In this document: positions 1 through 64,000 of the stretch, one piece after another
How positions within the stretch are numbered: position 1 is the first letter of the stretch
Layout: the number at the start of each line of letters is the position of its first letter
NCBI RefSeq assembly: GCF_000382185.1
Contig: NZ_KB907784.1
Location: forward strand, 2,744,633-2,808,632
Origin: Bordetella sp. FB-8
Lineage (GTDB): Bacteria; Pseudomonadota; Gammaproteobacteria; Burkholderiales; Burkholderiaceae_B
Length of the DNA stretch: 64,000 bases
Direction of reading: 5' to 3'
Program-made: the position numbers and the translations under genes
Notes under the pieces: model-generated
Database searches by the model: none
What the model was told of the DNA's origin: nothing
Seen by the model: only the letters and a program-made list of their open reading frames with translations

Positions 1-22
1 CGCTAGCGCGGCAAAGCGGCTC

Positions 23-823
23 TTAGTGGCAGAACTCCGGTTCGCTGCGCATCAGGCGCCGGCGTACGCTGTCCAGGTGGGCACGGGCGCTGGCGGGATC
101 CTCAGCCATCATCTGCGCGGCAGTCTTGGCCGCGATGTCGGGCGCAACAGGCTTGAGCTTGCGATTCATGGATGCAGCCAGGCGTTGCGCCTGGGCGGCG
201 CGTTCCAGGTAGTACAGATCGTCCCAGGCCCGGGCGATCGAGTCGCCCAGAACCATCACGCCATGGTTCTTCATGAAGACGATATCGGCCTGATCGTCCA
301 GGGTGGCCGCGATGCGGTCGCCCTCGGATTCGTCCAGCGCCAGGCCGTTGTAGTTCTCGTCCACCGCGACGCGGCCCCAGAATTTCAGCGCGGTCTGGCC
401 GACCCACAGCAGTGGGTCGCCCTCGACCAGGCACAGCGCCGTGGCGTTGGGCATATGGGTATGGAACACCGCGCGGGCGCGCCGATGGCGCAGGTGTACG
501 CGCGCATGAATGTAGAAGGCCGTGGCCTCCGGTCTGCCCTGGCCGTGCACGACGTTGCCGTGCAGGTCGCATACCAACAGGCTGCCCGCCGTGATCTCGT
601 CGAAAGCCAGGCCGTAGGCATTGACGAGAAAGAACTCGTCGCTGCCCGGCAGCATGGCCGAGAAGTGGTTGCAGATGCCTTCGCCCATGCCCAGGCGCGC
701 GGCCATGCGAAAGCTCGCGGCCAAGTCAAGCCGTGCCTCGCGCACCGCATGCGCATCCAAGGCCGCCAGCCTGGCGACGGCGGCATCGGTCAAGCCCTGC
801 ACTGCGTTCATGGCGTGGGCCAT
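23..823 (-). CDS. Class II aldolase/adducin-domain protein
   Basis: This 266-residue cytosolic protein belongs to the class II aldolase/adducin family, zinc enzymes that cleave or decarboxylate small sugar-phosphate or hydroxy-acid substrates. The metal-binding pattern is visible as HTHMPN around the middle and KNHGVMV further on. The reading frame extends upstream to a Met at 850, but the Met at 823 (MAHAMN) fits the family's usual N-terminus better. No pathway partner lies beside it, so the substrate is open. The next gene on the same strand starts far downstream of its own promoter region and appears functionally unrelated. The fold is certain and the substrate unknown. Confidence 0.85.
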   Translation of the reverse strand: MAHAMNAVQGLTDAAVARLAALDAHAVREARLDLAASFRMAARLGMGEGICNHFSAMLPGSDEFFLVNAYGLAFDEITAGSLLVCDLHGNVVHGQGRPEATAFYIHARVHLRHRRARAVFHTHMPNATALCLVEGDPLLWVGQTALKFWGRVAVDENYNGLALDESEGDRIAATLDDQADIVFMKNHGVMVLGDSIARAWDDLYYLERAAQAQRLAASMNRKLKPVAPDIAAKTAAQMMAEDPASARAHLDSVRRRLMRSEPEFCH

Positions 824-873
824 ATCCCGTTCCTTCGTATTGCGGCGCAAGGCCGATGGGGCTTAGTTTAGTG

Positions 874-1692
874 TCATCGGCGCGAGCTCGACGTGGCGCG
901 CGGCAGCAGGCGTGCGGCCAGATAGCAATGGTCGGCGGAAAACAGACGCCGATAGGTCAGCAGCACCGCGCCCAGCGTGCCCAGCGACGAACCGGCAGCG
1001 ATCAGGAACATGATGACGATCTGGTAGCGTACGGCCTGCAGCGGCGATTGGCCGGCCAGCACCTGGCCCGTCATCATGCCGGGCAGGCTGACGATGCCGA
1101 CCACCGTCATCTGGTTCAGGGTGGGCAGCATGCCGGCGCGCAAGGCCTGGCGCGCCGGCTCGCGCGCCGCCTCCCAGCGCGTGGCGCCCATGGCCAGCGC
1201 GGACTCCACGCGGTCGCGCCGCGCGGTCAGCTCGTGCGTCATGCGCTCCACGCCCAGGGAGGCGCCGGTGAGCGTGTTGCCCAGGATCATGCCCAGGATG
1301 GGGATGGCGTATTGCGGCGTATACCAGGGGTGGATGCGGATCACGACCAGCAGGCCCACGGCGGCCACTAGCCACGAGCCTATCCAGATCGACACAATGC
1401 TGTCCAGGGTCTGGCCGGTGTAGCGCCAGGCGCCGCGCTGCGAGCCGGACAGGCCTGCGATCAGGGTCATGGCGGTCATGAGAGCCAGCACCGCGTACCA
1501 GCGGTCGTAGGCGAAGACCCAGCCCAGCACATAGCCTACGGCCAGCAACTGCAGCACTGTGCGCAGCGCCGCCCAGAGCAGCCTGCGCTCCAGGTCCAGG
1601 CGCAGCAGCATCGAAATGGCGCCGTTGACCAGTACCAGCAAGGCGGCGATGGCCAGATCGCCCAGGCTCAGGTCCTGCAGGGCAGGACTCAT
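874..1692 (-). CDS. fetB: FetB/YbbM-type ABC transporter permease
   Basis: This 272-residue polytopic membrane protein matches the UPF0014/FetB family, the permease half of the FetAB exporter that in E. coli contributes to iron homeostasis and peroxide resistance. Several hydrophobic helices are evident, and the family-typical N-terminal segment (LLRLDLERRLLWAALRTVLQLLAVG, given here only in part as RLLWAALRTVLQLL) is present. Its start codon overlaps the stop codon of the ATPase gene by 4 bases (1689-1692), implying translational coupling and a two-component exporter. The iron role is taken from the family; nothing here shows the substrate directly. Confidence 0.85.
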   Translation of the reverse strand: MSPALQDLSLGDLAIAALLVLVNGAISMLLRLDLERRLLWAALRTVLQLLAVGYVLGWVFAYDRWYAVLALMTAMTLIAGLSGSQRGAWRYTGQTLDSIVSIWIGSWLVAAVGLLVVIRIHPWYTPQYAIPILGMILGNTLTGASLGVERMTHELTARRDRVESALAMGATRWEAAREPARQALRAGMLPTLNQMTVVGIVSLPGMMTGQVLAGQSPLQAVRYQIVIMFLIAAGSSLGTLGAVLLTYRRLFSADHCYLAARLLPRATSSSRR

Positions 1693-2381
1693 TGCGCCGA
1701 CTCCCTATTCATTCTGCCGCCGGCACTCATGGCCACGTGGCGGGTACCCACGCGCAAGGCCTGTGCCGGGTCGTGCGAAATCCAGAGCGTGGCGCGGCCA
1801 GCCGGATCGGCCTGCAGCCAGCGTGCGATCAGCGCCTCGATCGCCAGGGCGGAGTCCGGATCGAGCGACGCGGTGGGCTCGTCCAGCAGCAGGGCCTGCG
1901 GGTCCAGCTGCAATGTACGGGCCAATGCAACGACCTGGGCTTCGCCGCCCGACAGCTCGCTGGCCTGGCGGCCCAGGAGCGCGTCGGCGTCCCGGCCTGC
2001 CGCAACGAGCAGATCGCGCGCCTTGCCGGGGTCGTATTTCAAGCCGCGGTACACACGCAGGCTGTAGGGGTAGCGCAGGTTCTCCTCGACCGTTCCGTCG
2101 AGCAGCGCGGGCCGCTGGCGCAGATAGGCGGCATGCCGCCGATAGGCGGGAACCGCCTTGTGGGAGATCGACTTGCCCCGCCAGTGCACCGCGCCGCCGT
2201 CCAGCGGATCGAGCAGCGCCAGCGCCCGCATGAACACGCTTTTGCCCGAACCCGACGGGCCGACCAGCGTGACGCGCTCGCCCCGGCGCAGCGAGAAGTC
2301 CGTGGGATGCAACAGAACCTGCCCGCTGCGCGGATCGCGGCGGGTGATCGCCCGGGTCTCGATCAACAATGTGTCGGTCAT
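1689..2381 (-). CDS. fetA: FetA/YbbL-type ABC transporter ATP-binding protein
   Basis: This 230-residue ATPase is the partner of the FetB-like permease. It shows Walker A (GPSGSGKS), the ABC signature (LSGGEAQ), Walker B (ALLLDEPTAS) and a switch histidine (WISHD). The start is placed at the ATG at 2381 (MTDTLL), giving the family's usual length of about 225 residues; an upstream in-frame Met at 2468 would add 29 unrelated residues. It is first in the two-gene operon and directs the FetB permease by a 4-base overlap. The transported substrate is likely a metal (iron), by family only. Confidence 0.88.
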   Translation of the reverse strand: MTDTLLIETRAITRRDPRSGQVLLHPTDFSLRRGERVTLVGPSGSGKSVFMRALALLDPLDGGAVHWRGKSISHKAVPAYRRHAAYLRQRPALLDGTVEENLRYPYSLRVYRGLKYDPGKARDLLVAAGRDADALLGRQASELSGGEAQVVALARTLQLDPQALLLDEPTASLDPDSALAIEALIARWLQADPAGRATLWISHDPAQALRVGTRHVAMSAGGRMNRESAQ

Positions 2382-2886
2382 ATCACTCGTTATGGAAATA
2401 ATGGGAAATTGTCGTTGATTTGCAGTATGAACGATGACGCTGGCGGCATTGTCGTGTGCTTTAAGCATGGCGCCCGAGCCTGCTGGCTACAGCTGACATT
2501 GGCCATCTTTTCTTGGTCGGAAAGGCAACGCTGGAAAGATATCATTTGCCGGTGCAGCAGCCCTTCGCTTGGCTGAAGACGGCAAGACCGTGCCGCGGGC
2601 CGGCACGGATCCGGCATCCAAGCGCGACGCGCTTCCCGCAGCCTCGCTCTGCGGGCGGCCGACCCCCGTAAATCTGATCCTCAGCCCCGAGTTCTATGCG
2701 CCGAGCATTGAATCGGAGCGCGTGCGCCAAGCGCTTACCACGGGCATAGCCGTACCTTATCGGGGTGTATCCGGTTCAAAGAACGGCGAAGTGATGGATT
2801 GCATGCCGACTTGCCCGGCACTTGCGCATTTCGCGTATAAAATATATAATCTGATATAATATATTTTCATAAATTAAAAATATGAG
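2382..2886. other. Intergenic stretch without a supportable gene
   Basis: About 500 bases separate fetA from the sulfur-sensor gene. The left part is GC-rich like the chromosome and the last 60 bases are very AT-rich. An open frame at 2569-2859 has no recognisable family and no good ribosome binding site; it may be a decayed gene remnant. The palindrome at 2839-2867 is listed separately. Nothing else could be identified. Confidence 0.5.
2839..2867. promoter_or_regulatory. AT-rich palindrome, candidate BigR/SqrR-type operator
   Basis: Two perfect 9-base arms, AAAATATAT (2839-2847) and ATATATTTT (2859-2867), are separated by 11 bases and end 19 bases before the ArsR-type regulator gene. AT-rich palindromes in this position are the known binding sites of BigR-class persulfide-responsive repressors. 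The hexamer TATAAT at 2845-2850 could serve as a -10 element. Autoregulation is inferred. Confidence 0.6.
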
Positions 2887-3204
2887 ATGCGCAAAAAGTC
2901 CGTCCCCATCGATCTTTCGCTGATGCACTTGTCGGCAGAGAAAGCCTGCATGCTGCTGAAGGTGCTGGCCAATCCCGACAGGTTGCTTCTGATGTGCCAG
3001 TTGTCTCAGGGCGAGTGGTGTGTCAGCGACCTGGAAAAGCAGTTGGAAATACGCCAGCCTACGCTCTCGCAACAGCTCGGGGTACTTCGCGAACACGGGC
3101 TCGTTGCGACACGGCGAGAGGGAAAGAGCATCTTCTATTCCATCGTGAGCAAGGAAGCGATTGCGGTCATGAACGTGCTTTACGACCAGTTTTGCACCCA
3201 ATGA
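2887..3204 (+). CDS. ArsR-family persulfide-sensing repressor, BigR/SqrR-like
   Basis: This 105-residue winged-helix repressor of the ArsR/SmtB family has the helix-turn-helix around residues 47-75 (DLEKQLEIRQPTLSQQLGVL). Cys45, in the EWCVSDLE context, and Cys103, near the C-terminus (QFCTQ), match the two cysteines that form a tetrasulfide bridge in BigR/SqrR/YgaV regulators and release DNA when reactive sulfur is present. The metal-binding ELCV(C/G)D motif of arsenic or zinc sensors is absent. It lies directly upstream of two YeeE/YedE sulfur-transport genes, 15 bases apart, and behind a palindrome that is probably its operator. Confidence 0.85.
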   Translation: MRKKSVPIDLSLMHLSAEKACMLLKVLANPDRLLLMCQLSQGEWCVSDLEKQLEIRQPTLSQQLGVLREHGLVATRREGKSIFYSIVSKEAIAVMNVLYDQFCTQ

Positions 3205-3219
3205 AGATAAGGAGCAGCC

Positions 3220-3654
3220 ATGTCTATTGATATCGTGAGTTTCACCCCGAGACTGTCGCTGATTGGCGGTCTGCTGATCGGCGCCGCGGCAGCAGTGCTT
3301 GTTTTATTTAACGGGCGTATTGCTGGCATCAGCGGCATCCTGGGAGGTCTGCTGGGCACGCCACGGAAAGATGCCGGCTGGCGTGTCGCTTTTCTTGCAG
3401 GGTTGATTGGAGCGCCTGTGCTGGCAAGTCTGCTCGGTAACACGGTGGCGCTTGATGTCCAGGCGGGATGGGGCGAACTAACTATCGCCGGCTTTCTGGT
3501 CGGCATCGGTACGCGCTACGCGGGTGGTTGCACGAGCGGTCATGGCGTCTGCGGCATTTCACGGGGTGCCATCCGGTCGCTTGTTGCGACGGCAACGTTT
3601 ATGGCAAGCGGTTTTCTGACTGTGTTCGTGTCCAGACATCTGCTGGGAGGTTGA
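3220..3654 (+). CDS. YeeE/YedE-family sulfur transporter, first half
   Basis: This 144-residue integral membrane protein has about four helices and the YeeE/YedE signature RYAGGCTSGHGVCG at about residues 101-114; in TsuA (YeeE) conserved cysteines of this type relay thiosulfate through the membrane. It is half the length of TsuA, and the complementary half is encoded by the following gene, one base away. A good Shine-Dalgarno (AAGGAG) precedes the ATG. With the persulfide-responsive repressor upstream, the pair most likely imports or handles thiosulfate or another reactive sulfur species. Confidence 0.87.
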   Translation: MSIDIVSFTPRLSLIGGLLIGAAAAVLVLFNGRIAGISGILGGLLGTPRKDAGWRVAFLAGLIGAPVLASLLGNTVALDVQAGWGELTIAGFLVGIGTRYAGGCTSGHGVCGISRGAIRSLVATATFMASGFLTVFVSRHLLGG

Positions 3655-3655
3655 A

Positions 3656-4087
3656 ATGGGTTTGATCGCTGCTTTAATTTCCGGACTTATATTTGGCGTC
3701 GGCCTGATGATCTCGGGCATGGCCAATCCAGCAAAGGTGCTGGGTTTTCTCGATATTTCGGGACGATGGGATCCGTCACTGGCATTTGTCATGGCCGGGG
3801 CAATAGCCATTGGCTCTATCGCATTCCTGTTTGCAAAACGTCGTAAAAAATCCCTGCTGGGTCTGCCCATGCAGATTCCGGTCAGCACCAATGTGACCGT
3901 GAGGCTTGTACTGGGGAGCGCGGTATTCGGCGTCGGCTGGGGGCTTGCAGGGTTTTGTCCGGGGCCCGCACTGGTCGCAATGGGCGCTGGCTTTCCCAAG
4001 GCGTGGTGTTTTGTGGCCGCAATGGTCGCGGGGATGGTCGTGTTCGAAATCCTTGAGCGTGTGAAGCAGAACCGTCAACATGCCTGA
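3656..4087 (+). CDS. YeeE/YedE-family sulfur transporter, second half (DUF6691)
   Basis: This 143-residue polytopic membrane protein is the second part of the split YeeE/YedE transporter. The conserved GFCPGPALVAMG motif carries the cysteine of this half at about residue 101. It starts one base after the stop of the first half, so the two are surely co-translated and probably form one functional unit. The order regulator, first half, second half is typical of bacterial detoxification operons for hydrogen sulfide or thiosulfate, but no rhodanese, persulfide dioxygenase or sulfide quinone reductase gene is adjacent here. Confidence 0.87.
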   Translation: MGLIAALISGLIFGVGLMISGMANPAKVLGFLDISGRWDPSLAFVMAGAIAIGSIAFLFAKRRKKSLLGLPMQIPVSTNVTVRLVLGSAVFGVGWGLAGFCPGPALVAMGAGFPKAWCFVAAMVAGMVVFEILERVKQNRQHA

Positions 4088-4236
4088 CTTTGTGCCTTAT
4101 CGTAGCGGTGGCCCAAATCCTTGCCTTAGTCGGTTTTTCTGTGCTTGCCCTTGCCCTTGCCCGCAGCCTTAGTAATCGATGTGGCGCTGCGGGCTGGTCA
4201 ATGACTGCTTGAACGAGAGAAATACGGGTATCTTCT

Positions 4237-4692
4237 TCAGAAGATAATAGGTAGAAAGCGGCCCGTCGTTTTCATATAGGCGTCATAGCTGGGAAATTTT
4301 TCGCACAACCAATGCTCTTCCAGCCTAGCCTTCACGAATAATACGCACAGCAGAATAGAAAATAATCCGAAAATAATCGCGCTTGGCTTGGAAAAAAAGC
4401 ACGCAATTCCGAAGATCAGGATCGAGGTATACATCGGGTGACGGATATGGCGATATACCCCGTGAACAACAAGTGAACCACCGGACTTCGGGCTGGGGTG
4501 AATATTGAAGTTACCAGGCCGGTTGCTAAATACCGCAGCAAATCCGACAGCAATTGAACTTAGAACAGCTATCCAAGGCAACAGATTTTCAGAACGCAAT
4601 GCTGGCAGTAGCGAGCTAAAAAAAATCAGAGCGAAAAGTAAGAAAAACTGTAAACCCACCAGTAGATATCCGTAAGCGTATCGATTTTTCAT
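4237..4692 (-). CDS. Isoprenylcysteine carboxyl methyltransferase (ICMT)-family membrane protein
   Basis: This 151-residue membrane protein has three or four helices and the ICMT/PEMT C-terminal signature: HGVYRHIRHPMY at about residues 79-90 and the downstream E-E-x-W-L...Y..Y...T-G-R-F-L-P block. Family members bind S-adenosylmethionine and methylate lipids or small molecules within the membrane. The substrate cannot be deduced. The gene is clearly AT-richer than the flanking chromosome, suggesting acquisition. It stands alone, between convergent and divergent neighbours with no operon partner. Confidence 0.75.
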   Translation of the reverse strand: MKNRYAYGYLLVGLQFFLLFALIFFSSLLPALRSENLLPWIAVLSSIAVGFAAVFSNRPGNFNIHPSPKSGGSLVVHGVYRHIRHPMYTSILIFGIACFFSKPSAIIFGLFSILLCVLFVKARLEEHWLCEKFPSYDAYMKTTGRFLPIIF

Positions 4693-4805
4693 GATGATTA
4701 AATTGGTCGCTCACAGGAGGCGTTAGGAGGCGATCGAATTATTTCTTGGCCGATCGTTTGGAAATCGAGTCCGGTTAGCCGGACGTCGGTCTGTCCTTCA
4801 AAGCG

Positions 4806-5414
4806 TCACAACGGGATTCGCGTGAACACGAAAGCGGTCCAAAACAGCGAACTCTTGCTGATTCGAGTCTTGCCATTGACTAGGGCGAGCAGGGCGAGCA
4901 CAGCGATGTTAATCGCAACGCTACCGGCGGTGCCGAATCCCCATTTGTCGCCAAATAAGTCACCGAGCACCGAGCCGAGACAGTTCGCCAGAATGGCCGA
5001 CATCCAGTAGAAGACTTCGTCCGTGCGCCTTGATATAGGATAGAAACCAATCCTGCCACAGCGAACACGCCAGAGCGCTTGAGTCACCAGCAAACAAACC
5101 AAAAATATTCCTGCCCCGGCTGCGGTTCCGAAGTGCAAGAATCGATCAATGCTATCTGAAATTTCTGCGCCGGAGGCCGCCGTGCTCAGAACCAATGCCC
5201 AATAAAGGACGGGGCGGTGGCGCTCGAGGTGAAGCTGCCCTAAAAACAGCGCCGCCGTTATAACAAGCGCAATGACTAGCGCGGGAACGTAACCGAGGCC
5301 CAATGCGATCGAGAGAGCGTCGCCTGCGAGGTCACCGACGGTCGTTACGGCAGTCTTCACGATCCAGAACGTTATCGTGATGGCAGCGACTTTGTTGGAG
5401 TCGGACTTGGGCAT
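4806..5414 (-). CDS. COG4705-type membrane protein, apparently C-terminally truncated
   Basis: This 202-residue protein has about seven hydrophobic segments. It resembles the COG4705 family of uncharacterised membrane-anchored proteins, with internally repeated motifs such as TTVGDLAGDALS (residues ~24-35) and LGSVLGDLFGD. In the family, the segment FTRP is followed by a further G-D-x-L-D-K-P repeat; here the frame ends at FTRIPL. I found no continuation in the other frames downstream, so the end has probably been lost by deletion or replacement. Whether the product still folds is unclear. The function of the family is unknown. Confidence 0.6.
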   Translation of the reverse strand: MPKSDSNKVAAITITFWIVKTAVTTVGDLAGDALSIALGLGYVPALVIALVITAALFLGQLHLERHRPVLYWALVLSTAASGAEISDSIDRFLHFGTAAGAGIFLVCLLVTQALWRVRCGRIGFYPISRRTDEVFYWMSAILANCLGSVLGDLFGDKWGFGTAGSVAINIAVLALLALVNGKTRISKSSLFWTAFVFTRIPL

Positions 5415-5875
5415 CCTGTTGAATCCTTCGAACTGATGTGGATTTGTAAACTTACATTTATTTCGCTTACCGAAAACTTAGGGCGCTGCCAGTCCGCGTA
5501 CGCCACGGCCGCGGCCCCTATGCAATTGCGATTCGAACTCATCGCCGTGTCAAGGCGATCTCGGGATCCCGCTCATCGGGCATGGGCGGTCATGCAATGG
5601 ATGTGTTTCTACAATCACGAACGCCCCGATATGGCCGATCCACTCGTCCGGCCGCCCGAATTCTCACAGCCGTATCGTGTGGTTGCAGATATTTAGTCAC
5701 GCCTTGTCTTTGATTATTTTCAGCTATGTCTGCTAACGCACAGATTTATAAATCCAGCAAGATTATGGTGATAAAACTTATCCGCCAATGTTCGTTTGTG
5801 AACGGCAGAACTGCATCAGGCAGCAGCGGATGCGGTTTTCACTGATTTTTTTGTTATATCGATTGGATTAATGTC
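5415..5875. other. Low-GC interval with a possible transposase scrap
   Basis: About 460 bases lie between the truncated membrane gene and the PepSY gene. The middle portion (5520-5696) may be a transposase remnant, listed separately. The 5697-5875 part is AT-rich and contains the presumed promoter of the PepSY gene; no other feature was recognised. Confidence 0.4.
5520..5696 (+). pseudogene. Possible C-terminal fragment of an IS3-like transposase
   Basis: The conceptual translation ends in MQWMCFYNHERPDMADPLVR, which recalls the C-terminal W-x(n)-FYN-x-R-P-H motif of DDE transposases of IS3-type elements. No catalytic residues, inverted repeats or upstream transposase reading frame are visible, so at most this is a decayed fragment. 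An upstream frame opening at 5436 has no separate support. It is compatible with the patchy composition of the 2.4-6.4 kb segment. Confidence is low because the match is a single short motif. Confidence 0.25.
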
Positions 5876-6196
5876 ATGACATTTTTTGAAAAATCTCTCG
5901 TTACTCTACTCGGTCTGGCTTTCTACGCGGGTGGGACTTGCGCACAAGCTTACACGGGTGAAAAGCTGGCTGTAGACGCTAAGATCAGCATTGAACAGGC
6001 GCAGGCTATCGCACTCAAAGCGCAGCCAGGAATAATTGCCGATGAAGAATTAGAGCAGGAACCAGGGGGCAGCGGTTTGCGCTATTCCTTTGATATCAAG
6101 AATATCAAGGATAATAAAGTGACACACGAGGTAGGCGTGGATGCCAAAACGGGCAAGGTGCTGGAGAATAAGAAAGAAGGCAAGAATCCAGACTAA
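5876..6196 (+). CDS. Secreted PepSY-domain protein
   Basis: This 106-residue exported protein has a Sec signal peptide over residues 1-25, with probable cleavage after GGTCAQA. A single PepSY domain follows (about 35-98): ISIEQAQAIALKAQPG, then a beta-strand region and EVGVDAKTGKVLE. PepSY domains bind or inhibit peptidases or act as small periplasmic accessory domains. The gene is monocistronic, followed 60 bases later by a strong intrinsic terminator. It is AT-richer than the core genome, like its left neighbours. The specific role is unknown. Confidence 0.8.
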   Translation: MTFFEKSLVTLLGLAFYAGGTCAQAYTGEKLAVDAKISIEQAQAIALKAQPGIIADEELEQEPGGSGLRYSFDIKNIKDNKVTHEVGVDAKTGKVLENKKEGKNPD

Positions 6197-6255
6197 CGGT
6201 ACGGGTTGCCGCATTTTCCCTGGTGTTTACAAGCCATTAGGGCTTGCCACCAAAG

Positions 6256-6284
6256 AAAAAACCGACCCTGTCGGTCGGTTTTTT
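6256..6284 (+). terminator. Rho-independent terminator after the PepSY gene
   Basis: Perfect 12-base arms (AAAAAACCGACC and GGTCGGTTTTTT) flank a 5-base loop; the right arm ends in six Ts. The A-run on the left makes it plausibly bidirectional. Confidence 0.9.
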
Positions 6285-6438
6285 ACACTAAAAGCACAGC
6301 CACTTCAGCAAAACCGGCGAACCTATCAATGGTTTCCGATAAAAAATAATCTGCCCGCCGTAAAATCAAGCATATCTTTGCCAAGCGGCAAATTTATGTT
6401 TAACGCTACATGATCCGCACTAATTGATACAAGATCTT

Positions 6439-6514
<76 letters not shown>

Positions 6515-6739
6515 AAATCAAGTCCGTAACTATACCGTATTTTTTGCGCTGCAGCTCAATACCCTTTTGTGCAAAGGTGGCCTGGACGGCCGAGGCCGTG
6601 ACGGTATGCGAACGCGAGGCAATATGCCGGCCTCGCTGTGCCGGCGGTGCTGGCGTCGCATCGATCCGCGGTGACCGAAAGCGAAGCGTCTGCTGACAGG
6701 TAATGGTATTGTCCTGGAGCAGAGCCATTGGGTTGCAAT

Positions 6740-8128
6740 ATGCCTATGCCTACTACTTCACGATGGGCCGACCCTCGAGCCGACACACCGGATGCGGGTT
6801 CACCGGCAGCTGGGTCCACAAATAGCGAGGACCTCGATGCCGTGCGCGAGCGTGCGCAGTGGCTTGCCCTTGCCGTCGCGGGCAGCGGCACGGGAATCTG
6901 GGACCGCAATGTCGTCACGGGGGAGATCCGCTACTCGGCGGCCTGGAAAGCCATACTCGGCTATACCGAAAACGAGCTGACGGATCGCATCGAAGACAGC
7001 TACCAGCGCCTGCATCCCGACGATCTGCCCTATGTACAGGCAGCGATGCAGGATCATTTCGAGGGCCGCACCGAAAGCTACGAAGTCGAGCACCGCATCC
7101 GTTGCAAGGACGGCCGCTACAAGTGGATATGCAGCCGCGGCAAGGTGACGAGCCGCGACAGCGCGGGGCGCGCCCTGCGCATGGTGGGCACGAGCACAGA
7201 CATCACCTCGATACGGGAGATGGCCGAGCAACTGCGCGAGACGGTCGATCTGATCACCAATCTCACCGACCAGGTTCCTGGCCTGGTGTTCCAGTGCAGC
7301 CGCGGACCCGACGGCCGCATGGCGTTTCCTTACGTGAGCGCCGGTATTTCGGATATTTATGAACTGGCGCCTGAGGCGGTCGCGCGCGACGCCACCTGTA
7401 TCGAGGCGCTCATCCATCCGGACGATCTGGCGGCTTATCGCGCTTCGTTCGATGAGTCGGCCGCCAGTCTTGCGTCGTGGCACCTCGAATACCGGGTGTG
7501 CCTGCCGGCCCAGGGGTTGCGCTGGCGGCTGGGCGATGCGAAGCCGCAAAGACTGTCGGAAGGCGCCACGGTATGGCACGGGTTCATTACCGATATCACC
7601 GAACGCAAGCGTATCGAGTCCGAACTGCAGGAGCTGGCGACCACGGACGGGCTTACCCGGCTCGCCAACCGCCGCCATTTCATGGGTTGCCTCGAAGCCC
7701 ATTTCGCCTATTTGCGCCGGACCAATGGCCTGCCCGCGGCCATATTGATGTTCGATCTCGACCACTTCAAGGCCATCAATGACCGGTGGGGGCATGCGGT
7801 CGGCGACGAAGCGCTGCGGCATTTCGCCGACATTCTGCGGATGGAGCTCAGAAGCGTCGACATGGCGGGACGCCTGGGGGGCGAGGAGTTTGCCGTGCTG
7901 CTGACGCTGGCCGATCTGGATGACGCGCGCGTGGTCGGGCAACGTATCCAGCGGCGCCTTGCGACCCAGTCGTTGTCCTGCGGGCAGGAGACGATTCCGC
8001 TGTCGGTGAGCATCGGGGTCACGCAAATGCGCATGGATGACGTGGCCGCCGAAGCCGCGCTCTCGCGCAGCGACCAGGCGCTCTATCGCGCCAAGAAGAA
8101 AGGACGCAACCGCATCGAGTGCGTCTGA
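6740..8128 (+). CDS. PAS-domain diguanylate cyclase
   Basis: This 462-residue cytosolic signalling protein makes cyclic di-GMP. Two PAS_3-type sensor domains cover about residues 38-160 and 175-290; the first ends in the usual GTSTDITSIRE, the second in HGFITDITERKR. The GGDEF domain follows (about 295-462), with the active-site variant GGEEF, which is catalytically competent in this family. An RSVD inhibitory site lies exactly five residues upstream, so product feedback is expected. The frame opens at a TTG (6728), but the ATG at 6740 is the more conventional start. There is no transmembrane segment. The gene is monocistronic and the sensed signal is unknown. Confidence 0.92.
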   Translation: MPMPTTSRWADPRADTPDAGSPAAGSTNSEDLDAVRERAQWLALAVAGSGTGIWDRNVVTGEIRYSAAWKAILGYTENELTDRIEDSYQRLHPDDLPYVQAAMQDHFEGRTESYEVEHRIRCKDGRYKWICSRGKVTSRDSAGRALRMVGTSTDITSIREMAEQLRETVDLITNLTDQVPGLVFQCSRGPDGRMAFPYVSAGISDIYELAPEAVARDATCIEALIHPDDLAAYRASFDESAASLASWHLEYRVCLPAQGLRWRLGDAKPQRLSEGATVWHGFITDITERKRIESELQELATTDGLTRLANRRHFMGCLEAHFAYLRRTNGLPAAILMFDLDHFKAINDRWGHAVGDEALRHFADILRMELRSVDMAGRLGGEEFAVLLTLADLDDARVVGQRIQRRLATQSLSCGQETIPLSVSIGVTQMRMDDVAAEAALSRSDQALYRAKKKGRNRIECV

Positions 8129-8192
8129 TCGAGAGAGGTTTCCCTTCAGTCGTTGGCATTGCAAGGTTCTGGACTCTAGTAGCCGCGCGATG

Positions 8193-8702
8193 TCACCCGG
8201 TAAGCGCGCGCAGCCTGCGCTTGTTCAGCAGGTACCGGTACTCCTGCCTGGTGATGGCGATGACCGCGACGTCCAGCACGGTGATGAGCAGCAGCCAGAT
8301 GGAATGCGTGAACGAATAGCGGTAGAGCTGGTATGCGATGAACAAACCGAAGACTGCGATCGATACGGGAAAGAACCAAAGCCTCTCCCGCAGCAGGCCT
8401 ACGATGAGCCACAGCTTTACCGCGCCGTGCCCGAGAAGGTAGACGGCAGCGAACTTCTGGGTGCCGACAGACATGTGCTGCACGGCATGAAGTAGGAAAT
8501 TGGCGACAAGGTCATGCGGATCCTCGGCGAACTCGTCCTTCGTGACCCAAAGCACCCAATTCAGCAAAAACGACTGCGGCACGAAATACGCCGCGATGCC
8601 GGCAAGGATTTCCGACAGCGCGAAAACCGCCTTGAGCCAGAGCGTCCATTCGAAAACCAGGTGCAGCCGCTTTCCATAGGTCGAGTTGTTCAAGTCGGTC
8701 AC
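8193..8702 (-). CDS. DUF2127 membrane protein
   Basis: This 169-residue integral membrane protein of the DUF2127 family has four predicted helices and the conserved GHGAVKLWLIVGLLRER stretch in the middle. I chose the GTG at 8702 because GGGGAAG lies a suitable distance upstream and the protein then starts just before the family's RLHLVFEWTLWLKA helix; an ATG at 8795 would add a charged, unconserved extension overlapping the kinase gene's end. The function is unknown. It lies downstream of the two-component genes on the same strand and may be co-transcribed with them. Confidence 0.8.
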   Translation of the reverse strand: MTDLNNSTYGKRLHLVFEWTLWLKAVFALSEILAGIAAYFVPQSFLLNWVLWVTKDEFAEDPHDLVANFLLHAVQHMSVGTQKFAAVYLLGHGAVKLWLIVGLLRERLWFFPVSIAVFGLFIAYQLYRYSFTHSIWLLLITVLDVAVIAITRQEYRYLLNKRRLRALTG

Positions 8703-8791
8703 GGATTTTTCTTCCCCTTGCCTGTATCGCAGGCATTGCCTTTTCTGTTTCCTGCGCGGACAGGCATCGGCATAGAATGCGCCGCCGGCGC

Positions 8792-10144
8792 TCATGCCGC
8801 AAAGCGTATGCTGACCGTCAAGCCCTTGCCGTCCAGCCCGGTATCGAGCGCCACCGTTGCATGATGCTGTTCGGCGACGCGCCGCACGATGGACAGCCCC
8901 AGTCCGCTGCCGTTTCCGGTGTGTCCGCTGCCGCGGTAGAAGCGTTCCCAGGCGCGCTCGCGCTCCGGTTTGGGTATGCCTGGGCCGTTGTCGCTGACCT
9001 CCAACACCACATAGGGATCGTTCCGGCGCACCGTTACGTCGACGCGCGCCTGAACGCCAGCATAGCGGATGGCATTGTCGACCAGGTTGTTCAGCAGTAC
9101 GCGCAAATTGTCGGCGTTTCCCTGGACGAACACGGATTGCGTGCTGGTCACGCCCAGGTCGATCCGGTTGGCAGCGGCCAGGCGCTCCCGGTCCGTGACG
9201 ACTGAGCGGGCAAGCTGCGTCAGATCCACGACATGCCAGTGCGCATGGCCCGCATCCGGATCGAGCCGCGCCAGCGTGAGCAATTGTCCGGCCAGGTGGG
9301 TAAGCTGCACCGCGCCCGTCCGGATCCGCGCGACGATTTCGTCGCGTTCTTGGCTGCTTGCCGCCTGCGGCAGCAGTTCGGCCTGCAGGCCCAGTCCCAT
9401 GATCGGCGTGCGCAGTTCGTGCGCCGCGTCGGCGATAAATTGCTTTTGCAGCGTAAAGGCGTGGTCGAGCCGTTCAAGCAGGTCGTTCAGCGCATCCACG
9501 AGCGGTTTGACCTCGGTCGGCATGGCGGCGGTCTCGATGGCCTGCATATTGTTCGCGTCGCGCCATTTCAGCCCCGAGGCGATCCTGCTCAGCGGCTTCA
9601 GGCCATAGCCGATTCCGAACCACAAGGACAAGGCAATCAGGGGCGTGAGCGAAAGCACCGGCCAGAACTGTTGCACGGAGATTTCCGCGAGCGTCTCCCA
9701 GCGTGCCAGCCGCACCTGTGCCACGCGCACCAGCGTGTCGCCGCTGCGGCTGACGAAGGTGTGCCAGACATGGCCGTCGACGGTTTCGTCGGCCAGGCCC
9801 GGCCCTTGCGGCGGCGGCAGCGTCGAATATGGGTCGCTGCTGAAAACCAGGCTTTTGCCCCGCCAGACCTGCAGCAGCACGCCGTTCGGCTGCTGGCCGG
9901 AAAGCCGGCCCTCACGGTCTACGCCCGTGAGCGACAGGCGCCCGTCGGCTTCGACCACGACGTGCTGCGCAATGGCTTTCATCTGGTCGTTCAACAGATC
10001 GTCCAGGTCATCGAGCGAGCCCCACCATGTCGCCACGCTCCCCACGGCGCCGGCCAGCAGTGTGGCCGGCAGCAGCCACAGCAGCAAGCGCCGGCGCAGC
10101 GACGACATGAACCAGCGCGAAAGGCGCATTCTCACGGAGCTCAT
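8792..10144 (-). CDS. QseC-like sensor histidine kinase
   Basis: This 450-residue inner-membrane kinase has a transmembrane helix at about 18-38, a periplasmic 2CSK-like sensor region to about 160, and a second helix at about 163-181. A HAMP-like linker and a dimerisation domain follow, with the phospho-acceptor His242 in ADAAHELRTPIMG. The ATPase domain shows the N-box (NNLVDNAIRYA), DNGPGIP and GSGLGLSIVRR. The start codon overlaps the stop of the response-regulator gene by ATGA (10141-10144). The architecture matches the QseC/PmrB group; the ligand cannot be deduced. Confidence 0.92.
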   Translation of the reverse strand: MSSVRMRLSRWFMSSLRRRLLLWLLPATLLAGAVGSVATWWGSLDDLDDLLNDQMKAIAQHVVVEADGRLSLTGVDREGRLSGQQPNGVLLQVWRGKSLVFSSDPYSTLPPPQGPGLADETVDGHVWHTFVSRSGDTLVRVAQVRLARWETLAEISVQQFWPVLSLTPLIALSLWFGIGYGLKPLSRIASGLKWRDANNMQAIETAAMPTEVKPLVDALNDLLERLDHAFTLQKQFIADAAHELRTPIMGLGLQAELLPQAASSQERDEIVARIRTGAVQLTHLAGQLLTLARLDPDAGHAHWHVVDLTQLARSVVTDRERLAAANRIDLGVTSTQSVFVQGNADNLRVLLNNLVDNAIRYAGVQARVDVTVRRNDPYVVLEVSDNGPGIPKPERERAWERFYRGSGHTGNGSGLGLSIVRRVAEQHHATVALDTGLDGKGLTVSIRFAA

Positions 10145-10803
10145 GCGATTTCCCCGATGCGGTAGCCCACGCCGCGCACATTGCGGATCGCCTCTGTTCC
10201 TAGTTTGCGGCGCAGGTTGTAGATGTGCACCGGAATCGCGTTGCTTTCGATTTCCTCGTTCCAGCCGTACAGGCGTTCCTCCAGCTGCTCGCGCGTGGCG
10301 ATTGCGCCGGGGTCGCGCATCAGCTCTTCGATCAGCGCGAACTCGCGGGCCGTGAGGGCAATTTCCTCGTCATGCAGCCAGCAGCGGTGCTGGACCGGAT
10401 CCAGGCGCAATGCGCCGACCACGAGCAGGGCCTGTGCCCGTCCTGCCTGCCGGCGGTTTACGACGCGTATGCGCGCCAGCAGTTCCTCGAGCGCGAAGGG
10501 CTTGACCAGATAGTCGTCGGCGCCGCCATCCAGTCCGGCGACGCGGTCCGGAACGCCGTCTCGCGCCGTAATGATGATCACGGGCGTCGCGTCGTTGCGC
10601 TGGCGCAGCGCGGCCAGCAGCGTCATGCCGCCCTGACTGGGCAAACCCAGATCGAGCAGCACCAATCCGTAGGAAGTCGTGCGCAATGCCAGCGCGCCGG
10701 CCTCGCCGTCCTGCACCCAGTCCACCGCGAAGCCTTCCCGGCGCAGACCCAGGCGCAGGCCGTCGCCGATCAGCGAATCGTCTTCAATCAGCAATATTCG
10801 CAT
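10141..10803 (-). CDS. OmpR-family response regulator, QseB-like
   Basis: This 220-residue transcription factor has a receiver domain at residues 1-115, with acidic Glu7-Asp8-Asp9, phospho-acceptor Asp51 (VLLDLGLP) and Lys101-region (DYLVKPF). A winged-helix DNA-binding domain covers about 125-220. The ATG at 10803 is preceded by AGGAAG and gives the exact family start MRILLIEDD; a Met six codons upstream is less likely. It is co-translated with the kinase gene. About 180 bases upstream lies a divergent unit (leader ORF plus methyltransferase) that could be its target. Confidence 0.92.
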   Translation of the reverse strand: MRILLIEDDSLIGDGLRLGLRREGFAVDWVQDGEAGALALRTTSYGLVLLDLGLPSQGGMTLLAALRQRNDATPVIIITARDGVPDRVAGLDGGADDYLVKPFALEELLARIRVVNRRQAGRAQALLVVGALRLDPVQHRCWLHDEEIALTAREFALIEELMRDPGAIATREQLEERLYGWNEEIESNAIPVHIYNLRRKLGTEAIRNVRGVGYRIGEIA

Positions 10804-10981
10804 TCCGTCTTCCTGTTCCAATCATGCTGCGGCAAGGCTTCTGAGCTTACCTGCCGGACCGTTAACACAAGGTTAAGAGGGGCGCCGGCCGCGCCGCGCC
10901 GCCTTCACGCTGGCTTTAGTGTCCAGTTGGTAGACTGCTCTGCATCGCGGCCATCGAGCCGCTGGTTTCGAAGGAGAACCG

Positions 10982-11068
10982 ATGAAAGAACAAATTATCG
11001 CCTGCCTGGCCGATGCGTCTGCCGCCGCTTCGATGGCCAAGGTCTCCAGTCTCAAGGCGGTGCAATAA
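10982..11068 (+). CDS. Short leader ORF coupled to the methyltransferase gene
   Basis: An open frame of 28 codons, MKEQIIACLADASAAASMAK then a short tail, begins behind a near-consensus Shine-Dalgarno (GAAGGAGA) and ends in TAATG, sharing its last base with the methyltransferase ATG. The sequence looks like an amphipathic helix and I do not recognise it. The strong initiation site and exact overlap suggest it is translated and either regulates or boosts the next gene, or encodes a small protein in its own right. It reads away from the response-regulator gene. Confidence 0.55.
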   Translation: MKEQIIACLADASAAASMAKVSSLKAVQ

Positions 11069-11679
11069 TGGAAACCTTCGTGCAGACATCCCGCTTGTTC
11101 GCGCAGGAATGGGCGAGCGCGCCCCGATCGGTCGGCGCCATTTGCCCCAGTTCGCGGCGGCTCGCAGCCCGGCTGGCGCACGAGGTGCCTGCGGGCGACG
11201 GCGCGGTCATTGAGCTGGGGGGCGGGACCGGTTCGGTTACGCACGCGCTGCTCGCAAACGGCGTGTCGTCCGACCGGCTGATCGTGGTCGAGCGTTCCGC
11301 CGCCTTTGTCCGGCATCTGCGCGAACGCTTTCCCGACGTGCCGGTGATGCATGCCGACGCCGCCGATTTGTCGCGCAGCCTGCCGCTGGACTTGCGCGTC
11401 GATGCCATCGTCTCGTGCCTGCCCTTGCGGTCGCTGCCGAGCCAGGAGGCCGAGGCCGTCGTCGGCCAGTGGCGCCAGGTCCTGCGCCCGGGAGGCGTGG
11501 TCATCCAGTTTTCCTACGACATCCGGCCGACCCGCGGCATGGCTGGCGCGGGCGACGATTTCGTCCTGCTGTCGAGCCGGCTGGTCTGGGCGAACCTGCC
11601 GCCGGCCCGGATTGTGACGATGCAGCTGCGCGCGCCCGGACTCGCATCCGCGCGCGAAATCACAAATCGAAGTGTGTGA
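11068..11679 (+). CDS. SAM-dependent methyltransferase, PmtA-like phospholipid N-methyltransferase family
   Basis: This 203-residue cytosolic or membrane-peripheral protein has a class I methyltransferase fold: motif I VIELGGGTGSVTHAL (about residues 48-62), the acidic motif II IVVERS, and a motif III region with MHADAADL. The opening WASAPRSVGAICPSSRRLA is characteristic of the PmtA-type phosphatidylethanolamine N-methyltransferase family, which produces phosphatidylcholine or its precursors. Its ATG overlaps the stop of the short leader ORF, and the leader's ribosome site is the only strong one nearby. The lipid substrate is inferred from family alone. Confidence 0.8.
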   Translation: METFVQTSRLFAQEWASAPRSVGAICPSSRRLAARLAHEVPAGDGAVIELGGGTGSVTHALLANGVSSDRLIVVERSAAFVRHLRERFPDVPVMHADAADLSRSLPLDLRVDAIVSCLPLRSLPSQEAEAVVGQWRQVLRPGGVVIQFSYDIRPTRGMAGAGDDFVLLSSRLVWANLPPARIVTMQLRAPGLASAREITNRSV

Positions 11680-11776
11680 TCGAAGTCTGGCCGTACAGAT
11701 TGTTGCTTTCGGCCAGCCGCATCATTAGGCGCACGAACGTCGCCGGGTTCCTGGCGTTGAGCGGCAGTTTGGTGCC

Positions 11777-12559
11777 TCAGTCCAGGGCCAGCGTGGCGAT
11801 CACCGGCGCATGGTCCGAAGGCTGTTCGTTGCCGCGGGGGCCCTTGTCGATGAGGCACCCGGTGCAGACCGACTTGAGCGGGTCCGAGAGCAGGATGTGA
11901 TCGATGCGCAAACCCGCGTTGCGCTTGAATGCGAACTGGCGGTAGTCCCACCAGCTGAAGGACTTGGCGGGTTGCTCGAAGAGACGGAAGGCGTCGGTCA
12001 GGCCCAGGTCCAGCAGGCCGCGTAAGGCGGCGCGCTCAGGCTCGGAGACCAGCACCTGGCCGACCCATTTATCGGGATTGTGCACGTCCTCGTCGGCCGG
12101 GGCGATGTTGTAGTCGCCCAGGACGGCCAGGCGCGGATGCGCGGCCATTTCTTCCCGCAGCCAGCGGCGCAGGGCGGCGAACCATTCGAGCTTGTAGGGG
12201 TATTTCTCCGAGTCCAGGGCCTGGCCGTTGGGGCAGTAGGCGCAGATCACGCGCACATCGCCCGCGGAGCTGGGCAGGGTCACCGCGATCACGCGCTGCT
12301 GCGGATCGTCGAAGCCCGGGATGTTGCGCACCGCGGCCTGGCCCGGCTGGCGCGACAGCACGGCCACGCCGTTGTAGGTCTTTTGCCCGGCCCAGGCGGC
12401 GTGATAGCCGATGTCGGTGAAGGCCTGCAGCGGGAATTTGTCGTCGGCGAGCTTGAGCTCCTGCAGGCACAGCGCTTCGACGGGATTGGCGGCCAGCCAG
12501 TCCAGTACTTGGGGCAGGCGCACGTTCAGGGAGTTGACGTTCCAGGTGGCGAGTTTCAT
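11777..12559 (-). CDS. xth: Exodeoxyribonuclease III
   Basis: This 260-residue AP endonuclease/3-prime exonuclease participates in base excision repair. The exonuclease-endonuclease-phosphatase fold is clear: WNVNSLNVR at the N-terminus, QELK with the metal-binding Glu at about residue 34, the catalytic NG..LD region, LGDYNIAP (Asp-Asn pair at about 149-151), WWDYR, LRIDHIL and the terminal SDHAPV with the catalytic histidine. The length equals that of XthA homologues. It is convergent with the methyltransferase gene and appears monocistronic. Confidence 0.96.
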
Positions 12560-13103
12560 TTAAAAAATAATTTGTTTGTTTTCAATAATTTAATTTTCAT
12601 GGGTGATCTGATTTAGCGTCTAGCTACCCTCCGAGCTACCCAGTTTTTTGTTCAGTGTCATTGCTGTTTCATGTGTTGCATAAAAGTAGCAGTTTTCAAC
12701 TCTATTTGTTGATGAAGATATTGAGAAAGGCAGATTCCAAGAGGGAGGGCTGGGGAACCATAAGGAAGGTCTGAGTAATTTTCAAGTCGACATGCACTTT
12801 GAGCATTATTTCTGTCTGATGAAAATCAGGCGCGCCGGATCGATGAGTTTCGTTCGGCTGGTGTGTTACTCAGACCATCCTTAAAAATCCATCCCTGGCA
12901 GTCGAGTGTCGCTCGCGCTTGGGCAAATAGTTCACCACCCTTTCGGCTACCCCTGGCGCCTTTCGATTTTCCGAGCTATTTGAAAATGGAATGAGTTGCA
13001 CGATATTGATATTAGACGCGTGAAATCGCGCTTGCTATCTTGCGTGCAGACTCCATGCCTTGGATAGGGAAAAGGGAGTTGCACATATGAGAGGAGACAG
13101 CGC
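12560..13103. other. AT-richer non-coding interval upstream of the MHS transporter
   Basis: No supportable reading frame was found in these 544 bases. They contain the inverted-repeat element at 12764-12880 and, at the right end, the leader of the transporter gene with a good Shine-Dalgarno (GAGGAGA at 13090-13096). Base composition is lower in G+C than the flanks, consistent with inserted or decayed DNA. Confidence 0.6.
12764..12880. mobile_element. 117-bp inverted-repeat element with IS5-like ends (MITE or IS remnant)
   Basis: The left end GGAAGGTCTGAGTAA (12764-12778) and the inverted right end (12866-12880, reading GGATGGTCTGAGTAA on the other strand) match at 14 of 15 positions. The flanking tetranucleotides are ATAA and TTAA, compatible with a diverged 4-base target duplication as made by IS5-group elements, whose ends typically begin GGAAGGT. 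The interior has no coding capacity but has a small hairpin (CTGAT/ATCAG at 12816-12829). The IS5 assignment rests on remembered end sequences. Confidence 0.55.
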
Positions 13104-14441
13104 ATGGATATGACGCAAGCACAAAAAACGGACGACACGAGCAAGTTTCTGGCCGGACAACAGACCAATCCGCGCGTCACGCCGGGAGTCATCGCGGCGG
13201 TCGCGGCCGGAAACGCACTGGAATTTTTCGATTTTCTGGTCTATGCCATTTTCGCGATCTTCATCGGGGAGGCATTCTTCCCTGCCGATCATCCGCTGAC
13301 GAGTCTTCTTGTTTCTCTGGCGGTGTTCGGTGTCGGCTTCGTCACCCGTCCTTTGGGCGGCATTCTTTTCGGCTACTTGGGTGACACGATCGGCCGGCGC
13401 GCCGCGCTGCTCTGGACCATAGGGTTCATTACACTGGGGTCCCTGGGGATCGCGCTCACGCCCACCTATGCTTCGATAGGTATCGCCGCTCCGATCATCG
13501 TCGTGGTCTGCAGGCTGCTACAAGGTTTGGCCTTGGGCGGCGAAGTCGGCCCCGCCAGCGCATTTCTCATCGAGATCGCGCCCAAAAATAGGCGCGGGCT
13601 TTACCAGGGCTGGCAGATGGCCAGTCAAGGCATTGGAGTATTGCTGGCAGGAGTGTTGGGACTTTCGACCAGTCTGGTCCTCACATCCGGGCAACTGCAG
13701 TCCTGGGGCTGGCGCATTCCCTTTCTCTTTAGCGCTTTGCTGGTGCCGCTGACGGTCTTTCTACGGCGTAGGATGCCAGAGACGGTGCTTCATAAATCCG
13801 AACGTAGAGAGGTCTCGCACGCAACGCGAGCGCGTCACGGCATAGGAATCAAGCTGTTTGTTGCCGCTACGGTAGTCATAGCAGGCGGGGCGGTGACCGC
13901 CTACCTCGGGCTGTACATGACGACCTACGCGATCCACACGCTGAAAATGCCGGTTCGAGTGGCGCTCGTGGCCACCGTTATCATCGGGATTTTCCAATTC
14001 GTTTTCGCACTGTTGGGAGGGATGCTGTGCGACAGGTTCGGCCGACGCCCGCTCATGATCTACCCGAGAGTCGTCGCAGTCGTAGTGCTGGTTCCTCTTT
14101 TTAAGTTTCTGGTCGCTTTTCCTAGTGTCCTGTCTCTCATGGTCGTATGCGCTTGCCTTGCGATCATCAATGCCCTGGCCGGCGGTGCTTCCCTGATCGC
14201 CGTTCCGGAACTGTTCAGGCCTGAGTCGCGCGCACTGGGGATGGGAACGATCTATGCGATCGGCGTGGCCGTATTCGGTGGTACGGTGCAATTTGCCACG
14301 ACATGGCTGATTCATTTCACCGGTTCGCCAGCCGCGCCTGCCTGGTACGTCGCGGGCATCAGCCTGGTCGCCGCCCTGGCGGCTATGGCAATGCCGGAGA
14401 CTGGCGGTGAGTTACCCGAATATCGCCAGCCAAACGCTTGA
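13104..14441 (+). CDS. Metabolite:H+ symporter (MHS family, MFS)
   Basis: This 445-residue inner-membrane transporter has 12 predicted helices. The MFS loop motif GYLGDTIGRRAAL lies between helices 2 and 3, and the MHS-typical GGEVGPASAFLIEIAPKNRRG follows helix 4. MHS carriers import organic acids such as citrate, shikimate, proline betaine or alpha-ketoglutarate with protons. The start ATG at 13104 has GAGGAGA ahead. It is followed 12 bases later by a lyase gene on the same strand; together they look like an uptake-plus-cleavage unit for a dicarboxylic compound. The substrate is unknown. Confidence 0.9.
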   Translation: MDMTQAQKTDDTSKFLAGQQTNPRVTPGVIAAVAAGNALEFFDFLVYAIFAIFIGEAFFPADHPLTSLLVSLAVFGVGFVTRPLGGILFGYLGDTIGRRAALLWTIGFITLGSLGIALTPTYASIGIAAPIIVVVCRLLQGLALGGEVGPASAFLIEIAPKNRRGLYQGWQMASQGIGVLLAGVLGLSTSLVLTSGQLQSWGWRIPFLFSALLVPLTVFLRRRMPETVLHKSERREVSHATRARHGIGIKLFVAATVVIAGGAVTAYLGLYMTTYAIHTLKMPVRVALVATVIIGIFQFVFALLGGMLCDRFGRRPLMIYPRVVAVVVLVPLFKFLVAFPSVLSLMVVCACLAIINALAGGASLIAVPELFRPESRALGMGTIYAIGVAVFGGTVQFATTWLIHFTGSPAAPAWYVAGISLVAALAAMAMPETGGELPEYRQPNA

Positions 14442-14453
14442 TCGAGTTTTCCC

Positions 14454-15791
14454 ATGTTTGAACATCGCGATATTTTGGACCCTTGCGGCGTGCGTGCGCG
14501 TATCGCGCAAAATTTCTCGCAGCGCGCCACCATAGAGCGGGTATTGCAATTCGAGGGCGCCCTGGCTCGAGTCCAGGCACATCATGGCGTCATTCCATCA
14601 AGCGCGGCTGAGGCGATCTGCGCTCGGGTCTCGGCGCAATGGGTTCGCCCGGAAGCAGCCGAGCAAGCGCTGCAGAAGGCAGGCCATCCCATGGTGGCGA
14701 TACTCGATGCATGGTCTGAGCAGTTGCCCGCCGACGCCGCCGAGTGGATCCATTACGGCACCACAACCGCGGACGTCCTGCGCACCATTCAATTCATGCA
14801 ATTGCGCGATGTGGTTGATGTCCTGGACGAAGCCATGCTGCGCATCGAGCAGGACTTGGCGAGCCTGGCGCATCGATATCGGGCCACGCCAATGATAGGA
14901 AGAACCCTTGGGCGCCACGCCATGCCTATCACCTTCGGTTTCAAGGTCGCGGTTTGGCTGAACGAAAATCGGCGCAACCTGCAGCGACTGCGTGCCTGGC
15001 GTGCCATCACTAAAGGAGGGGTAGTGAGCGGGGCGGTGGGGACCTATTCGATTCTCGGCGGCGCAGGGCCGGAAATCGAAGCGGCGGTACTCCAAGAGTT
15101 GGGACTCGGCGCTTGCGAAGCCATCGACATCAAGGGTTCTTTTGACCGCTATGCCGAGCTGGGCGCAATCCTCGCGATCTGCGCAAAGACCTATGGAAAA
15201 ATCAGTCAGGAAATCTTCATCCTGCAGGGCGACGACATCCGCGAGCTCGGGGAGGCTGCGAGCTCGGTCGGCTCCTCCACCATGCCGCACAAGAGCAACC
15301 CGAACCTGTGTATCGAGGTTATGGCCAAATCGCGGGAGGTTGCCGCCATGCTTCCTGTACTGTTGGATTGGATGGTTGTCATATACGAGCGCGATTCTTC
15401 GCATCACGATTCAGAACTAGCTCGCATTTGCATCGAATTTGGGCAACTCGTGTCGTGTATGGCCGCGTTGCTGGGGCGTTTGCAGGTCTTTCCTGAGAAC
15501 ATGCTGCACAACATTTCCCGTACTCGAGGTCTTGTTTATGCCGAAGCATTGACGCTGAGGCTCGCGCCGAAAATTGGCCGACGCAGCGCGCATGCCGTGT
15601 TGCACCGGCTGACGCAGCAGGCCTTACAGAACGGCCAGAGCCTGTTCGAGGCCATTGCGCACGATCCCCAGGCATGCGGCCTGTTCGAAGGCATGGACCT
15701 GGCAAGTGTCCAGACAGATGTCGGTCAGGCTGCGCTGATCGTGGATCGGACGCTGGAATCACTCGGCATCGTTGTGCAGCGGCCGGGCTGA
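14454..15791 (+). CDS. Fumarase/aspartase-superfamily lyase, adenylosuccinate-lyase-like
   Basis: This 445-residue enzyme belongs to the superfamily that eliminates fumarate or makes cis,cis-muconate-type products. The signature SSTMPHKSNPN lies at about residues 276-286, and a catalytic-region histidine is in YGTTTADV at about 100. It resembles adenylosuccinate lyase and 3-carboxymuconate cycloisomerase, but its place behind an MHS transporter and beside a LysR gene indicates a catabolic enzyme rather than housekeeping PurB. The probable action is removal of fumarate from an imported N-succinyl-type compound; this is inference. Confidence 0.78.
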   Translation: MFEHRDILDPCGVRARIAQNFSQRATIERVLQFEGALARVQAHHGVIPSSAAEAICARVSAQWVRPEAAEQALQKAGHPMVAILDAWSEQLPADAAEWIHYGTTTADVLRTIQFMQLRDVVDVLDEAMLRIEQDLASLAHRYRATPMIGRTLGRHAMPITFGFKVAVWLNENRRNLQRLRAWRAITKGGVVSGAVGTYSILGGAGPEIEAAVLQELGLGACEAIDIKGSFDRYAELGAILAICAKTYGKISQEIFILQGDDIRELGEAASSVGSSTMPHKSNPNLCIEVMAKSREVAAMLPVLLDWMVVIYERDSSHHDSELARICIEFGQLVSCMAALLGRLQVFPENMLHNISRTRGLVYAEALTLRLAPKIGRRSAHAVLHRLTQQALQNGQSLFEAIAHDPQACGLFEGMDLASVQTDVGQAALIVDRTLESLGIVVQRPG

Positions 15792-15819
15792 GCAAAGCAT
15801 CCGCGTGCTTGTTTGTTGG

Positions 15820-16806
15820 TTATACGGGCCGCAAGCGAGTTGAACCGTCGCCGCCGCGCAGCACTTCAAGCATCGGCGCAACGCAGGCGGCCATGTTGGC
15901 GCTACGCCACAACGCTCCCATGGGGCCGATTCCGCCCAATCCTTTGAAGCCAAGTTCAATCAGGTTGCCGGATTCGAACGATGGCCGCGCAATGGTGAAA
16001 GGAACGATGGCGATCAGTCCGAGTTGATTGACCAGGGATGCTGTCAGCAACGGCGAGCGGGTCTGCATCGTGCATAAATGCGGTTGTGCCATGCCTGCGT
16101 CAGACCACAGAGATTCGAAAATCCCGCGTGCAGGAACGCCGCCGGGCGGCAATAGCCATGTGAAACCGGCCAGTTGTTCCAGCGTGATGTTCCGAGCGCC
16201 TGCCAACGCGTGATTTCTGGGCGCCACCAATACATGCGTGTCATCCAGAAGGGCTTCAAAAACATGGCCCTGCGCGATTTCGCCGGGATGGCGGCAAATG
16301 ATTAGGTCGGCTCCGTCTTCGGCCGTCAGTTTGGCGACTCCGTAGACGTCGATTTCATGCACCTCCACGGCAATATCGGGATATTGAAGATTGAACTTCC
16401 CGAGAGCGCTGGCAAGCAGTCCCGAGATACCCGCGCCTACGGAGGCGATGCGCAGCGTCGATGTGGCGCCTAGGCGGTGGTGGATCGCACGCTCCGCACA
16501 ACTGCGCGTGTCGTCGATGACCCGCCGGATGAACGGGATGATTTCGTATCCTGCGCGAGTTGGACGCATGCCGCGCGCATGCCGTTCGAACAGCGGCATG
16601 CCAAGCTGCGTTTCGAGATCGGCTATCGCCTTTGTCGCCGCGGGCTGGGATAAACGCAGCACCTGCGCGGCTTTTTGCAGGCTGCCTAATTCCGCAACGG
16701 ATACGGCGATCTGCAAATTGCGCAGTTTCGTCGTTCGGATCAGCTTCGCAAAGAGCTGCTCTGCCGCGGCGGGCCGTGGGATGCCTGGAATCGTCTTTGG
16801 GAGCAA
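15820..16806 (-). CDS. LysR-family regulator, likely of the transporter-lyase pair
   Basis: This 328-residue LysR-type regulator has its N-terminal helix-turn-helix at about residues 28-85 (LRNLQIAVSVAELGSLQKAA) and an effector-binding domain from about 115 to the end. It is convergent with the lyase gene, 28 bases away, and probably controls the MHS-lyase unit. The only available start before the HTH is a TTG at 16806, which gives a 25-residue extension; the true start is therefore uncertain. The ligand is unknown. Confidence 0.85.
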   Translation of the reverse strand: MLPKTIPGIPRPAAAEQLFAKLIRTTKLRNLQIAVSVAELGSLQKAAQVLRLSQPAATKAIADLETQLGMPLFERHARGMRPTRAGYEIIPFIRRVIDDTRSCAERAIHHRLGATSTLRIASVGAGISGLLASALGKFNLQYPDIAVEVHEIDVYGVAKLTAEDGADLIICRHPGEIAQGHVFEALLDDTHVLVAPRNHALAGARNITLEQLAGFTWLLPPGGVPARGIFESLWSDAGMAQPHLCTMQTRSPLLTASLVNQLGLIAIVPFTIARPSFESGNLIELGFKGLGGIGPMGALWRSANMAACVAPMLEVLRGGDGSTRLRPV

Positions 16807-16948
16807 GATGGGAGCAGTCCTGCCCGTCGGGACAAAGCGGGCAACAGTTGATATGCCGGAAATTAGCCGCAGTCATCATATAGTGCATGCGGGCAAATAG
16901 GTGCACTTATCATGCGGGCAGCGGGCAAGCTGAAATGCGATGTCTAAG

Positions 16949-17902
16949 CTAATTCGCCTGATTAAATGCCATAGCTGGACGCCTATGATTTTCTGCATCC
17001 CAAGGTGCCAGCTCCTGAGTGCCGTCCAGGTCCAGACCGGCGAACAGGTCGGCCAGGGTAGGTACTGACCGGGCGGGCCAGATCGCGCTCAGATTGAAAT
17101 TGGGCAGGTCTTTGCCGTCTCGCACCTCGCAAAAGCGCACTCCGCGAAAATCCAGCGAGCGTATCCAGCTGGGCAACAAGGCCACCCCGCAGCCTGCGGC
17201 AACGCAGGCCAGGACGGTCAGCGTGCGGTTGGCCTCTTGCGACACCACGGGCTCCAGGCCTGCCTTGCGCAGGGCGTCGAGAATGCCGGCATACAGCACC
17301 GGTAGCTGGCTGCGCGGATAAAGCACCAAGCCCGCCTCGGCGATCCGCGCCAGCGTTATGCAGCCGTCGTCATCGACCTCGAAATCGCTCGGCACCGCCG
17401 CCACCAGCCGGTCGCGCAGCAGCAGGCGTTCGCGCATGCGGCCGGCCACGGCCACCGGCGTGTGCATCAGGCCGATGTCGATGGCGCCGGCGGCCAGGGC
17501 CTCGGCCTGCTCGGCATTGCTCATCTCGCGCAACACCACTTGCACGCCCGGCGCTGTGCGGCGCAGTGCTCGCAGGGCGCGCGGCAGCATATCGAATAAA
17601 GCCGAGGACACCAGGCCTATGGTCAGGCGCCCGGCGCTGCCGCGCGCGATGTCGCGGGCCCGCTGGGCGGCGGCATCGATGCGGGTCACGCTGACGCGCA
17701 CATCCTCCAGTATGGACAGGGCCGCCGGCGTAGGCTGCGCGCCTCGGCGCGAGCGATCGAACAGTTTCACGCCCAGCTCCTGTTCCATGCGGGTCAGGGA
17801 CTGGCTGAGCGCGGGCTGGGCCATGCCCAGCCAGGCCGCCGCGCGGCTGACGCTGCCATGGTCGATCACCGCCAGGAAATGCCGTAAGTGTCTGGTTTCC
17901 AT
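16949..17902 (-). CDS. LysR-family regulator divergent from the amidohydrolase operon
   Basis: This 317-residue regulator has the canonical METRHLRHFLAVIDHGSVSRAA helix-turn-helix opening (shown here as METRHLRHFLAV) and a periplasmic-binding-like effector domain. It is transcribed away from the amidohydrolase/Bug-protein pair, with 111 bases between starts, the usual arrangement for a LysR activator and its target. Residues 60-310 carry no unusual features. The effector is presumably the substrate or product of the amidohydrolase. Confidence 0.9.
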   Translation of the reverse strand: METRHLRHFLAVIDHGSVSRAAAWLGMAQPALSQSLTRMEQELGVKLFDRSRRGAQPTPAALSILEDVRVSVTRIDAAAQRARDIARGSAGRLTIGLVSSALFDMLPRALRALRRTAPGVQVVLREMSNAEQAEALAAGAIDIGLMHTPVAVAGRMRERLLLRDRLVAAVPSDFEVDDDGCITLARIAEAGLVLYPRSQLPVLYAGILDALRKAGLEPVVSQEANRTLTVLACVAAGCGVALLPSWIRSLDFRGVRFCEVRDGKDLPNFNLSAIWPARSVPTLADLFAGLDLDGTQELAPWDAENHRRPAMAFNQAN

Positions 17903-17931
17903 ATTGAATCGATATGAATAAATGATTTTGA

Positions 17932-17955
17932 GACTATAGGGTGTGATAGATAGTC
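17932..17955. promoter_or_regulatory. Candidate LysR site between regulator and amidohydrolase gene
   Basis: Inverted 6-base arms, GACTAT (17932-17937) and ATAGTC (17950-17955), are separated by 12 bases within the divergent promoter region. The position and dyad symmetry suit a LysR-type binding site, though short arms like these can occur by chance. Confidence 0.4.
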
Positions 17956-18013
17956 TTGCCTAGAATGCGCTCGGTAACGCATCCGCTTTGGCTTCCCTAT
18001 AGGAGCGCACCGC

Positions 18014-18853
18014 TTGTTTCCGACTGCCGACTTCGGCCGATCCGGCATCCGCTGTATCGACACGCACGCCCATGTCTTCACGCGCGATCTTCCCTTGGCA
18101 GACCTGCGGCGCTACACGCCTGACTGCGACGCCTTGCCATGGGACTACCTGGCCCTGCTGGATGCCCACGGCCTGAGCCGCGGGGTGCTGGTGCAGCCTA
18201 GCTTTCTGGGCACCGACAATCGCTACCTGATGCAAGTCCTGGGGGAGCATCCCGAGCGGTTGCGCGGCGTGGCGGTGGTGGATCCGCTGATCGACGAAAC
18301 GCAATTGCGTGACATGGCGCGGGCCGGCGTCACGGGCATGCGCTTGAATCTGTTCGGGCTGTCCAATCCGGCGCTGACCCGGCAACCCTGGCGCGGTCTG
18401 CTCGAGCGCGTCAATGCGCTGGACTGGCACGTTGAAGTCCATGCCCAGGCAGAACGCCTGCCTGCAATTCTGCCGGCCCTGCTCGATGCGGGATGCCGGA
18501 TCGTGGTCGACCATTTCGGACGTCCCGCCGCAGTCAACGATATGACGCCCTTGTTGCGCTATGCCGACACGGGCCGGGTCTGGGTGAAGCTCTCGGCCCC
18601 TTATCGCAACTGGGCCGACGACGGTTCCGGTCACGCGGCCGCGCTGCAGGCTGCGCGTGAGTTGCTGAACGTCTTTGGTGCCGAACGGCTCATGTGGGGT
18701 AGCGACTGGCCGCACACCGAGCACAAGGATCGGACCTGCTATGCCGCCACCCTTGCATGGTTGGCCGAGTGGTTTACCGAATGGCTGGACGACCCCGTCC
18801 TGCTGCGGCGTGTGTTGGCAGACACGCCTTGCGTTTTTTTCAAATTTCAATAA
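18014..18853 (+). CDS. Amidohydrolase-2 family hydrolase (lactonase-like)
   Basis: This 279-residue TIM-barrel enzyme of the Amidohydrolase_2 family relates to 2-pyrone-4,6-dicarboxylate lactonase. Metal- and substrate-binding motifs are in order: DTHAHVF (about 17-23), EVHAQ (about 143), VDHFGRP (about 170) and WGSDWPHTEH (about 236). It hydrolyses a lactone or amide; the true substrate is unknown. The start is a TTG at 18014 with AGGAG nine bases upstream; no in-frame ATG is suitable. It is followed 14 bases later by a Bug-type binding protein gene, implying uptake of its substrate. Confidence 0.85.
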   Translation: MFPTADFGRSGIRCIDTHAHVFTRDLPLADLRRYTPDCDALPWDYLALLDAHGLSRGVLVQPSFLGTDNRYLMQVLGEHPERLRGVAVVDPLIDETQLRDMARAGVTGMRLNLFGLSNPALTRQPWRGLLERVNALDWHVEVHAQAERLPAILPALLDAGCRIVVDHFGRPAAVNDMTPLLRYADTGRVWVKLSAPYRNWADDGSGHAAALQAARELLNVFGAERLMWGSDWPHTEHKDRTCYAATLAWLAEWFTEWLDDPVLLRRVLADTPCVFFKFQ

Positions 18854-18867
18854 TGAGGAGACTTGCC

Positions 18868-19866
18868 ATGACCCTGTTCACCCGATTGAGTTCGACTGCA
18901 GTGCGCCGCTGCGCGGCCCTGGCCCTGGGCGCGCTGGCGCTGGGCTCGGGCGCCGCGCACGCCGGCTATCCCGATCATCCCATCACCCTGGTCGTGACCT
19001 ATCCGCCCGGGGGCACCGTCGACGCGGTCGCGCGCATTATCGCCCCCACGCTGTCGGCCAAGCTGGGCCAGCCCATTGTGGTGGAAAATCGCGGCGGCGC
19101 CGGCGGCATGATAGGCGGCTCGGTCGTGGCGCACTCCAAGCCCGACGGTTACACGCTTATGCTGGACGCTTCAAACTATGCGCAGAATCCGGCCCTGCAC
19201 AGCAAGATGCCCTTCGATACCCTGGCCGATTTCACGCCGGTTTCGCTGCTGATCCGCGTGCCCAACGTGCTGGTCGTCACGCCCAGCTTCGATAAGGTGC
19301 ACACGGTCGCCGACCTCATCAAGCTGGACAAGGAAAATCCAGACAAGCCGATCTCCTTCGCCTCGGCCGGTCCGGGTTCGGCGCAGCACCTGGCCGGCGA
19401 ATTGTTCAACCAACTGGCGGGCACCCATCTGCAGCATATTGCCTACAAAGGCGGCGGCCCGGCCATGATCGACGTGATGGGCGGGCAGGTCCCGGTGATG
19501 TTCGCCAGCCTGGGATCGGCCTGGCCGCATATCAAGGACGGAACACTGCGCGCCATCGCCGTGGGCGGCACCACGCGTTCGCCCACGATGCCCGACCTGC
19601 CAACCATAGCGCAATCGGGTGTTCCCGGCTTTGCAAGCTATGAGTGGAATGCCGTCTTTGCGCCAGCCGGCACTCCCGCGCCCATCGTGAACCAGTTGTC
19701 CCGGGCCTTGGCCCAGACGCTCAAGACCCCTTCGGTCGCGGCAGCACTGACCGGTTTCGGCGCCGAGATCATCGCTTCATCGCCCGCCGATCTGGATAAG
19801 TTCCGGCGTGCTGAAATCAAAAAGTGGCAGAAACTGGCCAAGAAAGCGCACATTTCACTGGATTGA
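18868..19866 (+). CDS. Bug/TctC-family periplasmic substrate-binding protein
   Basis: This 332-residue secreted binding protein has a signal peptide ending GSGAAHA (about residue 31), then the family-typical YPDHPITLVVTYPPGGTVD and an ENRGGAGG loop. Bug proteins bind carboxylates with high affinity and are hugely expanded in Bordetella. The start ATG at 18868 has GAGGAG seven bases upstream. The gene is co-transcribed with the amidohydrolase gene. There is no TctA/TctB membrane component nearby, so it is an orphan of the kind that may share a distant transporter or act as a sensor. Confidence 0.92.
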   Translation: MTLFTRLSSTAVRRCAALALGALALGSGAAHAGYPDHPITLVVTYPPGGTVDAVARIIAPTLSAKLGQPIVVENRGGAGGMIGGSVVAHSKPDGYTLMLDASNYAQNPALHSKMPFDTLADFTPVSLLIRVPNVLVVTPSFDKVHTVADLIKLDKENPDKPISFASAGPGSAQHLAGELFNQLAGTHLQHIAYKGGGPAMIDVMGGQVPVMFASLGSAWPHIKDGTLRAIAVGGTTRSPTMPDLPTIAQSGVPGFASYEWNAVFAPAGTPAPIVNQLSRALAQTLKTPSVAAALTGFGAEIIASSPADLDKFRRAEIKKWQKLAKKAHISLD

Positions 19867-19923
19867 GGCCTGTGCGGCGGCGTGCGCGCTTGGGCGCCGC
19901 GTCGCCGCGGTTGCCCAAGCCGC

Positions 19924-20856
19924 CTATGCACAAGGGGGGTGCAGCGACCGTCCGGCCAGATCGCGCAAGGCCGCATCCAGGTCCGGGAATTGAAAGCGGT
20001 ATCCCGCCTCGTCGGCACGGCGCGCCAGCAGGCGCTGGCCACCGAGCAGAAGCCCCGACATTTCACCCAGGCCCAGGCGCAGCGCCCAGGCGGGCACGGG
20101 CAGGCACGCGGGGCGGCGCAATGAGGCCGCCAGGGCGCGCGTGAAATCGGCGTTGCGCACCGACCGTGGCGCGCAGATGTTGTAGGGGCCGCGGCAATCC
20201 TCGTGTTCGAGCAGGAAGTCGATCAAGCCCGTCGCATCGTCCAGATGTATCCAGGGTAGCCATTGCCGGCCGCTTCCCAGCCGTCCACCCAGACCGAGCC
20301 GGAAAGGCAGGCGCAGACGCGCGAGCATGCCGCCTTGGGCGGCCAGCACCGACGCCGTGCGCAGCAGCACCACCCGCGTGTGGGCGGTCTGGGCCCGCCG
20401 AGCCTCGTCTTCCCAGGCAGCGCAAAGGCGGCTGCCGAAATCGCCGGGACTGCCCCCCGTCGTGTCGGTCTCGTCGATCGACTGCTCGCCCCTGTCGCCG
20501 TACCAGCCGGCTGCCGAGCCGGATAGCAGAACCCGAGGCGGCAGCGGCAGGCAGCCGAGCCATTGCACCAATTCCCGCGTCAGGGCGACGCGGCTATCCC
20601 ACAGCAGCTTCTTGCGGGCGGCGCTCCATGGCCGGTCGGCGATCGGCGCGCCGGCCAGGTTCACAACGGCGTCGGGCGTGTCGACATCATCGATCTCCTC
20701 GAGCCTCGCGACGCCTCGCGCGCCGCTGCATAGCGCCGGCACCTCTTTCGGCCGCCGGCTCCAGACGATCAGGTGGTGGCCATCGCCGGCCCAGCGGCGG
20801 CACAGCGCGCGCCCGATCAGGCCCGTGCCGCCGGTGAGCAAAATTTTCATTCCCAT
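19924..20856 (-). CDS. TIGR01777-family NAD-dependent epimerase/dehydratase (YfcH/SDR39U1)
   Basis: This 310-residue short-chain-dehydrogenase-fold protein has GGTGLIGRALC at the N-terminus for nucleotide binding, a YGDRGE active-region motif and the C-terminal DUF1731-type segment (GEMSGLLLGGQRLLARRADEAG partly visible as GLLLGGQRLLARR). The ATG at 20856 has AGGAA nine bases upstream. It is the last gene of the nine-gene lipid operon, 12 bases after the lipocalin gene. TIGR01777 proteins recur beside photolyase and light-stress genes in proteobacteria; the biochemical reaction is unknown. Confidence 0.87.
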   Translation of the reverse strand: MGMKILLTGGTGLIGRALCRRWAGDGHHLIVWSRRPKEVPALCSGARGVARLEEIDDVDTPDAVVNLAGAPIADRPWSAARKKLLWDSRVALTRELVQWLGCLPLPPRVLLSGSAAGWYGDRGEQSIDETDTTGGSPGDFGSRLCAAWEDEARRAQTAHTRVVLLRTASVLAAQGGMLARLRLPFRLGLGGRLGSGRQWLPWIHLDDATGLIDFLLEHEDCRGPYNICAPRSVRNADFTRALAASLRRPACLPVPAWALRLGLGEMSGLLLGGQRLLARRADEAGYRFQFPDLDAALRDLAGRSLHPPCA

Positions 20857-20868
20857 CGCTTCGGATTC

Positions 20869-21420
20869 CTATCGGGACGCTTCGGGCCAGTGCTGTGGTA
20901 CCTCGCGCAGCAGGCTGGGATCGTAGCCCAGCTTGCGCACCTGTGAGACCAGCTTGCCATATTCGGCCTGCGGCAGCTGCGGCGTCCTGGCCATGATCCA
21001 CACGTAGTCGCGCTTGGACCGAGCGATGATGGTGCTGCGGTAGTCGCCGTCCAGATAGGCGATGACGTATTCGGCCTGGAACGGCCAAATGAATTGCATA
21101 TTCCATCTGGCATTGCCCGTCTGCGGGATCACGGTGCCCACAGGGTGCATGGTCTTGAGCTTGCCCTCGCAGCTGCCGTCGCGAAACCGCAGCGTGGTCT
21201 GGACCCTGCCGTCCGGGCGCATTGCATACGATTCCACTTCGTTGCATGCATTGCGCTCGGGCCAGGCGGGAATGTCCGCGATCACATACCAGTCTCCCAT
21301 GAAACGCGGCAGATCCACGTTGTTTACGGCCGGCATCGGCGGGTTGGAGGAGCACCCGGTCAACGCGGCGCATCCCAGAACCAGCGCCGCGAGTCTGTGA
21401 AGGGGGAGTGCGCCTTTCAT
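20869..21420 (-). CDS. Blc-type lipocalin lipoprotein (operon member)
   Basis: This 183-residue outer-membrane-type lipoprotein has a signal peptide with lipobox LTGC at about residue 22, and a lipocalin fold beginning with the conserved FMGDWYVIADIP (G-x-W motif) and ending with TPQLPQAEYGKLVSQVRKLGYD. Blc lipocalins carry lysophospholipids or fatty acids between membrane and periplasm. Its start overlaps the preceding methyltransferase stop by ATGA (21417-21420). An in-frame ATG at 21474 would bury the signal peptide. Context suggests handling of modified or damaged lipids. A second lipocalin is at 33096-33659. Confidence 0.9.
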   Translation of the reverse strand: MKGALPLHRLAALVLGCAALTGCSSNPPMPAVNNVDLPRFMGDWYVIADIPAWPERNACNEVESYAMRPDGRVQTTLRFRDGSCEGKLKTMHPVGTVIPQTGNARWNMQFIWPFQAEYVIAYLDGDYRSTIIARSKRDYVWIMARTPQLPQAEYGKLVSQVRKLGYDPSLLREVPQHWPEASR

Positions 21421-22523
21421 GAGGCTTGTCCCAGAAGGCTGTGCTTGGCGAACCGGTAATGAGCGACCAGCCACTGCTGGCCCTTGTCATAGCCGAAGAG
21501 TTCGGCGCAGGCCATCCAGAATATGCGCCAGCGCTGGAACCACAGCGGCGCCAGTGCGCTGCCGTAGACGCTCGCCAGCGTCTGCAGTACCTGGGTCCGG
21601 TGCCGGTCCTGATTGGCCAGCCAATCGTTGGCGGTACGCTGATAGTGCGTGCCGTCGACGATCCAGCGCGCCTCGATGCGCAGATGCTGCTGGAACCATA
21701 GCAGCGTATCGGCGGCCGGCATGATGCCGCCCGTGAAGAAATGCCGGCCCAGCCAGTTGTCGGCGCCGTCGGTCTCGAACGGATACATGAGGCTGCGGTG
21801 CGCGAATACGTGGACGAACAGCTTGCCCTGCGGCTTGAGCCAATCGCCGATGCGCGACATCAGCGCGGTGTAGTTGCGCATGTGCTCGAACATTTCCACC
21901 GAGACGCAGCGGTCGTAGGTGTCCGCGGTCAGGGACAGTACGTTGACGTCGCAGGTGATCACTTCGATATTGTCCAGGCCCAGGTCTCGGCTACGGGCCT
22001 GGATGAACTGTCGCTGCGACGAAGAGTTCGAGACCGCCGTGATGCGGGCATTCGGGAAATGCTGGGCCATCCAGAGCGTCAGCGATCCCCAGCCGCAACC
22101 GAGCTCCAGGATGCGCTGGCCGTCCTGCAGCTCGGCGCGCTCGGCGTAGAGCGCCAGCATTGCGTTTTCCGCCTCTTCCAGCGTCTCCCCGCCGGTGGGG
22201 TAGTAGCACCCCGAGTACTTCAGGCGCGCGCCCAGGCACAGATGGAAGAACTCGGGCGGCAGTTCGTAGTGCTGCGCATTGGCCTGCTGCGTGTGGATGG
22301 CCAGCGGGCTGCGGTTCAGTTCCTGGATCAGGTCCTGATAGCGGGTTGCCGTGTCGGATGCGCCTCCGATCCGTTCTTGGCGCAGGCGCTGTCTGCAAAG
22401 GCGCCGGATGCCATGGCGCACCAGCGCGTCGGGTAGCCATCCCTTCTCTGCAAGTCCAAGCAGGCCGGGTGCGGGAAGGTCGGCGGATAGCGGGGAGTCC
22501 ATCATGGTCGCGGTGCTCATCAT
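21417..22523 (-). CDS. SAM-dependent methyltransferase of the cyclopropane-fatty-acid synthase type (second copy)
   Basis: This 368-residue protein carries the S-adenosylmethionine site ILELGCGWGSLTLWMAQ and the CFA-family block HYELPPEFFHLCLGARLKYSGCYY, but it lacks the 120-residue N-terminal lipid-binding domain of true CFA synthase. It probably methylates an unsaturated acyl chain or a related lipid; proteins of this subgroup include UfaM, which initiates furan fatty acid synthesis. The start at 22523 overlaps the previous stop by ATGA; a longer frame to 23429 overlaps other genes and is rejected. The exact product is inferred. Confidence 0.85.
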   Translation of the reverse strand: MMSTATMMDSPLSADLPAPGLLGLAEKGWLPDALVRHGIRRLCRQRLRQERIGGASDTATRYQDLIQELNRSPLAIHTQQANAQHYELPPEFFHLCLGARLKYSGCYYPTGGETLEEAENAMLALYAERAELQDGQRILELGCGWGSLTLWMAQHFPNARITAVSNSSSQRQFIQARSRDLGLDNIEVITCDVNVLSLTADTYDRCVSVEMFEHMRNYTALMSRIGDWLKPQGKLFVHVFAHRSLMYPFETDGADNWLGRHFFTGGIMPAADTLLWFQQHLRIEARWIVDGTHYQRTANDWLANQDRHRTQVLQTLASVYGSALAPLWFQRWRIFWMACAELFGYDKGQQWLVAHYRFAKHSLLGQAS

Positions 22524-23314
22524 TGGCCTCGTTCTGAGTCGTCGGAGTGGGGGAACCAGGGAAAGAAACGTGCGGTCGTACGCTGGTATTGGCGGTAATC
22601 GTCCCCCCGGGTGCGCAGCGCCTGCATTTCGGTGTAGGGAATGCCGCTGATCCAGCGCAGGAAGATGTACATCGTCACCGGACCGAGCCAGCTGGCCGCT
22701 TGAATGGGCGACCCGGCGGCCAGCGCGGCATAGGCGAACCAGTGGCACCATTCGAAGAAATAATTCGGATGCCGGCTGTAGCGCCACAACCCATTCCGGC
22801 AGGCGCGGCCCTTGTTGCGCGGGTCGCGGCGAAAGCTTGCCAGCTGCCTGTCGGCGAGCGCTTCGCCCATTACCGAGACGATCCAGATCGCTATCGCGAC
22901 AATGAGCCAGGGCATTGCCGGGGTGACGGGATTGGCCGCCACGGCGGTAAAGGGAATGGCGAACAGCACCACCAGGCCGGCTTGAAAGGCGAACAGACCG
23001 TAGATTTTTCCCTGGTGCCCTTCCCAGCGGGCGCGCAAGGCCCCGTAGCGTCCGTCTTCGCCTTCGTCCAGGCGTAGCCAAAGATGCCATGCCAGCCTCA
23101 GCGACCAGATGCCGCCCAGGATGGCAAGCAGTGCGCGCGGCGTGGCAGCGCCGGTTCCTGTCGCCGCGATCAGCAGCGCTCCCAATCCCAGGCATGCCGA
23201 CCATACGATGTCGACGATGCCGATGTTGTGTTTCAGGCGTTGCCAGGCCCAGGCAGCGGACATCGCCGCCCAGGTCAGGATCGCCAGCAAACCCAGTTGC
23301 TGCCATGCGGTCAT
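22520..23314 (-). CDS. DUF1295 (steroid 5-alpha-reductase-like) membrane protein
   Basis: This 264-residue polytopic membrane protein of the DUF1295 family is related to steroid and enoyl reductases and to isoprenylcysteine methyltransferases. It shows YSRHPNYFFEWCHWFAYA at about residue 190 and IPYTEMQALRTRGDDY at the C-terminus, the conserved family signature. It sits between DUF2878 and the second methyltransferase gene, with ATGA overlaps on both sides (23311-23314 and 22520-22523). It probably reduces or modifies the acyl or lipid intermediate made by the operon; the reaction is not known. Confidence 0.87.
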   Translation of the reverse strand: MTAWQQLGLLAILTWAAMSAAWAWQRLKHNIGIVDIVWSACLGLGALLIAATGTGAATPRALLAILGGIWSLRLAWHLWLRLDEGEDGRYGALRARWEGHQGKIYGLFAFQAGLVVLFAIPFTAVAANPVTPAMPWLIVAIAIWIVSVMGEALADRQLASFRRDPRNKGRACRNGLWRYSRHPNYFFEWCHWFAYAALAAGSPIQAASWLGPVTMYIFLRWISGIPYTEMQALRTRGDDYRQYQRTTARFFPWFPHSDDSERGQ

Positions 23315-23865
23315 TGCGCACCTCCGTGGGATATCCGGGGCGCGGCATCGCCGGCAGACCACCGCGCGGCCAGGCTGGCCAGCAGGGGCAGTGCGATCCC
23401 CCATCCGGCAGCCAACCAGACCACGGCACGGCCCACCGGCGCTTCGAAGACCACGGACTGCCAGCCGCGCGATGCGCCCCAATAGGCTAGAGGTCCGCCT
23501 GCCAGGCCCAGTGCGCAGGCCCAAGCCGGACGCCCGCGCAGCCAGGCCATGGAATGGTTCAAGGTCATGGCAAATGCCACCCACAAGGCCAATATCCATA
23601 ACGGAGCGCCCGGTGGAACCGACAGGCCCGAGGCGGCATAGCGCAGCCAGCCCAGCGACGACAGTCCGCCGTCGATCAGCAGTCCGCAGAGCAGGGCGAT
23701 GCCCGACAGGCGCAGGTCCGCGGCACGCTGGTCCGAGGCCATGATCTGCCACGCCAGGAATACTGCGGCGCTTATGCAGCCCGGCAGTGCATCGCCACGG
23801 CCCGCGCCAATGACGGCAGCGAACCAGACGGCTTCATAGCCGAGGAAATTGGCCAGGGACTTCAT
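23311..23865 (-). CDS. DUF2878 membrane protein
   Basis: This 184-residue integral membrane protein has five or six helices and the DUF2878 motif DGGLSSLGWLRY near residue 68 plus LWVAFAMTLNHSMAWL. The family has no assigned activity but is regularly encoded with CFA synthase and DUF1365 in light-stress operons. Its start at 23865 overlaps the CFA stop by ATGA, and its end overlaps the DUF1295 start. The upstream in-frame ATG at 24000 would lie inside the CFA gene and is rejected. Confidence 0.85.
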   Translation of the reverse strand: MKSLANFLGYEAVWFAAVIGAGRGDALPGCISAAVFLAWQIMASDQRAADLRLSGIALLCGLLIDGGLSSLGWLRYAASGLSVPPGAPLWILALWVAFAMTLNHSMAWLRGRPAWACALGLAGGPLAYWGASRGWQSVVFEAPVGRAVVWLAAGWGIALPLLASLAARWSAGDAAPRISHGGAQ

Positions 23866-25178
23866 GCCGTAGACTCCGCTTTGCGCGCGGCCCACCCGCT
23901 GGCAGCGGGCTGTGCGCCGGGACGTGCGAACAGAAGGTGGGAAACGCCGATCGACCGTTCGCGAAAACCGCCCTCGCAGTAGGCCAGATAGAACTCCCAC
24001 ATGCGCGCGAACCGGTGGTCGAATCCCTGGGCGAGCACAGCGTCCAGTCGAACCAGGAAGCGCTCGCGCCAGGCTTGCAAAGTATGTGCGTAGGAAATGC
24101 CGAAATCTTCCTGGTGCACCAGGGCCATGTCCGAAGCCTGGGTTTTGGCCGACAGCATGCTCTGCACCGAGGGAATGAAGCTGCCCGGGAAGATGTGGCG
24201 CTTGATGAAATCGACCGAACGCAGCGCCTGCCGGTAGCGATGGTCCTCGATGGTGATGGCCTGCACCAGCGCCAGCCCATCCGGTTTGAGCAGCTCGCCG
24301 ATTTTTGCGAAATAGTTCTCCAGATATGGGGCGCCGATGGCCTCGACCATCTCGATGGAGACCAGCTTGTCGTACTGCCCCTGCAGATCACGGTAGTCCT
24401 GGCACAGGACCTGCACTTTGTCCTGTAAACCAGCCGCCGCAATGCGCGCTGTTGCCAGCGCATGCTGCTCCTTCGAAATCGTGGTGGTGACCACCCGGCA
24501 GCCATAGTGGCCGGCGGCATGCAGGGCGAAGCCGCCCCAGCCGCTGCCGATCTCCACCACCGTGTCCTGGGGTTGTAGATCCAGCTTGCGGCAGATGGTG
24601 TCCAGCTTGCGTGTCGATGCTTGTTCCAGCGTATCGCGCGGACCGTCCCACATGGCCGACGAGTACATCAGGTCGTCGGAGAGAAAAAGACGGAAGAAAT
24701 CGTTGCCCAGATCGTAGTGCTCCGCGATATTGCGGCGGCTGCCGGCGCGCGTGTTGCGTCGCAAGGCGTGCCAGCAACGCATGGCCAGGCCGCTGTAGCG
24801 TGCCAGTCCGGATTCCATTTGATCGAGCCGGTCACGGTTGCGTACGAGCAGGCGCACCAGCCCCACGAGATCGTCGCATTCCCAGATGCCGTCGCCGTAG
24901 GACTCGCCGGCGCCGACGCTGCCGCCCAGCGCCAGCTGGCGGTAGAACACGAGGTTGTGGACCACGACATGGATGCATAGGTCGGGGGCGTCGGCGCTGC
25001 GCACGCCCAATTCAGTGCGCGCCAGCGGATCGTCGATGATCAAGCAGCCGGCCTGAAGATCAGCCAGGTTTTTCAGGACCTGGCGGCGCAGCAACTGATC
25101 CAGCCAGCTTGCGAAGCGGGCATCGCTGCGCGTGGACGCATAGGCGTCCAGGTTCTTGTGAAGACTTGCCTGCGTCAT
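23862..25178 (-). CDS. cfa: Cyclopropane-fatty-acyl-phospholipid synthase
   Basis: This 438-residue enzyme transfers a methylene from S-adenosylmethionine to cis double bonds of phospholipid acyl chains. It has the full N-terminal lipid-binding domain (1-130), the AEHYDLGNDFFRLFLSDDLMYSSAMW block, the SAM motif EIGSGWGGFALHAA (about 185) and the family-typical DFIKRHIFPGSFIPS near residue 315. Both ends overlap neighbours by ATGA (23862-23865 and 25175-25178). Cyclopropanation protects membranes against oxidants and singlet oxygen, fitting the neighbouring light-stress genes. Confidence 0.95.
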   Translation of the reverse strand: MTQASLHKNLDAYASTRSDARFASWLDQLLRRQVLKNLADLQAGCLIIDDPLARTELGVRSADAPDLCIHVVVHNLVFYRQLALGGSVGAGESYGDGIWECDDLVGLVRLLVRNRDRLDQMESGLARYSGLAMRCWHALRRNTRAGSRRNIAEHYDLGNDFFRLFLSDDLMYSSAMWDGPRDTLEQASTRKLDTICRKLDLQPQDTVVEIGSGWGGFALHAAGHYGCRVVTTTISKEQHALATARIAAAGLQDKVQVLCQDYRDLQGQYDKLVSIEMVEAIGAPYLENYFAKIGELLKPDGLALVQAITIEDHRYRQALRSVDFIKRHIFPGSFIPSVQSMLSAKTQASDMALVHQEDFGISYAHTLQAWRERFLVRLDAVLAQGFDHRFARMWEFYLAYCEGGFRERSIGVSHLLFARPGAQPAASGWAARKAESTA

Positions 25179-25981
25179 TTACGGACTCCTGATTCCGTTG
25201 TGTCTTGCCTCGTGTGCTTGTGTACGGGATTGCGTTTGAGCCAAAGGCGCAGCGCCTGCCAGTAAATGGCGCCGATGACCTGGGTCGTCATGAGCGGATA
25301 GCGCCATAGCACGCGCGCCAGGGTCCTGCCGTTCAGCGGATGCCGCGTCATGGACAGGTCTGCGTCGAATTCGCACGTTCCGGCGTTCATCACTTTCATG
25401 TGTACCCGCAGCGCATCGTCGGGGGCGGTAAAGGACCAGTCGTACCCGCGGTCCATGGCCATGAAAGGCGAAACGTGGAAGTTCTTGGAAAACTGCCAGC
25501 GCATCGACGAACCTTGGTGTTCCGCGGTGGCTACCGGCAGCACATAACTGTGTCTTTGCGCCCAAGGGGTATTGGTGATATCGGCCACGATCGCCTGCAG
25601 TGTCGAGCCGTCGCTGGCGTAGCAGTAGTAGAAAGTCACCGGGTTGAACACGTATCCGCCATAGCGCAAGTGCGTCAGCATGCGGACGGGTCCTTCAACA
25701 TCTAGGCCGGCAGACTCGCGCACGCGTTCGCGTATCGCGTCGGCCAGCGGCCTTGCGCTGTCGCCGAAGTAATCGCTGCGCCGCCACTGGGCCAGATTGC
25801 GCCGGTTCACCGACCACAGCCAGCGGTGCCGGAAAACATGGTCCAGTTCGTCCAGATCGAGCATCAGCTGGGCGATCCGGTACGTAAAGGCGTGGGGGGC
25901 TGGCCCATGGCGCGCATGGATCACGCGGCCTTCGTAGACCGCACTGTGCAAGGCGTCCGGTGACGACGGGGCACGGTTCAT
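25175..25981 (-). CDS. DUF1365 protein
   Basis: This 268-residue cytosolic protein of the DUF1365 family has the conserved YEGRVIHARHGPAPHAFTY opening, the PVTFYYCY motif at about residue 118, and the FHVSPFMAMDRGYDW block at about residue 170. The family is found almost invariably between a NAD/FAD-binding oxidoreductase and CFA synthase, as here, and its biochemical role is unknown. Overlaps of 4 bases link it to both neighbours (25175-25178, 25978-25981), indicating strict translational coupling and probable complex formation or balanced dosage. Confidence 0.9.
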   Translation of the reverse strand: MNRAPSSPDALHSAVYEGRVIHARHGPAPHAFTYRIAQLMLDLDELDHVFRHRWLWSVNRRNLAQWRRSDYFGDSARPLADAIRERVRESAGLDVEGPVRMLTHLRYGGYVFNPVTFYYCYASDGSTLQAIVADITNTPWAQRHSYVLPVATAEHQGSSMRWQFSKNFHVSPFMAMDRGYDWSFTAPDDALRVHMKVMNAGTCEFDADLSMTRHPLNGRTLARVLWRYPLMTTQVIGAIYWQALRLWLKRNPVHKHTRQDTTESGVRK

Positions 25982-27276
25982 GCCGCGGTCTCCCGCACGC
26001 CGGCACCGGGTGCCGGCGCCGCGACTGACTTTCCTTGCGGTCCGCAGCCCAGTCCTTGCGCGACGTCCAGCGCGCTTCGCATGCCATCTTCATGAAAGCC
26101 CCAGCCCCAGTAGGCACCGGCGTACCAGGTGTGTCGATGGCCCGATATTTCGTGTTTGCGCGCCTGGGCCGCCACGCAGGCCGAGGTGTAGACGGGATGC
26201 TCGTAATGCATTCTGGCCAGGACGGTGCCAGGATCGATGTCTTCGGTGCGGTTCAGCGTGACGATGAACGGATGGCGCGAGTCGATGCCTTGCAGGATGT
26301 TCATGCAATAGCTCACGGTGCAATCGCCCGCCGGATGCGCGGGTACGTAGGCATTCCAGGCGGCCCATGCCTTGCGGTTGCGCGGCAGCACCGAGGCGTC
26401 GGTGTGCAACACGACGTCATTCGAGCGGTACGCGATGGCCCCCAGGATGTCCCGCTCGGCCGGGCTCGCGTCCTCGAGCAGGCGCAATGCCTGGTCGCTG
26501 TGGCAAGCCAGTACGACCTGGTCGTAGGTGTCGGTTCCTTCTGCGGTTGCAACCAGGACGTGATCGGGCATGCGCCGCAGCGACAGCACCGGATGGGACG
26601 GCATCTCACGCACCGACCAGCATCGGCGCAATGCGCCGATGTAGCGCGACGATCCGCCCTGCACGACGCGCCACTGCGGCCGGCCGGCCACTTGCAGCAT
26701 CTGGTGATTGGCCATGAACTGCACCAGGTAGCGGGCGGGAAAATCCATGATGCGCTGCGCCGGGGCAGACCACAGCGCGGCACCCATGGGGAGCAGATGG
26801 TCTTGCCGGAACGCGTCGCCGTAGCGGTTCCCGGCCAGATAGTCGCCCAGGGACGGTCCTGGCCCTGGCTGTCGCAGCAGATCCGGCGATTCGCGATAGA
26901 AGCGCCGCAGGTCCTTGAGCATGCCCAGAAAACGCGGCGATACCAGATTGCGCCGCTGGCAGAACAGGGTGTCCAGATTGGTCGCCGAGTACTCCAGGCC
27001 GCTCGCCGCGTTTTGCACGGAAAAACTCATCGACGTGGGCTGTGACGGTACGCCCAGCTCGTCGAGCAGTTGCGTGAACAGCGGATAGTTTTCCGGATTG
27101 AACACGATGAATCCGGTATCGATCGCGTAGTGACGGCCTTCCTGTTCGATCTGATGGGTATGGGTGTGGCCGCCCAGACGCCCGCCGGCCTCGTACAGAG
27201 TGACCTGGTGCTGGCCAGACAGCCAGTAGGCGCTGGCCAGGCCTGAGATGCCCGATCCGATGACGGCGATGCGCAT
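25978..27276 (-). CDS. FAD/NAD(P)-dependent amine-oxidase-type oxidoreductase
   Basis: This 432-residue flavoprotein starts with the dinucleotide fold IAVIGSGISGLASAYWL and the amine-oxidase second motif YEAGGRLGGHTHT. The C-terminus has WYAGAYWGWGFHEDGMRSAL, the FAD-closing motif. It is the conserved partner of DUF1365 and CFA synthase in light- and sigma-controlled operons. It may dehydrogenate an acyl chain or isoprenoid. I set the start at the ATG at 27276, two bases after the desaturase stop; the longer frame to 27633 lies inside the desaturase gene. The true substrate is undetermined. Confidence 0.9.
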   Translation of the reverse strand: MRIAVIGSGISGLASAYWLSGQHQVTLYEAGGRLGGHTHTHQIEQEGRHYAIDTGFIVFNPENYPLFTQLLDELGVPSQPTSMSFSVQNAASGLEYSATNLDTLFCQRRNLVSPRFLGMLKDLRRFYRESPDLLRQPGPGPSLGDYLAGNRYGDAFRQDHLLPMGAALWSAPAQRIMDFPARYLVQFMANHQMLQVAGRPQWRVVQGGSSRYIGALRRCWSVREMPSHPVLSLRRMPDHVLVATAEGTDTYDQVVLACHSDQALRLLEDASPAERDILGAIAYRSNDVVLHTDASVLPRNRKAWAAWNAYVPAHPAGDCTVSYCMNILQGIDSRHPFIVTLNRTEDIDPGTVLARMHYEHPVYTSACVAAQARKHEISGHRHTWYAGAYWGWGFHEDGMRSALDVAQGLGCGPQGKSVAAPAPGAGVRETAA

Positions 27277-27278
27277 AG

Positions 27279-28262
27279 TCAATCCTTGCCTTTGTTCAGT
27301 ACCCAGACGGGGATGGGCTTGAGATCCCAGATCAGGCCGGTCTTGCCCAGCAGCCACAGTCCGTACCAGGTCAGGTCTACTTCGCGGCGGCGAAACCCCT
27401 GGCGCGCCGAGCCGGGATAGAAGTGGTGGTTGTTGTGCCAGCCTTCGCCCAGCGTCAGCAAGGCCAGCCAGAGATTGTTGCGGCTGTCGTCCCCGGTATG
27501 GAAGCGGGCTTTGCCCAGTTGGTGCGCCAGGGAATTGATGCAGAAAGTCGCGTGATAGACCGCAACGGTGGAAATGCAGAATCCCCATACGGCCATTTGC
27601 ATGCCGCTGGTCCCCCAGCCGGGTGCCAGCCACCGCAGCATGGCGCCAAGTCCATACATCGAGGCCAGGACGGCCAGGGGAACGGTTATGTCATAGCGGT
27701 CCAGCCAGCGCAGTTCGGGATAGCTGCGCAAGTCTGGAACCCGGTCCCAGTTCGTGGAAAAGGCGCGCCGGGTGAGGAACCAGCCGGTGTGGCTGCGCCA
27801 AAAGCCACGCCGGACTGGCGAGTGCAAATCGGCGTGTGTGTCGGCATGGGCGTGATGGCTGCGATGATGCGCCGCCCACCACAGCGGGCCGCGCTGCACG
27901 CACGACGCGCCCAGTATCGCGAAAACGAACTGCGCCGCGCGCGAGGTGCGAAACGCACGATGCGAGAAATAGCGGTGATAAAAGGCGGTCAGAAAGAACA
28001 TGCGCATGACGTACATCGTCAGCGCCGTCGCCACGGCGACGGGCGAAGCGCCTACCCACAGCACGCCCAGGCATCCAGCATGGATCAAAAAGAAGGGAAT
28101 TGCCCGCGGCCAATCGATACGGTCCCGGCTGGCGTCGTCCATCGCCGGGTATTGGTCCGCTCCCTGGGTATCGAACCAGCGCCGTAATGGTGTGGTCCAC
28201 GACGCCTGGGCTTGTGTGGCGGCACGATTCTGTGGCGCTGGAGCTTCGCAGCGATTTTTCAT
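27279..28262 (-). CDS. Fatty acid desaturase (acyl-CoA/acyl-lipid delta-9 type)
   Basis: This 327-residue integral membrane di-iron enzyme has the three histidine boxes in order: HRYFSHR (96-102), HHRSHH (132-137) and HNNHH (about 277), with four hydrophobic helices. It introduces a cis double bond into fatty acyl chains, giving the substrate needed by the CFA-type enzymes encoded downstream. It is first in the nine-gene operon. GGATCTGA precedes the ATG. Desaturation followed by methylene addition fits a membrane-remodelling pathway. The positional specificity is inferred. Confidence 0.93.
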   Translation of the reverse strand: MKNRCEAPAPQNRAATQAQASWTTPLRRWFDTQGADQYPAMDDASRDRIDWPRAIPFFLIHAGCLGVLWVGASPVAVATALTMYVMRMFFLTAFYHRYFSHRAFRTSRAAQFVFAILGASCVQRGPLWWAAHHRSHHAHADTHADLHSPVRRGFWRSHTGWFLTRRAFSTNWDRVPDLRSYPELRWLDRYDITVPLAVLASMYGLGAMLRWLAPGWGTSGMQMAVWGFCISTVAVYHATFCINSLAHQLGKARFHTGDDSRNNLWLALLTLGEGWHNNHHFYPGSARQGFRRREVDLTWYGLWLLGKTGLIWDLKPIPVWVLNKGKD

Positions 28263-28339
28263 TTCAGATCCTGTCTGTGCTCGTTCTTGTGCTTTCTAAT
28301 ACGCACCGCAGTCCGGAATGGATGCGCTGGTGTAAACCC

Positions 28340-29137
28340 TTATTTTTCGATGCCGCACCGGGACACCAGCGGTTCGGTCTCTGCATGGTCGATCTGCAGC
28401 GCCGAGGGCGGACCATATCGTCTGTTGGCTGGAAATTCGATGCGCACTTGCTGCGTGTCGCCTTGATCGCTGTGGATGTTGCCGATGCCCTCGAAGCGAA
28501 GCAGGCGGCGCTCTTTTATCGAGTAGGTCACCTCGATCGAGGGGAGCACGAAGCCATACCACGCATTCAGGCTCAGCTTGAAGCGGCGCGCGGGCTGACC
28601 CTGGTACGTTGCATCGGAGGTGCGTATAGCCAGATGCAGGTATTTCAGCCGGCTGGGAACAAGGAACGCGACTTCGGTGTCCTGCCCGGCGCCGAGCGCC
28701 TTCCAATGGCTGCGCAGGTAGGCATCGAATCCCGCATCGATCACAGCGTTGCGCGGGGTCGGAAGTTGCGCGGTCCGGCGCGGCGCGCCGAGGCTGCTTC
28801 GCACATAAACCTGGCGCTCATCGCCACGGCCGGTCACGCCCTCGATGTAGCCGCTGCGGCTGTCCTCGAATTCGAAGTCCGGCGCGGCGTCCTCGATCCC
28901 GCCGTCCAGGCGTTCTCGGGCAAACGGCTTGCCGTTGGGGCAGCGATACAGCACGATGTGTTGCTGCGCGCCGCGATTGCGCACAACCCAATGTTCTTCG
29001 CTATAGACCAGCTTGCCGCCGTCGCGGGCGTAGGCCAGCCCCACGTAGTGCTGCGCGGCCGCTGCCGGTGCCGCGTGCGCCGCCGGCAGAAAATGGGCGG
29101 CCAGCAGTAGCGCGATGGGCCAATGCGTGATTCTCAT
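28340..29137 (-). CDS. Secreted protein of unknown function
   Basis: This 265-residue exported protein has a signal peptide ending AAHAAPAAAAQ at about residue 22. It is then mostly beta-strand-like, with motifs such as QHIVLYRCPNGKPFARERLD and a C-terminal HAETEPLVSRCGIEK; I do not recognise the family with certainty. The two cysteines at either end may pair in the periplasm. Its start overlaps the hydrolase stop by ATGA (29134-29137), so the two are one unit, and 77 bases separate it from the lipid operon. A lipid-linked periplasmic role is only a guess. Confidence 0.7.
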   Translation of the reverse strand: MRITHWPIALLLAAHFLPAAHAAPAAAAQHYVGLAYARDGGKLVYSEEHWVVRNRGAQQHIVLYRCPNGKPFARERLDGGIEDAAPDFEFEDSRSGYIEGVTGRGDERQVYVRSSLGAPRRTAQLPTPRNAVIDAGFDAYLRSHWKALGAGQDTEVAFLVPSRLKYLHLAIRTSDATYQGQPARRFKLSLNAWYGFVLPSIEVTYSIKERRLLRFEGIGNIHSDQGDTQQVRIEFPANRRYGPPSALQIDHAETEPLVSRCGIEK

Positions 29138-30003
29138 GATTGCGCCAGCCCGATTGCGGCCCCGCGACGCTTGCCCAGGAAAGCGCAGAGGTCCTGCAGC
29201 ACGGGAGCGCGCCAGCGCAGCGGGCGGGCCAGGGCACCCACGAGCATCTCGTGACCCAGCCCGCGATAGCGGATCGACTGGACATCGGCTTTCGCAGCCG
29301 ACAATGCCTGGGCAAGGCCGTCGGTATTGCGCCGTGGATCCACCATGCTGTCGGCCGAGCCCGCCATCAGAAGCGCCGGTGGCGCGCCGATATGCGCATG
29401 GACGACGGGTTGGGAGTCAGCGGGCGTGCGCGGGTAATGAAAGACCGGCCGGACCGTGCGGGTCTGGATGGGCAGGAAGTCGTAAGGACCCGCCATGCCC
29501 ACCCACCCGGCCAGCATGGCGGGCGACCCGCCATGGGCCTGTAACCAGCGTCGGTCCAGGGCGAGCATCGCCGCGTTGTACGCGCCCGCGCTGTGGCCCA
29601 CGAGATAGAGCCTCGCAGGATCGCCGCCGTAGGGGGCGCAATGCTGCGCAGCCCACGCCACGGCCTGGGCGCAGTCATGGAGAAAGTCGGGATAAGCCGC
29701 CTGGGGATAGAGTTGGTAATCGGCGATGACCGTGACATAGCCGCGCGAGGCGAGCGCGTCGCCCACGAACTTGTAGTCGGCGCGTGCGCCGCTGCGCCAG
29801 CTTCCGCCGTAGAAGAACACCACGACCGGCGCCCCGGCGGCACGCCACGGGATATAGATGTCCAGCTGCTGACGCGGTCCGCGGCCATAGGAAACGCCCT
29901 GGACGACCTGGCAGGCGTCTGCAGGGATGACGCCATTGATCAACGCCAGCGGCGAGCGCGTGGTCAATGCCTGCAGGGCTGCCCCGAGCCAGACGCTACG
30001 CAT
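29134..30003 (-). CDS. Alpha/beta-hydrolase (BD-FAE/esterase type)
   Basis: This 289-residue hydrolase has an oxyanion motif FFYGGSWRSG at about residue 62, the nucleophile elbow GHSAGAYN (Ser at about 137), an Asp in ADSMVDPR, and a His in RYRGLGHEM. It is an esterase or lipase of the feruloyl-esterase-like subgroup; the N-terminus has a hydrophobic stretch that may anchor or export it. It is first in the two-gene unit with the secreted protein. The substrate is not determinable; in this lipid-rich neighbourhood a lipid ester is plausible. Confidence 0.85.
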   Translation of the reverse strand: MRSVWLGAALQALTTRSPLALINGVIPADACQVVQGVSYGRGPRQQLDIYIPWRAAGAPVVVFFYGGSWRSGARADYKFVGDALASRGYVTVIADYQLYPQAAYPDFLHDCAQAVAWAAQHCAPYGGDPARLYLVGHSAGAYNAAMLALDRRWLQAHGGSPAMLAGWVGMAGPYDFLPIQTRTVRPVFHYPRTPADSQPVVHAHIGAPPALLMAGSADSMVDPRRNTDGLAQALSAAKADVQSIRYRGLGHEMLVGALARPLRWRAPVLQDLCAFLGKRRGAAIGLAQS

Positions 30004-30190
30004 GTGGATTCCCGGGTAAATTGAAAGTCGGGCTCATGATGTCCGTATATGAATCGACAGTACTATTTACGGACGGGGATCCGGTTTGGATGCGGTCGGC
30101 GGCGAAATTGTCCCGAATCCGTCTCGCAGGTCAGGACCGCCAGTCTCGCCAGCGGCCCGGCGTGACGAGGGCGCATGGGCTGGCGACCGG

Positions 30191-30916
30191 TCAGGTTCGT
30201 TTGGGCAACAGCGAGAAAAACTCGGAGCGCAGGCTCTTGTCTTGGAGAAATGCGCCGCGCATCACGCTGTTGACCATTTTCGACTGATCGTCCTTGACGC
30301 CGCGCCAGTGCATGCAGAAATGGTCGGCTTCAAGCACGAGGGCAACCCCCTTGGGAGCAAGCCGGGTCTCCAGCAGATCGGCAAGCTGCTTGATGGCCTC
30401 TTCCTGAATCTGCGGACGCGACATGATCCAGTGCGCCAGGCGCGCGTACTTGGACAGGCCGATGAGGTTGGAGTCCTGGTCGGGCAGCACGCCGATCCAC
30501 AGGCGCCCCATGATCGGGCACAGATGATGCGAGCAGGCGCTGCGCACGGTGATCGGTCCGACGATCATCAATTCGTCGAGTTGCTCCACATTGGGGAACT
30601 CGGTCACGCCCGGCACGGGTTCGTAGCGTCCGGCGAACGTCTCGCGCAGGAACATCTTGGCGACGCGCTTTGCGGTTTCGTGCGAGTTGTGATCGTTGTC
30701 GACGTCGATCACCAGGGACCGAAGCACCGATTGCAGGCGGGCGGCGACCTCCTCCTGCAGTTGATCGATTTCGCCTTCCCGCAGGTAATCGGAAATGTTG
30801 TCGTTGGCGTGAAAGCGTACGCCCGCGCTCAGCAAACGCTGCCGAATTCGCTGCGAAAGCGGCACATCCTCCGTCGCGGCGGTCATGGCAGGCATGGTTT
30901 TGACGATTGCATCCAT
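30191..30916 (-). CDS. folE: GTP cyclohydrolase I
   Basis: This 241-residue enzyme opens GTP to dihydroneopterin triphosphate, the first step of folate or pterin synthesis. The zinc-binding SACSHHLCP motif lies at about residues 128-136, and the second conserved block DHFCMHWRGVKD supplies the other cysteine. The start at 30916 has GGAGACA upstream. It lies 41 bases after the litR-like gene and is probably co-transcribed. In light-response operons, folE is thought to feed the pterin/deazaflavin antenna of photolyase or cryptochrome, so here it is likely an inducible second copy. Confidence 0.94.
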   Translation of the reverse strand: MDAIVKTMPAMTAATEDVPLSQRIRQRLLSAGVRFHANDNISDYLREGEIDQLQEEVAARLQSVLRSLVIDVDNDHNSHETAKRVAKMFLRETFAGRYEPVPGVTEFPNVEQLDELMIVGPITVRSACSHHLCPIMGRLWIGVLPDQDSNLIGLSKYARLAHWIMSRPQIQEEAIKQLADLLETRLAPKGVALVLEADHFCMHWRGVKDDQSKMVNSVMRGAFLQDKSLRSEFFSLLPKRT

Positions 30917-30957
30917 TTGATGTCTCCATTGTCGAGGCCCGTGGCGGGCCTCGCAGA

Positions 30958-31944
30958 TCACGACGGCCTTGAGTCCAGATGGCCCGCCGCCACGCGCTCC
31001 AATGCCGTTTCAAAGGCATGGCGTGCTTGGTTGGAAATATCGCCCAGCAACCGGTGAAGCATGCGGTCGGCAGGCGTTGCTATCGAACAGTTGTCGCTGT
31101 AGGTCTCGAATGCATCGAGTTGCAGGATCAATTCGACGATGTGCCGGGGGCACTCGCAGGTCACCGCCTGCGCCAGCCCCGTCATGGCCTTCAGTTCGCG
31201 CTCGTCAAAGCGCCTCTGGCGCCGGCCACCCCCGGGAGCAAGCGGTAGATCATCGATCGCGTCGCGGGCCAGGTCGCGCAGCATTTGGCGCATTTCGGAC
31301 CGGTTGGCGGGGCGGCGGTACAGACGCACGCCGGCCAGCTGCAAGCTGTCCGCCGCGCTGTTGGCGCCAAAGGCGTACACCACGGCAACGGCGCGGTAGG
31401 CCGCGCCGCGGATGGCTTGGACGATTTTTTCGGCTGTGTCGTCTTGCAGGCCGGAAATTTCGATGATCAGGATGTCGCCGGCCCGCTGCCCGAGCGTTTC
31501 CAGTTCTTGCAGGCCGGCGATCGTGGCGCCGATCTGCAATCCGCGCAGCTTGAGCTCCGAGCCATCGTCCCGGATGCGCTCGGCCAGAGCCTCGCCTACG
31601 ATGGCCAGATGCAGGTCTTGCCGTGCTTGTTTTGTGTGGGTCGGGGCGGCGTGATGCTGGGGCGCCGGATGCCCCCGGTCAAGCGAAGCCAACTGCGCAT
31701 CGTCGAACCGGGCAATCGAACCGATGGCATAGCCGCTGTCGACCAGCGACTTCAAAAGCGTCAGGCGCTGAACGTCCTGCTCCGAGTAGAGCCTCTGGCC
31801 CGAAGCGGTGGTCGGCGGCGCGACGATGCCGTACCTGCGCTCCCAGATGCGCAAGGTGGTCACGGGCATGCCGACCAGGCGGGCCGCCTGACCGCTGCGG
31901 TATCCGTGGTGGGTTTCGGTATCTGTGGCTTTGCTGCGTGTCAT
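30958..31944 (-). CDS. LitR/CarH-like MerR-family regulator lacking cobalamin motifs
   Basis: This 328-residue regulator has an N-terminal MerR helix-turn-helix (YRSGQAARLVGMPVTTLRIW, residues 15-34, then a wing to about 75). A linker leads to a Rossmann-like domain (about 110-225) that matches the B12-binding region of LitR/CarH in position. The helical-bundle W-x9-EH and the D-x-H-x-x-G cobalamin motifs are both absent. A C-terminal extension has Cys263-x-Cys265-Pro-x-His268 and Cys286, which could bind metal or an iron-sulfur cluster. The start is the ATG at 31944. It is presumably the light-responsive repressor of this locus and of itself. Confidence 0.87.
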   Translation of the reverse strand: MTRSKATDTETHHGYRSGQAARLVGMPVTTLRIWERRYGIVAPPTTASGQRLYSEQDVQRLTLLKSLVDSGYAIGSIARFDDAQLASLDRGHPAPQHHAAPTHTKQARQDLHLAIVGEALAERIRDDGSELKLRGLQIGATIAGLQELETLGQRAGDILIIEISGLQDDTAEKIVQAIRGAAYRAVAVVYAFGANSAADSLQLAGVRLYRRPANRSEMRQMLRDLARDAIDDLPLAPGGGRRQRRFDERELKAMTGLAQAVTCECPRHIVELILQLDAFETYSDNCSIATPADRMLHRLLGDISNQARHAFETALERVAAGHLDSRPS

Positions 31945-31986
31945 TGTGGGTTTGCTGGACGAATCGAGGTCGCGAGTATGATGCAA

Positions 31987-32015
31987 AATATATTCAATTT
32001 GAATCCAAATATCAA
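31987..32015 (-). promoter_or_regulatory. litR-like promoter with palindromic operator in the spacer
   Basis: On the minus strand, -35 TTGATA (32015-32010) and -10 TATATT (31992-31987) are separated by exactly 17 bases. The spacer contains the perfect palindrome ATTCAATTTGAAT (31992-32004), overlapping the -10. A MerR-type operator within the spacer is the arrangement used by many repressors of this family. The sequence match is direct; the function is inferred. Confidence 0.75.
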
Positions 32016-32022
32016 GAAAAAT

Positions 32023-32041
32023 TAGATTCAAAATGAATCTA
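32023..32041. promoter_or_regulatory. Second palindrome, candidate LitR-type operator for the photolyase-side promoter
   Basis: TAGATTCAAAATGAATCTA is a perfect 8-base palindrome around a 3-base centre, and it shares the half-site ATTCA-N3-TGAAT with the one in the litR promoter, 34 bases between centres. It ends at a possible plus-strand -10 (TATATT, 32040-32045), so it would occupy the spacer of the divergent promoter. No good -35 is visible. Confidence 0.7.
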
Positions 32042-32183
32042 TATTGTAAATTCTAATGGGAATTGGCAAAATTGACGCGGAAATAACGCTATAAATGAAT
32101 TCGAATAGTATATTGTCGACTTCATATTGACTCGTTTAATTTCGGGCGCGCTGCGGCGCAGGGCGCCTATCGAGAAATAAGCC

Positions 32184-32906
32184 ATGACTGCCTTGCGCCT
32201 CGTACTGGGCGATCAATTGAACCCGCTGCACAGCTGGTTCTCCCGGCGTGACACCGACGTCGTCTACATCTTGATGGAAGTGCGCCAGGAGACCGACTAT
32301 GTGGTGCATCATGCGCAAAAAATCATTGCCATTTTTGCCGCTATGCGCGAATTCGCCCGGACGCTGCTGGATGCGGGACATCGGGTTCACTACGTCGCGC
32401 TGGACGATCCGCGCAACCGCCAGTCTCTTGCCGCCAATCTTCGGCAACTGGTGGTGCAATACCAAGCGCGGTTGCTGGATTACCAGGCTCCGGACGAATG
32501 GCGGGTGGACCAGGAGCTGGCGGCCTTGTCGCGCGGCTCTTGCCTGCAGGTAACGCAGGTCGACAGCGAGCATTTCTATACCTCGCGCGTCGAATTGGCC
32601 CAGTTCTTCGGTGCGCGTGAAACCTGGCTCATGGAATCGTTCTACCGCCACATGCGCCAATGCACCGGTGTGCTGGTCGGGTCTGACGGCAAGCCGCGGG
32701 GCGGGCGCTGGACTTTCGATCACGACAACCGCAAGTCCTGGCGCGGCGATCCGCCCGTTCCGCAGGCGGCACTGCCCTTGCACGATCACAGTCCGCTTTG
32801 GCGCACACTTCAGGCACAGGGGCAGCTCGCGTCCTTGTCCGGCGATGCCCGCGCGGCGCTGCGCCAGCAGGCCGGGATTTGGCTCGATCGGATCGATGTA
32901 CTCTAA
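32184..32906 (+). CDS. Photolyase-related protein reduced to the N-terminal domain
   Basis: This 240-residue protein matches the N-terminal alpha/beta domain (DPRP, about 220 residues) of the iron-sulfur bacterial cryptochrome/photolyase group: LRLVLGDQLNP at the start, a YVVHHAQKI segment, and GGRWTFDHDNRKSW near residue 180. Full-length members exceed 500 residues because a FAD- and iron-sulfur-binding helical domain follows; here the frame stops about 60 residues after FDHDNRK, and no photolyase sequence remains in any frame before the next gene. The product cannot bind the catalytic flavin in the usual way, so it is a relic or a repurposed antenna-type protein. No clear RBS is present. 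Confidence 0.85.
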   Translation: MTALRLVLGDQLNPLHSWFSRRDTDVVYILMEVRQETDYVVHHAQKIIAIFAAMREFARTLLDAGHRVHYVALDDPRNRQSLAANLRQLVVQYQARLLDYQAPDEWRVDQELAALSRGSCLQVTQVDSEHFYTSRVELAQFFGARETWLMESFYRHMRQCTGVLVGSDGKPRGGRWTFDHDNRKSWRGDPPVPQAALPLHDHSPLWRTLQAQGQLASLSGDARAALRQQAGIWLDRIDVL

Positions 32907-32917
32907 GGCCTGCAATC

Positions 32918-33091
32918 ATGTCGTGCGCGGCAACCAAATTCAAAAAAGGCTTTTTGCCGGAAAAGCCCTGCGAACGATGCGGCCGCCCGATGCAATGGCG
33001 GCACAAGTGGGCTCGCCATTGGGACCAGGTCAAGTATTGCTCGGAACGCTGCCGGCGCCAGCGGTCAGAGGTGAACACACCGCGAGGGTAA
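32918..33091 (+). CDS. DUF2256 small zinc-ribbon-like protein
   Basis: This 57-residue protein has CERCGRPMQWRHKWARHWDQV followed by YCSERCRR, the complete DUF2256 signature: Cys18-x2-Cys21 and Cys41-x3-Cys45, likely a zinc site. DUF2256 genes usually sit beside photolyase/cryptochrome genes, as here (12 bases after the truncated photolyase gene, 5 before the lipocalin gene). The role is unknown; a partner in the iron-sulfur photolyase system is plausible. Confidence 0.87.
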   Translation: MSCAATKFKKGFLPEKPCERCGRPMQWRHKWARHWDQVKYCSERCRRQRSEVNTPRG

Positions 33092-33095
33092 GGCC

Positions 33096-33659
33096 ATGAT
33101 GAAATGCTTTCTTGCTCCGATGCGCGATCGGGTCCGCGCCATCGCGCTGGTATGGATGTGCGGCCTGCTGACTGCCTGCACGACGCAGGCGCCTGCGGGC
33201 ATCCAGCCCGTGCGTGGCTTTGACGCGCAGCGATACCTGGGCCGCTGGTATGAAATCGCGCGGCTCGATCACGCCTTCGAGCGTGGGCTGACCGACGTCA
33301 GCGCCACCTACGAAGCCCGAGGCGACTCAGGGCTGACTGTCATAAACCGGGGCTACGACGCATCGACCGCAACCTGGAAATCGGCCCGCGGCCGTGCCTA
33401 TTTCAACGGTCCGACCGATGTCGCATCGCTGAAGGTATCTTTCTTTGGGCCATTTTTCGGCGGCTATCACGTGGTGGCGCTGGATACGGACTATCAATGG
33501 GCAATGGTCGTTGGCAACGACCGCAGCTATTTGTGGATACTGTCGCGCACCCCGCAGCTTTCCGAGTCCGTCAAGGCCAGCCTCGTGGCGCAGGCAGACC
33601 GCCTTGGGTTCGATACCGGAAAATTGGTCTGGGTGCCCCAGACGCGGGCGGCTCAGTGA
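33096..33659 (+). CDS. Second Blc-type lipocalin lipoprotein
   Basis: This 187-residue lipoprotein has a signal peptide with lipobox LLTAC at about residue 27, then the lipocalin signature YLGRWYEIARLDHAFERG and the C-terminal YLWILSRTPQLSESVKASL. It is a paralogue of the operon lipocalin at 20869-21420 and lies on the photolyase side of the locus, 5 bases after DUF2256, presumably in one transcript. Two copies in a single light-stress locus suggest lipid trafficking is part of the response. Confidence 0.92.
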   Translation: MMKCFLAPMRDRVRAIALVWMCGLLTACTTQAPAGIQPVRGFDAQRYLGRWYEIARLDHAFERGLTDVSATYEARGDSGLTVINRGYDASTATWKSARGRAYFNGPTDVASLKVSFFGPFFGGYHVVALDTDYQWAMVVGNDRSYLWILSRTPQLSESVKASLVAQADRLGFDTGKLVWVPQTRAAQ

Positions 33660-33746
33660 ACGCGCTGCGGCGCCGGCGCATCCACAAGGCAGGCCTTCCT
33701 ACCTTTTGGATGCACGCGTGCGCCCTGGATACGGCCCGCGGCGAAA

Positions 33747-34436
33747 TCAGCTCAGAAGCACATCGCCGGTCATGACCACCGGGCCGGTCGGCTGGCCGGT
33801 GGGTGACCCGCCTTCAGGCTCCAGGCTGATGCCCAGCTTGCGGATACTCCCGGCGCCCCGGGGCAGCGTCAGCCTGGTCAGCCCGTTTGCAGCCACCAGG
33901 CCTAGCGATACAGGCTTGCCGCCAGGCGGCATCGACCACAATTGCAATGCGTGGCCGTCCGCCATTTTGGTCAGGTTGCCCAGTGTGGTCGCGTACATGC
34001 CCCCCGACGCGTCCGCGCGTATCACGAGAAAGGCCTGGCCCTGCTCGCTCTGTAGTACAGCCACCTGCTGGACCGGCTGGGTCCGGTTCAGCCACAAGGG
34101 CTGGATCACCGCCATGGCGATCAGCGCCACGGCCAGCGTCGCCGAGCACCAGCGCCAGAGGTATGCGCCATGCCAGCCCCAGTTCCTCATCCGATCGGGC
34201 GCTTTCTGGCGGATCTGCCCACGTATGGCACGCCAGACGCGATCCGAAGGCGTGATCGCAGGCATGGCCCAGACCAGCGCGTACAGGTCGTCCTCCCATG
34301 ACCGCACCTGGCGGCGCAGCGACGCATCGGCGGCCATGAGTCCTTCGAAACGGCGCCGGGCACCACCGCGCATCGCGCCGGATACGTAATCTGCCGCCAG
34401 CCGGGCGCGCAGTTGCGGATCGTCGTAGGTTTTCAT
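33747..34436 (-). CDS. Membrane anti-sigma factor (RskA-like)
   Basis: This 229-residue single-pass membrane protein has an N-terminal cytosolic sigma-binding helix region (about 1-85: LAADYVSGAMRGGARRRFEGL), a transmembrane helix at about 98-116, and a C-terminal RskA_C-like domain outside the membrane. The zinc-anti-sigma HxxxCxxC motif of ChrR-type proteins is absent, so this is not a ChrR relative. Its start overlaps the sigma stop by ATGA (34433-34436). It holds the cognate sigma inactive until a signal releases it. Confidence 0.87.
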   Translation of the reverse strand: MKTYDDPQLRARLAADYVSGAMRGGARRRFEGLMAADASLRRQVRSWEDDLYALVWAMPAITPSDRVWRAIRGQIRQKAPDRMRNWGWHGAYLWRWCSATLAVALIAMAVIQPLWLNRTQPVQQVAVLQSEQGQAFLVIRADASGGMYATTLGNLTKMADGHALQLWSMPPGGKPVSLGLVAANGLTRLTLPRGAGSIRKLGISLEPEGGSPTGQPTGPVVMTGDVLLS

Positions 34437-34981
34437 GACAGACACCTCTTGAGGCGCTCCATGCCTCGACGTACCCAGCTCTTGATCGTTCCCAGCGGCG
34501 AATTCAACCGGCTGGCGATCTCGCCGTGGCTCAGATCATCGAAAAATGACAAGGCGATCGCCATGCGCTGCTTGGACTCCAGTTGCGCCATGCAGTCGGC
34601 CAGGCGCTGGCTGTCTTGACGGCTGCGCAGCCGCTCCAGGGGACCCGCGGCCTCGTCGGCCCAGGCGTCCAGAATCGCGCCGTCCGGATCTGGCCGTTCG
34701 CAGTCCGGGCGGCGCAGCAGGTCGATACATCGATTGCGCACGATATGGGTCATCCAGGTCATGGCCTGGCTCTGCTCGGCCGAAAAGCGGCCAGCATTGC
34801 GCCAAATGCTGAGAAAGCTCTCCTGCAGCACTTCTTCGGCCAGGTCTTTACGCCTCACTATACGAGTGGCAAGCGCGAATAGATGCGGTGCGCTTAGCCG
34901 ATACAGCTCTTCGAGGGCTGTTTCCTGTCTTTGAGCGCACTGCCGGATCAGTTCATCCAGGCGCCGGGGATTTTCGGGCAT
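34433..34981 (-). CDS. ECF sigma factor
   Basis: This 182-residue sigma-70-family extracytoplasmic-function factor has sigma2 at about 22-90 (LYRLSAPHLFALATRIV, and DLAEEVLQESFLSIWRNA for -10 recognition) and sigma4 at about 120-178 (ALSFFDDLSHGEIASRLNSPLGT, quoted in part as DDLSHGEIASRL, for -35 recognition). It is co-translated with the membrane anti-sigma gene. Convergent with the photolyase-DUF2256-lipocalin unit, it is the obvious candidate second regulator of the light/photo-oxidative locus; similar pairs control CFA, photolyase and lipocalin genes in other proteobacteria. Confidence 0.93.
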   Translation of the reverse strand: MPENPRRLDELIRQCAQRQETALEELYRLSAPHLFALATRIVRRKDLAEEVLQESFLSIWRNAGRFSAEQSQAMTWMTHIVRNRCIDLLRRPDCERPDPDGAILDAWADEAAGPLERLRSRQDSQRLADCMAQLESKQRMAIALSFFDDLSHGEIASRLNSPLGTIKSWVRRGMERLKRCLS

Positions 34982-35039
34982 TGAAGATTCCTAGTCTGGC
35001 TAAAGTAGGGCGGCGTGACCGGCTTGCATTGCGGCAGGG

Positions 35040-35990
35040 CTATCGTAGTTTGCCCCAATCGGGTTCGCGTTGCGTCGCCTGTGATCGCCGGGTCGCGGCG
35101 TCGTACGCCTGCGCCTGTCCGAGCAGCCAAGAGCGAAAGAGCTCCAGCGGCTTGCCGTGGCTCAATTCCGTGGGGTAGACCAGATAGTAGGCCGAATCGA
35201 CCGGCGCACTGGCCTGAATGGGGATCATGATGCCGAGCTGTTCCAACTGGCCATCGACGAAGAATTTCGGCACCAGGGCGACACCCAGGCCGCTGGCCGC
35301 GCCGGCGATCAGCATGGTGTGCAGTTCGTAGCGCACGCCATGCATCGTCGAGTTGTCCTGGACGCCGTGGTGCGCGAACCAGGTGGCCCACGCATTCGGG
35401 CGGGTCGTCGAATGCAGCAGGGGGTAGTCCAGCAGGTCGCGGGCTTTCGTGACGGGGCGGGCCAGTAGCGAGCGAGCGCAGATCGGTACGACCTCCTCGC
35501 CAAAGAGGTAGTCGCAGGAGGTTCCCGGCCAGGTCGGCTTGCCGTAGTGGATCGCCGCATCGAAGTGCGATTCTTCGAACGAGAATATGCTGGTGCGCAC
35601 GCCCATGTTGACGCGCACATCGGGCGTGCGGTCGTTGAAGTCCTTCATGCGCGGGATGAGCCATTGCGAGGCGAAGGCGGGCAGGACCGCCAGCTCCAGG
35701 TAGCCGCCGCTGCTGCCGTGGGCGATGATGGAAAGCGTATCGCGGTCGAGCGCTTCGAGCGTGCGCCGCACCTGGGTGCCGTACAGGCGGCCTGCGCGCG
35801 TGAGCACGACGCGCTGCTTGGCGCGCACGAACAGCCGCACGCCCAGGTTCGATTCCAGCGTGGCGATCTGGCGCGAGACGGCGCTTTCCGTAAGGAACAG
35901 TTCCTTGGCGGCATGGGTGAAGCTTTCGTGGCGCGCGGCCGCCTCGAAAGCCGTCAAGGCTCCCATATTGGGGATTTTGAATTTCCTCAT
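35040..35990 (-). CDS. GcvA-like LysR regulator
   Basis: This 316-residue LysR regulator has the GcvA-type opening MGALTAFEAAARHESFTHAA and an HTH through about residue 70 (ESAVSRQIATLE). It is divergent from the binding-protein/ALDH operon, about 316 bases apart, and probably activates it in response to the imported amine or amino acid. A dyad at 36108-36126 in the shared region is a candidate site. Confidence 0.9.
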   Translation of the reverse strand: MRKFKIPNMGALTAFEAAARHESFTHAAKELFLTESAVSRQIATLESNLGVRLFVRAKQRVVLTRAGRLYGTQVRRTLEALDRDTLSIIAHGSSGGYLELAVLPAFASQWLIPRMKDFNDRTPDVRVNMGVRTSIFSFEESHFDAAIHYGKPTWPGTSCDYLFGEEVVPICARSLLARPVTKARDLLDYPLLHSTTRPNAWATWFAHHGVQDNSTMHGVRYELHTMLIAGAASGLGVALVPKFFVDGQLEQLGIMIPIQASAPVDSAYYLVYPTELSHGKPLELFRSWLLGQAQAYDAATRRSQATQREPDWGKLR

Positions 35991-36306
35991 GGTGCGTCCG
36001 TGTATTCATCGAATGGCCGGCCCGGCGCCGCCCGGCGGGCACTGGGGTATCTCCCTATGCCTTGCGCAGGGGGTAGGTATCGCCGATTTATCCCGATTTT
36101 ATAAGCGTGATGATTAAAACTCATCAGGTTGTGCATAGATATCGGTTGATGCGGGCCTGCGGGCTACCCACAATCGACCCAAATCCTCGTCACAGGTGCT
36201 TGTGATGCTGCGTCGTCGGATGGGAGATGGATTGCGCGCGCCAGAGCCGCCACAGCAGTTCTGGCGTGCCCTGGTGTCTACGATGGATAACAAAGGAATC
36301 TTCACC
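35991..36306. other. Divergent promoter region of the lysine/pipecolate-type operon
   Basis: These 316 bases hold no supportable gene. The part near 36070-36130 is AT-rich and contains the dyad described separately; the part near 36290 carries the binding-protein Shine-Dalgarno (AAAGGAA). Nothing further was recognised. Confidence 0.6.
36108..36126. promoter_or_regulatory. Dyad TGATGA-N7-TCATCA, candidate LysR box
   Basis: TGATGA (36108-36113) and TCATCA (36121-36126) are perfect inverted arms with an AT-rich 7-base centre, in the middle of the divergent regulator-operon region. Spacing and symmetry fit a LysR-type site. Confidence 0.5.
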
Positions 36307-37458
36307 ATGGTTTCTCGTTTTCGCATTTCTCCGCGTCCCGCTTTCGTCGCGGTGTCCCTCATGCTGATGGCAGGCTCCGTTTGCGCCCAGACGACCGAGG
36401 TGAAAGTCGGCGTGGCCAGTCCGCTCACGGGCGCCGATGCGGCGTACGGCAAGGACATCGAGGACGGCGTGCGGCTGGCCCTGGACGAGGCCAACGCGGC
36501 CAATCCGACCATCGGCGGGCGCAAGGTCAAGTTCGTCATCGACTCCCAGGACGATCAGGCCGACCCGCGTGCGGGCGTCCAGGCCGCGCAGAAGCTGGTC
36601 GATGACAAGGTCGCGTTCGTGGTCGGCCACTTCAACTCCGGCACCACCATCCCGGCATCGCAGATCTACGCCAAGGCCGGCATTCCCATGATCACGCCGT
36701 CGGCGACCAATCCGGTCATTACCCAGGCCGGGTTCGACACCCTCTACCGGGTCATTGCCACGGACGCGCAGAACGCGGGCAATGCCGGGGCGTATGCGGC
36801 AACGGTCACCAAAGCCAAGCGCATCGCCGTCATGGACGACCGCACGGCTTTCGGCCAGGGCGAGGCCGATGAATTCATCAAGGCGGCCAAGGCGCACGGC
36901 GCGGCCATCGTCGATCGGGAGTTCACCAACGACAAGGCGGTGGATTTCTCCGCGCAACTGACGGCCATCAAGAGCCATCAACCCGACCTGCTCTTTTTCG
37001 GCGGCCTGGACGCGCAGGCGGCCCAAGTGGTCAAGCGCATGCGCCAGCTGGACATCAAGGCTCAGTTCGTCGGCGGTGGCGGCGTGAAGGATGCGGACTT
37101 CATCAAGATCGCCGGGCCGGACGCCAATGGCGCGCAGGCCTGGGAATACGGCCAGCCCATGAACGTCCTGCCCAAGGGCAAGGACTTCGAGGCCAAGTAC
37201 AAGCAGAAATTCGGCAAGGACATGCTGGCCTATGCGCCGTTCGCCTATGATGCCGCGTGGATCGCCATCAAGGCGATGGAGAAGGCCAATTCCACCGATC
37301 CGGCCAAATTCAACGCCGATCTGAAGGCGACAGACTACCAGGGCGTCACGGGCACGATCGCGTTCAACAAGAATGGCGACCTGAAAAACTCGAGTTCCAC
37401 CTTGTATCAGGTCCAGAATGGCAAATGGGTGGCCGTGACGACCAAGACGGGGGATTGA
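36307..37458 (+). CDS. Branched-chain-amino-acid-type ABC substrate-binding protein
   Basis: This 383-residue periplasmic type I binding protein (LivJ/LivK family) has a signal peptide ending GSVCAQ at about residue 27, then VKVGVASPLTGADAAYGKD and a Venus-flytrap fold. The start ATG at 36307 has AAAGGAA nine bases upstream. It is first in an operon for amino acid catabolism, but there are no permease or ATPase genes nearby, so it must work with a distant transporter. The ligand is probably a lysine-related amino acid, judging from the enzymes downstream. Confidence 0.92.
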   Translation: MVSRFRISPRPAFVAVSLMLMAGSVCAQTTEVKVGVASPLTGADAAYGKDIEDGVRLALDEANAANPTIGGRKVKFVIDSQDDQADPRAGVQAAQKLVDDKVAFVVGHFNSGTTIPASQIYAKAGIPMITPSATNPVITQAGFDTLYRVIATDAQNAGNAGAYAATVTKAKRIAVMDDRTAFGQGEADEFIKAAKAHGAAIVDREFTNDKAVDFSAQLTAIKSHQPDLLFFGGLDAQAAQVVKRMRQLDIKAQFVGGGGVKDADFIKIAGPDANGAQAWEYGQPMNVLPKGKDFEAKYKQKFGKDMLAYAPFAYDAAWIAIKAMEKANSTDPAKFNADLKATDYQGVTGTIAFNKNGDLKNSSSTLYQVQNGKWVAVTTKTGD

Positions 37459-37539
37459 CTTTTCCGCACCAGGCAGCAGGGGCGCTCGCCGCGCGGCAGG
37501 CGCCCGGTTTCATATCGACGATATTCAAGAGGTTTTACA

Positions 37540-39039
37540 GTGAAAGCGGCAACCATTCTTTCTGAACTCGGCATTTCCCAGCTCGCCCAGTCGGGCGACA
37601 TCGCCGTCCATTCGCCGATCGATGGCGAACTCATCGGCCGCGTCGCCAGCCAGTCGGTCGAGGACGCCGACGCCGCGCTGGCGAAAGCCCAGGCCGCGTT
37701 CAAGGCCTGGCGTAACGTGCCGGCGCCGCGGCGCGGGGAACTGGTCCGCGTGCTGGGCAATAAGCTGCGCGAGCGCAAGGCCGCGCTGGGCAGCATCATT
37801 ACCCTGGAAACCGGCAAGATCCTTCAGGAAGGCATGGGCGAAGTGCAGGAAATGATCGATATCTGCGATTTCGCGGTCGGTCTTTCGCGGCAGCTGTACG
37901 GTCTGACCATCGCATCGGAGCGGCCCGGCCACCGCATGGCCGAGACTTGGCATCCCATGGGTGTCTGCACCATCATCTCGGCGTTCAACTTTCCGGCCGC
38001 GGTGTGGTCGTGGAATGCCGCGCTGGCACTTGTATGCGGCAATGCCGTGGTTTGGAAGCCTTCGGAAAAAGCGACCCTGACCGCGCTGGCCGTGGACAGA
38101 ATTCTGCAGGACGCGCTCAAGGAGTTCGGCGATGCGCCCGAGGGCCTGACGAGCGTGGTCATCGGCGGACGCGATGTCGGCGCCAAGTTGGTTTCCGACC
38201 CGCGATCGAGCATCGTCAGCGCCACGGGCAGCACCGAAATGGGCCGTGCGGTCGGCGTTGAAGTCGCCCGCCGCTTCGGCCGCTCCATCCTGGAGCTGGG
38301 CGGCAATAACGCGGGCATCGTGTCCGATACGGCCGACATGGAGCTGGCCCTGCGCGGCATTCTGTTCTCCGCCGTGGGCACCGCCGGCCAGCGCTGCACG
38401 ACGCTGCGCCGCCTGTTCGTGCAAGAAAGCATTTACGACAAGGCTGTCGAGCGGCTCAAGGCTCTCTACGGCAAGGTCAAGATCGGCAATCCGCTTGAGC
38501 AGGGCACGCTGATGGGGCCGCTCATCGACGAGCCATCGTTCCATCGCATGCAGGCCGCGCTGGAGCAAGCCAGGAAGGAAGGCGGCAAGGTCTTCGGCGG
38601 CGAACGCCATGTCGTCGCGGGCAACGAAAAGGGCTTCTATGTGCGCCCGGCTATCGTCCAGATGCCCGCGCAAACCGGGATCGTGCTGACCGAGACGTTC
38701 GCGCCCATCCTGTACGTGCTCAAGTATGGCAAATTCGAGGACGCGATCGAGGCCAACAATGCCGCGCACCACGGATTGTCCTCGTGCGTCTTCACCACGG
38801 ACATGCGCGAAAGCGAACGGTTCCTGTCGGCATCGGGCAGCGACTGCGGCATTGCCAACGTCAACCTCGGTCCGAGCGGCGCGGAAATCGGTGGCGCGTT
38901 CGGGGGCGAGAAGGAAACCGGCGGCGGCCGGGAGTCCGGCTCGGATGCCTGGAAGGCCTATATGCGGCGCTCGACGAACACGGTGAATTTTTCGTCGGCG
39001 CTGCCGTTGGCGCAAGGCATCGATTTCAGCGTCGAATAA
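37540..39039 (+). CDS. ALDH7-family semialdehyde dehydrogenase (AmaB-like)
   Basis: This 499-residue NAD-dependent aldehyde dehydrogenase belongs to the ALDH7 group: catalytic Cys in AGQRCTTLRRL, general-base Glu in ILELGGNNAGI, and the ALDH7-typical RFGRS before it. This group oxidises alpha-aminoadipic semialdehyde to 2-aminoadipate in lysine and pipecolate breakdown. The start is the GTG at 37540 with AAGAGG upstream. With the adjacent FAD oxidase and aminotransferase it forms a compact lysine/pipecolate-type pathway; the exact substrate is inferred from family plus context. Confidence 0.9.
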   Translation: MKAATILSELGISQLAQSGDIAVHSPIDGELIGRVASQSVEDADAALAKAQAAFKAWRNVPAPRRGELVRVLGNKLRERKAALGSIITLETGKILQEGMGEVQEMIDICDFAVGLSRQLYGLTIASERPGHRMAETWHPMGVCTIISAFNFPAAVWSWNAALALVCGNAVVWKPSEKATLTALAVDRILQDALKEFGDAPEGLTSVVIGGRDVGAKLVSDPRSSIVSATGSTEMGRAVGVEVARRFGRSILELGGNNAGIVSDTADMELALRGILFSAVGTAGQRCTTLRRLFVQESIYDKAVERLKALYGKVKIGNPLEQGTLMGPLIDEPSFHRMQAALEQARKEGGKVFGGERHVVAGNEKGFYVRPAIVQMPAQTGIVLTETFAPILYVLKYGKFEDAIEANNAAHHGLSSCVFTTDMRESERFLSASGSDCGIANVNLGPSGAEIGGAFGGEKETGGGRESGSDAWKAYMRRSTNTVNFSSALPLAQGIDFSVE

Positions 39040-39073
39040 GGCATACGGCCATCTGTCCTCTGGAGCGCAAGCG

Positions 39074-40246
39074 GTGAGCTCTCAAGTTGTCATTGCCGGC
39101 GGCGGGGTGATCGGCAGTTCGATCGCCTATTTCCTGCGAGAGTCGGATCCGACGATCTGCGTTACGGTCATCGAGCGCGATCCGACCTACGCGAAATCGT
39201 CTTCGGCGCTGTCGGCCGCGTCCATCCGGCAGCAGTTCTCGACCCCGCTGTCGGTTCAGATGTCGCTCTACGGCATTGAATTCCTGCGCCACATCGGCGA
39301 GCTGCTCGAGGTCGACAGCCATCGGCCGTCCATCGACCTGCACGAGGGCGGCTACCTGTTCCTGGCAACGCCCGGCGGCCAGGCGACGCTGCGCGAGAAC
39401 CACGCGCTGCAGACGCGGCTGGGGGCGAACATCGCCCTGCTCGGGCCCGATGCCTTGAAGGAAAAATTCCCGTGGCTCAATGTCCAGGACATTGCCGCGG
39501 GAACCTACGGGGTCAGCGGCGAGGGCTGGTTCGACGGCTACGGCCTGGTCCAGGCGCTGCGCAAGAAAGCGCAGGCGCTGGGCGCGCGCTATGTCGCCGC
39601 GGAAGTGACCGGCATCGAGCGCGAGGGCCGCAGGCTTACCCACGTGCGGACCGGCGACGGCGAACGCCATGCCTGCGACATGCTGGTCAATGCAACGGGC
39701 GCCTGGGCGCGCCGCATTGCGACGATGATGGGTATCGATATTCCTGTGTACGCGCGCCGGCGCAGCATCTTCAACGTGTCATCGCCGGCGCGGCTGACGG
39801 ACAGTCCGCTGCTCATCGACCCCACGGGTGTGTATTTCCGGCCGGAAGGCCGGACCTACATCACCGGCACCTCGCCGAATCCGCAGAACGATCCGGACGA
39901 TCTGCCGCTGGACGAGGTCGATCACGAGCTGTTCGACGACGTCATCTGGCCGACGCTGGCGCACCGCGTTCCGCAGTTCGAGGCGCTGCGCGTGGAGAAT
40001 TGCTGGTCTGGCTACTACGAGTACAACGTGTTCGACCACAATGCCATCATCGGCCATCATCCCGATATCGAGAACTGTATTTTCGCCAACGGCTTCAGCG
40101 GCCACGGCTTGCAGCAGGGGCCGGCGACCGGCCGCGGGGTGAGCGAGCTCATCATCAGCGGCAGATATACCACCTTGGATCTTTCATCCCTGAATTGGGA
40201 CCGGGTGTTGAACAACCGGCCCATCGTCGAGAAAAACGTCGTTTAG
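39074..40246 (+). CDS. DAO-family FAD oxidoreductase, pipecolate-oxidase-like
   Basis: This 390-residue flavoprotein has VVIAGGGVIGSSIAYFLRE for FAD binding and a DAO C-terminus (NGFSGHGLQQGPATGRGVSEL). Related enzymes oxidise secondary or tertiary amines such as pipecolate, sarcosine and glycine. The start is a GTG at 39074, 34 bases after the ALDH stop. If it oxidises pipecolate, its product (piperideine-6-carboxylate, in equilibrium with aminoadipic semialdehyde) is the substrate of the neighbouring ALDH7. The family is certain, the substrate inferred. Confidence 0.87.
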   Translation: MSSQVVIAGGGVIGSSIAYFLRESDPTICVTVIERDPTYAKSSSALSAASIRQQFSTPLSVQMSLYGIEFLRHIGELLEVDSHRPSIDLHEGGYLFLATPGGQATLRENHALQTRLGANIALLGPDALKEKFPWLNVQDIAAGTYGVSGEGWFDGYGLVQALRKKAQALGARYVAAEVTGIEREGRRLTHVRTGDGERHACDMLVNATGAWARRIATMMGIDIPVYARRRSIFNVSSPARLTDSPLLIDPTGVYFRPEGRTYITGTSPNPQNDPDDLPLDEVDHELFDDVIWPTLAHRVPQFEALRVENCWSGYYEYNVFDHNAIIGHHPDIENCIFANGFSGHGLQQGPATGRGVSELIISGRYTTLDLSSLNWDRVLNNRPIVEKNVV

Positions 40247-40310
40247 TTCAGACTTGCCGCGGCGGTTTTCCGCTGCGGCTTACCTGCGGCCCTGGCCGGG
40301 CCGGCGATCA

Positions 40311-41504
40311 ATGTACGCATATACAGCGCCTTTTCAGAATCCCGCGGGTTCGCCGATACGCGAGCTGTTCAAGTATCTGAGCGAACCGGGGATGATCTCC
40401 TTCGCGGGCGGCTATCCCGCGAGCGACCTGTTCGACATCGAGGGGTTGCGGGTCGCGCAGGCGCGTGCCTACCAGGATTCGATCCTCTGCCTGCAATACG
40501 GTCCGACCGACGGGCTGCCCATGCTCAAGGAACAGATCGCTGCGCTCATGGCCAGGCGCGGCGCTTCATGCAGCCCCGAGCAGATGCTGATCACGACCGG
40601 TTCGCAGCAAGGCCTGGACCTGTTGCTGCGCGTGCTGGTCGAGCCCGGAGACGCGGTGCTCACGGAACAGCCGGCCTATCCGGCGACGCTGCAGGCGCTG
40701 CGGCTGCAGCAGGCCCGGATAGGTACCGTGCCGGTCGACGGCGACGGCCTGGACGTCGGCAGGCTCGCGAGCCTGCTGGCCTCGGGCGTCGTGGCGCGGC
40801 CCAAGCTGCTGTATACGGTGCCGACCTTCGCCAACCCGACGGGCGCGACGCTTGCGCGCGAGCGCCGCATCGCGTTGCTGCGGCTTGCGGTCCAGTACAA
40901 ATTTCTCATCGTCGAGGACGACCCCTATGGCGACTTGAGATTCGCGGGCGAGGGGGTCCCTTCGATTCTTGCACTGGCCGACCAGGTTGATGGCTCGCGC
41001 GACTGGGTGGTGCATTTTTCCAGCCTCTCCAAGGTGGTCGCGCCGGGCCTGCGCATCGGCTGGACGGTGGCCCCCGTGGAAATCGCGCGCCGCTGCATTG
41101 TCGCCAAGCAGACGGTCGATCTATGTACCACGCCATGGTCCCAGGCCATCGCCGCCCAATACCTGGCGGACGGCTCGCTGGAACGTCATCTGCCGCGCAT
41201 CACGACCGCCTATGGCCACAAGAGCGGCGCGCTTTGCCGGGCGCTGCGCGCGGGGCTGGGCGATGCCATCGCGTTTCATCAGCCCGAGGGCGGCATGTTC
41301 GTCTGGGCGCGCATGCCGGGCGTCGATGCCGCGCAACTGCTGGCATCTGCCATCGAGCGCAAAGTCATGTTCGTTCCCGGCAAGGCGTTCTTCGCCGAGC
41401 AGCCCGATGCGGCCGCGCTGCGTCTTTCGTTTGCGGCCCCAGGTGTGGACGCGATCCAGGAAGGCGCGCGGCGCCTGCAGCAGGCTTATCAGGCGCTTGC
41501 CTGA
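40311..41504 (+). CDS. PLP-dependent aminotransferase, 2-aminoadipate type (LysN-like)
   Basis: This 397-residue fold-type I aminotransferase without the GntR DNA-binding domain has GSQQGLDLLLR near residue 95, NPTG near 175, and the PLP lysine in SSLSKVVAPGLRIGW at about 238. This subgroup includes LysN and human KAT II, which transaminate 2-aminoadipate to 2-oxoadipate. It is 64 bases after the FAD oxidase and completes a lysine-to-oxoadipate route. The ATG at 40311 is the earliest that gives a family-like start. Confidence 0.88.
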   Translation: MYAYTAPFQNPAGSPIRELFKYLSEPGMISFAGGYPASDLFDIEGLRVAQARAYQDSILCLQYGPTDGLPMLKEQIAALMARRGASCSPEQMLITTGSQQGLDLLLRVLVEPGDAVLTEQPAYPATLQALRLQQARIGTVPVDGDGLDVGRLASLLASGVVARPKLLYTVPTFANPTGATLARERRIALLRLAVQYKFLIVEDDPYGDLRFAGEGVPSILALADQVDGSRDWVVHFSSLSKVVAPGLRIGWTVAPVEIARRCIVAKQTVDLCTTPWSQAIAAQYLADGSLERHLPRITTAYGHKSGALCRALRAGLGDAIAFHQPEGGMFVWARMPGVDAAQLLASAIERKVMFVPGKAFFAEQPDAAALRLSFAAPGVDAIQEGARRLQQAYQALA

Positions 41505-41531
41505 TAGGTCTCTGCCGCGCGCCGCATTTCG

Positions 41532-42980
41532 TCAAGAAGGCTGCTGTCCGGGCACGGTTTGTTTGCCCCCGAGGCGGCGCGAGCTGATGACCAGCGCCGA
41601 GACCGTCGCCGCCACCGCCAGCCAGAGCGCCCATTTGATCGCCTGGGCCAGCGCGATGCCCGTCAGCCTGCCGCCGCCGGCCGCGGCGTGTGTGGCGTAC
41701 GCCGACAGGATGACGCCCACCAGCGCGGTCCCCAGGCACTGCCCGAAGGTGCGCGCGATGGCCAGTACCCCCGAGGCATTGCTGCTGCGCTCGCGCGAGG
41801 CGTTGGCCAGCATCTCGCGGTTGTTGGGGCTCTGGAAAAAACCGAAGCCCGCACCGCACACCAGTTCGCGCCAGGCGATATCCCACGCAGGCGCGTCATA
41901 GGGCAGCAGCGCCAATAGCGCGAGGCCGAACGCGAAGACGGCCAGGCCGGCTGTGGCCAGTGTGGCCGGCCGATGCCGGTCGGCCAGCCGCCCGGCATGC
42001 GGGGCGATGAGCACGATGGCGACGGGCCAGGGCGTAAAGAGCAGCGCCGAGGCGAAGGGGCTGTAGCCATAGGCGCTTTGCAGCAGGATGGGCAGCGCGA
42101 TGAACGCGATGCCCTGGCCGACGAACGAGGCCATGGACGTCATTGCCGCCATGGAAAAGCGCGTGGAGGCGAAGATGTCCAGCGGCAGCAGCGGTTCCGG
42201 GGCGCGGCGCTGGCGGCGTACGAAGGCCATACCCGACGCGATGGCCGCTGCCGCGTAGGCAAGGGGTAGATAGGCCTGGCCGCCGTTGCCCAATTGCGCG
42301 CAGGCATCGGCGGCCATGATCAGTGCGGCCATCGCCGCGCCCGACAACAGGGCGCCGGCGGTGTCGAAGGGCAGGCCGCGCAAGCGCGCCTTGGGAAGGG
42401 TGCGACGCGCCAGGAGCGTGCCGACGATGCCCAGCGGGACGTTGATCGCGAACAGCCATTGCCAGCTCAGGGCTGCCAGCAGGGTTCCGCCCAGCATGGG
42501 TGCGATGGCTGTGCTCGCGGCTACGAGCAGCGCGTTCAGGCCGAGGATCCGCCCCAGCAGGCGGGTCGGGAAAATCGAGCGATGGATAGCCGGGGCGATA
42601 CTCAAGGTCGCGGCTCCGCCCACTCCTTGCAACACGCGCATCGCGATCAGCCACGGCAGCGAAGCGGACAAGGCGCAGCCCAGCGAAGCCAGCGTGAACA
42701 CGGCGATACCGCCCGTGAACAGGGCGCGAAAGCCGGTTCGCCTTGCCAGTGCCGAAAACGCCGCCAGCGTGACGGCCACAGACAGAAGGTAGCCGTTGGC
42801 TACCCAAACTGCCTCGCCCGTGGGGACATCCAGCGACTGGGCGATCTGGGGCAGGGCGATGTTCACGATGGATCCGTCAAATACCGCCATGGTCGTAGCG
42901 ATCATCACCGAAATCATGGCCAGGCAACGCTCGCGGCCCGGCAGGCCCTCGTCTCCCGGTCGGTCAGAAAACAATTCCAT
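41532..42980 (-). CDS. DHA2-type drug:H+ antiporter (EmrB/QacA family)
   Basis: This 482-residue inner-membrane efflux protein has 14 predicted helices. The DHA2 motif FDGSIVNIALPQIAQSL lies at the start of helix 1 and GGTLLAALSWQWLFAINVP around helix 5. The start at 42980 follows an unrelated stretch that is also open; the Met at 42980 is the usual family N-terminus. It is divergent from a LysR gene, a standard arrangement for regulated efflux. The drugs or metabolites exported are unknown. Confidence 0.9.
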   Translation of the reverse strand: MELFSDRPGDEGLPGRERCLAMISVMIATTMAVFDGSIVNIALPQIAQSLDVPTGEAVWVANGYLLSVAVTLAAFSALARRTGFRALFTGGIAVFTLASLGCALSASLPWLIAMRVLQGVGGAATLSIAPAIHRSIFPTRLLGRILGLNALLVAASTAIAPMLGGTLLAALSWQWLFAINVPLGIVGTLLARRTLPKARLRGLPFDTAGALLSGAAMAALIMAADACAQLGNGGQAYLPLAYAAAAIASGMAFVRRQRRAPEPLLPLDIFASTRFSMAAMTSMASFVGQGIAFIALPILLQSAYGYSPFASALLFTPWPVAIVLIAPHAGRLADRHRPATLATAGLAVFAFGLALLALLPYDAPAWDIAWRELVCGAGFGFFQSPNNREMLANASRERSSNASGVLAIARTFGQCLGTALVGVILSAYATHAAAGGGRLTGIALAQAIKWALWLAVAATVSALVISSRRLGGKQTVPGQQPS

Positions 42981-43131
42981 ATTGCAAAATCCTTTATTTA
43001 GGCGGGCAGCGGGGCCGTCGGCGGCGCAGGTACAGCCGTCAATGTATCGGCGCGCCCGGCATGGCGGAAGACGCGCCGCCTGCACGGATAAAGTGCGCCG
43101 GACGCCATGTCTGCCCATGCTAGGATCAGGC

Positions 43132-44052
43132 ATGTCCGATCCCGACCTGAACCTGCTTATCGCCTTCGATGCCTTGCTGGCCGAAGGCAGCGTGGCCGGC
43201 GCCGCACTGCGCCTTGGGCTTAGTGCCTCGGCGATGAGCCGGGCCGTGACCCGGCTGCGCGAGGCGACCGGCGACCCTTTGCTGGTTCGGGCGGGGCGCC
43301 GCATGGTGCCGACTCCGCATGCCCAGGCACTGCGCCAGCGCGTGCGGGATGCGGCCCGGGAGGCGCGCGCCGTTCTGAATCCCCCGGCGAACGATTTCGA
43401 TATTAGCGCGTTGCGGCGAACCTTCACGATCCGGTCCAACGATGGCTTTGTCGAGGCTTTCGGCGCCCAGCTCATCACGGCGGCCGCGGCGGTGGCGCCG
43501 GGTGTGCGCCTGCGCTTCGCGCCCAAGTCCGAGAAGACGGCGGCCCCGCTGCGCGAAGGGGTGGTCGACCTGGAAATCGGCGTCCTGAGTCAGATGGGCC
43601 CGGAGGTCCGGGTGCAGGCGCTCTTTCGGGACCGCTTCATCGGTGTCGCCAGGAAAGGGCATCCGCTCGAAGCGGAACCCGCGGTGACCGCCGGGCAGTA
43701 TGTCGCCTTCGGCCACGTGGTCGCCTCGCGCCGCGGACGCGCGGACGGCCCGGTGGACGTCGCCTTGGCCGACATGGGGCTGGAACGGACGGTCGCCGCC
43801 GTAGTGCCCAATTTTTCCGCCGCGCTGGCCGTGGCGCGCGGCTCCGACTTGATTGCGCTCGTGCCTGCGTTCTTCCTGGGCGCGCAGCAAGAGCATGTCG
43901 AGCCGGCCCGTACCGGCATTTTTGCTTTCGAACTGCCTGTCCAGACCGAAAAAATCACGGTGTCGCAGATGTGGCATCCTCGCCTGGGCGCGGATCCCGG
44001 ACACCAGTGGCTGCGGCAGCTGGTGCTTGAGGTGTGCCGGGAAAACATATAA
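43132..44052 (+). CDS. LysR-family regulator, probable controller of the efflux gene
   Basis: This 306-residue LysR regulator opens MSDPDLNLLIAFDALLAEGS, with its HTH through about residue 60. The effector domain follows and includes FGHVVASRRGRADG, a NodD/PcpR-like subgroup signature. It is divergent from the DHA2 efflux gene (151 bases) and upstream of a nitroreductase gene, so it could control either. A Fur-like palindrome follows its stop. Confidence 0.9.
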   Translation: MSDPDLNLLIAFDALLAEGSVAGAALRLGLSASAMSRAVTRLREATGDPLLVRAGRRMVPTPHAQALRQRVRDAAREARAVLNPPANDFDISALRRTFTIRSNDGFVEAFGAQLITAAAAVAPGVRLRFAPKSEKTAAPLREGVVDLEIGVLSQMGPEVRVQALFRDRFIGVARKGHPLEAEPAVTAGQYVAFGHVVASRRGRADGPVDVALADMGLERTVAAVVPNFSAALAVARGSDLIALVPAFFLGAQQEHVEPARTGIFAFELPVQTEKITVSQMWHPRLGADPGHQWLRQLVLEVCRENI

Positions 44053-44067
44053 TGAGAACGTTTCTCA
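44053..44067. promoter_or_regulatory. Fur-like palindrome before the nitroreductase gene
   Basis: TGAGAACGTTTCTCA is a near-perfect dyad with 7-1-7 geometry resembling the Fur consensus TGATAATNATTATCA, with the flanking A/T bases typical of Fur boxes. It lies 14 bases upstream of the nitroreductase ATG, where a repressor would block initiation. No promoter hexamers are obvious, so this is a candidate. Confidence 0.45.
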
Positions 44068-44080
44068 ATTAAATAGATCC

Positions 44081-44677
44081 ATGATGACGACAAGCGCAAC
44101 CCCCGTGCAACTGCTGATGTCCCGCCGCTCGACCAAACTCGTGCGCGGCCCGGGACCTTCCGATCAAGAACTGGCCCAGATCCTGCAGGCCGGCATGAGC
44201 GCGCCCGATCACGGCGCGCTGCGTCCGTGGCGCTACGTAGTCATCCGCGACGAGGCCGTGGGCAGGCTGGCCGACATGGCCATCGCTGCCGTCAAGCGCA
44301 CAGGCGACCCGCGCATGACGCCGGAAAAAGAGAAGAACAACCGCACCTGGCTGGCGCAGGTGCCGCTGGTGCTGGGCGTGGCGCAGAAGAGTTTCTTCGA
44401 CGGCAAGATCCCGGAACACGAACAGATGCTGGCCGTGGGCGCCTCGGTGATGAACGTGCTCAACGCCGTCCACATGCTGGGCTATGCGGCTTTCTGGAGC
44501 ACCGGTCTAGGCACCAACGTTCCCGACGTGCAGGAAGCGCTGGGCTTTGATCCCCTGGAATATCGCTTCCTGGGTTTTGTGGCCATCGGCACGCCAGCCG
44601 TGGATTTGCCCACGATGCAGCGTCCGGACTTCCACGAATTTGTCACGGAATGGACGGGAGGTAAGCCTCACATGTGA
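44081..44677 (+). CDS. Nitroreductase family flavoprotein (YdjA-like)
   Basis: This 198-residue FMN-dependent nitroreductase-fold enzyme of the YdjA type is shown by the SRRSTKL opening with the flavin-phosphate arginines, SAPDHGALRPWRY near residue 42, and the C-terminal F-x-P-L-E-Y-R-F-L-G-F segment. It reduces nitro- or quinone-type compounds with NAD(P)H. The ATG at 44081 is chosen over the open frame upstream because it gives the correct family length. A possible Fur site lies immediately upstream. Confidence 0.9.
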   Translation: MMTTSATPVQLLMSRRSTKLVRGPGPSDQELAQILQAGMSAPDHGALRPWRYVVIRDEAVGRLADMAIAAVKRTGDPRMTPEKEKNNRTWLAQVPLVLGVAQKSFFDGKIPEHEQMLAVGASVMNVLNAVHMLGYAAFWSTGLGTNVPDVQEALGFDPLEYRFLGFVAIGTPAVDLPTMQRPDFHEFVTEWTGGKPHM

Positions 44678-44777
44678 GGCTGAAAAGAGCCGAGGATCCC
44701 GCAGAGAGTCCGCTGCGCGGGCGCGGTGCGGCCGGGCATCGGGACTTTGCAGGGCTGCCCCGGCTGCGCAAGAATCC

Positions 44778-46211
44778 TTATCCTTGCAGGTACACCACCT
44801 GAGTATGCGTGTACTCATACAAGCCATGTTTGCCATCCGCGCCACCCATGCCGGATTTGCGCACTCCGGCATGAAAACCCTGCATGGCCTCGAAGTTCTC
44901 GCGGTTGATGTAGGTCTCGCCGAAATCGATCTCGCGCATGGCATGCATGGCCTTGGCGAGGTCGCGCGTGTACACCGATGAAGTCAGGCCGTACTCGCAG
45001 TCGTTGGCCAGGGCGATCGCCTCGTCCAGGTCGTCGATGATCTGGATGGGCAGCACTGGCCCAAAGATTTCCTTGCGCATAATCTCCATATCGGCACGGC
45101 ATCCGGTCAGCACCGTGGGTTCGTAGTGAAAGCCCTGGCCCAGGTCGGCGACCTTGCCGCCCGTGATGAGTTGGGCGCCGTCGGCGATGGCTGTGCGCAC
45201 CTTGGCCTCGACATTGTTCAGGCCTTTCTGGTTGATGAGCGGGCCCATCTCGACGTCGGGCTGGGCGAGGGGATCGCCGTAGCGCGTGGCCGTCATGGAC
45301 TTGGTGATGCGGGTAATGAATTCATCGGCCACCTTGCGCTCGACATAGACGCGCTCGGCGCAGTTGCAGACCTGGCCGGTGTTGATGATGCGCGAATCGC
45401 GGATGGCCTTAGCCGCCAGGTCAAGGTCGGCATCGGCAAGCACGATGGCAGGCGCCTTGCCTCCCAGCTCCAGATTGAGCTTGGTGATGTTGTCTGCGGC
45501 TGCGGCCATGATGCGCGAGCCGGTGGCCACACTGCCGGTGAAGCTGATCATGTCCACGCCCGCATGGGCCGACAGCGCGCCGCCCACGGCGCCTGTGCCG
45601 TACACCACGTTAAACACGCCGGCCGGCAGATCGGTCTGCGCCAGCAATTGCGTGAACTCATGACAGTTGATGGGTGTCTCTTCGCTGGGCTTGATAACGA
45701 TGGCGTTGCCCGTGAGCAGCGCCGGTGCCATCTTGCGCGCGATCAGGAAGAACGGGAAGTTCCATGGCAAAATGCCGGCCACCACGCCCAGAGGCTTGCG
45801 CAGCAGAAAGATGCTTTCATTGGGGCGGTCGCTTGAGATGACTTCGCCTTCGATGCGGCGTGCCCATTCGGCCATGTAATCCATGTAGTCGGCGGTAAAA
45901 TGCACTTCGACTTCGGCCAGGCCCAGGGTCTTGCCCTGTTCCTGCGTGATGGTGCGCGCCAGGCGCGGCGCATTTTCGCGCAGCTTGGCCGCGATCCGGC
46001 GCAGGTGGCCCGCGCGTTCGATGGCTGTCTTTCGCGCCCAGGCCTTTTGCGCGCCACGCGCGGCGGCGATGGCGTGGTCGACTTCCTGCCGGGACGAGAT
46101 GGGGGCCTGGGCCAGGCATTCGCCCGTGGCGGGGTTCAATACGTCATGCAGTTCGGCGCTGCGGCTAAATTGGCCGCCGATGTAATTCCGCAGTACGGGT
46201 AGCGTGCTCAT
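44778..46211 (-). CDS. Aldehyde dehydrogenase, AldA-like (lactaldehyde dehydrogenase)
   Basis: This 477-residue NAD-dependent dehydrogenase has the catalytic Cys in NTGQVCNCAER and the Glu in LELGGKAPAIV. The overall sequence resembles AldA, which oxidises L-lactaldehyde to L-lactate. It follows rhmA in the same operon, and L-lactaldehyde is a product of the RhmA aldolase, so it completes the L-rhamnonate route. The start at 46211 is the family's usual N-terminus; a longer in-frame extension to 46358 falls inside the rhmA gene. Confidence 0.9.
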   Translation of the reverse strand: MSTLPVLRNYIGGQFSRSAELHDVLNPATGECLAQAPISSRQEVDHAIAAARGAQKAWARKTAIERAGHLRRIAAKLRENAPRLARTITQEQGKTLGLAEVEVHFTADYMDYMAEWARRIEGEVISSDRPNESIFLLRKPLGVVAGILPWNFPFFLIARKMAPALLTGNAIVIKPSEETPINCHEFTQLLAQTDLPAGVFNVVYGTGAVGGALSAHAGVDMISFTGSVATGSRIMAAAADNITKLNLELGGKAPAIVLADADLDLAAKAIRDSRIINTGQVCNCAERVYVERKVADEFITRITKSMTATRYGDPLAQPDVEMGPLINQKGLNNVEAKVRTAIADGAQLITGGKVADLGQGFHYEPTVLTGCRADMEIMRKEIFGPVLPIQIIDDLDEAIALANDCEYGLTSSVYTRDLAKAMHAMREIDFGETYINRENFEAMQGFHAGVRKSGMGGADGKHGLYEYTHTQVVYLQG

Positions 46212-46234
46212 GAAAGGTCTCCTACAGGTTTTAT

Positions 46235-47038
46235 TCAATACGTTCGCGAATGTGAAATCGCTGCTACAGCGGGTTCGCGGTAACGCGCCAGATTGTCGAT
46301 GGCCGCCTGGCGCAGCAGGCTGACATCGATGGCCACCGCGATGAAGGTGCAGCCCCATTCGGCATAGCGGCGCGCATCTTCCTCGCGCGGTGCCAGGATG
46401 CCGCAGGCTTTGTCCGAGGCGCGCGTGGCTTCGATGGCGCCGCGGATGCTGGCTTGCACTTCAGGCTGGCTGGCGTCGCCCGCGTAGCCCATGCCAGTGG
46501 ACAGGTCCGCCGGGCCGATGAAAACCGCGTCCACGCCATCCACCGCGGCGATCTCGGTCACATTCTCCGCGCCCAGGCGCGACTCCACTTGCACGATTAG
46601 GCACAACTGCTCATGCGCGCGCTTAATGTAGTTGGGTACGGCATCCCAGCGCGTCGCGCGGATCAGGCCGCCGCCCACGCCGCGGATGCCATGCGGCGGG
46701 TAGCGCATGGCGCGCACCAGCGCGCGCGCCTGCTCGGCCGTCTCGACCATGGGCACCATCAAGGTCTGCGTGCCCACATCCAGTAATTGCTTGATGAGAA
46801 TAGGGTCGCCGCTGACGGGCCGAACGACCGGATGCGTGACATAGGGCGCCACGGACTGCAACTGGCCCAGCAAGCTGGGCACCGTGTTTGGCGCGTGTTC
46901 GCCGTCGATCAGCATCCAGTCGTAGCCGGTGCCAGCCACGATCTCGGCGGCATAGGACGTGGCGAAACCGGCCCAGATGCCATATTGCGGCTCGTTTCGG
47001 GCCAAGGCTGCCTTGAAGGGGTTGATGGGCAAGTGCAT
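46235..47038 (-). CDS. rhmA: 2-keto-3-deoxy-L-rhamnonate aldolase
   Basis: This 267-residue class II (HpcH/HpaI-type) aldolase cleaves 2-keto-3-deoxy-L-rhamnonate to pyruvate and L-lactaldehyde. It shows GYDWMLIDGEHAPNT near the N-terminus, the metal-binding VQVES and FIGPADLSTGMGY motifs, and the same layout as E. coli YfaU. It lies 20 bases after the dehydratase gene in a contiguous operon. Assignment is strong because all other pathway enzymes are adjacent. Confidence 0.93.
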   Translation of the reverse strand: MHLPINPFKAALARNEPQYGIWAGFATSYAAEIVAGTGYDWMLIDGEHAPNTVPSLLGQLQSVAPYVTHPVVRPVSGDPILIKQLLDVGTQTLMVPMVETAEQARALVRAMRYPPHGIRGVGGGLIRATRWDAVPNYIKRAHEQLCLIVQVESRLGAENVTEIAAVDGVDAVFIGPADLSTGMGYAGDASQPEVQASIRGAIEATRASDKACGILAPREEDARRYAEWGCTFIAVAIDVSLLRQAAIDNLARYREPAVAAISHSRTY

Positions 47039-47058
47039 GATGCGTTCCTTTGCGAGTA

Positions 47059-48243
47059 TTAGTGCGTGTACGGCCGATGCAGCGCACAGTCGGGGTTCAG
47101 CGTCACGCCAAAGCCCGGCTTGTCCAGCTCGGACACCCGCATGCGGCCGTTGACCGGTACGGGTTCGCCCAGTAATTGCGGGTGGAACATCGGCACGACC
47201 TTATCGGCCTTGGGTGCCATCATCAAAAATTCCGCGAAGGGGCTGTTTTGACGTGTCGCGACAAAGTGATAGCTGTAGACGGACGAACCATGCGGGATCA
47301 CCAGCGTCTGATGCGCATCGGCCAGCGCGGAGATCTTGATCAGTTCAGTGACGCCGCCGCACCAGCCCACGTCGGGCTGGATGATGTCGCAGCAGCCCAT
47401 TTCCAGCAACATTCTGAAGCCCCACCGCGTAGCCTCGTGCTCGCCGGTGGTGACCATCATGCCGGTGGGCACGTTCTTGCGCAGCGCCGCGTAGCCCCAG
47501 TAATCGTCTGGCGGCAAGGCCTCCTCGATCCACTTGAGTCCGTATTCGCGAGCGGCCTGCGCCAGGCGTGTGGCATAGTTCAGATCCAGGCTCATCCAGC
47601 AATCGAACATCAGCCAGAAATCCGGGCCGACGCGTTCGCGCATGGTGGCCAGTGTCTCGATGTTCTTGCGCAGGCCTTCTTCGCCTTCGGCCGGGCCGTG
47701 CTGCAAGGCCAATTTACCGCCGATGAAGCCCATCTTGCGGGCTAGATCGGGACGGGCGCCAGTGGCGTAGAACTGCAACTCCTCGCGCACCGCGCCGCCC
47801 AGCAATTGGTGCACGGGTTCGCCGCGCACCTTGCCCAGCAGGTCCCACAGCGCTAGGTCGACGCCGGAGATGGTGTTGATGACCAGCCCCTTGCGGCCGT
47901 AGTAGAGCGTGGAGTGGTACATCTGGTCCCAGATGCGTTCGATATCGGTGACGCGGGCGCCTTCCAGGAAGCGCGCCAAGTGCTTTTCCACGATGTAGGC
48001 CGCCGGTTCGCCGCCGGTCGTCACCGCAAAGCCCACCGATCCGTCGCAGGCCTCGATCTGCACGACCAGCGTTCCGAGCACATTAATGCCGAAACTGCGG
48101 CGGCTTTGCCGGTATTGGGGATACTTGCTCATGGGCGTGGCGATGTGATCATCGATCCAGTGCCCGTCCGCCTGGTCATGGTAGTCGGCGCCACCGCCTT
48201 TTAGGGTGTAGGCGCGGACTTGCTTGATGGTGGGTATCGTCAT
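47059..48243 (-). CDS. rhmD: L-rhamnonate dehydratase
   Basis: This 394-residue enolase-superfamily (mandelate racemase subgroup) dehydratase has the family-specific [14 protein letters not shown] near residue 28. The metal-site motifs are in [12 protein letters not shown] (first Asp), the [11 protein letters not shown] and TTGEH segments, and the catalytic-loop [10 protein letters not shown]; it ends [13 protein letters not shown]. Alignment from memory with E. coli YfaW is close over the whole length. It dehydrates L-rhamnonate to the 2-keto-3-deoxy acid. The start at 48243 is the short, family-consistent one. Confidence 0.95.
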
Positions 48244-48302
48244 GAAAAACTCTTTGCGTCTTGATCGCTCTATGTGTTGATGTATCGTTTTGCCGTCGGT
48301 GT

Positions 48303-49598
48303 TCAGGTGGTGGCGCGTGCGCGTGTCGCGGACGATGCGTTGTCGTGCAAGCCCAGCATAAGCAGCGCGGCCAGCACGGTCGTCGTCGCCAGCACATACA
48401 GGCCGGCGGCGGAGGAATGAAAAGCGGAATCGGCCCAGTTCTTGACCATGGGCGCCAGAAAGCCGCCAACTCCGCCTATCGAGTTGATGAGCGCAATGCC
48501 GCCGGCCGCGACGCTGCCCGCCACAAAGCGCGACGGGAAGGTCCAGAAAATCGGCTGGACGGCGATGAAGCCCGCAGCGGCGAAGCACAGTGCTAGTACG
48601 CCCGCCAGAGGACTCGACACGCTGACGGATACCGCGATGCCGGCCGCCGACATCAACAGTGTCAGACAAGCTGTGCCGCGTCGGTTGCCCGTGCGATCGG
48701 CGAACGCGGGGATGAGCCAGGCCGCCAGGACCGCGCACACCCAGGGAATGGCCGAAACCAAGCCTACGGCCAAGCCGACCTTGGTGTCCATCAGGCCGGC
48801 AACCTGGGTAGGCAGATAGAACACCACCCCATAGACGCTGGCCTGGATCAGCGCATAGATCAGGCTCATGAACAGCACGGCGGGTTGGCAGATCGCGGCG
48901 AACAGGTTGTGGCTATGCGAGGTCTTGCCGCGGTTTTCCTGGTCCAGCACATCTTGCAGTTGCGTGCGTTCTTCCTGCGTCAGCCACGTGGCCTCGGCAG
49001 GACGGTTGTCGAGATAGAAATACGCCCAGACGCCCACAACGCTGGCCATCAGGCCTTCGATTGCGAACATCCATTGCCAGCCGTTCCAGCCGCCTACGCC
49101 GTGCAACTCTAGCAGCAGGCCCGATAGCGGACTGCCGAAGATGAAGGCCAGCGGCGCGCCGAAGTAGAAAAATCCCATGGCCCGGCCCCGCGCGGCCGAG
49201 GGGAACCAGCATGTCAGGTAGTAGATGATGCCGGGGAAGAAGCCGGCTTCGGTCACGCCGAGCAGAAAGCGTAGGAGGTAGAAGCTGGTTTCGCCGTGCG
49301 CGAACACCAGCGCAGCCGATACCAGGCCCCAGGTCACCATGATGCGGCACATCCATAGGCGCGCGCCCACCTTGTGCAGGATGAGGTTGCTGGGCACTTC
49401 CAGCAATGCATAGCCCACGAAGAAAATGCCGGCGCCAAGAGCAAAGGCTGCGTCGCTGACGCCGGTGTCGGCCTGAAAAGCCTGTTTGGCAAAACCCACG
49501 TTGACGCGGTCCAGGAAGGCCAGGATATACATCAGCAGCAGGAAGGGAAGCAGGCGCCAGGAAACCTTGGCGATTAACGAGGGGGAAAGCGTCTTCAA
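48303..49598 (-). CDS. rhmT: MFS transporter of the anion:cation symporter type (RhmT-like)
   Basis: This 431-residue, 12-helix ACS-family symporter has [11 protein letters not shown] near the first helix and an [11 protein letters not shown] loop, as in RhmT and ExuT. Sugar-acid uptake is the usual function. It is first in the rhm operon, 59 bases upstream of rhmD, and so presumably imports L-rhamnonate. The start is a TTG at 49598, with GGAG six bases away. It is divergent from the LysR gene. Confidence 0.9.
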
Positions 49599-49698
49599 GA
49601 TTGTCTCCAGAATTATGTTTTGTGTATGGCTTGTTGTTATGGGCGACGACTGTACGGTGCCCGTGCTATGCCCACAAATCGAATTTCAGTAATAATCA

Positions 49699-49713
49699 AT
49701 ACCTTTTAGGTAT
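49699..49713. promoter_or_regulatory. Palindrome ATACCTTTTAGGTAT, candidate LysR site for the rhm operon
   Basis: This is a perfect 15-base dyad (ATACCT-TTT-AGGTAT) that contains the LysR T-N11-A pattern (T at 49700, A at 49712). It lies between rhmT and the divergent LysR gene, 30 bases ahead of the latter's start. Confidence 0.6.
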
Positions 49714-49742
49714 CACTTAATTTCTCGCATATTTCCTCTCTC

Positions 49743-50711
49743 ATGGTTCGCAACCCGATATCCGCCCAGCATCGCGGCCTATTTAATCGGCTGCGCTACA
49801 AGCATTTGCACATGCTGGTGGTGTTGGGTTCCAGTCAGAACCTGCATCGCGCCGCGCTGAGCCTGAACATGTCGCAGCCGGCCGCCACGCGCATGCTGCA
49901 CGAGATCGAGGACATGTTCGGTTGCCAGCTTTTCGAGCGCCTGCCGCGCGGCATGCGGCCCACGGCGCTGGGGCGCCAGATGGTGCGTTTTGCCGAAGCG
50001 ACGCTCAACGGTCTGGATCGTTGCGCCGAGGACCTGGCCGTGCGCCGGCAGGGCGGCTACGGCTATCTGGCGATCGGCACCATCATGGGCGCGGCGCCTG
50101 ACCTGGTCATGGATGCGGTGGCGCGCATGAAGACGCAGCACCCGCAACTGCGCCTGCGCATCATGGGGGACACGAGCGACCAGGTGATCCGTCTGCTGGA
50201 ACAGGGCCGGATCGACATCGCCATCGCGCGGCGCAATCCGGAGACTCACAGTGATCGATATGTTTTCGAACCGCTGGGTAACGAGCAACTGCTGATTGTG
50301 GTGCGTAATGGCCACCCCCTGTCGCGCCGCCGCAAGCTGAGCCTGGATGAACTGGTGCACGACTGGCCGTGGATTTTGCAGCCGCCCACCAGTCCCGCGC
50401 GCATCGCACTGGATCAGGCCGTGCAGCGTCTGGCGCTGCCGGCGCCGGCCGACATTATCGAATGCAGTTCGGTGTATTCGATGCAACAATTGGTGCAGCT
50501 TACCGATGCGATCATGGTGCTGTCGGAGTCGGCGTTGCGCGACTATTTGAGGATGGGGTTGGTGAAGGCGCTGCCGTTAGGGTTTGCCGAGTTAGTCGCC
50601 GAAACCCTCGCCCCGTTCGGCATCTTGATGCGCCGCAATGAGCCGCTGACGCAGGAGCAGCGAACTTTTATCGCGCTGCTGCGCGAGCAGGCAGGTATCA
50701 CAAATCGGTAA
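49743..50711 (+). CDS. LysR-family regulator of the L-rhamnonate operon
   Basis: This 322-residue LysR protein has its HTH at about residues 20-75 (LRYKHLHMLVVLGSSQNLHRAA, quoted in part as LHMLVVLGSSQNLH) and a standard effector domain. It is divergent from rhmT with a perfect dyad between, so it is the likely rhamnonate-responsive activator. The E. coli equivalent (RhmR) is of a different family, so regulation has been swapped. A hairpin terminator separates it from argH. Confidence 0.9.
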   Translation: MVRNPISAQHRGLFNRLRYKHLHMLVVLGSSQNLHRAALSLNMSQPAATRMLHEIEDMFGCQLFERLPRGMRPTALGRQMVRFAEATLNGLDRCAEDLAVRRQGGYGYLAIGTIMGAAPDLVMDAVARMKTQHPQLRLRIMGDTSDQVIRLLEQGRIDIAIARRNPETHSDRYVFEPLGNEQLLIVVRNGHPLSRRRKLSLDELVHDWPWILQPPTSPARIALDQAVQRLALPAPADIIECSSVYSMQQLVQLTDAIMVLSESALRDYLRMGLVKALPLGFAELVAETLAPFGILMRRNEPLTQEQRTFIALLREQAGITNR

Positions 50712-50724
50712 GGGCCTTCAAACA

Positions 50725-50750
50725 GATCCGGCCGCATGTGCGGCCGGATC
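50725..50750. terminator. Hairpin between the convergent LysR and argH genes
   Basis: A perfect 12-base stem (GATCCGGCCGCA and its complement, with TG loop) stands between convergent genes. It lacks a T-run, so it may rely on the long stem or act as a bidirectional attenuator. Confidence 0.6.
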
Positions 50751-50801
50751 ATGTGCCGGGCAAGATACTCTCTTGCCTGGCAACTGTGCAATCGAGAGGC
50801 T

Positions 50802-52217
50802 TCAGTCCGTCTCGTCCAGCACGCGCTGCGCTTCCTCGCGCACACGCTCGGGCGCCGTGCCGCCGATGTGCTTGCGCGCCGCAACCGAGCCTTCCAGCGT
50901 CAGCACCTGATGCACGTCGGCCTCGATGGCCGGGTTGTAGGCCTGCAGTTCGGCCAGCGTCAGGTCTGCCAGGTCGATGCCGCGCTGTTCGCAGTCACGC
51001 ACGGCATGCGCCACGACTTCATGGGCGTCGCGAAAGGGCAGGCCGCGCTTGACCAGGTAGTCGGCCAGATCGGTCGCGGTGGCGAAACCCTGCAGGGCCG
51101 CGGCGCGCATATTGGCGGCCTTGACCTTGATGCCGCCCGCCATGTCGGCAAAGATCGTCAGCGTGTCCCGCAAGGTGTCGACAGTATCGAACAACCCTTC
51201 CTTGTCTTCCTGGTTATCCTTGTTGTAGGCCAGGGGCTGGCCCTTCATCAGCGTCAGCAGGGCCATCAGGTGGCCGTTGACGCGGCCGGTCTTGCCGCGG
51301 GCCAGTTCGGGCACGTCGGGGTTCTTTTTCTGCGGCATGATGCTGCTGCCGGTGCAGAAGCGGTCGGCCAGGTCGATGAAGCCCACGCGCGGGCTCATCC
51401 AGATCACCAGTTCTTCCGACAGGCGCGAGATGTGCGTCATGATGAGCGCGCCGGCCGCGCAGAACTCGATGGCGAAGTCGCGGTCGGACACGGCATCCAG
51501 CGAGTTGCGGCACACGCCGTCAAAATGCAGGGTGCGCGCCACGCGTTCGCGGTCGATGGGGTAGGTGGTGCCGGCCAGGGCCGCCGCGCCCAGCGGCAGG
51601 CGGTTGACGCGGCGGCGCGCGTCAAGCAGGCGCTCGGCGTCGCGGCCGAACATTTCGGCATAGGCCAGCAGATGATGGCCGAAGGTGACGGGCTGGGCCA
51701 CCTGCAAATGGGTGAAGCCGGGCAGGATGGTGGCGGCGTTTTCCAGCGCCACCGTGGCCAGCGCGCGGCGCAACTGGCGCAGCAGGTCGACCAGGCCGTC
51801 GATCTCGTCGCGCAGCCACAGGCGCACGTCGGTGGCGACCTGGTCGTTGCGCGAACGGCCGGTGTGCAGGCGCTTGCCTGCGTCGCCCACCAGTTCCACC
51901 AGGCGCTTTTCGATATTCAGGTGCACGTCTTCCAGGTCCAGCAGCCACTGGAAGTTGCCAGCATCGATCTCGGCCAGGATCTGCAGCATGCCGCGCTGGA
52001 TGTCGGCGTAGTCCTGAGCGCTGATGATGCCCTGGGCGGACAGCATTTCGGCGTGGGCCAGCGAGCCGCGGATGTCGTGTCGGGCCAGGCGTTTGTCGAA
52101 ATCCACCGAGGCGGTGTAGCGCTTGACCAGGTCGGAAACGGGCTCGGAGAACCGGGCGGACCAAGCCTGAGCCTTGTTGGCGAACTGGTCTTGAGGAGTG
52201 TGTGCGGTGTTTGCCAT
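50802..52217 (-). CDS. argH: Argininosuccinate lyase
   Basis: This 471-residue cytosolic enzyme is the last step of arginine biosynthesis, cleaving argininosuccinate to arginine and fumarate. It has the superfamily signature [12 protein letters not shown] near residue 290 and the family's [12 protein letters not shown] near 108. The length is normal. It is convergent with the LysR gene and divergent from nadE; no other arginine genes are near. Confidence 0.97.
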
Positions 52218-52359
52218 GATGCCTCGTCGATAACGGGTGAATTATAGGCGTAGGCCGCAGGCGGGTCGGCGGCAGCCGTCCGGCCCCACCCGGCAGGGCA
52301 GCCATGACGCATGCGATAATTTGCACTGTCCCTTTTCCCCTGTTTGGAACCGTATTGCC

Positions 52360-54006
52360 ATGAGCGCCGCCCGTGTCGCCTTCGCGCAAATCAACACCGT
52401 CGTCGGAGGTTTGGCCGGCAATGCCGCGAAGATCCTGCAGGCGGCTCACGAGGCCCATGCGCGGGACGCCGACGTGCTGGTCACGCCCGAGCTTTCGCTT
52501 ACCGGCTATCCGCCCGAGGACCTGTTGCTGCGGCCGTCCTTCATCGACGCGCAGACGCAGGCGCTGACGCAGCTGTGCGCGGATATGGCCGGCCTGGCCG
52601 GCCTGCACGTCGTGGTCGGCCACGCGGCGCGCCGGCCTGACGGCAAGCTGTGCAACGCCGCCAGCGTGCTGTGCCAGGGCCGCGTGCTGGGCACCTATTC
52701 CAAGTTGGAGCTGCCCAACTACTCCGTATTCGACGAGGACCGGTACTTCGTTGCGGGCGGCGCTCCGCTAGTGTTCGTAGTCAAGGGCGTGCCTTTCGGG
52801 GTGAATATCTGCGAAGACATTTGGTTCGAGCGCGCGCCACGTGCCGCGGCCGCCGCCGGCGCCCGCGTGCTGTTGGTACCCAACGCCTCGCCCTACAACC
52901 GGGGCAAGCAGGCCGAGCGCGTCCAGGTGGCCCGCCGCAGTCTGCAGGGCACGGGCTGCGCCCTGGTCTACGCCAATCTGGTGGGCGGGCAGGACGAGCT
53001 GGTATTCGACGGCCTGTCCTTCGTGCTCGACGCGCAAGGCCGCCAGGTAGCCCAGTTGCCCGGGTTCGCCGAAGGCATGGGCCTGGTCGAGGTCGATGCA
53101 TCTGGCAAGGTGACTGGCGTGGGCGATCTGCCGGCGGCCGTGCAGACCAGCGAGCAAGAGGAGGTCTGGAACGCCCTGGTCCTGGGCGTGCGCGACTATC
53201 TGGGCAAGAACGGTTTTCCCGGCGCCATTATCGGCCTGTCGGGCGGCATTGACTCGGCCGTGGTGCTGGCCATTGCGGTCGATGCGCTCGGCGCGGACAA
53301 TGTGCGTGCGGTGATGATGCCCTCGCGCTATACCGCTGACATTTCCGAGATCGACGCCGCTGACATGGCGCGCCGCCTGGGCGTGCGCTACGACAGCATC
53401 GCTATCGCGCCGGCTTTCCAGGCGTTCGAATCCATGCTGGCCGGGCAGTTCGCCGGGCTGCCGTTGGACGCGACCGAGGAAAACATTCAGGCCCGCGTGC
53501 GCGGTACGCTGCTCATGGCGCTGTCGAACAAGACGGGCCGGCTGGTGCTGACCACGGGCAATAAGTCCGAGATGACCACGGGCTACTGCACGCTGTATGG
53601 CGATATGGCGGGCGGCTTTGCCGTCATCAAGGACGTGCCCAAAACGTTGGTCTATCGTCTTGCAGCCTGGCGCAATACATGCGGCAAAGACGGCGAGGTT
53701 ATTCCCGAGCGCATCATCACGCGGCCGCCTTCGGCCGAACTTCGCCCCGACCAGACCGACCAGGACAGCCTGCCGCCCTACGACGTGCTGGACGGCATCA
53801 TGAGCCGCTACATGGAGCACAACGAACCGCCGCAGCGCATCGTCGCGGCCGGTTACCCGCGTGCCGCGGTGGAGCAGGTGGTGCGACTGATCCGCGTCAA
53901 CGAGTACAAGCGCCGTCAGGCGCCGCCTGGGCCGCGCATCACGCTGCGCGCGTTCGGCCGGGATTGGCGCTATCCTCTTACCAACGGTTTCCGCGAAACG
54001 ATCTAG
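52360..54006 (+). CDS. nadE: Glutamine-dependent NAD+ synthetase
   Basis: This 548-residue bifunctional enzyme has an N-terminal nitrilase-fold glutaminase (1-250), with GIY-type NICEDIWFERA supplying the nucleophilic cysteine, and a C-terminal NAD synthetase with the ATP-binding LSGGIDSAVVLAI near 295. It makes NAD from nicotinate adenine dinucleotide using glutamine nitrogen. The ATG at 52360 is preferred over an upstream frame that begins inside the argH promoter. It is co-oriented with the PII gene 27 bases later. Confidence 0.96.
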   Translation: MSAARVAFAQINTVVGGLAGNAAKILQAAHEAHARDADVLVTPELSLTGYPPEDLLLRPSFIDAQTQALTQLCADMAGLAGLHVVVGHAARRPDGKLCNAASVLCQGRVLGTYSKLELPNYSVFDEDRYFVAGGAPLVFVVKGVPFGVNICEDIWFERAPRAAAAAGARVLLVPNASPYNRGKQAERVQVARRSLQGTGCALVYANLVGGQDELVFDGLSFVLDAQGRQVAQLPGFAEGMGLVEVDASGKVTGVGDLPAAVQTSEQEEVWNALVLGVRDYLGKNGFPGAIIGLSGGIDSAVVLAIAVDALGADNVRAVMMPSRYTADISEIDAADMARRLGVRYDSIAIAPAFQAFESMLAGQFAGLPLDATEENIQARVRGTLLMALSNKTGRLVLTTGNKSEMTTGYCTLYGDMAGGFAVIKDVPKTLVYRLAAWRNTCGKDGEVIPERIITRPPSAELRPDQTDQDSLPPYDVLDGIMSRYMEHNEPPQRIVAAGYPRAAVEQVVRLIRVNEYKRRQAPPGPRITLRAFGRDWRYPLTNGFRETI

Positions 54007-54372
<366 letters not shown>

Positions 54373-54390
54373 TTCCCGCAAGTTTGCGCT

Positions 54391-54426
54391 GAAACGGCCG
54401 GCATCGATGCCGGCCGTTTCTCTTTG
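54391..54426 (+). terminator. Terminator after glnB
   Basis: A perfect 30-base palindrome (54391-54420), centred on CATCGATG, is followed by TCTTTG. The long GC-rich stem makes it an efficient intrinsic terminator despite the short T-tract. Confidence 0.85.
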
Positions 54427-54442
54427 ATGCGCCGTGCCGGCG

Positions 54443-55351
54443 TTAGCGCGCGGCCGGCGCGTCGGCCGCCTGCTTGCAAAAAGCGCTGGTACAGCGCGCG
54501 CGGATGACGCCGGTGATGGCCTGGCGCATGGGATCCCGCCGCTCCAGCATGCCTATGGGCCGCGCGATCGACCCCAGGTCGGCCGGCAGGGACAGGACCC
54601 GCAGGTCCGGCGCGCGCCGCCAATGCGCACCGTTGAGCAGCGGCAGCAGCGTCACGCCCACTTCCTGGCGCACCAGCGCGACCAATTGCTCGATGGCGTT
54701 CAGTTCCAGGAATTCGTCGATGGAAACGCCCAGCCGACGCAGCGTGCGCTCGATCTGCCGGCCGGTGCGCTGCGTGCGGTCAAAGCGCAGAAAGGGCGAC
54801 TGGGTCAACACTTCGCGTACGTTTCTGCCCGGGGCCGAGGCCGGGGCCAGCACTACCAGGGGTTCCTCGTACAGCCCGGTCCAGCGCGTGCTGGCCATGG
54901 GCCGGCCGAACTCGACCACCAGGGCGGCATCCAGCTCGCCGGCCTCGACCTTGCTGGCCAGTTCGCCGGACTTGCCCGAGAAAATGCGTATTTCCAGGGC
55001 AGGGTGTTCGCGCTTCATGGTCGACACGACCTTGGCCAGCGTGCCCATGCACGAGACGATGGCACCGACCGAAACCGAACCGGCCAGCGTGTCCGGTGCG
55101 CCGGGCGGCTGCCGCATCCGGTCGTAGAGTTCCAGCAGATGCCTGGCCTCGGGTATGAGTCCGCGGCCGGCGGCGTTCAGGATGGCCAGCCGGCCGCTGC
55201 GATCGAAAAGCTCGCGCCCCAGTTCGTTTTCCAGCGTGCGCATCTGGAAGCTGACCGCAGCCTGGGTCAGCGCCACCTGTTCGGCGGCTTCGGAAAACGA
55301 ACCGTGCTGCGCCACCGCCAGGAAGGTACGCAGGAATCTCAGCGTGCTCAT
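54443..55351 (-). CDS. LysR-family regulator of the GGT-ABC operon
   Basis: This 302-residue LysR protein has an HTH opening MSTLRFLRTFLAVAQHGSFS and a complete effector domain. The start at 55351 gives the canonical N-terminus; an in-frame upstream ATG at 55414 adds 21 residues. It is divergent from the gamma-glutamyltransferase gene across an AT-rich interval. The probable ligand is a glutathione or gamma-glutamyl compound. Confidence 0.9.
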   Translation of the reverse strand: MSTLRFLRTFLAVAQHGSFSEAAEQVALTQAAVSFQMRTLENELGRELFDRSGRLAILNAAGRGLIPEARHLLELYDRMRQPPGAPDTLAGSVSVGAIVSCMGTLAKVVSTMKREHPALEIRIFSGKSGELASKVEAGELDAALVVEFGRPMASTRWTGLYEEPLVVLAPASAPGRNVREVLTQSPFLRFDRTQRTGRQIERTLRRLGVSIDEFLELNAIEQLVALVRQEVGVTLLPLLNGAHWRRAPDLRVLSLPADLGSIARPIGMLERRDPMRQAITGVIRARCTSAFCKQAADAPAAR

Positions 55352-55518
55352 GGTTTCGGCCCGGCAATCGGGCGCAGCTGGGCATTCATAAAATTTTTTT
55401 GAATAAGAAAACAAAAAATCAAATTGATCTAATTAAAGCACGAGAGTAATTTCAAAAACTTGCGGCAGTGTCGTTGCTGACCGCTCTTCTACGATTCACT
55501 CCGACGCAGGAACGCGCA

Positions 55519-57147
55519 ATGAAGGCTTTCGACTGGACCAACCCCTATCCCTCGCGCCGCATTCCGGTCTTTGCGCGCAACGTCGTCTCCACTTCGCATC
55601 CCCTGGCCGCCCAGGCTGGGCTGCGCATGCTGCTCAAAGGCGGGTGCGCGGTGGACGCGGCCATCGCGGCGGCGGCCGTCATGATGTTGACCGAGCCCGT
55701 ATCCAACGGCTTGGGCAGCGACTGCTTTGCCATCGTCTGGGACGGCACGCAACTGCACGGCCTGAACTCCTCGGGCACGGCACCGGCTGCCTGGAGCGTG
55801 GACTACTTCAAGAAGAAGTACGGCACCGGTCCCGACGGCTTGGCCGCTCAACCCAAGCGCGGCTGGGATGCCGTGACGGTCCCTGGGGCGGTGGCCGGCT
55901 GGGCCGCCCTGCATGAGAAGTTCGGCAAATTGCCCTTCGATGCGCTTATGGAGCCTGCCATCGAGATCGCCGAGCGCGGCTATGCCGTGCCGCCGGTGGT
56001 CGCTCACAAGTGGCAGCTGGCGGCCGACGAACTGCACTCGCAGCCGGGTTATGCCCAGGCATTCATGCCCCATGGCCGCGCGCCGCAGGTCGGAGAGCAT
56101 TTCCGCATCCCCGATGCGGCATGGACCCTGCGCCGCATTGCCGCCAGCCGCGGCCGCGACTACTACGAGGGCGAGATCGCCGAGCGTATCGCCGCCTTCA
56201 GCAAGGAGTGCGGCGGCGCCATGACCCTGCAAGACCTGCGCGGCTACCAGCCTACCTGGGTTGACCCCATCTCGCAGTCCTATCGCGGCTACGAATTGCA
56301 CGAGATCCCGCCAAACGGGCAGGGCATTGCCGCGTTGATCGCGCTGGGCATCTGCGAGCATTTCGATCTGAAGGGCATGGGCGTGGACACAGTGCAATCG
56401 CAGCACGTGCAGATCGAAGCCATGAAACTGGCTTTCTCCGATCTGTACCGATACGTGGCCGATCCGCACAGCATGGAAGTCACGCCCGGGCAGATGCTCG
56501 ATCCGGCCTACCTGGCCTCGCGCGCCAAGCTCATCGACCTGGACAAGGCCTCGTATCCCACGGCCGGCCGGCCGGCCGCCGGCGGCACCATCTATATGAG
56601 CGCCGCCGATGAAAGCGGCATGATGATCTCGTTCATCCAGTCCAACTACATGGGTTTCGGCTCGGGCATCGTGGTGCCGGGCACCGGCATCAGCCTGCAG
56701 AATCGCGGTCTGGGTTTTTCGATGGATCCGAAGTCGGCCAACATGGTCGAGGGCGGCAAGCGGCCCTTCCACACCATCATTCCGGGCTTTCTCACCCAGG
56801 GCGGGCGCCCGGTGATGAGTTTCGGCGTGATGGGTGGGGACATGCAGCCGCAGGGCCACCTGCAGACCGCCATCCGCATGATCGACTACGACCAGCAGCC
56901 CCAGGCCGCGTGCGACGCGCCGCGCTGGAAGCTCAACCGCGACCAGACGCTGGATGTCGAATCCTCCATGGAGCGCAATGTGGTCCAAGGGCTGGCGAAG
57001 ATGGGGCACCGGCTCAAGTCCATCGACGATCCGTACATGGATTTCGGCGCGGGGCAGTTCATCTGGCGCATGTCGCCGGACGATAACGAAAAGGGCTATG
57101 TGGCGGCGAGCGATCCGCGCCGCGATGGCCTGGCAGCGGGTTTCTGA
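55519..57147 (+). CDS. Gamma-glutamyltransferase-family hydrolase without a signal peptide
   Basis: This 542-residue Ntn-hydrolase of the GGT family is expected to self-cleave before Thr357 (the T in AGGTIYMSAAD). The GGCAVDAAIAAAAV motif is near residue 45, and GFGSGIVVPGTGISLQNRG is in the small subunit. Typical GGTs are exported; this one begins MKAFDWTNPYPSRRIP with no hydrophobic leader, so it should act in the cytosol. It is first in an operon with a dipeptide-type ABC importer, so it probably hydrolyses imported glutathione or gamma-glutamyl peptides. Confidence 0.9.
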   Translation: MKAFDWTNPYPSRRIPVFARNVVSTSHPLAAQAGLRMLLKGGCAVDAAIAAAAVMMLTEPVSNGLGSDCFAIVWDGTQLHGLNSSGTAPAAWSVDYFKKKYGTGPDGLAAQPKRGWDAVTVPGAVAGWAALHEKFGKLPFDALMEPAIEIAERGYAVPPVVAHKWQLAADELHSQPGYAQAFMPHGRAPQVGEHFRIPDAAWTLRRIAASRGRDYYEGEIAERIAAFSKECGGAMTLQDLRGYQPTWVDPISQSYRGYELHEIPPNGQGIAALIALGICEHFDLKGMGVDTVQSQHVQIEAMKLAFSDLYRYVADPHSMEVTPGQMLDPAYLASRAKLIDLDKASYPTAGRPAAGGTIYMSAADESGMMISFIQSNYMGFGSGIVVPGTGISLQNRGLGFSMDPKSANMVEGGKRPFHTIIPGFLTQGGRPVMSFGVMGGDMQPQGHLQTAIRMIDYDQQPQAACDAPRWKLNRDQTLDVESSMERNVVQGLAKMGHRLKSIDDPYMDFGAGQFIWRMSPDDNEKGYVAASDPRRDGLAAGF

Positions 57148-57189
57148 AGTCAACAAACTGGCATAAAAATCACCTCAAGGGAAATGGCG

Positions 57190-58713
57190 ATGATCAAATC
57201 GATACGCATGGGCCGGGTACTGCTGGGCCTGCTTCTGGGCCTGGCCTGTGCATCGGCCCTGGCGCAGACACTGCGCATAGGCCTGCAGGAAGACCCCGAC
57301 ACGCTCGATCCGCAACGCGCGCGCACCTACGTCAGCCGCATCGTGTTCACTTCGTTGTGCGACAAGCTCATCGACGTCGACAATAAGCTGCAGTTCGTGC
57401 CCCAGCTGGCCAAGTCCTGGTCTTGGAGCGACGGCAACAAGACGCTGACCTTCAAGCTGCGCGGCGACGTGCTGTTCCAGGACGGCACCAAGTTCGACGC
57501 GGCCGCCGCCAAGGCCAACTTCGACCGCGAAATGACCATGCCCGAGAGCATGCGCAAGAGCGAGATCAAGTCGATCGCCAGCGTGGCCGCGCCCGATCCG
57601 ACCACGCTGGTGCTGACGTTGAAGCACCCCGACGCCACGCTGCTGGCCGCGCTTTCCGATCGGGCGGGCATGATGCTCTCGCCCGCGTCCTTCCAGGGCA
57701 AGCCAGTCGATGCGGTGGCTCAGCATCCGGTCTGCTCGGGTCCGTACAAGTTTGTCGAGCGCGTGCAGAACGATCGCATCGTGCTGCAGAAATTCAAGCG
57801 CTACTACGACGCCAAGGACTACCACTTCGACCGCGTGGTGTTCATGCCCATCCCCGATTCCACGGTGCGTCTGTCGAACCTGCGCGCCGGTAGCCTGAAC
57901 ATGCTCGAGCGCTTGAACCCGGCCGATGTGCCGCAGGTCAAGCAGGACTCCAGCCTGATCTTCGCGCCGGTCAACGGCCTGGGCTTCCAGGAGCTGTACT
58001 TCAATGTAGGCAACGGACCGATGGCGCAGAAGACGCCCTTCAAGGATCCGCGCGTGCGCAAGGCGCTGGAGCTGTCGATTGACCGCAATGCCATCGACCA
58101 GGTGGTGGGCAACGGCATTTTCCCGCCGGCCGGGCAGCCTTTCCCGCCCGCCAGTCCTTATTTCAGCGCCAAGTTTGCGCCGCCGGCGCGCGACGTGGCC
58201 CAGGCCAAGGCGCTGCTCAAGCAGGCCGGCGTGGCCCTGCCGGTCAAGGGTACGCTGTCTTTCGGCAACAACACCACGACCTCGGCCATGGCACAGATGA
58301 TCCAGGCCATGGCGGCCGAGGCAGGTTTCAACCTGACGCTGCAGCCGGTCGAATATGCGGCCTTGTTGAGCCAGACGCGGCAAGGCAATTTCGAGATGGC
58401 ATTGCAGGGATGGTCGGGACGCGTGGATCCGGACGGCAACCTGACGCTTTTCGTGGCTTGCAAGGCCTCGTTCAACGACGGCCATTACTGCAATCCTCAG
58501 GTCGACAAGCTGCTTACACAGGCGCGCGAAGTCCCCGACATGGCGCAGCGCAAGGCGCTGTACGAACAGGCCGAGACCATCCTGCACCAGGACGAACCCA
58601 ACTTCTATCTCTACTACCAGCCCTGGCCCTTCGCCCTGCAAAAGAAGGTTGTGGGCTTCACACCGTCTCCCGACGGCATGATCCGCCTCAAAGGCGTGCA
58701 CTTCGCCCAATAA
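57190..58713 (+). CDS. Dipeptide/glutathione-type ABC substrate-binding protein
   Basis: This 507-residue SBP_bac_5-family periplasmic protein has a signal peptide ending CASALAQ (about residue 22), then LRIGLQEDPDTLDPQRART and a large flytrap fold. It resembles GsiB/DppA. Two ATGs are close; the one at 57190 has AAGGGA eight bases upstream and is preferred over 57184. It is 42 bases after the GGT gene and precedes the permease genes in one operon. Confidence 0.93.
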   Translation: MIKSIRMGRVLLGLLLGLACASALAQTLRIGLQEDPDTLDPQRARTYVSRIVFTSLCDKLIDVDNKLQFVPQLAKSWSWSDGNKTLTFKLRGDVLFQDGTKFDAAAAKANFDREMTMPESMRKSEIKSIASVAAPDPTTLVLTLKHPDATLLAALSDRAGMMLSPASFQGKPVDAVAQHPVCSGPYKFVERVQNDRIVLQKFKRYYDAKDYHFDRVVFMPIPDSTVRLSNLRAGSLNMLERLNPADVPQVKQDSSLIFAPVNGLGFQELYFNVGNGPMAQKTPFKDPRVRKALELSIDRNAIDQVVGNGIFPPAGQPFPPASPYFSAKFAPPARDVAQAKALLKQAGVALPVKGTLSFGNNTTTSAMAQMIQAMAAEAGFNLTLQPVEYAALLSQTRQGNFEMALQGWSGRVDPDGNLTLFVACKASFNDGHYCNPQVDKLLTQAREVPDMAQRKALYEQAETILHQDEPNFYLYYQPWPFALQKKVVGFTPSPDGMIRLKGVHFAQ

Positions 58714-58731
58714 GCTGCTGAACAAGGCGCC

Positions 58732-59676
58732 ATGCTCCGACTGATATTGCGACGCGTGCTGGTGGCCATCCCGACATTGATCCTGGTGTCGATGATGGTC
58801 TTCCTGCTCCAGAAAATCCTGCCCGGCGATCCGGTGCTGGCCATGGCCGGTGAAGACCGCGATCCCGCTGTGATGAACTACCTGCGCGAGAAATACCATC
58901 TCAACGATCCGCTGCCGGTGCAATACGCCGCCTGGGTCAGGCAGGTTCTGCACGGCGACCTGGGCAAGTCGCTGCGCACCGACGTGCCCGTCAACAAGCT
59001 GATCGAGGAAAAGCTGCCCGTCACCGCGCAACTGTCGGTCATGGCCATGATCTTCGCGCTCATCCTGGGCATACCCTCGGGCATCATCGCCGCCGTGCGC
59101 AAGGGTTCGGCGGTGGAGATGGGGGCCAATATGGCGGCGCTGTCGGGCATGTCGATCCCCAGCTTCTGGCTGGGCATCATCCTCATTCTGGTGGTGTCGG
59201 TCCATTGGCAATTGCTGCCAGCCTCGGGGTATGTGCCGCTCTCGGAAAACTTCTGGCTGTCGCTCAAGACGCTGCTGATGCCGGCCTTCGTCCTGTCCCT
59301 GGCCATCGCGGCCTATTTGATGCGGCATACCCGCTCTGCCATGCTCGAGGCGCTGAGCGCAGATTACGTACGCACGGCGCGCGCCAAGGGCGTGCCGGCC
59401 TACAAAGTGGTGCTGCGCCACGCGCTGCGCAACGCGCTCATGCCCATTGTCACGCTGGTCACGCTGCTGCTGGGGGAACTGCTGGCCGGTGCGGTGCTGA
59501 CCGAACAGGTATTTACCATTCCGGGTTTCGGCAAGCTCATCGTCGATGCCGTGTTCAACCGCGACTACGCCGTGGTGCAGGGCGTGGTCCTGTGCGTGGC
59601 GGTGGGCTTCATCGCGCTCAACCTGCTGGCCGACGTGCTCTACATCGTCGTCAATCCCCGGCTGAGGCATTCATGA
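58732..59676 (+). CDS. ABC permease, DppB/GsiC type
   Basis: This 314-residue inner-membrane permease has six helices and the EAA loop near residue 200 (EALSADYVRTARAKGVP). Its N-terminal helix MLRLILRRVLVAIPTLILVS is the usual DppB start. It is 18 bases after the binding-protein gene, and its stop overlaps the DppC start by ATGA (59673-59676). Probable partner of the following permease and the fused ATPase. Confidence 0.95.
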   Translation: MLRLILRRVLVAIPTLILVSMMVFLLQKILPGDPVLAMAGEDRDPAVMNYLREKYHLNDPLPVQYAAWVRQVLHGDLGKSLRTDVPVNKLIEEKLPVTAQLSVMAMIFALILGIPSGIIAAVRKGSAVEMGANMAALSGMSIPSFWLGIILILVVSVHWQLLPASGYVPLSENFWLSLKTLLMPAFVLSLAIAAYLMRHTRSAMLEALSADYVRTARAKGVPAYKVVLRHALRNALMPIVTLVTLLLGELLAGAVLTEQVFTIPGFGKLIVDAVFNRDYAVVQGVVLCVAVGFIALNLLADVLYIVVNPRLRHS

Positions 59677-60551
59677 GCAGCGCTTTTTCCGCAGCCGCGT
59701 CCGTCGCGCCGCCGCGCGGCGGCAGCCGGGCCTGGGCCAAGTTCCGGCGCAACCGCTCCGCCATGCTGGGCGCGGTCATCGTGCTGGTGTTCGTGGTCCT
59801 GGCCGTGCTCGCTTCGGTGCTGGCCAACTACGATCCGCTCAAGGTCAATTTCCTGGCTGTTCGCAAGCCACCCTCGCCTCTGTACTGGCTGGGCACCGAC
59901 GAGCTGGGCCGCGATATATACAGCCGCATGCTGTTCGGTGCGCGCGCCTCGCTCATGGTCGGCCTGGTCTCGGTCCTTATCGCCATAGCGGCGGGCGTGC
60001 CCTTGGGCCTGATGGCGGGGTATTTCGAGGGCTGGATCGACGGCGTGATCTCGCGCATCACCGAGGCGCTCATGGCCATCCCTTTTCTCATCCTGGCCAT
60101 TGCGCTGGCGGCTTTCCTGGGACCCAGCCTGGTCAACGCCATGATCGCCATCGGCGTATCGGCCGCGCCCAAGTTCACGCGGCTCACGCGTGGGCAGGTG
60201 CTGGCGGTCAAGAGCGAGGACTATGTGCAGGGCGCACGCGCGCTGGGGGCGTCGGATCTGCGCATCATCGTGCGTCACATCCTGCCCAACGTCATGCCGC
60301 CTCTTATCGTTCAGGCCACCATCACCATCGCCACCTCCATCATCGCCGAGGCCAGCCTGTCCTTTCTCGGGCTGGGTCTGCAGCCGCCCGATCCCTCGTG
60401 GGGCACGATGCTGAACACGGCCAAGGATTTCATGAATCAGGCTCCGTGGATGTCGGTCTTCCCGGGCGCGGCCATCTTCCTGGCCGTGCTGGGCTTTAAC
60501 TTGCTGGGCGATGGGCTGCGCGACGCGCTCGATCCGCGCCAGGAGAAATGA
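59673..60551 (+). CDS. ABC permease, DppC/GsiD type
   Basis: This 292-residue permease has the [20 protein letters not shown] signature of DppC and an EAA loop ([18 protein letters not shown]) near residue 180. The start at 59673 overlaps the preceding stop; its own stop overlaps the ATPase start (60548-60551) by ATGA. These overlaps show that the whole importer is translated as one unit. Confidence 0.95.
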
Positions 60552-62413
60552 ACATGGACATGGATGCCAAGCGGGTCGCGCAGGTGAACGGCCTGACGGT
60601 GCGTTTTGCGACGCCCTCGCGCGTGGTCGAGGCGGTCAGCGACGTTTCCTTTCACGTCGACCGGGGCGAGACACTGGCCATCGTGGGGGAATCCGGGTCG
60701 GGCAAGTCGGTGACTTCGCTTTCCCTGATGCGCCTGGTCGAATACGGCGGTGGGGCGATCGCAGCGGGCGACATGCACCTGCGCCGCCGCAACGGCCAGG
60801 TGCTGGACCTGGCCCGTGCCGACGAATCGGTGCTTGCCCGCGTGCGCGGCGCCGACATCGCCATGATCTTCCAGGAACCCATGACATCGCTGAACCCCAG
60901 TTTCACGGCCGGGGCGCAGATCGCCGAGGCGCTGCAGCTGCACCAGGGACTGGATGCCGGTGCCGCCCGCGCCCAGACTCTGCGCATGCTCGAGCGCGTG
61001 CGCATTCCCGAAGCGCGCGCCATCCTGGACCGCTATCCGCACCAGTTGTCGGGCGGCATGCGCCAGCGCGTCATGATCGCCATGGCCCTGTCGTGCAAGC
61101 CGCAGCTGCTGATCGCTGACGAACCCACCACCGCGCTGGATGTGACGATCCAGGCGCAGATCCTGCAGCTTATCCGCCAGTTGCAGGAAGAGATGGACAT
61201 GGGCGTGATCTTCATCACCCATGACATGGGCGTGGTGGCCGAGGTGGCCGACCGTGTGCTGGTGATGTACCGAGGCCAGACGGTGGAAGAGGGGGGCACG
61301 GACGAGGTCTTCGCCCGGCCCGCGCACGGCTATACCCGTGCGCTGCTGTCGGCCGTGCCGCGCCTGGGCGCGATGCAGGGCACCACGCTGCCCGCGCCGT
61401 TTCCCCTGCTGCGCGTGGACGGCAGCAAGGTGCCCGAAACGCCGGACGCCGGCAAGGTCGATACGGTGCGCCGCGAACACGGGCCCATCCTGAGCGTGCG
61501 CGACCTCATCACGCGCTTTGACGTCGCCGGTGGCATTCTGGGCCGCGTCCAGAAGCGGGTGCACGCCGTGGAGAAGGTCAGCTTCGATCTGTATCCCGGC
61601 GAGACCCTTGCCCTGGTGGGCGAGTCGGGCTGCGGCAAGACCACCACGGGCCGCTCCCTGCTGCATCTGGTCAAGAGCCAGGGCGGCCGCATCGAGTTCG
61701 ATGGCCAGGATATAGGCGCCCTGCGCGGCCCGGCCATGCAGGCCATGCGCCGGCATATCCAGTTCATCTTCCAGGATCCCTTCGCCTCGCTCGATCCGCG
61801 CATGACGGTGGGCGACTCGATCATGGAGCCGCTGCTCATCCACCGTGCGGCCCGCGGGCGCCAGGCGCGCGAGCGGGTGCGCTGGCTGATGGACAAATGC
61901 GGCCTCCTGCCCGAGATGGCCGATCGCTACCCGCACGAGTTTTCCGGCGGCCAGCGCCAGCGCATCAGCATTGCGCGGGCCCTGGCTCTCAATCCCAAGG
62001 TGGTCGTGGCCGACGAATCGGTGTCGGCGCTGGACGTCTCCATCCAGGCGCAGATCGTCAATCTGTTACTGGACCTGCAGCGCGAACTGGGCGTGTCCTT
62101 CCTGTTCATTTCGCACGACATGGCTGTGGTCGAACGCATCAGCCACCGGGTGGCCGTCATGTACCTGGGCCAGATCGTCGAAATCGGCCCGCGCCAGGCC
62201 ATCTTCGAGCATCCGCAGCATCCCTATACCCGCAAGCTGATGGCCGCCGTGCCCATCGCCGACCCGACGCGCCGCCATCGCCAGCGCTCGCTGCTGGTCG
62301 ACGAGATTCCCAGCCCGGTGCGCAGGGTGGGGGATGACCCGGTGGTGCGGCCTTTGACGCAGGTCGGCCAGGACCACTTCGTGGCGCGCCACCCGATAGG
62401 CGTTTACGCCTGA
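60548..62413 (+). CDS. Fused double ATPase of a dipeptide/glutathione ABC importer (GsiA-like)
   Basis: This 621-residue cytosolic ATPase has two nucleotide-binding domains in one chain: GESGSGKS with LSGGMRQR in the first, GESGCGKT with FSGGQRQR in the second. Each is followed by the oligopeptide-type C-terminal extension (a TRALLSAVP segment closes the first). This DppD-DppF fusion is the GsiA arrangement. Combined with the GGT gene it points to glutathione use; the fusion is real, since no stop or frame change lies at the junction. Confidence 0.94.
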
Positions 62414-62522
62414 GGTACGATTCGCCGCGCGCAAGACGCGGGGGCTGATCCATTGCCATTCCTACCCGCTGACGGTAGTCTTGGCGCTATACCGAATCGT
62501 CGGCTTATTCGGCACACTCGAT

Positions 62523-63644
62523 ATGCCGCCCACCTATACCGCTGCCAAAGCCGTGGACCAGCCTTGCAAGACTTCGCGTCGTTTTATCAAGCGGGAAAAG
62601 AAGATTTCCTTTGCGGCGTTCGCCCTCCTCATGAGCTGCGCCGCTCATGCCCAAACCGGTCCCGACGAGCCGATCAGGCTGCAGATCATCGGCGGGCTTG
62701 CCGGGGTGACCCAATATACGAAGATCGAACGGCCTTTCTGGCAGTCTGGGATAGACAAGCTGTCAAAGGGCAGGATCAGCGCCACGATCCGGCCGCTCGA
62801 TGCCGGAGGGTTGCGCAGCCAGGAGATGCTGCAGCTGCTGCGGCTGGGCGTGGTGTCGTTCGGCACCGCCATCGTGTCCGAAGTCGGGGATGATGCGCCG
62901 GAACTCAATGCCGTCGACCTGCCCGCACTCAATCCCGACGTGGCGACGTTGCGCCGGTCCGTCGACGCATTTCGCGGACATATGCGCCAACTGCTGCGGG
63001 ATCGCTACGGCATCGAACTCCTGGGCGTCTACGCATACCCGGCGCAGGTACTGTTCTGCGCCAAACCCTTCAAGGGGCTCGATGACCTTGCTGGGCGCAA
63101 GGTGCGCACCTCCTCGGTGGGACAGTCTGAATTGATGGCTGCGCTGGGCGCCTTGCCCATGATTCTGCCTTTTTCCCAGACCACCGCGGCCTTGCGCGAC
63201 GGCATTGCCGACTGCGCCATTACCGGAACGCTCAGTGGCTACGAAATCGGACTGCCGAACGTGACCACCGCCGTCCATACCTTTGCCATAAGCTGGGGGG
63301 TATCGATCTTCGGCGCCAACCAAGACTATTGGCATTCGCTGCCGGCATACGCGCGCGCAGTCATCCGGCGTGGCGTGAGCCAGCTCGAGAATGAAATCTG
63401 GTCGCAGGCGCAGGCCGATACGCAGCGGGGGCTGGCATGCGATGCCGGTACGGCGGCCTGCTCCGGCAAGCCTGAGCGACCGATGACCATCGTGCCGACT
63501 TCGCCTGCCGACCAAGAGCGGCGCCGGCGCCTGCTGACCGAGGTCGTCCTGCCACGCTGGTTCGAGCGCTGCGGCCAGGACTGTGTTTCGTCCTGGAATA
63601 CCTATTTGAGACCGATCTACGCCATCCAGGCCAATGCGCCTTGA
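62523..63644 (+). CDS. TRAP-type C4-dicarboxylate-like solute-binding protein
   Basis: This 373-residue periplasmic DctP-family protein has its signal region (KREKKISFAAFALLMSCAAHAQ, quoted in part as FAAFALLMSCAAHAQ) at about residues 30-44, then VTQYTKIERPFW and the family's GGLRSQEMLQLLRLG and AGRKVRTSSVGQSELMAALG blocks. A TTG at 62481 is another possible start; the ATG at 62523 is preferred. There is no DctQ/DctM gene, but a membrane sensor gene overlaps its stop by one base (63644), suggesting it presents ligand to a sensor rather than a transporter. Confidence 0.85.
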   Translation: MPPTYTAAKAVDQPCKTSRRFIKREKKISFAAFALLMSCAAHAQTGPDEPIRLQIIGGLAGVTQYTKIERPFWQSGIDKLSKGRISATIRPLDAGGLRSQEMLQLLRLGVVSFGTAIVSEVGDDAPELNAVDLPALNPDVATLRRSVDAFRGHMRQLLRDRYGIELLGVYAYPAQVLFCAKPFKGLDDLAGRKVRTSSVGQSELMAALGALPMILPFSQTTAALRDGIADCAITGTLSGYEIGLPNVTTAVHTFAISWGVSIFGANQDYWHSLPAYARAVIRRGVSQLENEIWSQAQADTQRGLACDAGTAACSGKPERPMTIVPTSPADQERRRRLLTEVVLPRWFERCGQDCVSSWNTYLRPIYAIQANAP

Positions 63645-64000
63645 TGCGTCTGCTGCGCCTGCTGCGAGTGTCAATGCTCAACCGGTTTAAGCTCATGGTC
63701 GGAGTCGGGATGGTGGCCATATTGCTGGCCGTCGTTGCGGGGACCGCGCACCTCATCGAGCAGAGAAAACAGATGGCATGGCATGCCGCGCAGCAGTCGC
63801 TGGAAAGCTCCGCGGTGGCCGTCGACAATGCGCTCGACCGGCAATTGCTGCAGGTCGACGGAGCCCTGGCCAGCTTTGCCACCTTGTTCGACGTGGCGCG
63901 GATTTCGCCCAGCCAGAGCGGGCCCGCCAGCACGTTGCTGCGCGGTCTGAACTTTCAGACCATGGCATTTCGCGATCTGTTGCTGGTCGGGCCGCAGGGC
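63644..64000 (+). CDS. Membrane sensor protein, N-terminal part (runs off the window)
   Basis: The 119 residues seen start at the ATG sharing its A with the preceding TGA (TGATG, 63642-63646). A transmembrane helix lies at about 18-35 (MVGVGMVAILLAVVAG), followed by a periplasmic stretch (EQRKQMAWHAAQQSLESSA) with a predicted helical, dCache- or PAS-like start. This is the usual N-terminus of a histidine kinase, GGDEF or chemoreceptor protein; the output domain lies beyond the window. Coupling to the DctP-like gene suggests binding-protein-mediated sensing. Confidence 0.7.
   Translation, partial: MRLLRLLRVSMLNRFKLMVGVGMVAILLAVVAGTAHLIEQRKQMAWHAAQQSLESSAVAVDNALDRQLLQVDGALASFATLFDVARISPSQSGPASTLLRGLNFQTMAFRDLLLVGPQG

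Follow-up and report, generated by a model that had tools for sequence, protein, structure and literature searches.

An in-frame internal deletion in a (6-4) photolyase gene at a light-response-type locus of Bordetella sp. FB-8

In the window, the whole 64,000-nucleotide stretch of Bordetella sp. FB-8 DNA analysed here, the gene at 32184-32906 is an iron-sulfur-type (6-4) photolyase gene with an internal in-frame deletion, and both of its ends are kept. The frame on the forward strand starts with ATG and encodes 240 aa. Residues 5-210 match the Pfam family DPRP (E 2.5e-69), the antenna domain of iron-sulfur (6-4) photolyases, and the N-terminal DPRP alpha/beta part of these enzymes is thereby present in the 240-residue protein; its length, in contrast, falls far short of the normal ~509 residues (508-516 in the 80 nearest relatives kept). 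DPRP was the only Pfam family detected in the protein at E 0.001, where a lumazine-binding riboflavin-synthase domain was not found, and this frame is the only DPRP match in the whole 4.08-Mb genome. The FAD-binding helical catalytic domain is absent, with residues 214-482 of the nearest full-length relative (L005) unmatched in the frame. Four near-invariant cysteine columns of the catalytic half (351, 439, 442 and 455 in alignment A1), which we take to be the ligands of the 4Fe-4S cluster, all lie within the deleted stretch. Since the FAD- and iron-sulfur-binding domain is gone, the 240-residue product is not expected to work as a photolyase, given the structures of the family. A preliminary description of this DNA had recognised an iron-sulfur photolyase N-terminus at 32184, the loss of the FAD/4Fe-4S half from the frame and a DUF2256 gene right behind it, and these three observations hold; the ATG of DUF2256 is at 32918, 11 bases past the stop codon.

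The comparison with L005, which is encoded on a contig from a metagenome-assembled genome labelled Bordetella sp., defines the deletion. Apart from one weak chance segment, BLASTP returned two segments, which pair window residues 1-213 with L005 residues 1-213 (71% identity) and window residues 214-240 with L005 residues 483-509 (59% identity, E 6e-6). Residue 213 is thus followed directly by what are normally the last 27 of ~509 residues. The loss relative to L005 is 807 nt, or 269 codons, and is a multiple of three, although chance alone keeps the frame one time in three. A breakpoint scan against L005 leaves the placement of the junction at 32820-32822 ambiguous by 2 bases. When the 27-residue tail was scanned ungapped along the 80 full-length relatives, the extreme C-terminus was the best placement in 78, and the mean score there was 31.4, versus 10.4 at the best other place and -10.4 at the contiguous position. 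Since the tail matches the C-terminal end of the family, a plain C-terminal truncation is ruled out. The earlier statements that the frame stops short, and that no trace of the missing half occurs in any frame, were thus not borne out; the last 27 residues of the full-length protein are present in the same frame. The features of the locus are listed in Table 1.

Table 1 Features of the photolyase locus, with positions in the window
Feature	Position	Strand	Basis or remark
folE-like gene, GTP cyclohydrolase I	30191..30961	-	Pfam GTP_cyclohydroI E 7.9e-42, above cut-off; adjoins the regulator
LitR-like MerR regulator	30958..31944	-	Pfam MerR families only; divergent from the photolyase gene
Two palindromes, GAYTCANNNTGARTC	31991-32005 (one mismatch), 32025-32039 (exact)		Regulator/photolyase promoter region
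Retained N-terminal part of the (6-4) photolyase / FeS-BCP gene, 213 codons	32184..32822	+	Alpha/beta antenna domain plus the stretch beyond it
Deletion junction	32820..32822	+	807 nt of L005 absent, frame kept; best breakpoint scan, three equal placements
Retained C-terminal end of the photolyase gene, 27 codons + stop	32823..32906	+	BLASTP to L005 483-509
DUF2256, small cysteine-rich protein	32918..33091	+	Pfam DUF2256 E 1.1e-19
Lipocalin-family protein	33096..33659	+	Pfam Lipocalin_2 E 1.1e-41; 89% identical in sister genome G013
Anti-sigma factor (RskA_C)	33747..34445	-	Pfam E 4.6e-25
ECF sigma factor	34433..34981	-	NCBIfam TIGR02937 sigma70-ECF, above cut-off

All of the 80 nearest relatives kept, out of 372 confirmed, are full length as measured from the homologous start, and the 240-residue length, proposed earlier as a test of whether most relatives share it, occurs in none of them. 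In the family survey, 67 of the 268 genomes gave a match; the frame in the window is the sole short one, and the next shortest has 369 codons. A protein search over eligible lengths of 132-420 gave 409 matches, 120 of them listed, with the window protein as a one-member cluster. Among these 120 listed matches, the C-terminal tail of the family was found only in the window protein (score 32.9) and in P0104 (26.4); the next score was -3.8, and the background maximum was -5.1 in 5000 draws. P0104 is a 371-residue FeS-BCP in which an in-frame internal loss is likewise joined to the same C-terminal tail. Its deletion is, however, separate and smaller, has a different left end and belongs to another lineage. 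Since P0104 carries such a loss, in-frame internal losses occur elsewhere in the FeS-BCP family too, and none among the matches listed has the junction of the window protein. Thirteen short proteins among the 120 listed, on contigs of at least 5 kb, were inspected by eye, and the C-terminal tail was absent from them; several enter unrelated sequence after the homologous start, and others simply end. A widespread DPRP-only family of this architecture was rejected, with no member in the relatives, the family survey or the matches listed (lengths 132-420). A photolyase match was found in 80 plasmid records, always at <60% identity. Literature on photolyase gene loss, pseudogenes and truncated antenna proteins, searched at summary level, held nothing on this locus.

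The missing half does not appear to have moved. A search of the whole genome with the excised 268-residue piece gave no clear copy, the best match having an E value of 0.07 at 30% identity, and translocation elsewhere in the genome was rejected accordingly. The genome has a second photolyase (PF03441), which is intact near G000:C1:455568 and has 509 residues from its ATG.

The same locus is recognisable in two sister genomes. Among the 15 genomes of the genus, the photolyase has a match in three, that of the window (G000), G012 (71%) and G003 (35%), and the regulator in five; outside G000, regulator identities of at least 85% are confined to G012 (86%) and G013 (85%). In both sisters the regulator, folE and the anti-sigma gene are still present, with protein identities of 85-93%, and the ECF sigma factor is 97% identical in G012; the assemblies are only partly complete, at 73% for G012 and 77% for G013. 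In G013, contig C54 (L140) aligns with window positions 27847-32018 and then again from 33073, and since the alignment blocks skip 32018-33073, the photolyase and DUF2256 genes have been lost there. The ~205 bases between the blocks hold a clear scar of the photolyase gene at about 4290-4382. This scar represents approximately codons 21-57 and matches window positions 32246-32351 with a score of 91, versus at most 36.5 elsewhere in the window; the lipocalin gene follows closely, and DUF2256 is gone. In G012, contig C120 matches window positions 38970 down to 33738 and resumes at 32044; the photolyase, DUF2256 and lipocalin genes between these blocks are gone at the locus. Within the gap, 77 bases are similar, in collinear order, to the first ~18 codons of the photolyase gene and the region upstream of them. 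The score of this match, 46, exceeds the maximum of 35 in 2000 shuffles, yet another place in the window reaches 43, and an initial test of the gap with a broader scope stayed below the shuffle maximum (37 versus 54.5). We consider that G012 probably keeps a photolyase scar as well, with moderate support.

G012 also has a full-length photolyase gene with DUF2256 at another place, on contig C567 (the L005 sequence, also L142), and loss of the function is thus not uniform across the clade. The gene ahead of this photolyase is presumably EamA-like, as judged by eye. The upstream part of C567 is 82% identical to contig C63 of G013, in which no photolyase was found at the place next to EamA. The dS of the C567 photolyase to the window is 0.83, approximately double the values of 0.44 and 0.49 for the regulator and 0.36 for the other photolyase. 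The C567 gene may have been relocated, may be a horizontal replacement or may sit on a contaminant contig. The contig also carries what looks like the start of a lipocalin gene. In G003 (L147), the divergent (35%) DPRP gene has DUF2256 adjoining, and two LitR-like genes and folE lie within 12 kb.

The retained part has no excess of private changes over an intact homologue. Of 195 assessable sites polarised against the Achromobacter majority (L006, L007, L016 and L026), 10 carry a replacement private to the window protein and 11 one private to L005, and 53 differ in both; against a broad consensus the numbers are 12 and 16. At positions conserved in at least 90% of sequences, the window protein departs at 5 and L005 at 6. 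Since the median is 2 in the 81 rows, of which 12 reach 5 or more, both sequences are somewhat divergent. The N-terminal part has a dN/dS of 0.25 versus L005, which indicates purifying selection overall; in the short tail, synonymous changes have reached saturation. In simulations, 10 or fewer private changes were seen in 6% of runs after a functionless phase of 0.02 substitutions per site, in 1.5% after 0.03, in 0.15% after 0.05 and in none of 2000 runs after 0.1. A functionless phase of at least 0.03 substitutions per site is thus unlikely (P <=0.015 by simulation), in a rate test that depends on L005, a gene at a different locus with a divergence above that of other genes. Since there is no excess of private changes, the deletion must be very young if the gene is useless, at approximately 0.02-0.03 neutral substitutions per site. 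The branch since the sister split is ~0.2 per lineage (half of dS 0.36-0.49). A useless gene would therefore have suffered its deletion within roughly the last tenth of the time since that split; otherwise the N-terminal domain is still under selection. We weigh a young, useless gene above continued selection because both sisters lost the gene here.

The neighbouring genes resemble those of a light-response locus. On the regulator side of the photolyase gene are folE, alpha/beta hydrolase, desaturase and FAD oxidase genes, and on the other side are the DUF2256, lipocalin, anti-sigma and ECF sigma genes. A tblastn match to DUF2256 was found in 45 of the 80 relatives' loci, some of which are short, and DUF2256 is thus often encoded near photolyase; our search found no literature on the two together. 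The regulator, whose frame could alternatively start upstream at 32031, is called LitR-like after the preliminary description. No B12-binding domain was found in it by Pfam, and the NCBIfam CarH model covers only its HTH, far under the cut-off (35.9 versus 400 bits). The folE-like gene is hit by four NCBIfam FolE models below their cut-offs. The preliminary description named lipocalins, in the plural, among the partner genes; one lipocalin was found in the ten proteins scanned by Pfam. A second LitR-like regulator, of 39% identity, lies in the same genome at G000:C1:2979065-2980018. Rfam at gathering scores gave no match in 25000-36000. The palindromes at 31991-32039 may be operators of the LitR-like regulator. 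They are the only matches to GAYTCANNNTGARTC with at most one mismatch in the 64 kb, where 0.28 are expected, and two matches were reached in 2 of 100 shuffles; the pattern was derived from the exact site itself. Genes on the reverse strand at 20000-28300 are presumably cyclopropane/furan fatty-acid synthases, DUF1365, FAD oxidase and desaturase, as judged by eye, and this run resembles the ufaM part of Pseudomonas LitR regulons. Since the Pseudomonas LitR regulon includes phrB, ufaM, folE and cryB, according to the accessible text of PMC9758184, the locus in the window resembles a known light-response locus.

Taken together, the gene is most likely a freshly inactivated (6-4) photolyase gene that became a still translatable pseudogene by an in-frame internal deletion. 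The loss of 269 codons has removed the FAD- and iron-sulfur-binding domain from the only DPRP/FeS-BCP-type gene of the genome, and the promoter, DUF2256 and the LitR-like regulator remain, probably because there has been too little time for further decay. Since the junction is nearly repeat-free, as judged against L005 only, from which the ancestor may differ, illegitimate recombination or slippage seems to have made the deletion rather than repeat-mediated recombination. The loss may be tolerable, with the other photolyase intact and the gene lost at the same place in both locus-sharing sisters. The event is most likely a fairly ordinary gene decay, with the gene being lost from this locus in the lineage. 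The frame, intact over 240 codons, and the N-terminal dN/dS speak against decay and also fit a protein in use. Of the two possibilities raised earlier, the young internal deletion is supported by the junction, the 807 bp lost with the frame intact, the two ends kept, the lack of excess private changes and the absence of an orthologue of like architecture among the relatives, the family survey and the matches listed.

The other possibility, that an antenna-only protein was retained and took on a new function, has found no positive evidence, and we regard it as improbable. Here the product would be a selected mini-protein, a free-standing N-terminal domain that folds on its own, binds 6,7-dimethyl-8-ribityllumazine (DMRL) and, with no catalytic flavin, absorbs blue light for signalling or quenching or as a partner of DUF2256 or the LitR-like regulator, which would still control its gene. 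For PhrB, the accessible text of PMC9178010 puts DMRL absorption near 410 nm and emission at 475-485 nm. The same text mentions 21 sites and names 13 residues of the PhrB DMRL pocket (L8, G9, D10, E33, E37, Y40, V41, G42, H43, K47, I51, M55 and R108). Twelve of these 13 are identical in the window protein, and the remaining one, Gly42 of PhrB, corresponds to V41 of the window protein, at the X of the Y-V-X-H motif. The predicted structure resembles FeS-BCP structures best, and 8 of its first 10 ten-residue blocks have pLDDT values of 80-95. The absence of excess private replacements, the intact frame and the intact candidate operators are also in favour. However, every one of these points, including the conservation of the pocket, is equally expected from a very young deletion. 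Confidence in the model drops just around the pocket, to pLDDT 66 and 61 in the strand and loop of residues 31-50, and is poor (34-53) for residues 171-200 and for the tail; since alignment A3, from which it was built, leaves the tail without relatives, the low values there are no evidence about the tail. In the Vibrio enzyme, a further DMRL contact comes from residue 488 in the C-terminal part, according to the accessible text of PMC9852545. Its counterpart would fall close to the junction and is possibly absent from the window protein, as far as the numbering in that text, which fits the chain inexactly, allows. The junction occurs in no other protein among the relatives, the family survey and the matches listed, and both sister genomes are without photolyase and DUF2256 at the locus.

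It is less probable still that the gene was collapsed or mis-joined in sequencing or assembly and that the organism has an intact copy. The deletion is known from one genome and one cluster member, as such an artefact would be, but the frame is kept, the ends are clean on both sides within a 4.08-Mb contig, a search of the assembly did not recover the missing piece, and the sisters are also without the gene at the locus. Least probable of all is an old, drifting pseudogene whose function was lost before the split from G012 and G013: the loss at the same place in the sisters and the departures at conserved positions (although L005 has one more) would fit, but a neutral phase of 0.1-0.2 predicts a mean of 25-43 added private replacements, where 10 versus 11 were seen, and a stop codon in ~89-98% of simulations, where the window has none.

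The case provides a snapshot of how a (6-4) photolyase is lost from a light-response-type locus: one genome carries an in-frame internal deletion, and two sisters have lost nearly the whole gene at the same spot, with a clear scar in one and a probable scar in the other. It also cautions that short DPRP proteins should not be taken for new photoreceptors. Should the mini-protein prove to bind lumazine and to be retained, it would represent the antenna domain of a photolyase isolated in nature.

Like PhrB of Agrobacterium (4DJA), CryB of Rhodobacter (3ZXS) and the Vibrio enzyme (7YKN/8A1H), the window protein has the alpha/beta antenna domain and the DMRL-pocket residues, and its last 27 residues are homologous to the C-terminal end of FeS-BCPs, the prokaryotic (6-4) photolyases. 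Unlike these three proteins, it has lost 269 codons, and with them the helical domain that binds FAD, the catalytic centre and the conserved cysteines of the catalytic half. The locus itself shares a LitR-like MerR regulator, folE, a cryB-type photolyase gene and fatty-acid-modifying genes with the LitR loci described in the accessible text of PMC9758184, namely the PplR/PmlR regulons of Pseudomonas and LitR of Burkholderia. In contrast to those loci, the cryB-type gene in the window is internally deleted, and the LitR class is here a label rather than a model match.
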